A stretch of 40,638 nucleotides of DNA from Actinophytocola xanthii (GTDB lineage: Bacteria > Actinomycetota > Actinomycetes > Mycobacteriales > Pseudonocardiaceae). The notes under the pieces are model-generated. The model was given only the letters and a program-made list of their open reading frames with translations, had not been told where the DNA came from and ran no database searches. The position numbers were made by a program, and so were the translations under genes. Every line of letters begins with the position of its first letter. The stretch's first letter is position 1. The stretch spans positions 1 to 40,638 of the forward strand of contig NZ_MSIE01000069.1 in the NCBI RefSeq assembly GCF_001921205.1. Direction: 5' to 3'. Positions 1-40,638 of this stretch are shown piece by piece.

Positions 1-1
1 C

Positions 2-208
2 CGGCCCGCGCTGGCCGCGGCCGACGCCGGCGGGGGAACCCGGTCGGCGGCGCTGCGCCAGCAGTGGTCGGCGGCGGAGCGGGTGGTGGCGGCCGCCGAG
101 CGGCGAACCGGCCCGGCAGGTCACGCGGAACGGGTGTACCTGACCGTGTGTTGGTTGCGGCGCAACGAGATCGATCGAGCGGCGGAGGACGAGGCGTGTC
201 GTATCTGA
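2..208 (+). CDS. C-terminal end of an unidentified protein (partial)
   Basis: An open frame enters from the left edge and ends at TGA 206-208 after 68 codons, with almost every third base G or C, as expected for coding DNA here. The visible part is Ala/Arg-rich and probably helical. I do not recognise the family and no motif is visible. Its stop lies 13 bases inside the next gene, which starts at GTG 196, so the two are probably translationally coupled. That is the only hint of function: it may act with the AhpD-like protein downstream. Confidence 0.5.
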   Translation, partial: RPALAAADAGGGTRSAALRQQWSAAERVVAAAERRTGPAGHAERVYLTVCWLRRNEIDRAAEDEACRI

Positions 209-738
209 GCTCCCTACCCGAGGACGCGGTGCTGACCGACGTGTTCCGGGCGTTCCCCGAGACCTCCCGTCCGCTGCTGGACTACCACGAGGTCGTGATG
301 CGCGGCCCGTCGCCGTTCACCCCCGGCGAGCGCGAGCTGATCGCCGCCTACGTCTCCGGCCTGAACGCCTGCGACTACTGCCACGGGGTGCACACGGTCA
401 CCGCGCAGGCCTGCGGGATCGCCGAGGGCGCCGTGCCCGCGGCCGTCGCGGACCTCGACGCCGCGCCGGTCGACGAGCGGATGCGGCCGGTCCTGCGCTA
501 CGTCGCCAGGCTCACCCGCGACCCGGCGGGGCTCACCCAGGCCGACGCGGACGCGGTGTTCGCCGCCGGGTGGGACGAGCTGGCGCTGCACCACGCCGTG
601 ATGGTGTGCGCGCTGTTCAACTTCATGAACCGGATGGTCGAGGGCCACGGCATCCGGGCCGGCGCCGACTACTACGCGATGTCCGGCCGCCGCCTGGAGC
701 AGGTCGGGTACGCGGGGCTCGCCCGGCTGCTGGAGTGA
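196..738 (+). CDS. AhpD/carboxymuconolactone decarboxylase-like protein
   Basis: A 180-residue protein with the AhpD-type signature C59-x2-C62-x3-H66 (CDYCHGVH), the redox-active dithiol and proton-relay histidine of alkylhydroperoxidase D-like proteins. Length fits the peroxidase-related subfamily. GTG 196 is chosen because a GGAGG ribosome site lies just upstream at 183-187 and because the family normally begins about 50 residues before the CxxC; the frame is open further upstream to 64 but that part looks non-family. It is likely a cytoplasmic thiol peroxidase or a disulfide/organic radical-handling enzyme; the substrate is unknown. A second CxxCxxxH protein follows 108 bases downstream, so the two may work together. 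Confidence 0.8.
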   Translation: MSYLSSLPEDAVLTDVFRAFPETSRPLLDYHEVVMRGPSPFTPGERELIAAYVSGLNACDYCHGVHTVTAQACGIAEGAVPAAVADLDAAPVDERMRPVLRYVARLTRDPAGLTQADADAVFAAGWDELALHHAVMVCALFNFMNRMVEGHGIRAGADYYAMSGRRLEQVGYAGLARLLE

Positions 739-846
739 TCCTCGTCGGGTGGCCGAGCGGCTCGACGCGCGCACTCTGCGAGAACACCGCCTCTCGCCGT
801 CGCCCTACGGTTGGGGCACGACATCGCCACGAGGCAGGGAGTGCGC

Positions 847-1878
847 ATGGCCGGCAGGGTGATCCGCACCGCGCTGCGGTCCTCGCTCAACCAGGTTCGG
901 TACGTCACCCCGGTGCACCCCCGCGCCGCCGAAGGGCTGACCGCGCGGGTGTACCGGCAGCTTGAACGCCGCTTCGGCATGCTGGCCCCGCCGGTCGCGC
1001 TGCACTCGCCGGCGCCGGGCGCCCTCGCCGCGGCGTGGACGGTGTTGAGCGAGTCGCTGGTGGTCACCACCACGGTGAGCCGGGCGGCCAAGGAGGCCGT
1101 CGCGACGGGCGTGTCGGCCGCCAACACCTGCCCGTACTGCGTCGAGGTGCACACCGCGACCCTGGGTGGGTTGGTGAGCGGGGTCGCCGCCGAGCAGGGG
1201 GACCTGGCCGCCCTGTCCCGGTGGGCCCGGGAGAGCACCACCCGTGCCGGTGCGGCCGCGGGGCCGCGCCCGTTCGCCCAGAGCGACGCCCCCCAGCTGA
1301 TCGGCGTCGCGGTGGCGTTCCAGTACCTGAACCGCGTGGTGAACGTGTTCCTCGGCGAGTCGCCGCTGCCGCCCCGGGTACCGCGCGCGGCTCGGGGCCG
1401 CGCCGCCGCGTTCGTCGGGCGGGTCATGCGCGGACCGGCGCTACGCGGTGGGCGTGCCGGCGAGGCGCTCGCGCTCCTGCCGCCCGCCGATCCGCCCGCC
1501 GACCTCGGCTGGGCCGCGGCGGATCCGCGCATCGCCGACGCGTTCGCGCGGGCCGTGGCCGCCGTCGACGCGACCGACGCGGTGCCGCCCGCCGTCCGTG
1601 AGCTCGTCGTGGCCGAGGTCCGCGACTGGGACGGCACGCCACCCGGGCTCTCCCGGTCGTGGGTGGAGGACCTCGTGGAGGTGGTCCCCGCGCCCGACCG
1701 CCCGGCCGCGCGGCTCGCGCTGCTCGTCGCCAAGGCGTCCTACCAGGTCGACGCCGACCTGGTCGCGGCCTACCGCGCCGGCCACCCGGCGGACGCCGAC
1801 CTCGTCGAGCTCGTCTCCTGGGCGGCGTTGACCGCCGCCCGCACCAGCCCTCATGCGCGGGTCCAGTTCAGCTGTTGA
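847..1878 (+). CDS. Large AhpD-like (CxxCxxxH) protein
   Basis: A 343-residue protein carrying C95-x2-C98-x3-H102 (CPYCVEVH), the alkylhydroperoxidase D/carboxymuconolactone decarboxylase signature. The first 200 residues match that fold and a further Ala-rich helical half (about 210-343) follows, so it is roughly twice the length of a single-domain AhpD. ATG 847 is preceded by GGCAGGGA at a good distance; the in-frame ATG at 811 lacks a ribosome site. It is expected to be a cytoplasmic thiol-dependent antioxidant or dehydrogenation enzyme, substrate unknown. The 3' end overlaps the convergent SARP gene by 11 bases. Confidence 0.75.
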   Translation: MAGRVIRTALRSSLNQVRYVTPVHPRAAEGLTARVYRQLERRFGMLAPPVALHSPAPGALAAAWTVLSESLVVTTTVSRAAKEAVATGVSAANTCPYCVEVHTATLGGLVSGVAAEQGDLAALSRWARESTTRAGAAAGPRPFAQSDAPQLIGVAVAFQYLNRVVNVFLGESPLPPRVPRAARGRAAAFVGRVMRGPALRGGRAGEALALLPPADPPADLGWAAADPRIADAFARAVAAVDATDAVPPAVRELVVAEVRDWDGTPPGLSRSWVEDLVEVVPAPDRPAARLALLVAKASYQVDADLVAAYRAGHPADADLVELVSWAALTAARTSPHARVQFSC

Positions 1879-2671
1879 CGACGAAGTTCGGGTCGTCGAC
1901 GACCGACTGGCCGGACAGGATCGCGTGGTGCAGATGACGCACACGGGCGGAGGGCTCCACGCCCAGCTGCTCGACCATGGTCGCCCGCAGCCGCAGGAAG
2001 ACCTCGAGTGCCTGGCTGTGCCGGCCGGCGCGGCACAGGGCGATCATGTGCTGGACGCAGAAGTTCTCCATCATCGGGTGGCGCGCGCACAGCATGGCCA
2101 GCTCGCCGAGCAGCTGGTGGTGGCGCCCGAGCCGGAGGTCGGCCTCGATGCGCAGGTGCAGGTCGCCCAGGCGGTTCTCCTCCAGTCGCATGGCCTCGAT
2201 GGCCAGCTGGGGCCCGGTTTGCACGTCGGTCAGGGCCGGGCCGTGCCACAGGTTCAGCGCCGAGCCGAGCATCCTGGAGGCCGTCTCGTGGTCGCCCTCG
2301 TTGACCGCCTGGCGCCCCGTCGCCGACAGGCGGTCGTAGCGGACCGCGTCCACGCAGTCGGGATCGACGTTGAGCAGGTACCCGCAGCGGCGGGTGATCA
2401 GGATGTCCTTCGAGTCCACCTCGCCCTGGTTGGCGAGGGCGTGCTGCAGCTTGCGTCGTAACTTCAGGATGTAGGTATGGAGGGTGGGCACGCCGCTGCG
2501 CGGAGGCCGGTAGTCCCAGACCTCCTCGGTCAGCGCGTCCATCGTGACGACCTGACCGGCGTTCAACGCGAGCATCGCCAGCATCTGGCTGGGCTTGCTG
2601 GCGCTCGGCACGACCGAGACTCCGCCGACGGAGACCTCGAGGGGTCCGAGAACCTTGATCTCGATACGCAT
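1868..2671 (-). CDS. SARP-family transcriptional activator (stand-alone, two-domain)
   Basis: A 267-residue protein with the arrangement of Streptomyces antibiotic regulatory proteins: an OmpR/PhoB-like winged helix (about 1-95, beginning MRIEIKVLGPLEV) followed by a bacterial transcriptional activation domain of helical repeats (about 100-250, including the LWHGPALTD and EVFLRLR segments). There is no ATPase or TPR extension, so it is the short DnrI/RedD class. Such proteins bind direct repeats with 11- or 22-base periodicity and recruit RNA polymerase. A ribosome site (AGGAACGGA) precedes ATG 2671. It lies outside the stretch marked by the GGAGATG motif, so whether it drives the RiPP genes is unproven. 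A hairpin (2706-2735) and phased repeats (2796-2878) lie in its upstream region. Confidence 0.9.
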   Translation of the reverse strand: MRIEIKVLGPLEVSVGGVSVVPSASKPSQMLAMLALNAGQVVTMDALTEEVWDYRPPRSGVPTLHTYILKLRRKLQHALANQGEVDSKDILITRRCGYLLNVDPDCVDAVRYDRLSATGRQAVNEGDHETASRMLGSALNLWHGPALTDVQTGPQLAIEAMRLEENRLGDLHLRIEADLRLGRHHQLLGELAMLCARHPMMENFCVQHMIALCRAGRHSQALEVFLRLRATMVEQLGVEPSARVRHLHHAILSGQSVVDDPNFVVNS

Positions 2672-2705
2672 GGTGGATTCCGTTCCTCGAAGGTGGGGGA
2701 TGCGA

Positions 2706-2735
2706 CGAGGCCCACCCGACGTGGGGTGGGCCTCG
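2706..2735. terminator. Hairpin between the small HTH gene and the SARP gene
   Basis: Perfect 12-base arms (CGAGGCCCACCC at 2706-2717 and its complement at 2724-2735) enclose a 6-base loop. Transcription on the minus strand would pass through it after the small HTH gene and 35 bases before the SARP start. It could end the upstream operon or act as a leader attenuator for the SARP. No T-run follows, so the terminator role is tentative. Confidence 0.5.
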
Positions 2736-2795
2736 GTTCTCCTCCGCTGCCTCGCAACTGAATTCGGGCAGGCGAGTGGTAAGAAAAGCGTGACA

Positions 2796-2878
2796 GTTCT
2801 TCGTATCTATGTCAAGCGTTCTTCGAGAACATGTCGAGGTTGCTCCAGCTCTGCGTCAGGAATTATGCCAGGAATTAT
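2796..2878. promoter_or_regulatory. Phased repeats upstream of the SARP gene
   Basis: GTTCTTCG occurs at 2796-2803 and again at 2818-2825, exactly 22 bases (two helical turns) apart. The second copy is part of the dyad GTTCT-TCG-AGAAC (2818-2830). Next to it, CAGGAATTAT occurs at 2857 and 2869, 12 bases apart. SARP and OmpR-type proteins commonly bind repeats spaced at about one or two helical turns, so this may be a regulator site in the SARP promoter. The role is inferred from spacing only. Confidence 0.4.
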
Positions 2879-2944
2879 CGACGGCACATGCCGAAAGCGC
2901 GGACGGGGTCCGCGCCAGGCGTGAGGACGGGTATTCCTCGGTGT

Positions 2945-3142
2945 TTATTCCACCGTTTTCCTGCGGCCGTCGACGACCAGCGACCGCAGCTCGTCGAGGT
3001 CGTACTCGGCGCGCCCGGGACGCCCGTAGCGGGTCAGCTTGCCCCGGCTCGCCCACTTGCGGACGGTCGCCTCGGTGACGCCGGCGGCGAGGGCCGCGAG
3101 CTGGGTGGGGACCGTGCGGCGGGGTCCGGTCGCGGACCTCAT
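2945..3142 (-). CDS. Small helix-turn-helix DNA-binding protein (excisionase/MerR-like, OvmW-like)
   Basis: A 65-residue protein with one winged helix-turn-helix: the segment QLAALAAGVTEATVRKWASR is a typical recognition-helix region, followed by a short wing (GRPGRAEYDLDELRSLV). It is the size of stand-alone AlpA/excisionase-like regulators. ATG 3142 overlaps the stop of the upstream gene as ATGA, indicating translational coupling. Small HTH proteins coupled to a Cys-containing OvmZ-like protein recur in actinomycete genomes and antibiotic clusters. A local regulatory function is likely; its target is unknown. Confidence 0.75.
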   Translation of the reverse strand: MRSATGPRRTVPTQLAALAAGVTEATVRKWASRGKLTRYGRPGRAEYDLDELRSLVVDGRRKTVE

Positions 3143-3807
3143 TCCGAGCCCTCCGTCCGTGCCGGTGCCTCCGGCCGCCACAGCGACAGCCAGCTCTCCG
3201 GTGCCCACTCGTGGCCGTTCTCGCAGCTCACGCCGAACGGGCTCGCGTTGTCCCGCTCGGTCTCGGCATAGACGACCAGCTCGCACCCCGCGATGGAGCA
3301 CTCGCCGACGACCTTGCGAATCGCGGTTCCGGAGTGGCGCAGTGCCTCGGTGGCCGCCGCGCTCAGCTCGTCCAGCTCGTCGGCCAGCTCGGGTGCGGCC
3401 GGGTGCCTGGTCAGCCAGTGCAGGTGGACGGCCAGGAAACCGGTCAGCCGGCGCACGGCCAGCTCGCCGGGCCCCGGGACGCCGCGCTCCGCGGTCACCA
3501 GCGCGCACCAGGAGGCGAGGACCCCGAGGATGTCCGCGCGGGCGGTCAACGCGGCCTCGTGCAGGACGATCCCGTCCGGCCGGTGCCCGCTGACCCGCTC
3601 GCGCAGCCCGCCGGAGCGGGGGGCGAGCGCGTAGGCGCAGTTCTCGTACAGTTCGGGCAGCTCGATGAGCGTGTCCTCCAGGCTCTCGCGGCAACCGCCG
3701 CAGAGCCGCATGCCGGGTACCGCCGGTACCGGTGCCTCGGCGTCGTCGTGCCGCCGGCTGCCGCAGGTCGGCGGGTTGGCGCGGTCGCGGGCTCCGAGCT
3801 CGGACAT
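3139..3807 (-). CDS. Cys-rich OvmZ-like protein of unknown function
   Basis: A 222-residue protein with an N-terminal CGGC pair (C36, C39) in a segment LCGGCRESLEDTLIELPELY, typical of an actinobacterial and actinophage protein group. The C-terminal part carries further cysteines and a histidine (CSIAGC, then SCENGHEW), consistent with a second metal-binding knuckle. The middle is helical. Start ATG 3807 begins MSELGARD. It is coupled to the small HTH gene by an ATGA overlap and follows the ornithine-cyclodeaminase-like gene by 5 bases, so the three form one operon. The resemblance to OvmZ of the oviedomycin cluster is from memory of the family; a role as partner of the HTH protein is inference. 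Confidence 0.65.
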   Translation of the reverse strand: MSELGARDRANPPTCGSRRHDDAEAPVPAVPGMRLCGGCRESLEDTLIELPELYENCAYALAPRSGGLRERVSGHRPDGIVLHEAALTARADILGVLASWCALVTAERGVPGPGELAVRRLTGFLAVHLHWLTRHPAAPELADELDELSAAATEALRHSGTAIRKVVGECSIAGCELVVYAETERDNASPFGVSCENGHEWAPESWLSLWRPEAPARTEGSE

Positions 3808-3812
3808 GTCGC

Positions 3813-4748
3813 TTACTTCCCGTTCGTGTGGATCGGGCTGCCCAGACCACTGCGCTGGGCTGCCTGGTAGATGCGGACGGCGAGCCGCGGGTTGAGCTCC
3901 CACACCCCCAGCAGCTCCACCAGCACGACCGCGTCCGCCTGCCGGTCCGCCGCGTCCCGGCCGGTCAGCAGCTGGCCCAGGTCGGCGGCGATCCGAGGGG
4001 CGTGGTGGGCGGCGAGGGCCGCCCGGTGCGCCGCGACCACGTAGCGGTGACCGTTGGTCGAGAGCAGGGCCAGGTCGTCGACGACGACCTGGTCCGCGCG
4101 GTCGACCAGCGTGGCCGGGAGGTCGCGGCCGGTCGCGTTGATCAGCACCGCACCCCTGGCCAGCCGGCCGAGCCGCAGCTCGGCGAGGTCGGCCCGGGGC
4201 GTGTCGCCGGCGACGAGGACGAGGTTGGCGCCGAAGACCGCGTCGCTGGCGGTGTCGACCACCGACAGCCCGATCCCGCTGAGCTGGAGCTGGTCGAGCA
4301 GCTCGGGCTCGAGCTGGGTGGTCCGGGCGATGCCGGTCAGGCACAGCGCGACGTGGCTGATGTCCGGTACGTGCCGGGCGATGACGGACAGCTGCGGCTG
4401 CGAGGGGCCTGGCGTCCCCACGACCGCCACCGTGATCCCACCAGGGACCAGCAGCGCGCGGGCCGCCAGCGCGGCGAGCGCCGCCGAGCCGGCCAGGCGC
4501 AGGCTCTCCGCGGGGACCAGGCAGGTCTCGGTACCGGGCGGGTGCTCGAGCACCACGAGGTCGACGACCTGCGCGTCCGCCGGTCGGGGACCGGTCCACG
4601 GCAGGAGCGCGCCCAGCGGACGGGAGTGGTGGTCGACGCGGGCGACGGTCCGCCCGATCAGGTCCTCGGCCAGCACGGAGACGGCGTCGATCGCGTCCAG
4701 TGCACGCCACACCTCGTCGGTGTGGAGCCGAAGGATCGTCTCCGTCAT
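3813..4748 (-). CDS. Divergent ornithine cyclodeaminase/mu-crystallin-like protein
   Basis: A 311-residue protein whose length and layout follow the ornithine cyclodeaminase family: an N-terminal substrate-binding part, then a Rossmann-like section starting ITVAVVGTPGPSQPQL. The usual GTGxQA dinucleotide motif is degraded (GTPGPSQ) and the Lys-rich active-site segment present in the second family member of this window (19378-20319) is missing. It may therefore be a non-catalytic or repurposed member. ATG 4748 (MTETILRL) is chosen on family length; ATG 4793 is an alternative. It is the first gene of a three-gene operon with the OvmZ-like and HTH genes, transcribed away from the secreted-peptide gene. 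Confidence 0.65.
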   Translation of the reverse strand: MTETILRLHTDEVWRALDAIDAVSVLAEDLIGRTVARVDHHSRPLGALLPWTGPRPADAQVVDLVVLEHPPGTETCLVPAESLRLAGSAALAALAARALLVPGGITVAVVGTPGPSQPQLSVIARHVPDISHVALCLTGIARTTQLEPELLDQLQLSGIGLSVVDTASDAVFGANLVLVAGDTPRADLAELRLGRLARGAVLINATGRDLPATLVDRADQVVVDDLALLSTNGHRYVVAAHRAALAAHHAPRIAADLGQLLTGRDAADRQADAVVLVELLGVWELNPRLAVRIYQAAQRSGLGSPIHTNGK

Positions 4749-4801
4749 CCCTGCCCCCATCTCGCCTGCGCGGGCCATGGGGGCAACTGTCACGCAACCG
4801 G

Positions 4802-4850
4802 CTACCGGGGGCCTATCGGCGCGCTATCGCCGGCCAATAGCGGCCGATAA
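4802..4850. promoter_or_regulatory. 11-base-phased direct repeats (candidate SARP/AfsR operator)
   Basis: Three direct repeats lie exactly 11 bases apart: CTACCGGG at 4802, CTATCGGC at 4813 and CTATCGCC at 4824. Two inverted copies follow (GCCAATAG at 4833 and GCCGATAA at 4843). Eleven-base phasing of heptamer-like repeats is the hallmark of SARP-binding sites. The array sits between the divergent cyclodeaminase-like operon and the secreted-peptide gene, about 100-140 bases before the peptide start. The regulator could be either SARP protein nearby; that is inference. Confidence 0.6.
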
Positions 4851-4883
4851 GGCCGCCGAGGGTCAAACGAAGGCGGGCCGTCG

Positions 4884-4908
4884 TTGACTCGTTCTCAACC
4901 GGTATTAC
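4884..4908 (+). promoter_or_regulatory. Possible promoter of the secreted-peptide gene
   Basis: TTGACT at 4884-4889 is a good -35 hexamer. TATTAC at 4903-4908 could be the -10 element, but the 13-base gap is shorter than usual, which would fit an activator-dependent promoter. The ribosome site CGGAGG of the peptide gene follows at 4932-4937. Confidence 0.35.
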
Positions 4909-4945
4909 CCGCAATAAACCAAACGAAACCTCGGAGGCCCGAACC

Positions 4946-5095
4946 ATGTCTGCTATTCGCAAGATCACCGTTTCCGTCGCCGGTCTGTTCATCGGAATCG
5001 TGGGTGTCGTCGTTACCGTTCCGGCCGCGAACTCGGTCGCCGACTGCAGCTGGGACCAGCCCGCCTGCTCGGCCGGGACCAACTCGATGGACTGA
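4946..5095 (+). CDS. Small secreted two-cysteine peptide (candidate signalling peptide)
   Basis: A 49-residue product too short for most gene callers but with an excellent ribosome site (CGGAGG, 8 bases before ATG). It has a textbook signal peptide: MSAIRK, a hydrophobic stretch of about 20 residues, then PAANSVA. Cleavage after SVA would release DCSWDQPACSAGTNSMD, a 17-residue acidic peptide with two cysteines six residues apart, suited to a disulfide loop. It has its own promoter region with 11-base repeats and converges on the AfsR-type regulator gene, 31 bases away. A secreted signal peptide sensed by the TPR regulator is an attractive reading but unproven; a small bacteriocin or structural peptide is also possible. 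Confidence 0.75.
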   Translation: MSAIRKITVSVAGLFIGIVGVVVTVPAANSVADCSWDQPACSAGTNSMD

Positions 5096-5126
5096 ACGGA
5101 TTGGCCGTGAATTCCGAATACCGCGC

Positions 5127-8100
5127 TCAGCCGGGACCGCGATCGTCGCTCCCGGCCGAGTTGCTTGCCAGCGGTGTTCTGCGGTCCCGCTCCAGCTCGG
5201 CCCGCAGTCGGGCCGCCTCGGCCGAACCGACGTTGTCCAGCAGGCGTACGGCCTGCTCGACGTCCCGGCCGGCCCGGCCGGCGTCGCCGCGGCCCTGGGC
5301 GATGTCGGCACGCAGGATGAGCGCCTTCGCGTGCCAGACCGTCGAGCCGAGCTCGGCGAACGTCGCCACCGCGGCGTCGATGTGGTCGGCACCGGCCGTC
5401 GCCCTGCCCCGGGCAAGGGCGATCTCGCCCAGGGCGTAGTGCGCCCTGCCCTCCACCATCCGCTGCCCCGCTCTCGTCGCGACCGACAGGGCGTGCTGCA
5501 GGGTGATCTCGGCGTTGTCCAGCCGACCCGTGCGCTGGCGGACCACGCCCAGCCGGTAGAGCGCGTGCGCCTCGCCGATGTGGTCGCCGATGTCGCGGAC
5601 GATCAGCAGGACCCGGTTGAGCGCCTGATGGGCCTCCTCCACCCGGTCGGTCGAGAGGTGGAGCTCGGCGAAGCGGTTGAGCACCTGCGCCTCGCCGCGC
5701 AGGTAGGTGGCCTCGCGGCAGCGCTCCAGCGCGGCGGTCAGCAGCTCGTGCGCCTGCTCGGCGTTCCCCTCGTCGATCCGCGCCTGGGCCAGGTTCTGCA
5801 GGACGTGGGCCTCGCCGATCCGGTCGCCCACCGCACGCATCCGGTCCAGCGCGCCCCGGTACTTGGCCAGCATCTCCTCGTCCCGGTTGCGCAACCGGTC
5901 CACGGTGCCCGCGTTGCGCAGCACGAGGGCGCTGCCGTGCACGTCGCCGACCCCCTCGAAGGCCGCGAGGGCGCGCTCGAAGTACTCCCCGGCCTCCACC
6001 AGGCGCTTCTGGGCCATGTGCATCGTGCCCAGCGAGTAGAGCATCGCGGCACGACCGCGCTCGTTGCCCGCCTGCTCGCAGGCGCCCAGTGCCCGCCTGG
6101 TGGTCTCGCGCCAGTCGTCGAAGTGGCCCTTGACCTCGAACAGGGTGACCAGGGTGAGCGCGAGGTCCCAGCAGAACTCGGTCATCCGGTGGTCGGCGGC
6201 CAGATGGACGGCGGCGACCAGCGAGCGGCGCTCGGTCTCCAGCCAGTCCATCGGGTCCTCGATCTCGTCGAGCTCGCCGGCGGCCCGCCAGCGCGGCGCG
6301 GAGCCGTGCAGTGTCGTGTAGTGCCCGCCGTACTCCTTGTAGTGCGCCCGTTCCGCGCCGGCGAGCCACGCGCCGAGCAGCCGGGTGACCGCGGCGGTCT
6401 GGTCGGCCGCCGGCTCCTCGGCCTGCAGCCGCTCGGTCGCGTAGACCCGGATCAGGTCGTGGAACCGGTAGCGCAGGCTTTCGTCGGGGTACTGCACGGC
6501 GTCCAGCAGCTGCGCCTCCACCAGGCTCTCCATCACCTCGGCGGCGTCGAACTCGTCCATGTCGAGCAGCGCGGCGGAGGTCCACGGCCGGAAGTCGGGC
6601 GCGCTGACCAGGGCGAACCGACGGAACAGGCGCGACTCGAGGGGGGAGAGCGTGTGGTAGCTGAGGTCGATGCTGGAACGCAGGGCAAGCCCTCGATAGG
6701 ACAGCTCGTCCAACCGGTGCACCGAGTCGCGCAGCCGCGCGACCAGCACGTCCAGCCGCCAGTGCGGCCGCGAGGCCAGGCGGGCGCCGGCGATTCGGAT
6801 GGCCAGTGGCAGGCCGCCGCACAGCGTGATCAGCTCGACGGCGGCCTCACGCTCCTGCTCGAGGCGCTGCGAGCCGATGATCTTGGTGAGCATCTCCAGC
6901 GAGGCGTCGACGTCCAGGACGTCGATGAACACGGCGTAGGCGCCGGGCAGCCCGCTCAGCGGAGCCCGGCTGGTCACGATCACCGCGCAGCCCTGCCCTG
7001 CGGGCAGCAGCGGGATGACCTCGTCCTCGTCGCTCACGCCGTCCAGCACGACGAGCACCCGCTTGTTGGCCATCCGGCTGCGGTACAGGTCGGCCCGTTC
7101 CTCGTCGTCGTGCGGGAGCGCCGACCCCTCGACCCCCAGCGCGCGCAGGAACCGGCCGAGCATCCCGCGTACCCGGTTCTCCCCGGCCGATGCCTCGAGA
7201 TCACCGTAGAGGTGCCCGTCCGGGTAGACCTCACGCAGCTCGTGGGCCGCCCGCAGGGCGAGGGTGGACTTGCCGACCCCACCCTTGCCGGAGATCGCGA
7301 CGATGCGCGTGCCGAAGTGGTTCGACTCCTCCTCGTACTCGCCGAGCGCGCGCTTGATCTCCTCCAGCTGCGCCTGCCGGCCGGTGAAGTCGGCGATGCT
7401 CGCGGGCAGCCGGCGCGGCACGGCCGACTGCGGCTCGTTGGTGGGGGTCCCGCCGCCGGTGGCGGCCGGAGCCGCCGCGTCGGCGACGCTCGGTGTCGTC
7501 GTCGGCGTCGTGGGGGAGGTCGGGGCGGTGGGCGCCGAGGAGCCGAGGTCGAGCTCCGGGTCGCGGTTGAGGATGGCGCCCTCCAGCTGACGCACGCTGG
7601 GCCCCGGCTCGATGCCCAGCTCCTCGACCAGGGTGCTGCGCGCCCGCCGGTGGACCTCGAGGGCCTCGGCCTGGCGGCCCGAGCGGTAGAGCGCGAGCAT
7701 CAGCAGCTCGTACAGCTGCTCGCGCAGGGGGTGCTCCTCGACCAGCGCGATGAGCTCGCCGACGATCTCCTCGTGCCGGCCCAGCGCCAGGTCGAGCCGG
7801 AGCCGCTCCATGGTGGCGGCCACCCGCTCGTCCTCGAGCTTGGCGGCCTCCCGCTGGAGCAGGTCGCTGTTCAGCCCGGCCAGGGCCGGTCCGCGCCACA
7901 GGCCGAGCGCCGCCCGCAGCGCCGCGACGGCCTCGGAGAGCCGGTCGGCGTTGACGAGCTGGCGGGCCGAGGCGACGAGCCTGGTGAACTGCGCCGAGTC
8001 GAGCTCGGTCTCCGGGATCTCCAGCAGGTAGCCGGGAGCGCGGGTGTGGATCCGGAGCGGGCCGTCCGAGTCCCCGATGACCCGGCGCAGCGCGGAGATG

Positions 8101-8294
8101 CAGATCTGGATCTGGGCGCGCGCGGTGGTCGGCGGCGAGGTGTTCCACACCGCGTCGATCAGGTGGTCCGTCGGGGTGACCCGGTTGGCGTTGAGGGCGA
8201 GCATCGCGAGCACGATTCGCTGGCGCGCACCTCCCAGGTCGCGCTCACGTCCGTCGGCCGACAACTCCAGTGGGCCGAGTAGTCGCAAGGCCAA
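5127..8294 (-). CDS. AfsR-like SARP regulator with NB-ARC and TPR domains
   Basis: A 1055-residue regulator. Residues 1-95 form a winged helix and about 97-245 the activation domain (together the SARP module). A Pro/Thr/Ala linker spans 251-295. The NB-ARC ATPase follows, with Walker A GKGGVGKS at 336-343, Walker B RVLVVLDGV near 415 and the CGGLPLA motif near 495. From about 690 to the end are TPR-type helical repeats. The start is TTG 8294, supported by GGGGGAG just upstream and by the conserved opening LRLLGPLEL. Such proteins are ATP-dependent switches whose TPRs sense a ligand, often a small protein or peptide. The adjacent convergent gene encodes a secreted peptide, a possible ligand. 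Confidence 0.92.
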   Translation of the reverse strand: MALRLLGPLELSADGRERDLGGARQRIVLAMLALNANRVTPTDHLIDAVWNTSPPTTARAQIQICISALRRVIGDSDGPLRIHTRAPGYLLEIPETELDSAQFTRLVASARQLVNADRLSEAVAALRAALGLWRGPALAGLNSDLLQREAAKLEDERVAATMERLRLDLALGRHEEIVGELIALVEEHPLREQLYELLMLALYRSGRQAEALEVHRRARSTLVEELGIEPGPSVRQLEGAILNRDPELDLGSSAPTAPTSPTTPTTTPSVADAAAPAATGGGTPTNEPQSAVPRRLPASIADFTGRQAQLEEIKRALGEYEEESNHFGTRIVAISGKGGVGKSTLALRAAHELREVYPDGHLYGDLEASAGENRVRGMLGRFLRALGVEGSALPHDDEERADLYRSRMANKRVLVVLDGVSDEDEVIPLLPAGQGCAVIVTSRAPLSGLPGAYAVFIDVLDVDASLEMLTKIIGSQRLEQEREAAVELITLCGGLPLAIRIAGARLASRPHWRLDVLVARLRDSVHRLDELSYRGLALRSSIDLSYHTLSPLESRLFRRFALVSAPDFRPWTSAALLDMDEFDAAEVMESLVEAQLLDAVQYPDESLRYRFHDLIRVYATERLQAEEPAADQTAAVTRLLGAWLAGAERAHYKEYGGHYTTLHGSAPRWRAAGELDEIEDPMDWLETERRSLVAAVHLAADHRMTEFCWDLALTLVTLFEVKGHFDDWRETTRRALGACEQAGNERGRAAMLYSLGTMHMAQKRLVEAGEYFERALAAFEGVGDVHGSALVLRNAGTVDRLRNRDEEMLAKYRGALDRMRAVGDRIGEAHVLQNLAQARIDEGNAEQAHELLTAALERCREATYLRGEAQVLNRFAELHLSTDRVEEAHQALNRVLLIVRDIGDHIGEAHALYRLGVVRQRTGRLDNAEITLQHALSVATRAGQRMVEGRAHYALGEIALARGRATAGADHIDAAVATFAELGSTVWHAKALILRADIAQGRGDAGRAGRDVEQAVRLLDNVGSAEAARLRAELERDRRTPLASNSAGSDDRGPG

Positions 8295-8647
8295 TTGCTC
8301 TCCCCCGTCGTGGGCCGTTCATCGCCTGTTCGGGAGCTTCCCGACCTTCCGACGCGGACCACACCTCTGACGGCACCTCTTCACGTTCACTTTGGTTATT
8401 CCGGCGTTGCCGAGTCTCTCATACCCCGACCTCATTCCGGCGGGAATGCTGCGAACGGAGGATAGAAGATGCGCAGCCGGCGGTTCGGCCCGGCCGTCGT
8501 GGAGTCGTCGGGCGCGAAGCATCCCCGGAGATGCGGCGGTGTGGGCCACCGGCAGACCATGGAGCCATGAGGCCGATCCTCACCGCGTGACGTGCGGTAG
8601 CACGTACCCGCCGATGCCGTAGTTGGCCGAGCAGAATGGACGCTGGA
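8295..8647. other. Intergenic region between divergent AfsR-like and HxlR-like genes
   Basis: About 350 bases with no credible gene. It holds promoters for both directions. ATTCCGGCG occurs at 8398 and 8434, the second inside the dyad CATTCC-GGCG-GGAATG (8433-8448). An exact copy of the cluster motif GCA-N5-GGAGATG lies at 8519-8533 facing the HxlR gene. Short frames here have poor codon bias. Confidence 0.6.
8519..8533 (+). promoter_or_regulatory. Cluster motif GCA-N5-GGAGATG (exact), HxlR promoter
   Basis: GCA-TCCCC-GGAGATG reads toward the HxlR-type regulator gene, about 115 bases before its chosen start. It is the leftmost copy of the motif repeated before genes up to 34.8 kb, so the HxlR gene is probably part of the regulon and may encode its regulator. 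Confidence 0.65.
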
Positions 8648-9451
8648 ATGACTGAGCCCACGTGGAAGGTCGTCATGGACGAGGACGGTGTGACGATCTC
8701 GGGTGACCGGTTTCGGCTCACGACGAACGGGTCCGATCCGGGCCGCCTTGATTCCGTGATCTCCGAGCTGCTGAAGGTCACTCGCTCGAGCTACGGGCAG
8801 TATTGCGGTCTTTCCCGGGCCATCGAAATGGTGGGCGAACGCTGGGGCCTGCTTATTGTCCGCGACCTTTTGGTAAGTGCCAAGACGAGGGCCGAGCTGC
8901 ACCAGGGACTGCCGCGCATCTCGACGGCCCTGCTGTCCATGCGGCTCAAGGAGATGACCTACAGCGGTATCGTGCGCACGGTCGGCCCGCGTGCCGGGCA
9001 GGCGCAGGAACGCTACGAGCTGACCGAGTACGGCCGCGCGCTCGAGGACGTGGTGCTGGCGCTCGGCCGGTGGGGGGCGATGGCGCTGGCCGCGCCCCGG
9101 CCCGAGGACGTCATCACAGAGGACTCGCTGGTCGTCGCGCTCCGCGCGACGTTCCTGCCCGAACGGGCGGTTGACGTGTCCGCGGGCTACGAGCTGCACG
9201 TCGGGTCGCTGGTCGTGCATGTCCGGGTCGACGACGGACGCGTCGCTGTCGCCCCGGGACCGCTGTCCGGTGCCGACGCGGTGATCGACGCGGGGCCGCT
9301 GTTCAAGTCGCTGCTGACCGGTGACGTGACGGCCGCCGAGGCGCTTGCCAGCGGGCGGGTCTCCGTTGCCGGCGCGCCCGACGCACTCGACCGCTTCGTG
9401 TCGATGTTCCAGCTGCCCCGGCTGCCCGTGCCGGTGCTACCCGGGACCTGA
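8648..9451 (+). CDS. HxlR-family winged-helix regulator with C-terminal SCP2-like domain
   Basis: A winged-helix regulator with the family's CGLSRAIEMVGERWGLLIVRDLL core: a Cys followed by the first helix, then ISTALLSMRLKEM as recognition helix. After about residue 150 a second domain (VDVSAGYELHVGSLVVHVRV through LASGRVSVAGAPDALDRFV) resembles the SCP2-like ligand domain often fused to HxlR proteins. The N-terminus runs about 45 residues longer than usual; codon bias supports at least part of it, so ATG 8648 is used, with ATG 8675 (preceded by GGAAGG) as a strong alternative. HxlR proteins respond to redox or small-molecule signals. An exact cluster motif in its promoter suggests autoregulation and pathway control. 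Confidence 0.8.
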   Translation: MTEPTWKVVMDEDGVTISGDRFRLTTNGSDPGRLDSVISELLKVTRSSYGQYCGLSRAIEMVGERWGLLIVRDLLVSAKTRAELHQGLPRISTALLSMRLKEMTYSGIVRTVGPRAGQAQERYELTEYGRALEDVVLALGRWGAMALAAPRPEDVITEDSLVVALRATFLPERAVDVSAGYELHVGSLVVHVRVDDGRVAVAPGPLSGADAVIDAGPLFKSLLTGDVTAAEALASGRVSVAGAPDALDRFVSMFQLPRLPVPVLPGT

Positions 9452-9562
9452 CTGTCCTTTGGACTACCGAGAGCAGTGTGCGCGCCGGGAGAATCCTCCG
9501 GTCGGCGCTGTGACCGGTCACCGCCAGCTGAGAGCATCGACCAGGACGCCCTGCGCTGGCCA

Positions 9563-9651
9563 GGGCGCGTCCGCACAGTCCCGGTCGATGGGCTTCGTCA
9601 TCCGGCGAGCTGGACGCGAAGACCGCGATCGAGGGCCGTGCGGACGTGCCC
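9563..9651. mobile_element. Short terminal-inverted-repeat element (MITE-like), copy A
   Basis: Terminal repeats GGGCGCGTCCGCAC (9563-9576) and GTGCGGACGTGCCC (9638-9651) match in 13 of 14 bases when inverted. The first 36 bases are identical to the reverse complement of 40599-40634, and the last 37 match the reverse complement of 40473-40509 with two differences. This copy (89 bases) is an internally deleted version of the 162-base copy at the right end of the window. It encodes no transposase and lies just before the membrane-protein operon. Confidence 0.7.
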
Positions 9652-9672
9652 TCGCGACACCGAGGAGTGGTG

Positions 9673-10251
9673 ATGACCGCTGTACGGCCGGTGGGAACGA
9701 CGACGAAGCGCTGGACCGGACCCGACGGGCTGCTGAACACCCGCCACCACAAGGCGGCGCTGATGGTGTTCCTGTTCGTGGTGGTCGCCCACTGGGTGGA
9801 GCACCTGGCCCAGGCCTACCAGATCTACGTGCTCGGCTGGCCCCGGCCACAGGCCGGCGGTGCGCTCGGCCTCGTCTTCCCCGCACTGGTCACCTCGGAG
9901 TGGCTGCACTACGGGTTCGCCGTGGTGATGCTCGTGGCGTTCGTGATGCTCCGGCACGGTTTCGTCGGGCGCTCCAGGACGTGGTGGAACATCGCGATGT
10001 GGATCCAGGTGTGGCACCACTTCGAGCATCTGCTGTTGCTGCTGCAGGCGGTCACCGGCGCGAACCTGATGGGCAAGGCCGCGCCGACCAGCATCGCCCA
10101 GCTCGTGTTCCCGCGCGTCGAGCTGCACCTGTTCTACAACGCGATCGTCTTCGCACCCATGGTGGTCGCGATGGTCCTGCACCTGCGGCCCCGACCGGAG
10201 GAGCGCGCGCTGATGCGGTGCTCGTGCACGCCGCGTCCGGCGGCCGCCTGA
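9673..10251 (+). CDS. Multi-pass membrane protein with HxxEH-type histidine motifs
   Basis: A 192-residue protein with about four hydrophobic segments. Histidine clusters recur: AHWVEHLAQ (around 40), a His near 85 in EWLHYG, WHHFEHLLLL (around 115) and ELHLFYN (around 150). Repeated H-x2-E-H and HH pairs at membrane edges resemble metal-binding patterns of membrane di-iron or heme proteins, but I know no assigned function for this actinobacterial group. ATG 9673 is preceded by GAGGAG. It ends with two cysteines (RCSCTP). The next gene starts 3 bases after its stop, so both are co-transcribed and may form a complex. Confidence 0.6.
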   Translation: MTAVRPVGTTTKRWTGPDGLLNTRHHKAALMVFLFVVVAHWVEHLAQAYQIYVLGWPRPQAGGALGLVFPALVTSEWLHYGFAVVMLVAFVMLRHGFVGRSRTWWNIAMWIQVWHHFEHLLLLLQAVTGANLMGKAAPTSIAQLVFPRVELHLFYNAIVFAPMVVAMVLHLRPRPEERALMRCSCTPRPAAA

Positions 10252-10254
10252 GCC

Positions 10255-11694
10255 ATGGCCCTCCTGCTGGCCGCCGGCGGGGAGCACGGCCACCTCGAGC
10301 TGGGGGTGAGCATGGGGCCGCTCGTCCTGCGGGTGGCACTGCTCGCCGCGGTACCGGTGGTGGCCGGCTTCGTGCTGCTGCGCGGGTTCCTCGCCGAACC
10401 GAGCCGCTCCACCACCGCCGGCGTGGTCGGCGCCGGTTGCGCGGCGGCGACGCTTCAGCTGTTGCTGGCCGGCGGGCTGGCCCTGCCCGAGCAGGTGGTG
10501 CCGCTGCTGCTCGCCGCGCTCGCCGCCCCGCTGTACCTGGCCCTGTCCCGCGAACCGCGGTTCGCGCCCGCTGTCGCCCGGGTGCGGCGGTTCGCCCCGT
10601 GGGTGTTCCTGCCGCTGGCCGCGCTCGCGGCGGTTCCCCTGTTCGGCGCCTGGTTCGGGGCCACCGGTCCTGAACGGACGTTGACCCTGTTGCACACCGG
10701 GGTGCTGCTCTGCCTGGTCGCCCTCGGGTGGTTCGTGGTCGCCCGGCCGCGCGGCCGGTGGCAGGGGGCGGGCCTGCGCACGGGGGCGGCGGTGCTCGCC
10801 ACGGCTCTGGTGGCCGGGGTCGCCCAGGCGAGTGTGCTGCGGCCGGAGGAACCGGTACCGGGGGTGGCGAGGTCGGCGGCGGTGGAGGTGGGCGGCCGGC
10901 GGGTCGAGGTGCTCGTGGTGCCCAACCTGCCCGGCTGGAACCTCGTGCACGTCGCCGCGCCGGACGCCGAGGTGGGCGCGGCGCGGACCGACCTGCGCCC
11001 GGCCACGGAACGCGCCGGCACGACCGGCGGCTGGCGTGCGGTGGAGCTGCCGGCGGGGCGGGCCGAGCTGTGGGTGCGGTACCGGGGCGGCGTCGCCTCT
11101 CTCGCCACCGACACCGGCACCGGCACCGAGACCGGCCCGGTCGAGCCACCGGACGGGCCGGAGTGTGCGAGCGCCCTGCTCGGTGCCGTGCTCGCCACCG
11201 GCGGGCCGGTGGCCTCACCGCGCTGTCCCTCCCAGGCGTTGGACCCCCGCGACCTCGCGACGCTGCGCCACACCGTCGACACCCTCGCCGCCGAGGGACA
11301 TTGGCGTCTCGCCGTGGCCGCCGACGCCAGCCCGCGGGGGACCGCCGCCGCACGGGCCGTCCGTTCCGCGGCGGACCGGCACGGCCTCGCCGTCGTGCCG
11401 GCGGGTGCGGGAGACGCGCCCCTGCTGGTCGTGGCCGGTTGGGACGCCGCGGCGCGGGTGAGCGCCGGGCCGGCGACCTACCTCGCGCCGTGGCTGTTCA
11501 CCGAGCCGGTCGCGAGCGGCGGCGGGGCGCGGTACGCGCTGGGGTTCGACCCGGACGGTGCCTCGTTCCGTCGCTACGTCAGCGAGTTGGGTGAGGACTA
11601 CCCGCGGGCCTCCCCGTCGGCCGGCGGGTACCGGGCCTGGCTCGCGGGGCGGCTCGAGCGGGAGAGCACCGAGCCGCGGCTGCTGCCCCGGTAG
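10255..11694 (+). CDS. Polytopic membrane protein with large extracytoplasmic domain (DUF6239-like)
   Basis: A 479-residue protein. About five or six hydrophobic helices occupy residues 15-200, starting after a His-containing N-terminus (AAGGEHGHLELG). The remaining 280 residues are soluble, with a beta-rich section around 205-280, a Thr/Gly spacer (TDTGTGTETG), two cysteines (about 303 and 322) and a final alpha/beta part. This is compatible with the actinobacterial DUF6239 proteins seen near natural-product genes; that assignment is from memory and tentative. It is coupled to the preceding His-rich membrane protein. It probably acts at the membrane, in transport, assembly or self-protection; no catalytic motif is visible. 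Confidence 0.55.
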   Translation: MALLLAAGGEHGHLELGVSMGPLVLRVALLAAVPVVAGFVLLRGFLAEPSRSTTAGVVGAGCAAATLQLLLAGGLALPEQVVPLLLAALAAPLYLALSREPRFAPAVARVRRFAPWVFLPLAALAAVPLFGAWFGATGPERTLTLLHTGVLLCLVALGWFVVARPRGRWQGAGLRTGAAVLATALVAGVAQASVLRPEEPVPGVARSAAVEVGGRRVEVLVVPNLPGWNLVHVAAPDAEVGAARTDLRPATERAGTTGGWRAVELPAGRAELWVRYRGGVASLATDTGTGTETGPVEPPDGPECASALLGAVLATGGPVASPRCPSQALDPRDLATLRHTVDTLAAEGHWRLAVAADASPRGTAAARAVRSAADRHGLAVVPAGAGDAPLLVVAGWDAAARVSAGPATYLAPWLFTEPVASGGGARYALGFDPDGASFRRYVSELGEDYPRASPSAGGYRAWLAGRLERESTEPRLLPR

Positions 11695-11720
11695 GGCGCA
11701 GCGACGCGGTCCACGCGAGC

Positions 11721-11735
11721 GCAACCGGGAAGATG
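11721..11735 (+). promoter_or_regulatory. Cluster motif, one mismatch (GCA-N5-GAAGATG), CrtI-like operon
   Basis: GCA-ACCGG-GAAGATG differs from the exact motif by one base and lies about 100 bases before the start of the long operon 11834-19403, the same side and range as the other copies. Confidence 0.5.
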
Positions 11736-11833
11736 CGTGCCGGTTCCCGCCGGTAAGACGATGTGTCCGCGGACGTCCTCCTCCGCGCGGCTGCGGTGCA
11801 GCCGAGGAACCTCTGGAACGGAGACCCTCGATC

Positions 11834-13432
11834 GTGCACGAAGCCCAGGGAGAAGAGACCTACGACGCGCTCGTCGTCGGCGCGGGGCACAACGGCCTGG
11901 TGTGTGCCGCCTACCTCGCCCAGGCCGGCCACCGGGTCGCCGTCGTCGAGCGGCGGGACAAGGTCGGCGGCGCGTGCGTCACCGACGAGCTGTTTCCCGG
12001 CTACCGGTTCTCCACCGCCAGCCTGGTGACGACCCTGTTCCGGCAGGAGATCATCGACGACCTCAGCCTGGCCAAGCACGGCCTGGAGATCATCCCGCGC
12101 GACCCGTCGGTGACCGCGTTGTTCCCGGACGGCCGGACGATGACGCTCAGCGCCGACCCGGCGGCCTCGGCCGCCGAGATCGCCCGCTTCTCCGCCCGCG
12201 ACGCCGCGAGCTACACCGACTACGGCGACACCATGCGCCGCATCGCGCGGATCGTCGAGCGGTACTTCGTCGGCGAGGCGCGCACGCCGCTGTTCGACGA
12301 CATCCCCGCGCTGAAGGCCGCGCTGCGCGACACGGTGGACCTGCCCGACGCCGATCTCGCCCGGCTCGTCACCGCCCTGTTCGGCAGCGCCCGCGGCCTG
12401 CTCGACGAGTGGTTCGAGTCCGACGAGCTCAAGGTGACGCTGTGCACCGACGGCACGGTCGGCTTCGACGCCGGACCGTCGATGCCGGGTACGGCCTACC
12501 TCATGCTGTACCACCAGCTGGGCTCGACCGAGGCGGGCCGTCCGTCCTGGGGCCAGGTCAAGGGCGGCATGGGCGGCATCACCCAGGCGCTGGCGGCGGT
12601 GTGCGCCGAGTACGGCGCGGACGTGCTGACCGGCGTCCCGGTGAGCCGGATCAGCGTCGGCCCCGAGGGCGCGGACGGCGTCGAGCTCGCCGACGGACGA
12701 GCCCTGCGCGCCAGGGTGGTGGTCTCCGCGGCGGACCCGAAGACGACCTTCTTACGCCTGCTCGACCCCGGCGCGGTCCCCGCGGCCTACCGCGGCGCGG
12801 TCCTCGGCCGGGACTACGAGGGTGTAGCCGCGAAGATCCACCTCGCGCTGGACCGCCTGCCCGGGGTGCGCGGCTTCACCGGCTGGGGGCCGCACTACCG
12901 GGGCACCCTGCAGATCCTGCCGAGCATGGACCACCTCGATCTCGTCCACGCCGAGGCCAGGCAGGGGCGCCCGCCGGCACGGCCGCACGTCGAGTGCACG
13001 ATCCCGAGCATCCTCGACCCCGACCTCGCCCCACCGGGCAAGCACGTGATGAGCATGTACGTGCAGTACGTGCCGTACACCCTGGTCGGCACGACCTGGG
13101 ACGACCTGCGCGAGTCCTTCGCGGACGATGTTATGTCCTATGTGGAGCCTTATCTGCCGGGCCTGGGAGACGCCGTGACCGCACGGCGGGTCTACACCCC
13201 GCTGGACCTCGAGCGCGAGCTCGGCCTGCCCGGCGGGAACCTGTACCACGGTGCGATGTCGCCGCTGGACCTGTTCGCCGGTCGCCCGGTCCCAGGCTAC
13301 GCCGACTACCACACGCCGGTGCCGGGCCTGTACCTCTGTGCGGCGGGGACCCGCCCCGGAGGTGGGGTGTTCGGAGTGCCCGGCCGCAACGCGAGCGACG
13401 TGGTTCGCCGCCACCTGGAGGGATCGACGTGA
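11834..13432 (+). CDS. FAD-dependent phytoene-desaturase-like oxidoreductase (PYROXD2/CrtI type)
   Basis: A 532-residue flavoprotein with an N-terminal FAD-binding motif (ALVVGAGHNGLVCA, about 12-25) and the family's RRDKVGGACVTDELFPG segment. The C-terminal FAD section ends LYLCAAGTRPGGGVFGVPG. It would dehydrogenate or isomerise a hydrophobic or peptide substrate; no carotenoid genes are nearby, so carotenoid synthesis is unlikely. GTG 11834 is chosen because the fold starts soon after it and a GGAG lies about 12 bases upstream. Codon 12752-12754 is TTA (Leu), the only one I noticed in the cluster, which may put expression under the bldA tRNA. First gene of the operon; its stop overlaps a downstream ATG. 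Confidence 0.82.
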   Translation: MHEAQGEETYDALVVGAGHNGLVCAAYLAQAGHRVAVVERRDKVGGACVTDELFPGYRFSTASLVTTLFRQEIIDDLSLAKHGLEIIPRDPSVTALFPDGRTMTLSADPAASAAEIARFSARDAASYTDYGDTMRRIARIVERYFVGEARTPLFDDIPALKAALRDTVDLPDADLARLVTALFGSARGLLDEWFESDELKVTLCTDGTVGFDAGPSMPGTAYLMLYHQLGSTEAGRPSWGQVKGGMGGITQALAAVCAEYGADVLTGVPVSRISVGPEGADGVELADGRALRARVVVSAADPKTTFLRLLDPGAVPAAYRGAVLGRDYEGVAAKIHLALDRLPGVRGFTGWGPHYRGTLQILPSMDHLDLVHAEARQGRPPARPHVECTIPSILDPDLAPPGKHVMSMYVQYVPYTLVGTTWDDLRESFADDVMSYVEPYLPGLGDAVTARRVYTPLDLERELGLPGGNLYHGAMSPLDLFAGRPVPGYADYHTPVPGLYLCAAGTRPGGGVFGVPGRNASDVVRRHLEGST

Positions 13433-13449
13433 TGTCGGGGGAGAAGCCG

Positions 13450-13788
13450 ATGGGAGACAACAACGAGGTGTCACCGGACTTCGGCCTGGTCCGGCCGGTG
13501 TCGCTGCCGGCAGACGGCCGCATGCCGGACGCGGTGTCCGGGGCGTCGAGCCGAGCCGAGTACGACGGGTACTTCCGGCTCGTCCGGGAACAGTCGGATT
13601 TCCTGTCCTGGTCACGGTCCTGTCTGGACGTCCAGCGCCGGGTCCTGGCCGACCTCGAGTCGACCGACCTGTCCGCGCAGGACCGCTACGACATCCTCGC
13701 CGGCTGCGTCGTCGTGCTGCTCCACACGCTGGAGCGCTGGCACAGCCGGTACGAGCGCCCCGGGCAGGCACCGGAGGCGGCGGCGTGA
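13450..13788 (+). CDS. Small protein of unknown function (112 residues)
   Basis: Not recognised. An N-terminal polar stretch (about 1-35) is followed by a helical domain with aromatic residues (YFRLVREQSDFLSWSRSCLD) and a hydrophobic helix (DILAGCVVVLLHTLERW). ATG 13450 has a strong GGGGGAG ribosome site 6 bases upstream; ATG 13432, which overlaps the previous stop, is the alternative. Its stop overlaps the GTG of the next unknown gene, so the two are translationally coupled and probably interact. A partner subunit or small helper in the pathway is plausible but has no direct support. Confidence 0.7.
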   Translation: MGDNNEVSPDFGLVRPVSLPADGRMPDAVSGASSRAEYDGYFRLVREQSDFLSWSRSCLDVQRRVLADLESTDLSAQDRYDILAGCVVVLLHTLERWHSRYERPGQAPEAAA

Positions 13789-14369
13789 CCGCACTGGACC
13801 GGGCCATGCTGGCGGTACCGGGCCTGGACAAGGCGGTCCTGCGGTGGAAGCTCGGCCACCAGCTGTTCCACCTGCATCTCGCGGCGATGAACACGCTGCT
13901 CGACTCCGCGGCGAACGCCCTCCGGGGCGCCCGGTGGGGCGAGCTGGCCGAGACGTTCGACGAGCTGCGGGTGCTCTACGACGCGGCGACGGCCACGATG
14001 CACTACGCGGCGGACTTCCCGCGGGCGCTCTACGAGCAGGTGATCCGGCCCTCGATGGCGCCGCCGTTCACCAGCCCCGGGTTCTCCGGGACCCTCAACC
14101 GCGAGCACGAGCAGATGATCGACCGACTGCGCGAGCTGCGCAGGCGGACCAAGGAGTTGCGCCGCCACGGCGGCCTGCCCGACCTCGTGCACGCGGCGGC
14201 CGGCCGGCTGCTGGCCGCCCAGTCCCGCAACCGGCGCGACCATGTCTTCGTGTGTACGCGGTTCGTCCCCGAGGGCACCTCGCTGCTCAACGAGTACTTC
14301 CAGGCCAGAGATCAGGCCGGCGCCGAGTCGTCGTCCACAGGAGAAACAACGGAGGCAGGAGAGCAATGA
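13785..14369 (+). CDS. Helical protein of unknown function (194 residues)
   Basis: Not recognised. The protein is predicted all-helical with several histidines in the first third (LGHQLFHLHLAAMNTLLD), a charged helix REHEQMIDRLRELRRRTKEL near 105-125, and a polar, Thr/Glu-rich tail. The clustered His/Glu residues are reminiscent of metal- or heme-binding helical bundles, but no family motif is clear. GTG 13785 overlaps the previous stop (GTGA) and its own stop overlaps the next ATG, so it lies in a tight translationally coupled run. Function unknown. Confidence 0.7.
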   Translation: MTALDRAMLAVPGLDKAVLRWKLGHQLFHLHLAAMNTLLDSAANALRGARWGELAETFDELRVLYDAATATMHYAADFPRALYEQVIRPSMAPPFTSPGFSGTLNREHEQMIDRLRELRRRTKELRRHGGLPDLVHAAAGRLLAAQSRNRRDHVFVCTRFVPEGTSLLNEYFQARDQAGAESSSTGETTEAGEQ

Positions 14370-14713
14370 TTCACGTCCTCGAGACCTGGCGCATCAAGCC
14401 CGAGTTCACCGACCGCATCCCCGAGCTCATGCAGCGAATGGACGACCTGGTCGGCCCACCCGCGCACGAGCACCCGGCCTTCCTCGGCCATGCCACGTTC
14501 CTGCAGCACGACGACGAGCCGACCCGGGTGGACGTGCTGTACCCGTGGCGCAGCCGCGAGGAGGCCGAGGCGCTCACCGCCGGCGAGGGCCCGCTGATCG
14601 ACGACTTCCAGGCCCGCTACTGCTCGGTCCCGCGCGAGATCGTCTACCTCACCGAGGTCCCGCACGAGCACGACCACGACCACGAGCACGACCACAACCA
14701 CGGCGAGGAGTGA
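14366..14713 (+). CDS. Dimeric alpha-beta barrel (monooxygenase/EthD-like) protein with His-rich tail
   Basis: A 115-residue protein. Residues 1-95 read as one ferredoxin-like dimeric alpha-beta barrel unit (MIHVLETWRIKPEF then ELMQRMDDLVGP, LGHATFLQHDDEPTRVDVLY). That is the fold of antibiotic biosynthesis monooxygenases and NIPSNAP/EthD proteins. The last 18 residues are almost entirely His, Asp and Glu (EHDHDHEHDHNHGEE), a likely Ni/Co/Zn/Cu-binding tail that is unusual for the family. ATG 14366 overlaps the previous stop and GGAGGCAGGAG precedes it. It may oxidise or reshape an intermediate of the operon, or deliver metal to a neighbouring enzyme (inference). Confidence 0.65.
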   Translation: MIHVLETWRIKPEFTDRIPELMQRMDDLVGPPAHEHPAFLGHATFLQHDDEPTRVDVLYPWRSREEAEALTAGEGPLIDDFQARYCSVPREIVYLTEVPHEHDHDHEHDHNHGEE

Positions 14714-14720
14714 GCCGGCG

Positions 14721-15518
14721 ATGCGTGTGGCACTGGTGACCGGGGGTGCCAGGGGCATCGGGGCCGCCCTCTGCGAGCGGCTGGTGGCCGACGGCATGCA
14801 CGTGGCGGTGAACTACCGCTCCGACGCCGCGAGCGCAGAGTCCCTTGTGGACCGATTGTGCTCGGCCGGCGGGCAGGCCGTCGCGCTGCGGGCCGACGTG
14901 TGCGATCCCGAGCAGGCCCAGCACCTGGTGCGGGCCACGGCCGAGCACTTCGGCGTCGGTGCCACCGTGCTCGTCAACAACGTCGGGGAGTTCACGCTGA
15001 GCCCGGTCGCCGCCACCTCCGCGCGTCGCTGGGACTCCATCATGGACAGCAACCTGAACTCCACGTTCTACGTGACCAGGGCGGTGCTTCCGACCATGCG
15101 GGAGCGGCGGTACGGGCGCGTGGTCAACCTCGGCCTCAGCCCGACCGTCCTCGTGCGTGGCGCGCCGAACATCGCCGCCTACGCGGTGGCCAAGACCGGC
15201 GTCGCCGTGCTCACCCGGTCGCTCGCGGCCGAGGAGGCCCGCCACGGCATCACCGTGAACTGCGTGGCGCCCGGCCTGATCGACAACGGCCACCTCCCGC
15301 CCGAGCAGGCCGCCTGGATGGCCAGGCGGGTGCCGGCGGGCCGGCTCGGGACCGGTCGCGACATCGCCGAGGCGGTGGCGTTCCTGGTCTCCGACCGCGC
15401 CGACTACGTCTCGGGAACGACGCTCACCGTGTCCGGCGGCTGGGACTGGGAGGACCGCACGGTGGCCCACGACGGCGAGGTCACCGAGCTGTTCGAGGAC
15501 GAGGCGGCGAATGTCTGA
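14721..15518 (+). CDS. SDR-family NAD(P)-dependent oxidoreductase
   Basis: A 265-residue classical short-chain dehydrogenase: cofactor motif TGGARGIG (7-14), NNVG (86-89), catalytic Ser140, Tyr154 and Lys158 (YAVAK), and the C-terminal SGTTLTVSGGW segment. It resembles FabG-type 3-ketoacyl reductases, and Arg33 in NYRSD suggests NADPH use. It probably reduces a ketone or oxidises an alcohol on a pathway intermediate. An acidic tail (EVTELFEDEAANV) extends the usual end. It follows the His-tail protein by 7 bases and overlaps the PLP decarboxylase by 8 bases, so the products are likely functionally linked. Confidence 0.88.
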   Translation: MRVALVTGGARGIGAALCERLVADGMHVAVNYRSDAASAESLVDRLCSAGGQAVALRADVCDPEQAQHLVRATAEHFGVGATVLVNNVGEFTLSPVAATSARRWDSIMDSNLNSTFYVTRAVLPTMRERRYGRVVNLGLSPTVLVRGAPNIAAYAVAKTGVAVLTRSLAAEEARHGITVNCVAPGLIDNGHLPPEQAAWMARRVPAGRLGTGRDIAEAVAFLVSDRADYVSGTTLTVSGGWDWEDRTVAHDGEVTELFEDEAANV

Positions 15519-16980
15519 GCGGGTCGGCGACTGGGCGCCGGCGGAGTTCGAGCGGCACGGGCGCGAGCTCCTCGCGATGGTCCGGGAGCACTTCGAGTCG
15601 GTGCGGGAGGTGCCGGTGACCGTGCCGCGGACCAGCGCCGAGCTGATGGACGCGCTGCGGGCGCCGCTGCCCGAGGCGGGGGAGGACTTCGCCCGCGTCC
15701 TGGCCGACACCCGCGACCGGGTGCTGCCGCACGTCGTGCACTGGAACCACCCGTCGTTCCACGCCTACTTCGCCAACAGCGCGAGCTTCCCGGGTGTCCT
15801 GGCCGAGACGCTGACCGCCGCGATGAACGTCAACGCCATGCTGTGGAAGAGCGGGCCGGCCGCCTCCGCGCTCGAACGCGTCGTGCTGGACTGGGTCGCC
15901 GAGCTGGTCGGCTACCCGGCCGGCGCCGACAGCGTCCTGGTCAACGGCGCGTCCCTGGCCACCCTCTACGCCCTGGCCGCCGCCCGGGACGCCGCGCTCG
16001 GCGACGACGTGCGGGTCAACGGCGTCCCGGCCGGCGCGACGCTGCGGGTCTACACCTCCGAGCAGGCGCACAGCTCGGTGGACAAGGCGGCGATCACGCT
16101 GGGCATCGGCCAGGCCAACGTGGTGCGCCTGCCCGTCGACGAGCACTACCGGTTGCGCCCCGAGGTACTCGAGGAGGCGATCCGGCGGGACCTCGCCGCG
16201 GGCGCGGTGCCGGTCGCGGTCGTCGCCACCGTCGGCACCACCTCCGTCGGCGCAGCGGACCCGGTCGCGCCGGTCGCCGAGGTGTGCGCCCGGCACGGCG
16301 TCTGGCTGCACGTCGACGCCGCGTTCGGCGGCTTCTGGCGCCTCGCGCCCTCGCTCACCGACGCGGTTGAGGACCTCTCGCCGGCGGACTCGCTGGTGGT
16401 GAACCCGCACAAGTGCCTGTACGTGCCGATGGAGGCGACCGTGCTGCACTGCCGGCGCCGCGGCGCGCTGGCCCGCACCTTCCGGCTGGTGCCCGAGTAC
16501 CTGACCTCCCACCAGGACGCGGACACGGTGGACTTCATGGACCTCTCACCGCAGCTGGGGCGAAGCTTCCGGGCGCTCAAGCTGTGGTGGGTGATCCGGT
16601 CGTTCGGCCGCGCCGGGCTCGCCCGGCGGCTGGAGAACAGCGTCGGCCAGGCGCGGTGGCTGCGGGCCAGCGTCGAGCGCCACCCCGACTGGCACTGCCC
16701 GGTGACCTCGCTCTACCCGCTGGTCTGCCTGCGCTTCGAGCCGGCCGCGCTGCGGGGGCGCCGCGCGGAGGTCGACGCGCTCAACGCGGCGGTCGTCGAG
16801 GAGGTCAACGCCTCCGGCTCGGCGTTCGTGTCGCACGCCGTGGTCGAGGAGGGCTATGTGATCCGGGTGTCGATCGGGAACATCCACACCACGCACGAGG
16901 ACGTCGAGCGGCTCTGGGAGCTGCTCACCGCCGTGGCGGCGCGGCTGTCCCCGGCACCGGCCGCCAGCCCGGCCGCCTGA
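15511..16980 (+). CDS. PLP-dependent group II (aromatic-L-amino-acid type) decarboxylase
   Basis: A 489-residue member of the DOPA/tryptophan/tyrosine decarboxylase family. The PLP lysine is Lys301 in NPHKCLY. His187 (QAHSSVDKA) stacks on the cofactor, and DAAFGG (269-274) supplies the aspartate that contacts its ring nitrogen. The N-terminal HWNHPSFHAYF segment is the usual substrate-side motif. It would decarboxylate an amino acid, perhaps aromatic, to an amine. It overlaps the SDR gene and is followed by an aminotransferase and an amino-acid permease, forming an amine-metabolism module. Whether the amine enters the RiPP product or a separate compound is unknown. Confidence 0.9.
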   Translation: MSERVGDWAPAEFERHGRELLAMVREHFESVREVPVTVPRTSAELMDALRAPLPEAGEDFARVLADTRDRVLPHVVHWNHPSFHAYFANSASFPGVLAETLTAAMNVNAMLWKSGPAASALERVVLDWVAELVGYPAGADSVLVNGASLATLYALAAARDAALGDDVRVNGVPAGATLRVYTSEQAHSSVDKAAITLGIGQANVVRLPVDEHYRLRPEVLEEAIRRDLAAGAVPVAVVATVGTTSVGAADPVAPVAEVCARHGVWLHVDAAFGGFWRLAPSLTDAVEDLSPADSLVVNPHKCLYVPMEATVLHCRRRGALARTFRLVPEYLTSHQDADTVDFMDLSPQLGRSFRALKLWWVIRSFGRAGLARRLENSVGQARWLRASVERHPDWHCPVTSLYPLVCLRFEPAALRGRRAEVDALNAAVVEEVNASGSAFVSHAVVEEGYVIRVSIGNIHTTHEDVERLWELLTAVAARLSPAPAASPAA

Positions 16981-17004
16981 GCCGGGCAAGGGGAAGGGAA
17001 CGCC

Positions 17005-18108
17005 ATGAGCACGGTCACCTCGGCCTGGGCCGCCCACGAGCACCTGATGATCCCCGGCCCCTGCCGGCTGGACCCCGACGACGAGGAGATCCTGGGCCGG
17101 CCGATCCAGCCGCACTACGGCGCACACTGGGTGCCGCGGCTGCGGCAGGCGCTCGCCGACCTCAGCGCGCTGCTCGGCTCGCGGCACACCTACCTGATCC
17201 CCGGCTCCGGCTCGGCGGCGCTCGACGCGGCCATGTCCAACCTGTTCGAGCCGGGGCAGCGGGTGGTCGTCGTCGAGTCCGGCTACTTCGGCGCCCGCCT
17301 CGCGGCCATGGCCCGCGCCCACGGCCTGGTCGTGGCGACCGTCCCGTGCGAGCCCGGGCTGCCGGTCGACCCGCGGCGGGTGGCCGAGGTGCTGCCGGGC
17401 AGCGACGGTGTGCTGGTCACCCACGTGGAGACCGCGACCGCGGTACGCCACCCGGTGCGGCAGCTGGCCGAGCTGGCCCACGCGCAGGGCGCGGTGATCC
17501 TCGTCGACGCCGTCGCGGCGGCGGGCGGCGAGCACATCGACATGACCGGGATGGGCCTCGACGCCCTGGTGACCGCGTCGCAGAAGGGGCTCGGCGGCGC
17601 CCCGGGCCTGGGCGTGGTCGCGCTCACCGACCGCGGCCGCGACCGGGTCCACAGCCGCTCCTGCCGGCCGCCCACCTGGTTCTTCGATTTGCTGACCTGG
17701 GACAGGGCCGCGCGGGAGAGCCCGGACTGGGAGCCGACGCCGGTGACCATGCCGACCAACCTGGTGCACGTGCTGGCCAGCAGCGTCGCCCGCATCCACG
17801 CGGTGGGGGCACAGGCCTTCCTCGCCCGGCGCGCGGCGCTGGCCGCGGAGTGCCGGGAAGGGCTGCGGCGGCTCGGGCTCGCCGTGTCCGCGCCGGAGGA
17901 GTGCGCGGCGAGCCTGGTCGTGGTGGCCAGGGACCCACGGGCCGACCGGATCCGCGAGCACCTCGGGCGCAACGCCGGGATCATGGTGGCCGGCGGACTG
18001 ACCCCCTACGCCGAGCACGAGGCGTTCCGCATCGGGCTCGTCGGGCGGGCGGCCAGCGGGCCGATGGTGGAGCTGCTCCTGCACGAGATCGGCGAGGCGC
18101 TCCGATGA
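17005..18108 (+). CDS. Class V aminotransferase (alanine-glyoxylate/phosphonopyruvate type)
   Basis: A 367-residue fold-type I PLP enzyme. The N-terminal LMIPGPCRLDPDD segment is typical of the alanine-glyoxylate aminotransferase group. The cofactor Asp lies in ILVDAVAAAGG, and the Schiff-base lysine is Lys194 in ASQKGLGGAPGLG. ATG 17005 follows a GGGAAGGGAA ribosome site. It would transfer an amino group between an amino acid or amine and an oxo acid, likely acting on the product or precursor of the neighbouring decarboxylase. Its stop overlaps the permease ATG (ATGA). Confidence 0.87.
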   Translation: MSTVTSAWAAHEHLMIPGPCRLDPDDEEILGRPIQPHYGAHWVPRLRQALADLSALLGSRHTYLIPGSGSAALDAAMSNLFEPGQRVVVVESGYFGARLAAMARAHGLVVATVPCEPGLPVDPRRVAEVLPGSDGVLVTHVETATAVRHPVRQLAELAHAQGAVILVDAVAAAGGEHIDMTGMGLDALVTASQKGLGGAPGLGVVALTDRGRDRVHSRSCRPPTWFFDLLTWDRAARESPDWEPTPVTMPTNLVHVLASSVARIHAVGAQAFLARRAALAAECREGLRRLGLAVSAPEECAASLVVVARDPRADRIREHLGRNAGIMVAGGLTPYAEHEAFRIGLVGRAASGPMVELLLHEIGEALR

Positions 18109-19403
18109 GCCAGCCGACCTCGGCGCCGACGGCGGGCACGCCCGCGCCCACCGAGCTGCGGCGGTCGATCCGCGTGCCCGGGCTCGTCGTGCACTACGTC
18201 ACCTCGGTGATCGGGACCGGGATCCTCATCCTGCCCGGGCACGCCGCCGCCGAGGCGGGGCCGCTGTCGCTCGTGGCCTGGGTCGTGCTGGTCATCTACT
18301 CCTACCCGTTGGGGCTGGTCTTCGCCCGGCTCTCGATCCGCCACCCGACCAGCCGCGGCATCGCGGAGTTCATCGAGTACGCGTTCGGGGGCAGAGCGGC
18401 CAGGTGGACCTCCTCGTTCCTGATGCTGACCCTGCTCGTGGCCAACCCGGTACTCGGCCTCGCGGCGGCGCGCTACCTGCTCGGCAGCTGGGACCCCGAG
18501 CCGGACACCCTGGCGGTCGCCGGGGTCGGCTTCCTGCTGATGGTCGGGTCGATCCTGTTCAACCTGCTCGGAGTGAAGGTGAGCGGCCGGGTCCAGGGCC
18601 TGGTGCTCGGCGCCCTGGTCGGCTTCCTGGTGGTCGTGATGGTCATCTCGCTGCCGCACGCCGACCCGGCCAACCTCCAGCCGGTCGCCCCGCACGGCTG
18701 GCTCGCCGCCGGCCAGGCGCTGATCATCTGCTTCTTCGGGTTCATCGGCTGGGAGAACGCGGCGCCGGTCGCCGAGGAGGTCGTCGAGCCGCGCCGGACC
18801 TACCCGAGGGCGATCCTCTGGGCGGTGCTCGCGGTGGGCGCGCTCTACCTCGCGATGTCGGTCACGGTCGTGCTGGTGCTGCCGGCCGGCGCGACCGAGG
18901 GCAGCCAGATCACCGCGTTCGCCACCCTGCTGCAGGTGGCCAGCGGCCGCGAGGTCGCGCTGGTCGGGAACGTGGTCGCGATCGTGCTGCTGCTGCTGGC
19001 CAGCAACGCGTGGGTGATGGGCACCTCGAGGGTGGTCTACTCCGCGGCCAGGGACGGGATGCTCCCCTCCGCGCTGGCCAGGACCTCGGGGCGGGACGCG
19101 GTGCCCTACGCCGCCCTGCTCGCCCTGGTACCGGGCTACGCGGTCCCGGTCGGCCTGCTGGCGCTCACCGGCAGCACCGAGACGAGGTTGATCACCGCGA
19201 CCTCGGCGGCGTTCCTGCTGATCTTCCTGGCCACGTTCCTCGCCGCCCGGCGCCTGCTGAGCGGGCGGGGGATCCGCCTGTGTGTCCTGTTGGTCACCGT
19301 GGGCACCGTGGCGATCCTGCCGTTCTTCGGCACCAGCCTGCTCTACGCGGCGGCGCTCATCGGCGTCGCGTTCCTGCTCACGCTGCCCAGAGGGCGGTGG
19401 TGA
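18105..19403 (+). CDS. APC-family amino acid/polyamine permease
   Basis: A 432-residue membrane protein with about 12 hydrophobic helices. The first helix carries the APC substrate motif VTSVIGTGILILPG (residues about 31-44), and FFGFIGWENAAPVAEEV in helix 6 is the usual second signature. It probably imports the amino acid used by the decarboxylase and aminotransferase, or exports an amine. It ends the plus-strand operon and overlaps the convergent cyclodeaminase-family gene by 26 bases, so antisense effects between the two are possible. Confidence 0.87.
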   Translation: MSQPTSAPTAGTPAPTELRRSIRVPGLVVHYVTSVIGTGILILPGHAAAEAGPLSLVAWVVLVIYSYPLGLVFARLSIRHPTSRGIAEFIEYAFGGRAARWTSSFLMLTLLVANPVLGLAAARYLLGSWDPEPDTLAVAGVGFLLMVGSILFNLLGVKVSGRVQGLVLGALVGFLVVVMVISLPHADPANLQPVAPHGWLAAGQALIICFFGFIGWENAAPVAEEVVEPRRTYPRAILWAVLAVGALYLAMSVTVVLVLPAGATEGSQITAFATLLQVASGREVALVGNVVAIVLLLLASNAWVMGTSRVVYSAARDGMLPSALARTSGRDAVPYAALLALVPGYAVPVGLLALTGSTETRLITATSAAFLLIFLATFLAARRLLSGRGIRLCVLLVTVGTVAILPFFGTSLLYAAALIGVAFLLTLPRGRW

Positions 19404-20319
19404 CGGCGGAGGCGACCGCCGCGTCCGCGGCGCCGATGCCGGTGAGGTCGGCGATGGAGAGGACGTCGCGGCCCAGCCGTTTCCGCGGGGTGCAGCCCAG
19501 CACGGTGCCGACCGGGACGTCCGCGTCGGCGGCGACCTCACCGGCGCGCACCGCGTTGCCGAAGTCGCCGTGGTCGAGGCACTGGTCGTGGTCGTCGGTG
19601 GCGATGAGGGTGGCTTGGGCGAACAGCTCCGGGGGCAGCTCGTTCTTCCCCGGCATGTCGGTGCCGATCGCCGTGATGTGCTTGGCCAGGGCGAACCTGG
19701 AGGCCGGGGCGAGGGGCGCGGTGGCCGGCGTCGCGGCGATCACGCAGGGTTGGGAGGCGGCGCGCTCGGCGGCGCCCGGCTCGGCGGCCACGCCGGCGGC
19801 GCGCAGGTCGGCGCAGACCTCCGCGGCGGCCGCGGGGCGGCGGCCCCAGACCACGACCTGGGTGACTGGGCGCAGCTCGCGCAGCCACTCGACCTGGAGG
19901 CGGGCCTGGGGGCCGGTGCCGAGGACGCCCACCTGGGTCACACCGGCCGGGGTGAGCGCGTGGGTGACCAGCGCACCGGCGGCTGCGGTCCGCCAGGCGG
20001 TGAGCCACCCCTCGTCGGCGAGTGCGGCGACCGGGCGCCCGGTGGACGCGTCGATCACGAGCAGGAGGCCGTCGTTGGCCGGGAGCCCGCGCCCGGGGAA
20101 GCCGGTCGCCACCTTGACGGCGAAATGGGGCATGCCCTTCACGTAGCCCGTCTTCACGTGGCAGTCGCCGGCCGGGAAGTCCAGGTGCGCCGGTGGCGGG
20201 AGCACGGTCGCGCCCTCGGCGTGCGCGACGAGGGCGCACCGGACCGCGTCCAGCACCAGGCTCCTCGTCGCCACGGCGGTGATGTCGGCCAGACCGACGA
20301 CCGGCAGCTGCTTGCTCAC
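19378..20319 (-). CDS. Ornithine cyclodeaminase family protein
   Basis: A 313-residue protein with intact family features: VKTGYVKGMPHFAVKVATG (active-site Lys region, about 56-74), a Rossmann start QVGVLGTGPQARLQ with the GTGxQA-type motif, and the conserved IGTDMPGKNELP loop. It may catalyse NAD-dependent deamination/cyclisation of ornithine or 2,3-diaminopropionate-type amino acids, or reduce a cyclic imine, as in this broad family. GTG 20319 is supported by GAGGAGGTGG. It is downstream of, and co-transcribed with, the class I/II aminotransferase. Together they suggest synthesis of an unusual amino acid or imine building block. Confidence 0.85.
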   Translation of the reverse strand: MSKQLPVVGLADITAVATRSLVLDAVRCALVAHAEGATVLPPPAHLDFPAGDCHVKTGYVKGMPHFAVKVATGFPGRGLPANDGLLLVIDASTGRPVAALADEGWLTAWRTAAAGALVTHALTPAGVTQVGVLGTGPQARLQVEWLRELRPVTQVVVWGRRPAAAAEVCADLRAAGVAAEPGAAERAASQPCVIAATPATAPLAPASRFALAKHITAIGTDMPGKNELPPELFAQATLIATDDHDQCLDHGDFGNAVRAGEVAADADVPVGTVLGCTPRKRLGRDVLSIADLTGIGAADAAVASAVTTALWAA

Positions 20320-20374
20320 TGGTCCACCTCCTCAGGATCGTGGCTGTTGGTGGTCGTGGGCGCGGCAGGAGGCC

Positions 20375-21508
20375 TCATCGGCGCTCGTCCAGCCAGCTCG
20401 CCCAGCGGTCGAGCGCCTCGCCCGGGTCCGCCCGGCCGACACCGATGCGGAAGCGGTCGGTGGGCACCGCGGTCAGCTCCGAGCGGTAGATGCTCGCCGG
20501 CAGCAGCAGCACGCCCGCCTGCTCCACCAGCTCCGCGCACATCGCCTCCACGCCGTCGGAACCCAGGTAGCGCGGGAAGCTCACGCAGCCGCCCCGCGGC
20601 GGCTCCCAGGCGAACAGGTCGGGATGGGCGTCGAGGAACGCGCGCACCACGGGGACGTTCTCGGCGATGATCCGTCGGTTGCGGCCCAGGATCCGCTCCC
20701 GGGCCCGCAGCGCGATGACGGCCAGCGCCTCGCTCGGGCCCGGGTTGCAGATCGACGAGTAGTGCTTGGCCCGCTCCAGCCGCTCGAGCACCGCGCCGTC
20801 GCGGCAGGCGATCCAGCCCACCCGCAGCCCGCCCAGGCCGTAGGCCTTCGACAGCACGTTGAGCGAGACGGCCGAGGAGGAGAGGTCGGCCGCCTGGGGC
20901 AGGGTGTCGCGGGGGTCCAGCTCGACGCCGCGGTAGACCTCGTCGCTGAACAGGCGCACCCCGCGCTCGTCGCACAGCTCCACCAGCCGCCGCCAGGTCC
21001 GCTGGTCGGGCACGGTGCCGGTGGGGTTGTTCGGGAAGTTGACCGACACCAGCCGGGTGTTCGGCCGCAGCGCACGCTCGACCTCCGCGAGGTCGAGTGC
21101 CCAGCCCTGGTCCTCGCGCAGGGCGACGCCGGTGACCTCGCAGATCGCCAGGGGCACGGTCTCGGCCGCCTGGTAGTTGGGCGTGACCACCACGGCGTGG
21201 TCGCCCCGGTCGAGCAGGACCTGCATCGCCAGGGTGATGCCCTCGGCCGCGCCGGCGAAGCAGATCACCTGCTCGGCGTCCACCCGCTCGTAGGTCTCGG
21301 CGATCGCCGCCCGCAGGGCGGGCAGGCCGAAGGTCTCGCTGTAGCCGAGCCGAAGGGTCTCCCACCGGGCGCGGTCCTCCTCGCCGGCCATCGCCAGCAG
21401 CTCCGCCATCGAGACCGTCTCCGCGTCGGAGGCGGTCAGGTGGTACGGGGCGACGAACTCCCACCTCGAGAAGTACTCCTCGAGCCGGAAGGTGGGCAGC
21501 GCGGGCAT
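20375..21508 (-). CDS. Class I/II PLP-dependent aminotransferase
   Basis: A 377-residue aspartate-aminotransferase-fold enzyme: NNPTG at 160-164, cofactor Asp189 in FSDEVYRG, the PLP lysine Lys221 in SKAYGLGGLRVGW, and a C-terminal Arg (RFRIGVG). The N-terminal part (LRLGYSETFGLPALRAAIA) is typical of a subgroup often found in secondary metabolism. ATG 21508 follows GAGGAAGGG. Its promoter region contains a one-mismatch copy of the cluster motif. It is the first gene of a two-gene operon with the cyclodeaminase-family gene, divergent from precursor P1, which ties this pair to the RiPP genes. Confidence 0.87.
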   Translation of the reverse strand: MPALPTFRLEEYFSRWEFVAPYHLTASDAETVSMAELLAMAGEEDRARWETLRLGYSETFGLPALRAAIAETYERVDAEQVICFAGAAEGITLAMQVLLDRGDHAVVVTPNYQAAETVPLAICEVTGVALREDQGWALDLAEVERALRPNTRLVSVNFPNNPTGTVPDQRTWRRLVELCDERGVRLFSDEVYRGVELDPRDTLPQAADLSSSAVSLNVLSKAYGLGGLRVGWIACRDGAVLERLERAKHYSSICNPGPSEALAVIALRARERILGRNRRIIAENVPVVRAFLDAHPDLFAWEPPRGGCVSFPRYLGSDGVEAMCAELVEQAGVLLLPASIYRSELTAVPTDRFRIGVGRADPGEALDRWASWLDERR

Positions 21509-21571
21509 CGGCAGGCCCTTCCTCTCGCCGGGGGCCAACGACCGATTCTGTTCCCGCACAGCCGGTCCGGG

Positions 21572-21586
21572 CATCTCTCCCGATGC
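21572..21586 (-). promoter_or_regulatory. Cluster motif, one mismatch (GCA-N5-AGAGATG), aminotransferase promoter
   Basis: On the minus strand the site reads GCA-TCGGG-AGAGATG, one base off the exact motif, about 65 bases before the aminotransferase start. It lies within the CGGG...CCCG dyad seen in other copies. Confidence 0.5.
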
Positions 21587-21593
21587 CTCCCGC

Positions 21594-21652
21594 AGCGCAA
21601 CCTCGAAGTGGCCGCCCGGTCCGAGGAGGCACAACGCTGTAGTCGCAGCTGC
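21594..21652 (+). promoter_or_regulatory. Promoter region of precursor P1 (homologous to that of P2)
   Basis: This 59-base stretch aligns with 31345-31404 in front of precursor P2 with one gap and about two-thirds identity. Shared blocks are AGCGCA, GTGG, CCCGGT and the block GTA-R-TCGCAGCTGC, which ends 37-39 bases before each ATG. AGCGCAACCTCGAAGTGG is a degenerate version of the cluster motif. TAGTCG could be a -10 element; GCAGCTGC is a palindrome. Confidence 0.6.
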
Positions 21653-21689
21653 AAACACCAATGTCGGAAACCGAACTGGAGGAGTGGCC

Positions 21690-21818
21690 ATGGGTGAGAT
21701 CACCACGCTGCTTGCCGCGACCGAGGACGAGGCCCTGGCGGCCTCCGGCGCCATGGACGTCGACCTCGGCGAGGCCGTCGCGAACTCGATCGTCGTGGGT
21801 GCGCCCGCCGGCGTCTGA
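21690..21818 (+). CDS. RiPP precursor peptide P1
   Basis: A 42-residue peptide with a strong ribosome site (GGAGGAG) just before ATG. It is homologous to the peptide at 31444: residues 1-27 share 21 of 27 positions (leader, e.g. ITTLLAAT, DEAL, DVD), while residues 28-42 share only 6 of 15. The C-terminal half here is EAVANSIVVGAPAGV; ANS, V35, G37 and G41 are kept in both. A conserved leader with a divergent core is the pattern of RiPP precursors, and YcaO, TfuA and JmjC genes follow immediately. P1 has no Cys, so azoline formation from Cys is excluded; backbone thioamides or Ser/Asn/Val modifications are expected. The leader/core boundary near G27 is inference. Confidence 0.85.
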   Translation: MGEITTLLAATEDEALAASGAMDVDLGEAVANSIVVGAPAGV

Positions 21819-21833
21819 GTTCGCCACCCGGGT

Positions 21834-21864
21834 GGTGATGCCGCACCTCTACTGCGGCATCACC
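21834..21864 (+). terminator. Hairpin after precursor P1
   Basis: Perfect 12-base arms (GGTGATGCCGCA at 21834-21845, complement at 21853-21864) with the loop CCTCTAC, 15 bases after the P1 stop and before the JmjC gene. It has no T-run. Such a structure can stabilise the precursor mRNA and reduce read-through into the enzymes, giving more precursor than enzyme. The same loop occurs after P2. Confidence 0.7.
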
Positions 21865-21905
21865 CCCCGTTCCTCCACTCCGGACCCATGAGCGGGTGAG
21901 ACGAG

Positions 21906-22775
21906 ATGACCCCACTGCACTCCCTGCTGAGCGAGCAGGGTGAGCTGCGCCGCGCCTACCACGGGCGCGAGCCCGTCCTGCTGCGCCAGGCGGTCTCCAC
22001 CGAGGGACTGCCCACCAGCGCGGAGATCGACGCCCTCATCGACGCCAGCTTGCTCAGGTGGCCGTACCTCACGCTGTTCCAGGACGGTGTCCGGGCGCCG
22101 CTGTCCGAGGTGACCACCAGCCGGCGGATCCGCGGCCAGCAGGTCGACGGGTTCCTCAACCCCGACGGCGTGCGCAGGCACCTCGCGGCCGGGGCGACCC
22201 TGCGGATGAGCGAGGTCCAGCACTGGAACCCGACGACCCGCCGGCAGGTCGAGGAGCTCGCCACGACTTTCCCCACCGACGTCACCTCGCTCATGTTCCT
22301 CACCCCGGAGGGCAAGCGAGGGCTGCTGCCGCACCGGGACGGGTCCCGCACGATCGTCGTCCAGCTCGAGGGCGCCAAGGAGTGGCACCTCTACTGGTCC
22401 GAGGACGGGGACACCCCCGACCCGACCCTCGACGTCGACCCGGCCAGCGAGGTCGACTCGTTCGTCCTGCGGCCGGGGGACGTGCTGTTCATGCCCTACG
22501 CCTACGGCCACGCCGCCAGCGCGGTCGGGGAGACCTCGCTGCACATCACCTTCCTGATGGCCGAGCCGAGCCCCGACGAGCTGCTGGGCGCCCTCGTCGC
22601 CGAGTGGCTCGGGACCGAGCGGATGTCCGCGCTGCTCCGCCAGCACAGCACGCTGTCGCTGCCGGAGACCGTGGAGACCGTCCTCGCCGAGCTGGAGAAG
22701 TTCGCGCACGAGGTGGACACCGACGGAGTGCTCGCCAGGGCCCTCACCACGATCAACACCAGGGACGGGTCGTGA
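21906..22775 (+). CDS. JmjC/cupin-type Fe(II)/2-oxoglutarate oxygenase (peptide hydroxylase candidate)
   Basis: A 289-residue protein of the JmjC/Cupin_4 type, related to ribosomal-protein hydroxylases. The iron facial triad is visible as H143-R144-D145 (LLPHRDGSRT) and H202 (YAYGHAAS). VVQLEGAKEWHLY and LRPGDVLFMP are the usual barrel strands. It would hydroxylate a side chain of the precursor peptide; the Asn-Ser pair conserved in both precursors is a possible target (inference). It is the first enzyme gene after P1 and is followed, 4 bases later, by a paralogue without the iron ligands, so a heterodimer is likely. The start ATG 21906 has a weak ribosome site (GGGTGAG). Confidence 0.85.
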   Translation: MTPLHSLLSEQGELRRAYHGREPVLLRQAVSTEGLPTSAEIDALIDASLLRWPYLTLFQDGVRAPLSEVTTSRRIRGQQVDGFLNPDGVRRHLAAGATLRMSEVQHWNPTTRRQVEELATTFPTDVTSLMFLTPEGKRGLLPHRDGSRTIVVQLEGAKEWHLYWSEDGDTPDPTLDVDPASEVDSFVLRPGDVLFMPYAYGHAASAVGETSLHITFLMAEPSPDELLGALVAEWLGTERMSALLRQHSTLSLPETVETVLAELEKFAHEVDTDGVLARALTTINTRDGS

Positions 22776-22779
22776 ACCC

Positions 22780-23616
22780 ATGAGCACCACCCCGCGACAG
22801 CTCGCCGACCGCCTCGCCGCGCTCGCCCGGGAGAACTGGAACCGTGAGCCCGCCGTGCTCGCCGGCCACCAGGCCCCCGTCCTCACCGAGCGGGAGATCC
22901 TCGAGACAGTCGACTGTGGACTGTTGTGCTGGCCCTACTTCAGCGTGCTCCGCGACGGCGTCGCGCTGCCCGCCGCCGGGCTGACCACCAACCGCCGGGT
23001 GCTCAACGTCGCCCCGGGCGGGTACGTGCACCGCGGCGCGCTGCTGGAGCAGCTCCGCGCCGGCGCCACCCTGCGGCTCGACCAACTCGAGGACTGGCAC
23101 CCGCGGGTGCGGCCGCTGGTCGACCGGCTGCGCGGCGCCTTCGACGCGCGGGTGAGCGCCTCGGTCCTGCTCACCCCGGCCGGTGGGCCGAGCACGGCCC
23201 CGGCCACCGCGCCCGCGGGCCACGTGCTCGCCGTCCAGCTCGAGGGCGAGGCCGAGTGGACGCCGGTCCCGCCGGCGGAGGAGGACGGGGCCGACCCGGC
23301 GCCGCCGCTGCGGGCCGCGGCCGGCGACCTGCTCTACGTCCCGCGCGGCTGGGCCTACCGGGTCGCCCCGGTCGGCGGCACCGCGCTGCACCTCGCGGTC
23401 GTCGTCCAGACCCCGACCGTCCAGGACGTCCTCGGCGCCACCCTGCGCGAGTTGAAGCGGCGCATCGGGGCGACCGAGCAGGCCGCGCGCCACCACCTCG
23501 TCTCCCCGGCGGAGAAGTCCCGGTGGGTCCGCGACCTCGTCCTGGAGTACTGCACCGAGCCCGACCCGAGTGCGGTCGGCGAGACCGCGCTGACCCTGTG
23601 CCGGAGCCGGTCGTGA
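22780..23616 (+). CDS. Catalytically dead JmjC paralogue (iron ligands lost)
   Basis: A 278-residue protein that aligns along its whole length with the preceding JmjC oxygenase (WPYFSVLRDG, LTTNRRV, LRAGATLRL, LTPAGG, VQLEGEAEW, AGDLLYVPRG). All three iron ligands are replaced: the HRD position reads Pro-Ala-Thr-Ala (A142, A144) and the second His is Tyr193. It therefore cannot be a normal iron oxygenase. The likely role is a regulatory or substrate-binding subunit for the active paralogue or for YcaO/TfuA, perhaps leader recognition, since no separate RRE protein is seen in the cluster. Its stop overlaps the YcaO start (GTGA). Confidence 0.8.
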   Translation: MSTTPRQLADRLAALARENWNREPAVLAGHQAPVLTEREILETVDCGLLCWPYFSVLRDGVALPAAGLTTNRRVLNVAPGGYVHRGALLEQLRAGATLRLDQLEDWHPRVRPLVDRLRGAFDARVSASVLLTPAGGPSTAPATAPAGHVLAVQLEGEAEWTPVPPAEEDGADPAPPLRAAAGDLLYVPRGWAYRVAPVGGTALHLAVVVQTPTVQDVLGATLRELKRRIGATEQAARHHLVSPAEKSRWVRDLVLEYCTEPDPSAVGETALTLCRSRS

Positions 23617-24800
23617 GCGCCCCGACCGCACCCGCGGCGGGGCCGGGCATACTGCGCGAGCGCACCCCCGAGCGCACCTGGGAGCTGGTGGCGCCGCGTA
23701 TGCCCGCCTACGGCATCACCCGGGTGGCCGAGCTGACCGGGCTGGACACCATCGGCATGCCGGTCTACATGGCCGTCCGCCCGCTCGGCCACACGATGTG
23801 CGTCAGCCAGGGCAAGGGCACGACGCGGCTGAACGCGCGGATCTCGGCGGTGATGGAGGCCATCGAGATCTTCCTCTGCGAGCGGTTCCACCCCGCGGAC
23901 ACCTTCGTCGCGACCGCGGCCGAGCTGGACCTGCCCTACAGCACCACCGAGGTGACCCCCACCGAGCAGTCGGTGGTGTCCGACCGCTTCCCGATGCCCT
24001 GGGTGCCGGCGACCTCGCTGGGGGACGGCGCGCGGCTGGCCGTGCCGCTGCACTCGGTGGCCCTGGACGGCATCTGCGACGACACCTGGCGCCCGCGGAC
24101 GGTCTTCGCCTCCTCCAACGGGCTCGCCGCCGGCAACAGCCTCGCCGAGGCGACCGTCCACGCGCTGCTCGAGGTCGTCGAGCGCTACTCCAGCGCCGGC
24201 ATGGCCCGCACACCCATCCGGCAGCGCCGGGTGATCGACCTGACCACGCTGCCCGACTGCTGGAGCCGCGACCTGATCGAGCACGTCCAGGACGACGGGT
24301 TCTGGGTGGAGGTCGTCGAGTGCTCCGCGGTGCCGGGCACGTCGGCCTTCGCCGTGTTCCTCTGGCGGCCGGACATGCCGAGCATCTACGCCGGGTCGGG
24401 CTGCCACGTGCTGCCCGAGCCCGCCCTGCAACGGGCGCTGACCGAAGCGGTGCAGAGCCGCATGTCGGTGGTCAGCGGCCTGCGCGACGACCTCGGCACG
24501 GTGGGGTACCGAGGGGTTCGACGGCCGGCCGCGCCACCGGCCGTCGAACCCACCCACACCTGGGCGGACGTGGCGACGCCGGTGGCCGGGACCACGGCCT
24601 CCACCGAGCGCCTGCTGGACTGGCTGACCGACCAGGTGAGCGCGATGACCCGCCGGCCCGTGCTGCGGGTCGACCTCACCCCGCCCGGCGAGCCATTCGC
24701 CGTCTGCAAGGTGGTCGCCCCCGGCCTGCCGGAGCTGCACCACGAGGCCAACGAGGAGCTGCCGCGCGTGCCCGAGCCGGCCGACCTGGAGCGGTCATGA
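23613..24800 (+). CDS. YcaO-domain protein (peptide backbone activation, thioamidation with TfuA)
   Basis: A 395-residue YcaO protein. ATP-binding elements are visible: SQGKGTT (65-71), the acidic helix ARISAVMEAIEIFLCER (75-91), SSNGLAAGNSLAEA (167-180) followed by HALLEVVER (183-191), and LTEAVQSRM further on. The enzyme uses ATP to phosphorylate a backbone amide. With a cyclodehydratase partner it makes azolines; with TfuA it makes thioamides. Here no E1-like partner exists and a TfuA gene overlaps directly (ATGA), so thioamidation is predicted. GTG 23613 overlaps the stop of the JmjC paralogue. No typical PxPxP tail is present, which also fits the TfuA-linked group. Confidence 0.92.
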   Translation: MSAPTAPAAGPGILRERTPERTWELVAPRMPAYGITRVAELTGLDTIGMPVYMAVRPLGHTMCVSQGKGTTRLNARISAVMEAIEIFLCERFHPADTFVATAAELDLPYSTTEVTPTEQSVVSDRFPMPWVPATSLGDGARLAVPLHSVALDGICDDTWRPRTVFASSNGLAAGNSLAEATVHALLEVVERYSSAGMARTPIRQRRVIDLTTLPDCWSRDLIEHVQDDGFWVEVVECSAVPGTSAFAVFLWRPDMPSIYAGSGCHVLPEPALQRALTEAVQSRMSVVSGLRDDLGTVGYRGVRRPAAPPAVEPTHTWADVATPVAGTTASTERLLDWLTDQVSAMTRRPVLRVDLTPPGEPFAVCKVVAPGLPELHHEANEELPRVPEPADLERS

Positions 24801-26101
24801 CCGTCCACGTCTTCGCCGGGCCGTCGCTGTCCGGCTCGCCCGTGCTGGGCCTGGCGGGCGTGTGTCACCACCCGCCGATCGCCCACGGCGACCTCTACCG
24901 GCTGCGTCCGGGCCCCCAGGACGTCGTGCTGGTCGTGGACGGGCTGTACCAGCACACCGCGCCGATCCGGCACAAGGAGCTCGTCGCCGCCCACGCCGCG
25001 GGGACGACCCTCGTCGGCGCGGCGAGCATCGGCGCCTTGCGGGCCGCCGACCTCGTCGGCCACGGCATGACCGGGATGGGCACCGTCTTCGGCTGGTACC
25101 GCGACGGCCGGCTGGTCTCCGAGGCCGACGTCGCGCTCATGCACGGCGACGCCGACGTCGACTACCGGGCGTTCACCCACGCCCTGGTCAGCCTGGTCAG
25201 CGTCACCGACCGGCTGGTGGCGGCCGGGCGGCTCGCCGAGCCGGACTCGGCCGCGGTCCTGGCGGTCGCCGAGAGCGTCCACTTCGGCCTGCGCACGGCC
25301 GCCGCGCTGCTCGCCGCCGCCGAGAACGCCGGGCAGGCCGCCGCCATGCGGCTGGTGCTCGAGGAGCTGCGCCCGGACCGGCTCGGCGACATCAAGCGGA
25401 TCGACGCCGAGGCCGCCGTGCGCGCGCTGCTGGCCGGGCAGGTGCCCGCCGCGCCCGCGGACGTGGTCGCGGTGCCGGACACCTCCTACGCACGCGAGTG
25501 GCGCCTCCAGCACACCCCGGCCACCGCCGACCCGGCCGGGCCCACCGAGCGCCAGGTCCTCGCCTACGCCCAGCTGTTCCTGCCGGACTTCCCGCGCCGG
25601 CACACCCGCTACGTCCTGGACCGGCTCACCCCGGAGTACCCGGAGCTGCTCGCCGCCGGCGTGCCGCCGGCCTGGCTGGACGGGCTCGCGGTGGAGGAGC
25701 TGGTGGGCCGCGGGGTGCTGGCGCCGGGCGAGGCCGAGCGGCTCGACGCCGCCGAGCTCGCCACCCGGGTCCTGGTGCGCACGTTCCGGCTGCGCTCCGG
25801 CCGCCTGGTCTACGAGCACCTGCCACCGGAGCTGGCCGCCGAGCTGCCCGAGCTGGCCGCCGGGTGCACGCGGCTGCTCGAGCTGGACCGCCACGCGATG
25901 GCGAAGAACCCGTTCTTCCACCACGGCGACCTGCCGGTGCACCTGGTCGACGCGGCCTTCGCCGCGCTGTGGCGCACCGACGAGGTCCGAACCCACGCAC
26001 TGGACCGCGGCTTCCGCACGTTCGACGAGTTCCGCGAGCAGGCCCGTCCGTTCTTCGTCGCCGCCCGCGCCGCCGTGGCACTGGCGGCGGGCGCGGCATA
26101 G
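24797..26101 (+). CDS. TfuA-like protein (thioamide-forming partner of YcaO)
   Basis: A 434-residue protein whose first 200 residues are a TfuA domain: GPSLSG near the start and the signature IRHKELVAAHAAG followed by TLVGAASIGALRAADL (57-86), then GMGTVFGWYRDG. TfuA proteins are thought to deliver or activate sulfur for YcaO-dependent thioamide formation, as in methyl-coenzyme M reductase and thioviridamide-type RiPPs. The second half (about 225-434) is helical and not recognised; it may bind the precursor or sulfur carrier. ATG 24797 overlaps the YcaO stop. Confidence 0.9.
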   Translation: MTVHVFAGPSLSGSPVLGLAGVCHHPPIAHGDLYRLRPGPQDVVLVVDGLYQHTAPIRHKELVAAHAAGTTLVGAASIGALRAADLVGHGMTGMGTVFGWYRDGRLVSEADVALMHGDADVDYRAFTHALVSLVSVTDRLVAAGRLAEPDSAAVLAVAESVHFGLRTAAALLAAAENAGQAAAMRLVLEELRPDRLGDIKRIDAEAAVRALLAGQVPAAPADVVAVPDTSYAREWRLQHTPATADPAGPTERQVLAYAQLFLPDFPRRHTRYVLDRLTPEYPELLAAGVPPAWLDGLAVEELVGRGVLAPGEAERLDAAELATRVLVRTFRLRSGRLVYEHLPPELAAELPELAAGCTRLLELDRHAMAKNPFFHHGDLPVHLVDAAFAALWRTDEVRTHALDRGFRTFDEFREQARPFFVAARAAVALAAGAA

Positions 26102-26133
26102 CAACCACGACGGCACCACCCAGGGAGCGAACT

Positions 26134-27600
26134 GTGGAGACGATCACCAGCAGCGGACAGGGCGACCAGAACTACGACGTGGTCGTCGTCGGCAACGGCG
26201 CCCTGGGCCAGTCCCTCGCGCTGACCCTCGCCCGGCGAGGACACCGGGTCGCCATGGTCGGGCGGCCGAACCGGCCGTGGGCGGCCTCCGCGGCGGCCGG
26301 GGCGATGCTGGGCTGCTTCGGCGAGATCACCGAGAGCCTGGTCGCCAGCGAGTACGGCCGGCTCAAGCTGAACCTCGACGTGCACGCCGCGCGGATGTGG
26401 CCGTCCTGGGCCGCCCAGCTGGCCGAGGAGAGCGGTGGGGAGGACGTCCGCACCGCCGAGGGCACGGTCGTCATCCTCAACACGATCGGCGTGCCCGGCA
26501 TCGACGACGTCAACTACGCCGCGATCCAGGCCGAGCTGCGCCGCCACGACGAGCCGTTCTCCGACGTCGACCCGGCCGACCTCGAGTGGCTCGACCCCGA
26601 TCCCGGCGCCCGGCCGCTCAAGGCGTTCCACATCCCCAACGAGCACGCGGTGAACGCCGCCGCCCTGCTCGACCAGCTGCACGTCGCGTTCGTGCGCGCC
26701 GGTGGAACCGTCCTGCCCGAGCTCGCGACGCGGGTGGACTACGCCCACGGCCGGGCGCGCGGCGTCGTGCTCGAGTCCGGCTCGCTGGTCCGCGGCGAGC
26801 ACGTGGTGCTCGCGGCGGGCGTGCGCTCGCAGGACCTGCTCGCCACCGTGCCGGACGTGGCGGCGACGGTGCCCCCGCTGGTCAGCGGCTACGGCGTGTC
26901 AGCCCTGGTCCGCACCGGCGACGGCACGGCGCCCGGCAGCGTGATCAGGACCCCGAACCGCGCGTTCGCCTGCGGCCTGCACGTGGTTCCGCGCGGCCAG
27001 GGCGAGGTCTACGTCGGGGCCACGAACATCATCTCCACCGACCCGGTGGAGACCGCGGTCATCCGCGACCTGGACTTCCTGCTCGACTGCGCGGGGGCAC
27101 AGGTGCGCCGCAACCTGCACAACAGCGGGCTGCACAGGGTGCAGGTCGGCAACCGGCCGGTCGCCCTGGACGGGTTCCCGCTGCTGGGCGAGGCGGGCCT
27201 GTCCGGGCTGTGGATGATGACCGGGACCTACCGCGACGGGCTGCACCTGTCCCCGCTGCTGGCCGGCGAGATGGCCAGGCGGATCCTCGGCGAGGAGCCC
27301 GAGTTCGAGCTCGACGCGTTCCGCCCGGTGCGTGCCCCGATCCAGGCGGCGACGCGCGAGGAGATCGTGGAGGGCGCCGTCGTGCACCAGCTGGCCACCG
27401 GCTACGAGTGCGACTGGAAGGTGCCGATCAACTGGCCCTCGCTCATCGAGGCGCAGCTGCGGCCGGCCTATCTCAAGCTGGCCGACGACATCGACCCGAC
27501 GTTCACCCCGCCGCCCGAGCTGCTGGACGCCGCACGGCTACAGCCCACACTGGTCAAGATGCTCCGCGACTACTACGCCGCGAGCCGGGTCAGCGCATGA
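26134..27600 (+). CDS. DAO-family FAD-dependent oxidoreductase (ThiO/glycine-oxidase-like)
   Basis: A 488-residue flavoprotein. FAD-binding VVVVGNGALGQSLA lies near residue 15, followed by GRPNRPWAASAAAGAMLGCFGE, as in D-amino-acid oxidase/glycine oxidase proteins. The C-terminal FAD loop is WMMTGTYRDGLHLSP. About 90 extra residues at the C-terminus (from EFELDAFRP on) are not part of the standard fold. GTG 26134 follows GGGAG. In this operon it may oxidise an amine or dehydrogenate a residue of the modified peptide, or oxidise Gly for sulfur/imine chemistry as ThiO does in thiazole synthesis; the true substrate is unknown. Confidence 0.85.
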   Translation: METITSSGQGDQNYDVVVVGNGALGQSLALTLARRGHRVAMVGRPNRPWAASAAAGAMLGCFGEITESLVASEYGRLKLNLDVHAARMWPSWAAQLAEESGGEDVRTAEGTVVILNTIGVPGIDDVNYAAIQAELRRHDEPFSDVDPADLEWLDPDPGARPLKAFHIPNEHAVNAAALLDQLHVAFVRAGGTVLPELATRVDYAHGRARGVVLESGSLVRGEHVVLAAGVRSQDLLATVPDVAATVPPLVSGYGVSALVRTGDGTAPGSVIRTPNRAFACGLHVVPRGQGEVYVGATNIISTDPVETAVIRDLDFLLDCAGAQVRRNLHNSGLHRVQVGNRPVALDGFPLLGEAGLSGLWMMTGTYRDGLHLSPLLAGEMARRILGEEPEFELDAFRPVRAPIQAATREEIVEGAVVHQLATGYECDWKVPINWPSLIEAQLRPAYLKLADDIDPTFTPPPELLDAARLQPTLVKMLRDYYAASRVSA

Positions 27601-27631
27601 CGCGTCGGACGAGGGTGAAGGAGACACGGCC

Positions 27632-28876
27632 ATGTCGATGGGGATCTACCGGACGCTGCTGACGATCCCGGGGGCGACGCCGTTCGTCTTGTCGGGCTTC
27701 CTGGCCAGGATGCCCATGTCCATGCGACTGCTCGGCTGCCAGCTCCTGGTCACCGCGGCCACCGACTCCTACGCGCTGGGCGGGGCGGTGTCGGCGACGC
27801 TGGGCGTCGCCACCGCCGTCGGCCAGCCGGTGCTCGCCCGCCTCGCCGACCGCGGCGGCCAGCGCCCGGTGATCCGCGGCTCGCTGCTCGGGCACGTCGT
27901 CGGCGTGCTGGGGTTGATCGCGCTGGTCGCGGCGGGCGCCCCGGTCTGGACCTACTTCACCGGAGCGGCGCTGGTCGGGGTGACCTCGCTGCCCTACGGC
28001 TCGCTCGTGCGCGCCCGCTGGGCCGCACTGCTCGACGACGCGGCCCAGCTGCGCGGGGCCTACGCCCTGGAGGCCGTGCTCGACGAGATCATCTACATCA
28101 TCGGCCCGCTGATGGTCGTGCTCCTGGCGACCTACCTGCTGCCCAGCGCCGGGCTGTGGAGCGCGCTGGTCCTGATGGTGGTCGGCGGGCTGGTGCTGGC
28201 GGGCCTGCGCGGGACCGAGCCGCCGCACGGGCCGCCGGACCCGGCGACCGGCGGGCGGGTCCTCGCCATCCCCGGTATGCGGGTGATCGTCGTGCTGTAC
28301 TTCGGCATCGGCACGCTGCTCGGCTCGAGCGACCTGGCCATGATCGCCTTCGCCGACCGGCTCGGCGCGCCCGGCGCGGCCGGGGTGATGCTCGCGCTGA
28401 TGTGCCTGGCGAGCATGGTCGCGGGCATCGTGTTCGGGTCGCGGTCCTGGCGCCTGTCGCAGCCCCGGCTGGTCCTGCTCGCGATCGCCGCCCTGTTCGT
28501 GCTCTTCCTCCCGCTGCTGCTGGCCGCGTCGGTGCCGGTGATGATCGGGTGCGCGGTCGTGGCCGGCCTCGGCATCTCCCCGGTGCTGGTCTCGAGCAGC
28601 CAGCTGATCGCCACCCTGGTCCCACGCAGCTCGATGACGACGGGATTCGCCTACACCGCCAGCGCGGCGGTGCTCGGCATGTCCGCCGGGACGGCGGTGG
28701 CCGGCAGCCTGGTGGACAGCCACGGCGACCGCTGGGCCTTCGCGTTCTCCGTCGCTGTCGCCGGCGCGGCCGTCCTCGTGGTCGCCCTCGGCCAGCGGCT
28801 GCTCCACGAGCCCGCGGTCCCGGCCGTGGGTCGCGTTCCGGTGCCGTCGGCAGCTGCCGAGGTGGAACCCCGCTGA
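27632..28876 (+). CDS. MFS transporter (12-helix), probable peptide exporter
   Basis: A 414-residue membrane protein with about 12 hydrophobic helices in two halves joined by a cytoplasmic loop (LRGTEPPHGPPDPATGG). The segment ARLADRGGQRPVIRG after helix 2 is the MFS loop motif. It resembles sugar/drug efflux MFS proteins. GAAGGAG precedes ATG 27632. As the last gene of the P1 operon it is a good candidate for export of, and self-protection from, the mature product. Confidence 0.87.
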   Translation: MSMGIYRTLLTIPGATPFVLSGFLARMPMSMRLLGCQLLVTAATDSYALGGAVSATLGVATAVGQPVLARLADRGGQRPVIRGSLLGHVVGVLGLIALVAAGAPVWTYFTGAALVGVTSLPYGSLVRARWAALLDDAAQLRGAYALEAVLDEIIYIIGPLMVVLLATYLLPSAGLWSALVLMVVGGLVLAGLRGTEPPHGPPDPATGGRVLAIPGMRVIVVLYFGIGTLLGSSDLAMIAFADRLGAPGAAGVMLALMCLASMVAGIVFGSRSWRLSQPRLVLLAIAALFVLFLPLLLAASVPVMIGCAVVAGLGISPVLVSSSQLIATLVPRSSMTTGFAYTASAAVLGMSAGTAVAGSLVDSHGDRWAFAFSVAVAGAAVLVVALGQRLLHEPAVPAVGRVPVPSAAAEVEPR

Positions 28877-28886
28877 CCACGAAGTC

Positions 28887-28921
28887 GAACACACAGCCGA
28901 ACACACAGGCCGAACACACAG
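28887..28921 (+). repeat. Three direct repeats CGAACACACAG after the MFS gene
   Basis: GAACACACAG begins at 28887, 28899 and 28912 (spacings 12 and 13), each preceded by C. The repeats sit between the MFS stop and the terminator hairpin. CCACGA at 28877 can pair with TCGTGG at 28957, which would enclose both. Function unknown. Confidence 0.6.
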
Positions 28922-28955
28922 GAGATCGCGCCGCCCGGCCGGGCGGCGCGATCTC
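28922..28955. terminator. Bidirectional terminator between MFS and acyl-CoA-dehydrogenase-like genes
   Basis: A perfect 34-base palindrome (each arm 17 bases, beginning GAGATCGCGCCGCCCGG) lies between the convergent genes. It can end transcription from both sides. Confidence 0.85.
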
Positions 28956-28968
28956 GTCGTGGTCTTCC

Positions 28969-30144
28969 TCAGAGGTAGTGGGTGTTGGGCTCCAGCCCAC
29001 ACAGGACGCGGCCGTACAGCTCCAGGTTCGTGTTGGGGTGCATCACGCCGTGCAGGTTGAGCGTCTGCACGTCCCGCTCGATGCGCTGGATCGGCACGTG
29101 GCTGTAGATCGAGGACCCGCCGCTCGCGGTGTTGAGGATGTCCACGGCCTCCTTGGCGCGCTGGCAGGTCGCGCCCATGTCCAGCCGGACCCGGGCCCGC
29201 TCCTCGAGCGTCCAGGACTCGCCGGCCTCGGCCTTGGCGTCGACGGTGGCGGCGGCGCGGCGGGCGTGGAACTCGGCCTCGTCGATCTTCACCGTGGCCT
29301 CGGCCACCTGGAGGTGGGTCAGTGGGGCGTCGCGCTGGCTCTCGTAGGCGGTGTAGCTGATCTTCCGGCCGGGCAGGCGCTCGAAGAAGGCCTCCTTGGC
29401 CGCCCGGGCGAGCCCCATCGCCGTGCCGCTCACCGTCGAGCACGCCGTCGGCAGCAGTGGCGCGCGGTAGACCGGCGAGTCCGCGTTGAGTGCCGAGGAG
29501 TACTCCTCCCGCAGCACCGGTCCCATCGACAGCACCCGCGCCAGGGGGACGAACACGTCGCGGGCGACGGTGCTCACGCTGCCGGAGCCGCGCAGGCCCG
29601 AGGTGTACCAGTCGTCGACGATCTCGAGGTCGGCGATCGGGATCGCGGTCATCACCGGCTGGGGGCCGGTCTCCGGGTCGATCAGGATCACGGCGTTGGT
29701 GTTCCAGTGGCTCTGCTGGACGCCCGAGTTGAACGCCCATCTGCCGTTGACGACGATGCCGCCGTCGGTCGGCACGGCGGTCGCGGTGGGGCTGAGGATG
29801 CCGCACACCCGGACGTCGGGGGTCGCGAAGATCTCGTCCTGCACCTCGTCCGGGAACATGCCGGCGATCCAGGTGCTGATCATCCACACGGCCGTCGTCC
29901 ACGACGTGGAGCCGTCGCCCCTGGCCAGCTCGGCGACCACCTCGGACACCGTGCGGACGTCGCTCTCGTACCCGCCGTAGCGCGTCGGTACGCGCATCCT
30001 GAACAAGCCGGCATCCGCCATCGCCTCGAGCGCCTCGTCCGCCAGCCGCCGGTTCTCCTCGGCCCACGGCGCGTACTTCTGCAGCAGGGGCACCATGTCG
30101 GACGCCCGCTGTACGAGCTCGCTACTCGTCGGTGTGGTCTGCAC
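28969..30144 (-). CDS. Acyl-CoA-dehydrogenase-like flavoprotein (HsaA/DszC-type monooxygenase group)
   Basis: A 391-residue protein with the acyl-CoA dehydrogenase fold: a helical N-domain (RRLADEALEAMADAGLFRM), a beta middle domain (GGIVVNGRWAFNSG, DDWYTSGLRGSGS) and a helical C-domain. The group with this SG-x-AFNSG and TSGLRGTGS-like motif contains two-component flavin monooxygenases such as HsaA and DszC as well as dehydrogenases acting on carrier- or peptide-bound substrates. GTG 30144 follows GAGGGAG. It may hydroxylate, or introduce a double bond into, a residue or side group. It has its own promoter with an exact cluster motif, divergent from the NTF2 genes. Confidence 0.83.
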   Translation of the reverse strand: MQTTPTSSELVQRASDMVPLLQKYAPWAEENRRLADEALEAMADAGLFRMRVPTRYGGYESDVRTVSEVVAELARGDGSTSWTTAVWMISTWIAGMFPDEVQDEIFATPDVRVCGILSPTATAVPTDGGIVVNGRWAFNSGVQQSHWNTNAVILIDPETGPQPVMTAIPIADLEIVDDWYTSGLRGSGSVSTVARDVFVPLARVLSMGPVLREEYSSALNADSPVYRAPLLPTACSTVSGTAMGLARAAKEAFFERLPGRKISYTAYESQRDAPLTHLQVAEATVKIDEAEFHARRAAATVDAKAEAGESWTLEERARVRLDMGATCQRAKEAVDILNTASGGSSIYSHVPIQRIERDVQTLNLHGVMHPNTNLELYGRVLCGLEPNTHYL

Positions 30145-30227
30145 AGTTACTCCCTCGACGTCGCGGTGGTTCGCCTTGAAATGGCGCCTCCGGGCTACCC
30201 GACAATCCCATTCCGCTCCGCCCGCGG

Positions 30228-30242
30228 CATCTCCGCGAATGC
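30228..30242 (-). promoter_or_regulatory. Cluster motif (exact), flavoprotein promoter
   Basis: On the minus strand the site reads GCA-TTCGC-GGAGATG, about 85 bases before the flavoprotein GTG. It is the mirror partner of the copy at 30273, so the divergent promoters each have one. Confidence 0.65.
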
Positions 30243-30272
30243 GCACAAGGCGCGGCGCGGTCGGGCAATTCG

Positions 30273-30287
30273 GCAATTCCGGAGATG
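30273..30287 (+). promoter_or_regulatory. Cluster motif (exact), first NTF2-like gene promoter
   Basis: GCA-ATTCC-GGAGATG ends about 60 bases before the GTG start of the first NTF2-like gene. Confidence 0.65.
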
Positions 30288-30348
30288 ACGCGCTGTGCGC
30301 GGTCGATGAGCATGGGGTGGATCCGTACTACCGAAGCAGGGAGAAACC

Positions 30349-30813
30349 GTGTCCGTTGTTGATGATGCCAAGGCTCGACTGGACGACTACTACGGGCCGT
30401 TCACGAGCGATCGGGAAAAGGAAGTTCTGTCCGTACCGCTGCGCCTGGTCGCGGCCTGGGCGAAGAACGACGCCAAGGCCGTGGCGGACGTCTTCACCGA
30501 GGACGGGACGCTGATCCTGCCCGGTGACGTGTACAAGAAGGGCCGCGAGGAGATCCGGGCGTTCATGGCCGCCGCCTACGCGGGGCCGTTCAAGGGCTCG
30601 GGTGTGACCGGCAAGCCCGTCGACGTGCGCTTCGTGAACGACGAGGTGGCGCTGCTGCGCACGCACGGCGGCATCCTCGCCGAGGGCGAGACCGAGATCG
30701 ACCCGGAGCTCGCGGTCCGGTCCACGTGGGTGGCCGTGAAGCGGGACGGCGAGTGGTTCCTGGCCGGCTACCAGAACAGTCCCCGAGGCGCCGGCGCCAC
30801 GCTGCGCTGGTGA
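30349..30813 (+). CDS. NTF2-like (SgcJ/EcaC type) protein 1
   Basis: A 154-residue single-domain protein of the SnoaL/NTF2-like cone fold. The segments VPLRLVAAWAKNDAKAVADV, FTEDGTLI, REEIRAFMAAAY and STWVAVKRDGEWFLAGYQNS are typical of the SgcJ/EcaC group found in natural-product clusters. Members bind small hydrophobic or polyketide-like ligands and can be cyclases, isomerases or oxygenase helpers. GTG 30349 follows CAGGGAG. The paralogue 30840 follows after 26 bases and a third lies at 32545 on the other strand. Three related cone-fold proteins around precursor P2 suggest a shared role on the modified peptide. Confidence 0.85.
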   Translation: MSVVDDAKARLDDYYGPFTSDREKEVLSVPLRLVAAWAKNDAKAVADVFTEDGTLILPGDVYKKGREEIRAFMAAAYAGPFKGSGVTGKPVDVRFVNDEVALLRTHGGILAEGETEIDPELAVRSTWVAVKRDGEWFLAGYQNSPRGAGATLRW

Positions 30814-30839
30814 CCCGCCGCCTACCGAGGAGCGCGAGC

Positions 30840-31319
30840 ATGTCCACACCCGCCCAGTCGACGCCCACGGCGTCGGAGATCCTCGCCGCCGTCGGCGTGC
30901 CGGAGGACCACTCCTTCTACCGCGAGTTCACCAGCGAGCGGGAGAAGGCGGTCCTGACGGTGCCGCAGCGCATCCAGGCGGCCTGGCTGGCCAACGACGC
31001 CGACGCCTTCGCCGGGGTCTTCGCCGAGAACGGCAGCCTGCTCATGCAGGACGACCAGCTCACCAGCGCGGAGGAGATCCGGAGCTACATGGGCGCCGGC
31101 TTCCAGGGGCCGTACCGGGGCGCGCACGTCACCGGCTGGCCTCTGCAGGTGGACTTCCTGTCCGAGGACGCCGCCATGGTCATCACCCAGGGCGGCATCA
31201 TCCTCGACGGGGAGTCCGAGATCGCCCCGGAGCGCGAGATCCGTGCCACCTGGGTCATCGCCCGCCAGGACGGCGAGTGGCGGCTGTTCTCCCATCAGAG
31301 CAGCCCCATCAAGGGTTAG
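30840..31319 (+). CDS. NTF2-like (SgcJ/EcaC type) protein 2
   Basis: A 159-residue paralogue of the preceding protein: YREFTSEREKAVLTVPQRIQ, FAENGSLL, SAEEIRSYMGAGFQGPYRG and ATWVIARQDGEWRLFSHQSS align without large gaps, after a longer polar N-terminus. It is closer to protein 3 (32545) in the FQG/FEG-YRG and GSLL/GSML segments. ATG 30840 follows GAGGAG. It is co-transcribed with protein 1 and lies directly before the promoter of precursor P2. Catalytic residues cannot be assigned; a ligand-binding or cyclase role is inferred from the family. Confidence 0.85.
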   Translation: MSTPAQSTPTASEILAAVGVPEDHSFYREFTSEREKAVLTVPQRIQAAWLANDADAFAGVFAENGSLLMQDDQLTSAEEIRSYMGAGFQGPYRGAHVTGWPLQVDFLSEDAAMVITQGGIILDGESEIAPEREIRATWVIARQDGEWRLFSHQSSPIKG

Positions 31320-31344
31320 GAGCCGTTTTACCGTGCGGGTGAGG

Positions 31345-31404
31345 AGCGCATTCTGGAGGTGGGTATCCCGGTGTGAAAACCACCATCCTGGTAATCGCAG
31401 CTGC
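31345..31404 (+). promoter_or_regulatory. Promoter region of precursor P2 (homologous to those of P1 and the glycosyltransferase)
   Basis: AGCGCATTCTGG-AGGTG...CCCGG...CCTGGTA matches 34689-34736 before the glycosyltransferase gene, with CCTGGTA at offsets 42 and 41. The whole stretch also aligns with 21594-21652 before P1, including the GCAGCTGC palindrome. GCA-TTCT-GGAGGTG is a degenerate cluster motif with a 4-base spacer. Confidence 0.65.
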
Positions 31405-31443
31405 TGAACCCAATTCCATTCCCGCTCGACCAGAGGAGTAGTC

Positions 31444-31572
31444 ATGGTTGACATCACCACGCTGCTGGCCGCCACCAACGACGAGGCTCTGTCCGCCTCC
31501 GGCGCCAGCGACGTCGACTTCGGCGTGTGCCCCGCGAACTCGCTCGTGTGCGGTGGCAACACCGGCGGCTGA
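31444..31572 (+). CDS. RiPP precursor peptide P2
   Basis: A 42-residue peptide preceded by AGAGGAG, with its own promoter. Leader residues 1-27 match P1 at 21 positions (ITTLLAATNDEAL, ASGA, DVD). The C-terminal half is VCPANSLVCGGNTGG, with two cysteines six residues apart that P1 lacks; ANS, V35, G37 and G41 are shared. No modification enzyme follows in the same transcript, so it must be processed in trans by the JmjC/YcaO/TfuA set encoded 4-10 kb upstream and perhaps by the local NTF2, flavoprotein, methyltransferase and glycosyltransferase proteins. The cysteines could give a disulfide or thioether. A two-component product with P1, or two independent products, are both possible. Confidence 0.85.
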   Translation: MVDITTLLAATNDEALSASGASDVDFGVCPANSLVCGGNTGG

Positions 31573-31586
31573 GCGCTGAGCTAGCG

Positions 31587-31627
31587 GAGGCGGTGGTGCC
31601 ACGCCTCTACCGTGGCACCGCCGCCTC
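31587..31627 (+). terminator. Hairpin after precursor P2
   Basis: Arms of 17 bases (31587-31603 and 31611-31627, one T-G pair) enclose the loop CCTCTAC, identical to the loop of the hairpin after P1. It lies 14 bases after the P2 stop and probably stabilises or terminates the short precursor transcript. Confidence 0.75.
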
Positions 31628-31644
31628 TCATATCCAGAACGATA

Positions 31645-31668
31645 CCGGAACTCCGCGCGGAGTTCCGG
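31645..31668. terminator. Terminator between P2 and the convergent methyltransferase gene
   Basis: A perfect 24-base palindrome (arm CCGGAACTCCGC) followed on the plus strand by a T-rich stretch (CGTTCTCGTTTTCG). It fits a factor-independent terminator for P2 and, in reverse, for the methyltransferase gene. Confidence 0.8.
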
Positions 31669-31711
31669 TCGTTCTCGTTTTCGCATGCGCATGCGGGCGA
31701 ACGGACGGGTC

Positions 31712-32446
31712 CTAATGGGCGACGGCGATCATTCGGCGGTGCTCGACGGTCAGTGGCCGGCCGTCCTCGCCGTAGCCGTCCACCGCGGGGAAGCCGGCCG
31801 CTCCGAGCCAGTCGCGCAGCTCGGGAAACGTGACCAGGCGGTTGAAGAACCGCACCCGCCGGGTGTGGCCGTCACGCACCACCACCCGGTTGATGTGGTT
31901 GCGCCCGGTCAGCGGGTCCAGCTGGTGCCGGTCGACGACCAGATCGCGCTCACGCTCGGTCACGACGCTGGTGACCCGGTCCTGAACCAGCCGCGGGTAG
32001 TTGACCGTCTCGATCACGAACCGGCCGCCGGGTGCGAGCGCGGCCGCGGCCTGGACCAGCACCTTCCGGTTGTCGGAGTCGTCGAAGAACCCGAAGGCGG
32101 ATAGCCAGTTGACGATCCGGTCGAACCGGCCCGGCCAGGGCAGGTCCCGCATGTCGCCGTGCACGAACTCGACCGAGACGCCGCGCGCGTCGGCGTCGGC
32201 GCGGGCCCGCTCCAGGAACACCGGTGTGGTGTCCAGCCCGGTGACGCGGCAGCCGCGCTGGGCGAGCCGGTTGGCGATCCGGCCGTGACCGCAGGCCAGG
32301 TCGAGAACCCGCATTCCTGGCTCGAACTCGAGCAGGTCCCAGATCAGGTCGACGTCGGCGTCGCTGTGCTCCTCCAGCCGGTCGGCGAAGAAATAGAGGT
32401 ACGCGTCGTCGAACACGCCGGACGCGTCGAACTCTTCCTCGGGCAT
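31712..32446 (-). CDS. Class I SAM-dependent methyltransferase
   Basis: A 244-residue methyltransferase with motif I VLDLACGHGRIANRL (47-61), an acidic strand-2 end (VTGLDTTPVFLERA) and the FVHGDMRDLPW motif that positions the adenine. The C-terminal half is a mixed sheet (TSVVTERERDLVVDRHQLD, HTRRVRFFNRLVTF) typical of small-molecule O- or N-methyltransferases. ATG 32446 is preceded by GGAG about 11 bases away. It is downstream of the NTF2-like protein 3 gene but separated by a strong terminator, so it depends on read-through or its own weak promoter. The substrate is unknown; the peptide or a sugar on it are options. Confidence 0.85.
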   Translation of the reverse strand: MPEEEFDASGVFDDAYLYFFADRLEEHSDADVDLIWDLLEFEPGMRVLDLACGHGRIANRLAQRGCRVTGLDTTPVFLERARADADARGVSVEFVHGDMRDLPWPGRFDRIVNWLSAFGFFDDSDNRKVLVQAAAALAPGGRFVIETVNYPRLVQDRVTSVVTERERDLVVDRHQLDPLTGRNHINRVVVRDGHTRRVRFFNRLVTFPELRDWLGAAGFPAVDGYGEDGRPLTVEHRRMIAVAH

Positions 32447-32490
32447 GGCGCTCAGGCTCCCAGATTCCCGGACCCGTCGCACTGCGAAAG

Positions 32491-32520
32491 ACGCCCCCAC
32501 CCGGGAACGGGTGGGGGCGT
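32491..32520 (-). terminator. Terminator after NTF2-like gene 3
   Basis: Perfect 13-base arms (ACGCCCCCACCCG at 32491-32503) with a 4-base loop. Read on the minus strand it is followed by CTTTCG. It separates the NTF2-like gene from the methyltransferase gene. Confidence 0.85.
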
Positions 32521-32544
32521 CGCGTTGTCCTCCGCCGAGGAGCC

Positions 32545-32997
32545 CTAGCCGGCGATCGGGCTGGACTGGTAGTTCAGCAGGTACCAGTCGCCGTCGCGCT
32601 TCACGGTGATCCACATCGTGCGGACCTTCCGCTCGGCGGGCAGCGTTGTCTCACCGGCCTTGAGCACGCCGCCCTCGGTGATCACGATCGCCGAGTCCTC
32701 GGAGAGGAAGCGGATCTCCTGGGGCTCGTCGACGAGGCTGCTGCCCCGGTACGCCCCCTCGAAGGCCGACGCCATGTACGCGCGGATCTCCTCGCGGCTG
32801 GTCAGCTGCTCGTCGCCGACGAGCATGCTGCCGTTCTCGACGAACACCTCGGCGAACCTGTCGGCGTCGCCCTGCTCCCACGTGCCGCGAATGCGCAGCG
32901 GCACGCTGAGGACGGCGCTTTCTTTTCCGTTCGCGAACGAACCGTAGTGCCCTGCCCATTTCTTGGCCTGGGCGACGAGCGACGACGCCTTTGACAT
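32545..32997 (-). CDS. NTF2-like (SgcJ/EcaC type) protein 3
   Basis: A 150-residue paralogue of the proteins at 30349 and 30840: VLSVPLRIRGTWEQGDADRF, FVENGSML, SREEIRAYMASAFEGAYRG and RTMWITVKRDGDWYLLNYQS. ATG 32997 is chosen because AAAGGA lies 8 bases before it and the paralogues start similarly; the in-frame ATG at 33027 lacks support. It has its own promoter with an exact cluster motif and is divergent from the hydrolase gene. The same cone-fold ligand-binding or cyclase role as its paralogues is inferred. Confidence 0.85.
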   Translation of the reverse strand: MSKASSLVAQAKKWAGHYGSFANGKESAVLSVPLRIRGTWEQGDADRFAEVFVENGSMLVGDEQLTSREEIRAYMASAFEGAYRGSSLVDEPQEIRFLSEDSAIVITEGGVLKAGETTLPAERKVRTMWITVKRDGDWYLLNYQSSPIAG

Positions 32998-33052
32998 CCC
33001 GTGTCCTTTCTCCGGCATTGTCACCAATGGTCGGCGCGGTGTCGCGGCCGGT

Positions 33053-33067
33053 CATCTCCGACAGTGC
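33053..33067 (-). promoter_or_regulatory. Cluster motif (exact), NTF2-like gene 3 / hydrolase divergent promoter
   Basis: On the minus strand the site reads GCA-CTGTC-GGAGATG, about 55 bases before the NTF2-like start. It also lies 60 bases before the divergent hydrolase gene, which it could co-regulate. Confidence 0.65.
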
Positions 33068-33127
33068 TGCCCCTGGCGCCGGCATTTCTTCGCGCCGGTG
33101 GCCCCCATCGCCGCGGTATCGTCGCGC

Positions 33128-33820
33128 ATGGCTGTTTTCGCGTTGGTCCACGGTTCGGGAGACGGTGGCTGGGCATGGCACCTGGTCGAGGAGCAGCTGC
33201 GGTCCCGCGGCCACGACACGGTCGCGCCCGACCTGCCGACCGAGGACGAGACGGCGGGCCTGACGGAGTTCGCCGATGCCGTGGTGCGGGCGGTCGGCGA
33301 CCGCCCCGGTGACCAGGACGTGGTGGTGGTCAGCCACTCCTCGGGTGGCTTCGTCGCGCCGCTGGTCGCCGAGCGGCTCTCGGCGGACCTGCTCGTCCTG
33401 GTCCAGAGCCTGGTCCCGCGGCCGGGGGAGACGCCCAACGAGTGGTTCGCCAACGCCGGCTACGCCGAGGCGGTCAAGGAACAGGCGGCCCGGGACGGCG
33501 GCGTGACCGGGAGCGACGACCCGTACGTCCTGTTCCTGCACGACGTGCCCCGCCCGCTGGCCGAGGAGGCGATGCGCCGGGAACGGCCCACCGGCGGCGC
33601 CGCGGACGACCAGCCCTGGCCGCTGCCGGCGTGGCCCGACGTGCCGACCCGGTTCGTGCTGTGCACCGAGGACCGCTTCCTCCCGCCGGCCATGATGCGC
33701 CGGGTGGCCGCCGAGCGGCTGGGCATCACCGAGCCCGACGAGATCCGCTCCAGCCACTGCGTCACGCTGAGCCGTCCCACGGAGCTGGCCGACCTCCTGG
33801 TCGGCTATCTGAACGACTAG
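33128..33820 (+). CDS. Alpha/beta hydrolase (small esterase type)
   Basis: A 230-residue alpha/beta-hydrolase. HGSGDGGWAWHLVEEQL after strand 1 forms the oxyanion region. The nucleophile elbow is SHSSGG with Ser71; the first Gly of the usual GHSxGG is Ser69. The acid is probably in LCTEDRF, and the catalytic His is in SSHCVTLSRP near residue 216. It resembles EstC/MenH-like esterases and plant-type methyl esterases. It could trim an ester or amide from the product. ATG 33128 fixes the first strand (MAVFALVHG). Its TAG stop lies in a CTAG that directly adjoins an inverted-repeat scar of the mobile element. Confidence 0.83.
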   Translation: MAVFALVHGSGDGGWAWHLVEEQLRSRGHDTVAPDLPTEDETAGLTEFADAVVRAVGDRPGDQDVVVVSHSSGGFVAPLVAERLSADLLVLVQSLVPRPGETPNEWFANAGYAEAVKEQAARDGGVTGSDDPYVLFLHDVPRPLAEEAMRRERPTGGAADDQPWPLPAWPDVPTRFVLCTEDRFLPPAMMRRVAAERLGITEPDEIRSSHCVTLSRPTELADLLVGYLND

Positions 33821-33855
33821 GACGCGCCCCAGGACGTGCCCTAGGTAGTCCGCAC
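33820..33855. mobile_element. Scar of the terminal-inverted-repeat element
   Basis: GGACGCGCCC (33820-33829) and GGACGTGCCCTAGG (33832-33845) copy the outer ends of the elements at 9.56 and 40.47 kb. CTAGGTAG-TCCGCAC (33841-33855) equals 40466-40486 with six bases deleted. It looks like the remains of two element ends brought together, possibly an excision or recombination footprint. Confidence 0.5.
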
Positions 33856-33866
33856 CCCGGGAGATG
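33852..33866 (+). promoter_or_regulatory. Cluster motif (exact), N-methyltransferase-like gene promoter
   Basis: GCA-CCCCG-GGAGATG, followed by TCCCGGG, about 105 bases before the methyltransferase ATG. A CCTTGG at 33891 matches the position of CCTGGTA in the glycosyltransferase promoter. Its left bases overlap the element scar. Confidence 0.65.
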
Positions 33867-33971
33867 TCCCGGGCGGTCGTGCCGTCCCATCCTTGGCCCA
33901 GCCTCGCGCCGGTCCACCACGCCGGCCTTCTTCCTTCCGGCGAGGCGGCCCGGGAAAGGCGGAGCTGGCGG

Positions 33972-34685
33972 ATGTACGAGGACGACCTCGCCGAGGTCTA
34001 CGCCACCTACTACGAGGGGCTCGGCAAGAGCTACGCGACCGAGGCGGCCAGGCTGCGCGTGCTCGTCGAGCAGCTGAAGCCGGACGCGTCGTCGCTGCTC
34101 GACTCGGCCTGCGGGTCGGGCGAGCACCTGCGAGGGCTGCGCGAGCTGTTCGACCACGTGGAGGGCCTCGAGCTGTCCGAGGCGATGCTGCGCGTCGCCC
34201 GGCGAAACCTCCCCGGGGTCCCGCTGCACCACGCGGACATGCGCCGGTTCGACCTCGGTCGCCGGTTCGACGCGGTCACCTGCATGTTCAGCTCGATCGG
34301 GCACGTGGCGACGCCGGCCGAGCTGAACGCGACGCTGGCCTGCTTCGCCCGGCACCTGGTGCCGGGCGGGGTCGTGGCGGTCGAGCCGTGGTGGTTTCCG
34401 GAGAACGCGGTCGAGCGGTGGGTGGCCGGCGACGCGGTGCACCGGGACGGCCGCACGATCACCCGCGTCTCCCACTCGGTCCGGGAGAACGGCGCCACCC
34501 GCGTGCGGGTGCATTTCGCGGTCGCCGACCTCCAGGCCGGGCTGCACCATTTCAGCGAGGACTACCGACTCACGCTGTTCTCGCGGGAGACCTACGAACA
34601 GGCATTCGTGGACGCCGGCTTTGCCGTGGAGTTCGTCGAGGGCGGTCCGCTCGGCCGCGGCCTGTTCGTCGGTGTCCGGAAATGA
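33972..34685 (+). CDS. SAM methyltransferase resembling deoxyaminosugar N-methyltransferases (TylM1/DesVI type)
   Basis: A 237-residue methyltransferase strikingly like TylM1/DesVI, the NDP-3-amino-deoxysugar N,N-dimethyltransferases: opening MYEDDLAEVYATYYEGLGKS, motif I LLDSACGSGEHL (42-53), LELSEAMLRVARRNLP, HHADMRRFDLG, MFSSIGHV, VEPWWFPENAVERWV and RTITRVSHSVRENGATRV, ending EGGPLGRGLFVGV. The family methylates the amino group of a nucleotide-bound sugar. No sugar-nucleotide genes are in the window, so either they are elsewhere or this enzyme has been recruited to methylate a peptide amine. ATG 33972 is the family start. The glycosyltransferase gene follows after 82 bases with its own promoter. 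Confidence 0.88.
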   Translation: MYEDDLAEVYATYYEGLGKSYATEAARLRVLVEQLKPDASSLLDSACGSGEHLRGLRELFDHVEGLELSEAMLRVARRNLPGVPLHHADMRRFDLGRRFDAVTCMFSSIGHVATPAELNATLACFARHLVPGGVVAVEPWWFPENAVERWVAGDAVHRDGRTITRVSHSVRENGATRVRVHFAVADLQAGLHHFSEDYRLTLFSRETYEQAFVDAGFAVEFVEGGPLGRGLFVGVRK

Positions 34686-34688
34686 ACC

Positions 34689-34736
34689 AGCGCATTCTGG
34701 GAGATGTTCCCCGGGTTGGCGATTCATAGCCTGGTA
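34689..34736 (+). promoter_or_regulatory. Promoter of the glycosyltransferase operon with exact cluster motif
   Basis: The exact motif GCA-TTCTG-GGAGATG is at 34692-34706, followed by TTCCCCGGG and CCTGGTA at 34730-34736, ending about 30 bases before the ATG. The layout matches the P2 promoter almost base for base in its outer blocks. Confidence 0.7.
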
Positions 34737-34767
34737 CAGATTCGCCGTTCGCGCGGGAAGGACACTC

Positions 34768-36069
34768 ATGCGCGTCCTGTTCGTCACGTGTCTCAACAGA
34801 TCGCAGGTCTACCTGATGGCCCCGCTGGCGTGGGCCATGCGCACCGCGGGGCACCAGGTGGAGTTCGCCGCCCAGCCCGACCTCGCCGACGCCATCGCGG
34901 ATGTCGGGCTCACGCCGGCCCCGGTGGGTCGACCGATGCCCGGCCTCAAGGACGACCTCGCCGAGGCCGAGCCCGCCGAGGACCCGGTCGCCCCGGCCGG
35001 CGACCCCGCGAGCTGGGAGAAGCCGGTCCAGAGCGGCTACGGGTGGGGCGACCCCGCCGGGGTGTTCGACCACCTCGTGCCCGAGTTCTTCCGGCTGCTC
35101 ACCTCGGACTCGTTCGTCGAGGACCTGGTCGAGCACGCCCGGCGCTGGCGGCCGGACCTGGTCATCTGGAACACCCTGGCCTTCGCCGGCCCGGTGGCCG
35201 CGCGGGTCACCGGCGCCGCCCACGCGCGGATGCCCTGGGGCGTGGACGCGCTGGCCCAGGTCCGTGCCGGGTGGCGGCAGGCGCACGCCGAGCAGGGCGC
35301 GAACGCGCCGGACGACCCGATGCGGACGTGGCTCGGTCCCTTCCTCGAGCGGCACGGCGCGCACTTCGACGAGGAGATGGTCCTCGGCCAGTGGACCATC
35401 GACCCGGCTCCCGCCTGGGTCCACCACCACCCCGGCGCCGGCGTGCACTACGTCCCGGTCCGCCAGATCCCGTTCAACGGCACGGCGACCGTCCCCGACT
35501 GGGTCCGCGAGCCGCCCGCTCGCAGGCGGGTCTGTCTGACCCTCGGCGTCTCCCACCGCGAGTCGCACGGCATCGAGGCCTCCGCCGACGACCTGCTCGA
35601 GGCCGTCGCCGACCTGGACGCCGAGGTCGTCGCGACGTTCAGCCCCAAGCAGCTGGACGCGCTGAGCGCCATCCCCGACAACGTCCGCGCCGTCGAGTTC
35701 GTCCCGCTGTCGGCGTTGCTGCCCACCTGCTCGGCCGTCGTGCACCACGGCGGCACCGGCACCTTCGCCACCGCGTTGGCGAGCGGCGTGCCGCAGCTGG
35801 TCGTGCCGGGCACCTACTGGCACGAGAAGTGGTGGGGGCCGGTCGCGCAGGGCAACGGTCTCGAGGCGCGCGGCGCCGGCGTGTACGTCACCGACTCCGA
35901 CCACCTGACCCCCGGGTTGCTGCGCGAGCAGCTTGTCCGGGTGCTCGACGACCCCTCGTTCGCGCGCAACGCCGAGCGGCTGCGCGTCGAGCAGGCCGCT
36001 GTCCCCAGCCCCAACGAGGTGGTCCCCCTGCTCGAGAGGTTGACCGCGGAACACCGGGCCAGGACCTGA
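34768..36069 (+). CDS. GT1-family glycosyltransferase (DesVII/EryCIII, activator-dependent type)
   Basis: A 433-residue GT-B enzyme. The N-terminal acceptor domain has MAPLAWAMRTAGHQVEFAAQ and FAGPVAARVTGAAHARMPWG, as in DesVII/EryCIII macrolide glycosyltransferases. The C-terminal donor domain has the VVHHGGTGTFATALASGVPQ nucleotide-sugar motif near 325-345. GGAAGG precedes ATG 34768. These enzymes transfer TDP-deoxysugars and often need a P450-like helper (DesVIII type), which is absent here. With the TylM1-like methyltransferase next door, an N-methylated deoxysugar on the final product is suggested, but the sugar-supply genes must lie elsewhere. First gene of an operon with an exporter and a GMC enzyme. 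Confidence 0.88.
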   Translation: MRVLFVTCLNRSQVYLMAPLAWAMRTAGHQVEFAAQPDLADAIADVGLTPAPVGRPMPGLKDDLAEAEPAEDPVAPAGDPASWEKPVQSGYGWGDPAGVFDHLVPEFFRLLTSDSFVEDLVEHARRWRPDLVIWNTLAFAGPVAARVTGAAHARMPWGVDALAQVRAGWRQAHAEQGANAPDDPMRTWLGPFLERHGAHFDEEMVLGQWTIDPAPAWVHHHPGAGVHYVPVRQIPFNGTATVPDWVREPPARRRVCLTLGVSHRESHGIEASADDLLEAVADLDAEVVATFSPKQLDALSAIPDNVRAVEFVPLSALLPTCSAVVHHGGTGTFATALASGVPQLVVPGTYWHEKWWGPVAQGNGLEARGAGVYVTDSDHLTPGLLREQLVRVLDDPSFARNAERLRVEQAAVPSPNEVVPLLERLTAEHRART

Positions 36070-36093
36070 CGTGCACCAGGAGAGGAGCATTCG

Positions 36094-37680
36094 ATGAGTA
36101 CGAATCCCGCGGCCGGAACAGCCCGGCTCGCCGGGCGCCGGGAGTGGCTGGGGCTGGCGGTGTTGGCGCTGCCCACGTTGCTGCTCTCGATCGACCTCGG
36201 GGTGCTCTACCTGGCGCTGCCGAACCTGAGTGCCGACCTCGGGCCGAGCAGTACCCAGACCTTGTGGATCATGGACATCTACGCGTTCATGACCGCGGGC
36301 TTCCTGGTCACGATGGGCACGCTCGGCGACCGCATCGGCCGGCGCAGGCTGCTGATGATCGGCGGTGCCGCCTTCGGCGTCGCCTCCGTGCTGGCCGCGT
36401 TCTCCACCTCCCCGGAGATGCTGATCGCGACCCGCGCGCTGCTGGGCGTCGCCGGTGCCACCCTCGCGCCGTCGACCCTCGCGCTGATCAGCAACATGTT
36501 CGCCGACGAGCGGCAGCGCGGGATGGCCATCGGCGTGTGGATGAGCTGCTTCATGGCCGGCACCGCGCTGGGCCCGGTGATCGGCGGCCTGATGCTGCAG
36601 TGGTTCTGGTGGGGCTCGGTGTTCCTGCTCGGCGTGCCGGTGATGGCACTGCTGCTGGTCACCGCGCCGCTGCTGCTGCCGGAGTACCGCGACCGCGATG
36701 CCGGGCGGATCGACCTGTTCAGCGTGGCGCTCTCGATGGCCGCGATCCTGCCGGTCATCTGGGGTGTCAAGGAGATCGCCCGCCACGGTGCGGACGCGAC
36801 GCACCTGCTGTCGATCGCGGTCGGCGTGGCCGTCGGTGTCGGGTTCGTGCTGCGGCAGCGCACGCTGGCCGACCCGCTGGTCGACGTCCGCCTGTTCCGC
36901 ATCCCCTCGTTCGCCGGGGCGCTGGGCATCCTGCTGCTCGTTCCGGTCGTGATGGGTGGTACCGGCCTGTTCGTCAACCAGTACCTGCAGCTGGTCGAGG
37001 GGCTCTCGCCGATCGGCGCCGCGCTGTGGCTGCTGCCGTCCACAGTGGTCACGGTGACCGGCGCCGTGCTGGCACCCGCGGTGGCGCAGAAGATCGGTCC
37101 GGGTAGGACGGTGCTGGGCGGCGCGGTGATCCTCGTGGCCGGCGCCCTGCTGCTGAGCCTGGTCGGCGCCACCTACGGGCTGCCGCTGCTGATCGGCGGT
37201 GTCACGGTGATCGGGCTGGGCTTCAGCCCGATGGCCTCGCTCGGTACCGACCTGGTGGTCGGCGCTGCCCCGCCGGAGAAGGCGGGCTCGGCGGCGTCCA
37301 TGTCGGAGGCGTGCAGCGAGCTGGGCGTCGCCCTGGGCGTGGCCGTCCTGGGCGCGGTCGGGACGGCCGTCTACCGCGGCGAGATCACCGAGACCATGCC
37401 CGACGGCGTGCCGGCGGCGACGGCCGACGCCGTCGGGGACACCCTCGCCGGTGCGCTGGCCGTGGCCGGGGACCTGGGCGGCGACGTCGGCCCGGCCGTC
37501 CTCGCCGCCGCCCGGGAGGCGTTCACCAGCGGCCTCAACGCGGTGGGGCTCGCCAGCGCGGGCGTCGGGGTGGCGCTCGCGGTCATCGCGGCCGTGCTGC
37601 TCCGGGGCCGTGGGACCGCACCCGCCGACGAGGCCGTCGAGGTCGAGACCGAGCCGGAGACCGCCCGGACCGGCAGCTGA
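36094..37680 (+). CDS. MFS transporter, DHA2 (14-helix) drug efflux type
   Basis: A 528-residue membrane protein with about 14 helices. GTLGDRIGRRRLLMIGG (about 70-86) is the MFS loop motif, and IGVWMSCFMAGTALGPVIGG (about 147-166) is the antiporter motif C. The closest known proteins are EmrB/QacA-type proton-coupled drug exporters. AGGAGAGGAG precedes ATG 36094. It is probably the second exporter or resistance gene of the cluster, for the glycosylated product, as it sits between the glycosyltransferase and GMC genes. Confidence 0.92.
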   Translation: MSTNPAAGTARLAGRREWLGLAVLALPTLLLSIDLGVLYLALPNLSADLGPSSTQTLWIMDIYAFMTAGFLVTMGTLGDRIGRRRLLMIGGAAFGVASVLAAFSTSPEMLIATRALLGVAGATLAPSTLALISNMFADERQRGMAIGVWMSCFMAGTALGPVIGGLMLQWFWWGSVFLLGVPVMALLLVTAPLLLPEYRDRDAGRIDLFSVALSMAAILPVIWGVKEIARHGADATHLLSIAVGVAVGVGFVLRQRTLADPLVDVRLFRIPSFAGALGILLLVPVVMGGTGLFVNQYLQLVEGLSPIGAALWLLPSTVVTVTGAVLAPAVAQKIGPGRTVLGGAVILVAGALLLSLVGATYGLPLLIGGVTVIGLGFSPMASLGTDLVVGAAPPEKAGSAASMSEACSELGVALGVAVLGAVGTAVYRGEITETMPDGVPAATADAVGDTLAGALAVAGDLGGDVGPAVLAAAREAFTSGLNAVGLASAGVGVALAVIAAVLLRGRGTAPADEAVEVETEPETARTGS

Positions 37681-37708
37681 TGAGACACGAACCCCCAAGG
37701 AGAAGCAG

Positions 37709-39256
37709 ATGTACGACTATGTGATCGTCGGCGCCGGCTCGGCGGGATGTGTGCTCGCCGCACGGCTGAGCGAGGACCCGGACGTCTCGGTGTGCCTCAT
37801 CGAGGCCGGGCCGGCCGACACCTCGCAGAACATCCACGTCCCCGCCGCCTTCGCCAAGCTGTTCCGCACGACGCTGGACTGGGACTACGACAGCCACGAC
37901 GAGGCGTTCCTCGACCGCCGGCGGGTGTACCTGCCGCGGGGGCGGGTGCTGGGCGGGACCAGCTCGATCAACACGCAGATCTACATCCGGGGCAACCGGC
38001 TCGACTACGACGCGTGGGACCAGCCCGGCTGGAGCTACGAGGAGCTGCTGCCGCTGTTCAAGCGCTCGGAGGACAACGAGCACGGGGAGTCGGAGTACCA
38101 CGGCGCCGGCGGCCCGATGCGGGTGTCGGACAACCGGTCGCGCAACCCCATGTCCACCGCCTTCGTCGAGGCCGCGCTCGAGGCGGGCCACCCCGCCAAC
38201 GAGGACTTCAACGGTGCCGAGCAGGACGGGTTCGGCTACTTCCAGCTGACCCAGAAGGACGGCCGTCGGGTGAGCTCCTCGACCGCGTTCCTGCACCCGG
38301 CGATGGGGCGGCCGAACCTGACCGTGGAGACCAACCTCCAGGTGCACCGGGTGCTGATCGACAAGGGTTGGGCGACCGGCGTCGTCGGCCACCGCCTGGA
38401 CGAGGAGATTACGATCCGCGCCGAGCGGGAGGTCATCCTGGCGGGCGGGGCGTACAACTCGCCGCAGCTGCTGATGTACTCCGGCGTCGGCCCGGCCGCG
38501 ATGCTGGCGCCGCTCGGGGTGCCCGTGGTCGTGGACCTGCCGCAGGTGGGGCAGAACCTGCAGGACCACGTCCTGATCCCGCTGATCTTCACCCACGACG
38601 AGCCGACCAGCATGCTGGCCGCCGCCGCGCCGGAGAACCTCGAGCAGTTCATGTCGTCCGGGACGGGCCCTCTGACCTGCAACGGCCCCGAGGTCGGCGG
38701 GTTCGCCCGCACCCGCCCGGACCTCCCCGCCCCCGACGTGGAGTACCTGTCCGCGCCGGTGATGTTCGTGGACTCCGGGCTGGGCATCCCGACCGGCCAC
38801 GCCCTGTCCTACGGCCCGTCGATGATCACGCCGCGCAGCCGGGGGAGCGTCACGCTCGCCTCCGACGACCCCACGACGAAGCCGAGGATCATCCACAACT
38901 ACTTCGCCGAGCCGGAGGACCTGGCCGACGCGGTGGTGGCCCTGCGCACGGGGCTGGAGATCTCGCGGCAGCCGGCGCTGGCCCGCTACACCGGCACCCC
39001 GTTCCGCCCGCCGGCATCGGACTCCGACGCGGACCTCGTGGACTACATCCGCCGGTACACCCACTCGGTGTTCCACCCCGCGGGGACGTGCGCCATCGGC
39101 GGCGTCGTGGACGCCGAGCTGCGGGTGCGGGGCGTGGAGGGCCTGCGCGTCGCCGACGCCTCGGTCATGCCCACCGTGGTGCGGGGCAACACCAACGCCC
39201 CCACGATCGCGATCGCGGAGAAGGCGGCGGACCTCATCCGCAAGCAGGCCGCCTGA
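37709..39256 (+). CDS. GMC-family FAD oxidoreductase (choline dehydrogenase-like)
   Basis: A 515-residue GMC enzyme: FAD motif VIVGAGSAGCVLAARL (5-20), the RGRVLGGTSSIN signature around 75-90, GAYNSPQLLMYSGVGP near 250, and the C-terminal catalytic pair His in VFHPAGTC and Asn in RGNTNAPTI. It would oxidise an alcohol to an aldehyde or ketone. Possible substrates are the hydroxyl introduced by the JmjC oxygenase or the sugar; that is inference. AAGGAGAAG precedes ATG 37709. It ends the operon started by the glycosyltransferase; a hairpin follows. Confidence 0.92.
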   Translation: MYDYVIVGAGSAGCVLAARLSEDPDVSVCLIEAGPADTSQNIHVPAAFAKLFRTTLDWDYDSHDEAFLDRRRVYLPRGRVLGGTSSINTQIYIRGNRLDYDAWDQPGWSYEELLPLFKRSEDNEHGESEYHGAGGPMRVSDNRSRNPMSTAFVEAALEAGHPANEDFNGAEQDGFGYFQLTQKDGRRVSSSTAFLHPAMGRPNLTVETNLQVHRVLIDKGWATGVVGHRLDEEITIRAEREVILAGGAYNSPQLLMYSGVGPAAMLAPLGVPVVVDLPQVGQNLQDHVLIPLIFTHDEPTSMLAAAAPENLEQFMSSGTGPLTCNGPEVGGFARTRPDLPAPDVEYLSAPVMFVDSGLGIPTGHALSYGPSMITPRSRGSVTLASDDPTTKPRIIHNYFAEPEDLADAVVALRTGLEISRQPALARYTGTPFRPPASDSDADLVDYIRRYTHSVFHPAGTCAIGGVVDAELRVRGVEGLRVADASVMPTVVRGNTNAPTIAIAEKAADLIRKQAA

Positions 39257-39268
39257 CCCCTCGACCAG

Positions 39269-39313
39269 GCCGGTGCCGGGACCTCTCACCCTGGGGGGAC
39301 ACCCGGCGCCGGC
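39269..39313 (+). terminator. Hairpin after the GMC gene
   Basis: GCCGGTGCCGGG (39269-39280) pairs with CCCGGCGCCGGC (39302-39313) with one T-G pair and a 21-base loop, 12 bases after the stop. A terminator is plausible, without a T-run. Confidence 0.5.
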
Positions 39314-39320
39314 CGCCGGC

Positions 39321-40469
39321 ATGATGTCGGTCGTGGAAGCACCGCGCGGAGTCTCATGGAACCCCCAGGCGCGGCAGAAACCGAGGCGGGAGCGCGCACT
39401 CGCGGTCGTGGAGTACGCGTTGGCGCTGGGGCACCTCGACCGGTCGCGGTACGAGCGGTTCCGGACCGCGGCGTACACGGTGCCGGTGCAGGAGCTCCCG
39501 TCCCTCGTCGGTGAGCTGCCGGGGCCTCGCTGGGAGACGACGCCGCCGGAGGAGCCGGTGAGCGAGCCGGACCGGGCGCTCGCCGTCGCGCTCCTGACGA
39601 CCGCCGAGGGCTTCGGCTGGGTGAGCGGGGCGGGACGGGCCTGGCGTACGCAGTTCGCGACCCACGCCCGGACCGCCGTCGACCTCCTCGTGCTGTTCCT
39701 CGACGTCGAGCCGCACCTGCGCGGCCGGGACCGAAGCCACCCGGCGCTGGCCGAGCCGCTCGCTCGCGTGGCTTTCGTGGCGTCGGTGCACCGCTCCCGC
39801 GCCCTGGGGTTGATCACCCGAGGGACGTTCGACTCGCTCCTCTACGTGGCCGCCGCCGGCGGCGCGATCGAGGAGCATGACGCCGGTCTGCCGCGCGGCC
39901 CCGAGCAGCCCAGGGACGTGGGCGACAAGTTCAGCAGGGCCGTCGTGAAGGGTCTCGTGAAGCTCGTCGACACGCTCGAGGCGACGGTCGGCAAGAAGGC
40001 CGGCGACGTCGCCGTGGACACGGTCATGAAGCTGCTCGAGAAGGCCGCCGGCCCGACGGAGAAGGTGGCCGACCCCGTGCCGGCCGATGTCGACCGGGCG
40101 CGGATAGCCAAACACCTCGAGCGCGCGTTGTTCGACGAGCGCCTCGACCCCGGCGACTACGCGACCCGCATGCTGGCCGTCCTCGCCGCGCGCACGACGG
40201 CGGAGCTGGCCGCGCTGGTCGTCGACCTCCCCGTCCCCGACGAGGAGCCGCTCCGCGACCCCAAACCCGACCATCGCGCCGACGACCTCATCGCACCGGT
40301 CGACCGCCAGCTGGTGGTCACCCGCCTGAACCGCGCGATGGCCGAGGGCACGGTGTCCCTCTGGGAGTACGAGACTTTCCTCGACACTGTCCTCGACGCC
40401 CGCACCTACGCCGAACTGGAAGCGGCGACCGCCCGCCTGCCACCCCTCCCCGCCCCCGCCGAGGACTAG
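39321..40469 (+). CDS. Protein with DUF1707-type repeats
   Basis: A 382-residue protein with DUF1707/SHOCT-like helical units near both ends: RALAVVEYALALGHLDRSRY in the N-terminal third, RIAKHLERALFDERLDPGDY near residue 258 and VVTRLNRAMAEGTVSLWEYE near 334, each followed by an E-L-xx-L-V/A-xx-LP ending. Between them is a hydrophilic helical region with Lys-rich stretches (VKGLVKLVDTLEATVGKKAG). DUF1707 is found in actinobacterial proteins of unknown role, often membrane-linked; no membrane helix is seen here. The start is uncertain (ATG 39321 or 39324, or GTG 39333). The TAG stop is in a CTAG next to the mobile element copy B. Probably outside the biosynthetic cluster. Confidence 0.7.
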   Translation: MMSVVEAPRGVSWNPQARQKPRRERALAVVEYALALGHLDRSRYERFRTAAYTVPVQELPSLVGELPGPRWETTPPEEPVSEPDRALAVALLTTAEGFGWVSGAGRAWRTQFATHARTAVDLLVLFLDVEPHLRGRDRSHPALAEPLARVAFVASVHRSRALGLITRGTFDSLLYVAAAGGAIEEHDAGLPRGPEQPRDVGDKFSRAVVKGLVKLVDTLEATVGKKAGDVAVDTVMKLLEKAAGPTEKVADPVPADVDRARIAKHLERALFDERLDPGDYATRMLAVLAARTTAELAALVVDLPVPDEEPLRDPKPDHRADDLIAPVDRQLVVTRLNRAMAEGTVSLWEYETFLDTVLDARTYAELEAATARLPPLPAPAED

Positions 40470-40472
40470 GTA

Positions 40473-40634
40473 GGGCACGTCCGCACAGCCCTCGGTCGCG
40501 GTCTTCGCGCCCAGCCCGCCGCTGGCGGCGTTGTCGGACAGGCCGAGTACGACCCGGTACGAGGCCTGCCCTCCGCCTTGCCAGCGACGACCTGGATCAC
40601 GAAGCCCATCGACCGGGACTGTGCGGACGCGCCC
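40473..40634. mobile_element. Short terminal-inverted-repeat element (MITE-like), copy B
   Basis: Terminal repeats GGGCACGTCCGCACAG (40473) and CTGTGCGGACGCGCCC (ending 40634) are inverted with one mismatch; the sequences just outside are CTAGGTA on the left and TAGG on the right. Its ends match copy A at 9563-9651 in inverse orientation (36 of 36 and 35 of 37 bases). The 162-base interior has no complete gene. A CTAG-type target would fit IS701-family elements (YTAR), but no transposase is present to confirm it. Confidence 0.7.
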
Positions 40635-40638
40635 TAGG

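Follow-up and report, generated by a model that had tools for sequence, protein, structure and literature searches.

A YcaO–TfuA gene cluster of Actinophytocola xanthii with a JmjC pair and two precursor peptides, probably a variant of the thioamidated RiPPs

Introduction

Excerpts of the relevant papers describe thioamide formation by YcaO–TfuA in thiostreptamide S4 (PMC8153245) and in the std cluster (PMC13174530), and hydroxylation of a RiPP core by a JmjC protein in biphenomycin biosynthesis (PMC12707348). An excerpt of PMC13063428 gives Arg81 and Met82 of E. coli uL16 as the residues acted on by RoxA and YcaO. Among the additional enzymes encoded in predicted clusters for thioamidated RiPPs, glycosyltransferases are reported to be the commonest, and Streptacidiphilus carbonis NBRC 100919, which is relative L070 below, has two tfuA and three ycaO genes (PMC8120280). 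No paper describing JmjC together with YcaO–TfuA was found in a literature search, in line with an earlier note on this DNA, which knew of no characterized RiPP with this gene combination. The terms JmjC, Jumonji and cupin are absent from the main texts of RiPPER and Malit et al. (PMC6511847 and PMC8120280), the supplements of which may draw these clusters.

The DNA analyzed here (the window) is a 40,638-nucleotide stretch of A. xanthii, and the cluster in it is probably a variant of the thioamidated RiPPs. We think it reasonably likely that the product is a thioamide RiPP modified by a JmjC pair, with the left-hand genes inside the pathway and the glycosyltransferase, NTF2-like and HsaA-like genes outside it. 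The sequence establishes gene order, the precursor family, the hairpins, the missing iron site of JmjC2 and co-inheritance; we infer all of the chemistry, the JmjC1:JmjC2 heterodimer, the order of steps and the modified residues.

Results

Pfam scanning of 33 window proteins and inspection of the reading frames confirmed the order 42-residue peptide, hairpin, JmjC1, JmjC2, YcaO, TfuA, DAO-type flavoprotein and MFS exporter, with intergenic distances of 4, -4, -4, 32 and 31 bases within the operon (Table 1). E values were 2e-17 (JmjC_2, JmjC1), 2e-6 (a weak JmjC_2 match, JmjC2), 8e-56 (YcaO), 2e-30 (TfuA), 1e-35 (DAO) and 5e-20 (MFS). Gene order, short gaps and Pfam matches thus bear out the tight, precursor-led operon of the earlier note, and the reading frames, Pfam matches and precursor comparison support its view of a YcaO–TfuA RiPP cluster with two precursors of one leader.

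Table 1. Features of the window and their positions
Feature	Position	Strand	Remarks
Amine-oxidase-like FAD enzyme	11840..13432	+	75-76% in L126/L127; 11840 marks where the segment used begins, not an assigned start codon
Small protein X1	13432..13788	+	No Pfam match; 65% in L126/L127
Protein X2	13806..14369	+	No Pfam match; 73-76% in L126/L127
Small protein	14366..14713	+	No Pfam match; 47% in L126/L127
SDR oxidoreductase	14721..15518	+	80% in L126/L127
PLP decarboxylase	15511..16980	+	83% in L127; L126 stretch stops short of gene
Class V aminotransferase	17005..18108	+	76% in L127; L126 stretch stops short of gene
Precursor peptide 1, 42 aa	21690..21818	+	RBS GGAGG; homologs adjoining YcaO–TfuA in L126/L127; leader/core codon pattern
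Hairpin between precursor 1 and operon	21834..21864	+	12-bp stem, loop CCUCUAC; z -4.5 for 21816-21905
JmjC1, ROX-type Fe(II)/2OG oxygenase	21906..22775	+	Triad H143, D145, H202 intact
JmjC2, pseudo-oxygenase	22780..23616	+	Triad A/P/Y; ROX-like predicted fold, C-terminal helical bundle
YcaO	23613..24800	+	Pfam; only YcaO found in genome
TfuA, long form	24797..26101	+	TfuA domain and ~220-aa helical extension
DAO-type FAD oxidoreductase	26134..27600	+	ThiO is the closest NCBIfam model, short of its cut-off; start at GTG picked by RBS
MFS exporter	27632..28876	+	Pfam MFS
Palindrome, probable two-way terminator	28922..28955	.	Operon end; z -4.9
HsaA-like flavin monooxygenase (acyl-CoA-dehydrogenase fold)	28969..30144	-	Neighbour, probably another pathway
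Two SgcJ/NTF2-like proteins	30349..31319	+	Neighbours, probably another pathway
Precursor peptide 2, 42 aa	31444..31572	+	Leader as precursor 1; two Cys in core
Hairpin after precursor 2	31587..31627	+	17-bp stem, loop CCUCUAC as hairpin 1; second hairpin next
Methyltransferase 1 (-), third NTF2 (-), alpha/beta hydrolase, methyltransferase 2, glycosyltransferase	31712..36069	.	Membership doubtful
Second MFS and GMC oxidoreductase	36094..39256	+	Neighbours, probably another pathway; GMC 70% in L100

Both precursor reading frames are preceded by ribosome-binding sites; they lie 9.6 kb apart and have a leader and a trailing hairpin in common. They are identical at 27 of 42 residues (mutual BLASTP E 4e-17; 0 of 2000 shuffles equally good). 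Nucleotide differences fall mostly at third codon positions in the leader (3, 2 and 7 at positions 1, 2 and 3) and mostly at first and second positions in the core (6, 7 and 3), and this pattern of conserved leader and varied core is the behaviour of RiPP precursors. Searching the genome with a profile of the two returned only these as convincing copies, the next best having an E value of 0.07. Precursor 2 is intact and lies between the second NTF2-like gene and the methyltransferase 1 gene.

For the region 31570-31680, which covers both hairpins 3' of precursor 2, z was -8.0. The gap between precursor and operon held a hairpin in all eight clusters folded, a set with no shuffle control, and in all four plasmid clusters with a gap, more weakly in L120; L117 is without a gap. 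The earlier note had proposed looking for precursor relatives near YcaO–TfuA pairs, and these were found in two genomes of the same family, L126 and L127 (best E about 1e-5 to 1e-7), at most 5 kb from TfuA in both. Each genome has two differing copies, and every copy is followed by a hairpin. Two further matches (G413 and G204) fall within long reading frames. It is very unlikely that the peptides are regulatory leader peptides with hairpins that attenuate transcription: a short ORF, a strong hairpin and then an operon do make an attenuator-like layout, but the leader keeps its amino acid sequence while the core varies, precursor 2 heads no operon on its own strand, L126 and L127 each have two differing homologs, and other short peptides stand in three near-identical copies near YcaO–TfuA in L142 and L144.

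Significant homologs of the window precursors were confined to L126/L127. Against the JmjC-pair relatives L064, L065 and L070, 68-858 of 2000 shuffles scored equally well, and the window and these relatives are not taken to share one precursor family. The window precursors also lack the C-terminal motif seen in JmjC-pair relatives, and the residue used by JmjC there is therefore not transferable to the window.

The earlier note's pairing of a JmjC oxygenase with a JmjC pseudo-enzyme held. JmjC1 has a JmjC_2 domain with the HxD...H motif of ROX-type enzymes and is related to NO66, MINA53 and YcfD; in JmjC2 the three positions are A, P and Y, and the predicted fold remains ROX-like. RoxA is full-length and dimeric and has a winged helix, and no TfuA partner is known for the RoxA/YcaO system of uL16. 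The C-terminal winged helix of the ROX type is absent from the JmjC2 model, which has a helical bundle instead, and JmjC1 is similarly short (289 aa). Across 14 JmjC-pair clusters, the window included, the iron triad is present in JmjC1 in 14 and in JmjC2 in nine, all five losses being in clusters with 41-42-aa precursors. In a joint tree JmjC1 formed one group (0.95), and a JmjC2 group was not separated from the outgroups. An excerpt of PMC12710340 reports RRE-like folds in JmjC proteins; our RRE search of the JmjC2 model, which ends in the helical bundle, and of the TfuA extension, which has no PDB match at E 0.001, identified no leader-binding domain. The sole PDB match of TfuA at E ≤0.001 was TfuA itself.

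The relatedness of JmjC1 to ribosomal oxygenases, and the action of RoxA and YcaO on uL16 in E. coli (PMC13063428, excerpt), would fit a JmjC pair and YcaO–TfuA that modify a cellular protein, the peptides being incidental. This is the least probable reading of all, because the JmjC genes are found in few genomes (2 of 396 sampled from the phylum at E 1e-40, counting the window's own), are plasmid-borne in some hosts, and stand behind a peptide gene that heads the operon in 14 of 14 clusters, the window among them.

The ycaO and tfuA genes are adjacent, with a 4-base overlap, both exceed their Pfam cut-offs, and a short precursor gene accompanies them, as in YcaO–TfuA thioamidated RiPP clusters. 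YcaO enzymes make azolines and amidines, and two Cys in precursor 2 and Ser in both cores would suit such a product in place of a thioamide. We regard this as improbable: TfuA adjoins YcaO in the window and in L064-L070, all 22 long TfuA stretches contain YcaO, and the window YcaO scores better on the McrA thioamidation model than on the SagD model, although below the cut-off of both. No E1-like or ocin-ThiF partner, as expected for azol(in)e RiPPs, was present among the 33 proteins scanned, and the thioamide foreseen on that ground in the earlier note is supported as a prediction. No leader-removal protease was recognized among the window proteins scanned.

L126 and L127 have the nearest YcaO (73%), two DAO copies each (68-70%), and an MFS copy (48-49%) adjoining each DAO copy. 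They share homologous precursors, DAO, MFS and several left-flank genes, and the window cluster therefore extends left to ~11.8 kb; the extent first assigned to it, 21690-31572, was too short on that side, since genes at 11.8-18.1 kb accompany the cluster elsewhere. Among these, the small protein at 14366..14713 looks like an ABM-type monooxygenase.

No JmjC match was found in the L126/L127 stretches, closest by YcaO, so JmjC may be dispensable, separately gained or act elsewhere. In the YcaO tree the window groups with L126/L127 and L142-144 (1.0), the JmjC-bearing L064/L065 are sister to them (0.97), and the other JmjC type follows (0.94); this nesting inside JmjC-bearing lineages suggests an ancestral pair that the sisters have lost. 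Trees of JmjC1, JmjC2, YcaO (seven clusters) and TfuA all separated L066-L069 from the rest (support 0.996-1.0). The YcaO trees exclude L070, whose first YcaO frame is split, and L071-L073 of 10 loci were dropped, having partial JmjC matches and no YcaO or TfuA match.

The peptide–JmjC–JmjC arrangement occurs in 13 other clusters, nine with YcaO–TfuA and four plasmid-borne without. Of 14 plasmid records, seven were examined: H1, H2, H3 and H5 carry the JmjC pair with no YcaO or TfuA match in ~18.7 kb, H4 carries it with YcaO–TfuA, and H6 and H9 have other peptides. One of the plasmid clusters lacking YcaO belongs to Streptomyces sp. NBC_00316. These are counts of clusters, not of independent events, as L068 and L116 are near-duplicates with identical precursors and L113-L115 are close kin. 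Within the family, one of 52 TfuA places (30 with ~1.5 kb flanks and 22 in stretches of 12-20 kb) had a JmjC match, a divergent gene in L035; in G593, JmjC lies 2.3 kb from TfuA by coordinates. Other JmjC proteins of the family stand in unrelated contexts, several, by eye, near seemingly other RiPP genes.

The right-hand genes include an activator-dependent type of glycosyltransferase, three SgcJ/NTF2-like proteins and two methyltransferases. Precursor 2, lying among them, is their sole tie to the RiPP. They could form one supercluster with the operon, with NTF2-like, monooxygenase, methyltransferase and glycosyltransferase proteins tailoring a methylated version of the glycosylated, hydroxylated thioamide peptide that the earlier note suggested. 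The position and intact state of precursor 2 favour this, as do the abundance of glycosyltransferases in predicted thioamidated RiPP clusters (PMC8120280), weak methyltransferase 1-like matches (32-33%) in L126/L127, and the best NCBIfam match of both methyltransferases, the daptide RiPP methyltransferase, albeit at 83 and 66 bits against a cut-off of 175. Both match PF13649, like TsaMT; methyltransferase 1 homologs were seen in three contexts, where no such cluster was apparent by eye.

We consider a supercluster unlikely. HsaA-like homologs (58-68%) occurred in eight of nine stretches, seven of the eight also having an NTF2 gene, and in G006:C49 (20 kb covered) monooxygenase, NTF2, glycosyltransferase and GMC genes are grouped next to an iterative type I PKS, and YcaO, TfuA and JmjC queries had no match there. 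A glycosylated product is therefore doubtful. NTF2, monooxygenase, glycosyltransferase and methyltransferase queries had no match at E 1e-3 in ten loci, seven of them JmjC-pair relatives; the L126/L127 stretches had no NTF2, HsaA-like, glycosyltransferase or GMC match, and the GMC query none in the comparison loci searched with it. A strong palindrome divides these genes from the operon, and no NDP-sugar gene or glycosyltransferase activator was present among the window proteins scanned.

Discussion

In the preferred reading, a thioamide RiPP with a JmjC pair, two 42-residue precursors of one leader would be produced in excess, because the hairpin after precursor 1 may damp the downstream genes. 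YcaO with TfuA would swap at least one backbone C=O for C=S in the hydrophobic C-terminal part, and JmjC1, as a putative heterodimer with the dead JmjC2, would add a hydroxyl to a side chain of that peptide. Oxidation of an amine or amino acid in the product would fall to the DAO-type flavoprotein, and export of the product to the MFS exporter. The pathway would include the SDR, decarboxylase, aminotransferase and amine-oxidase-like genes on the left, with the right-hand glycosyltransferase, NTF2-like and HsaA-like genes most likely outside it.

More tentatively, a RiPP class not yet described may be built around a peptide and an obligate heterodimer of tandem ROX-type JmjC proteins, one half dead in one lineage, with YcaO–TfuA as an optional layer. 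Two enzyme families that modify neighbouring uL16 residues would then be joined in one operon for a hydroxylated thioamide peptide, linking ribosomal-oxygenase chemistry with RiPP biosynthesis. The locus offers a natural catalytic/pseudo JmjC pair for study, and relatives with and without YcaO–TfuA, some on plasmids, make each enzyme pair's contribution testable by comparison of native clusters.

Of the thioamitide gene set used for comparison (PF05721 hydroxylase, dehydration pair, flavoprotein decarboxylase and PF06325 His methyltransferase), taken in part from PMC8153245, none was found among the 33 window proteins in Pfam. Thioamitides (thioviridamide and thiostreptamide S4) resemble what is proposed for the window in YcaO–TfuA thioamidation of a short core together with a 2OG/Fe hydroxylase (PMC8153245, excerpt), but their hydroxylase, TsaJ, is PF05721 and they have dehydration, a macrocycle and His methylation, whereas the window has a JmjC_2 pair and DAO. 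The thiovarsolins and TfuA families of RiPPER and Malit et al. share actinobacterial YcaO–TfuA and RiPPER-type precursors with it. In the uL16 system a ROX-type JmjC and YcaO share a polypeptide substrate, as proposed for the window, and modify neighbouring residues of it (PMC13063428, excerpt), the target being a ribosomal protein and not a precursor. In the biphenomycin cluster (BipG) a JmjC protein hydroxylates Orn of a RiPP core, but this JmjC is the only one and is accompanied by MNIO and radical SAM, and the excerpt mentions no YcaO–TfuA (PMC12707348). The S. thermodiastaticus std cluster, as excerpted, combines a YcaO–TfuA thioamide and an iron-dependent hydroxylase on one core with an MFS gene, as proposed for the window, and differs in having MNIO in place of JmjC, a carbamoyltransferase and another precursor (PMC13174530).

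Operon layout and limits of the cluster

The window is the entire contig (40,638 bases of an 8.34-Mb actinobacterial genome). The operon opens with the gene for precursor 1, a 42-residue peptide. A gap of 87 bases, which contains a strong hairpin, separates it from six co-directional genes encoding JmjC1 (a ROX-type oxygenase), JmjC2 (a pseudo-oxygenase), YcaO, TfuA, DAO and MFS proteins; a palindrome marks the end of the run. DAO, MFS, SDR, amine-oxidase-like and small proteins of the left flank have homologs in L126 and L127, the same-family loci with the nearest YcaO. The decarboxylase and aminotransferase of this flank also occur in L127, the L126 stretch ending short of both. On the basis of these shared genes, the proper limits of the cluster are at about 11.8 and 28.9 kb, precursor 2 being an outlier; the 21690–31572 cluster of the earlier note is therefore too short on its left. 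The ornithine-cyclodeaminase-like, second aminotransferase and permease genes (18.1–21.5 kb) had no match in the L126/L127 stretches, nor was a match found there for the PLP enzyme at 20375–21508 (nearest NCBIfam models PRK07324, GntC and VioD, all below cut-off). The C-terminal helical extension of TfuA (about 220 residues) matched nothing in the PDB at E 0.001; in the host's family, long TfuA frames are frequent.

Coordinates of features in the window and in related loci
Feature	Locus	Positions
PLP enzyme	window	20375–21508
Precursor 1	window	21690–21818
TfuA C-terminal extension	window	25440–26101
Palindrome	window	28922–28955
HsaA-like monooxygenase and SgcJ/NTF2-like gene	window	28969–31319
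Precursor 2	window	31444–31572
Second YcaO–TfuA pair	L064	14043–15916
Second YcaO–TfuA pair	L065	14295–16277
Second YcaO–TfuA pair	L070	11431–13241

The window YcaO shares 73% identity with its counterparts in L126/L127 and 66–69% with those in L142–L144; the stretches read at these loci gave no JmjC match. The next relatives in the YcaO tree, L064 and L065, do have the JmjC pair. An ancestral pair, lost in the sister lines, would explain this most simply; a separate gain would also be possible. The window's position inside its own clade has a low support (0.24). L142 and L144 each hold three copies of a 39-residue peptide ending SVMTGEPCD near YcaO–TfuA, with a LanD-like flavoprotein (by eye) in the neighborhood.

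Precursor peptides

Precursor 2 is 64% identical to precursor 1; the two share their leader, and the seven-base loop of the hairpin is the same in both. Between them, changes at codon positions 1, 2 and 3 number 3, 2 and 7 in the first 27 codons and 6, 7 and 3 in the last 15, small counts that fit a leader under constraint and a core that diverges. A profile of both found no further convincing copy in the genome. Across 386 genomes of the family (E up to 0.01), matches were obtained in five: the window's own, two others inside long reading frames, and G509 and G473 (carrying L126 and L127), where homologs lie less than 5 kb from TfuA. Both have two precursors, each followed by a hairpin.

The JmjC pair and its relatives

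All 14 clusters encode a JmjC1 with a complete iron triad; that of JmjC2 is complete in 9/14, being lost in the window, L064, L065, L070 and L120. In a joint tree, JmjC1 formed one group (0.95); the JmjC2 group was not separated from outgroups. A JmjC2 structure model matched NO66, MINA53 and YcfD, which a JmjC1 profile also retrieved by sequence search. ROX enzymes are dimers, and a dead JmjC2 retained beside an active sister protein may act as a structural partner.

When a genome collection was scanned with two aligned JmjC1 proteins as the query, ten loci came up, of which seven are true relatives, including Paractinoplanes, Micromonospora halophytica, Streptomyces and Streptacidiphilus. 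In all seven, a peptide gene leads the order JmjC1–JmjC2–YcaO–TfuA (L068 TfuA and L070 JmjC2 were recognized by translation; the L070 YcaO frame is split), and the hairpin in the peptide–operon gap is present in 8/8 clusters, the window counted. A second, distant YcaO–TfuA pair immediately follows the first in three of the seven. One more JmjC-pair cluster came from a 396-genome draw from the phylum. Seven of 14 plasmid records were read, giving one further cluster with YcaO–TfuA and four with no match to either in about 18.7 kb. As these relatives show, the unusual JmjC pair ranges beyond the cluster of the window.

A C-terminal motif, D-A/S-P...Q-I-x-x-A (by eye), is common to peptides from clusters with and without YcaO–TfuA, which suggests a function of this motif with the JmjC pair; neither window peptide has it. 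Tandem JmjC genes with a head peptide and no YcaO–TfuA (L113, L114, L115 and L117) lie on linear plasmids of Streptomyces and on one plasmid of Mycolicibacterium, beside an AAC(3)-family acetyltransferase and, in 3/4, a GNAT acetyltransferase; their product may be acetylated. In L118 and L119, the peptide ahead of the JmjC genes is of a different, signal-peptide-like kind and ends C-x-x-CYPDVI.

Right-hand genes

At the DNA level, other genera carry sequences about 70–78% identical to the HsaA-like monooxygenase and NTF2-like genes. Nine stretches were read around such matches; the monooxygenase was present in eight, seven of which had the NTF2 gene. At L100 the two occur next to an iterative KS-AT-DH-KR-ACP polyketide synthase, along with a GMC enzyme (70%) and a GT (55%); this stretch gave no YcaO, TfuA or JmjC match. 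Because they recur in this way, the monooxygenase, NTF2, GT and GMC genes appear to form a separate module. The position of precursor 2 is then the one point in favor of the glycosylated peptide proposed earlier, which is doubtful. The monooxygenase–NTF2 combination (window and L097–L105) occurs in many clusters, and in some of these it is accompanied by stand-alone condensation domains or an iterative PKS.

Comparison with known chemistry

The cluster is a genuine, uncharacterized variant of thioamidated RiPP clusters, with predicted chemistry. Literature searches gave no paper that describes JmjC with YcaO–TfuA; supplements and most subscription papers were outside their reach. According to passages of PMC8153245, TsaJ and YcaO–TfuA already give a hydroxylated thioamide peptide, so the combination of hydroxyl and thioamide is not new; passages of PMC13063428 have RoxA and YcaO modifying adjacent residues of uL16. 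As far as searched, what is new is the enzyme family and the JmjC pair.
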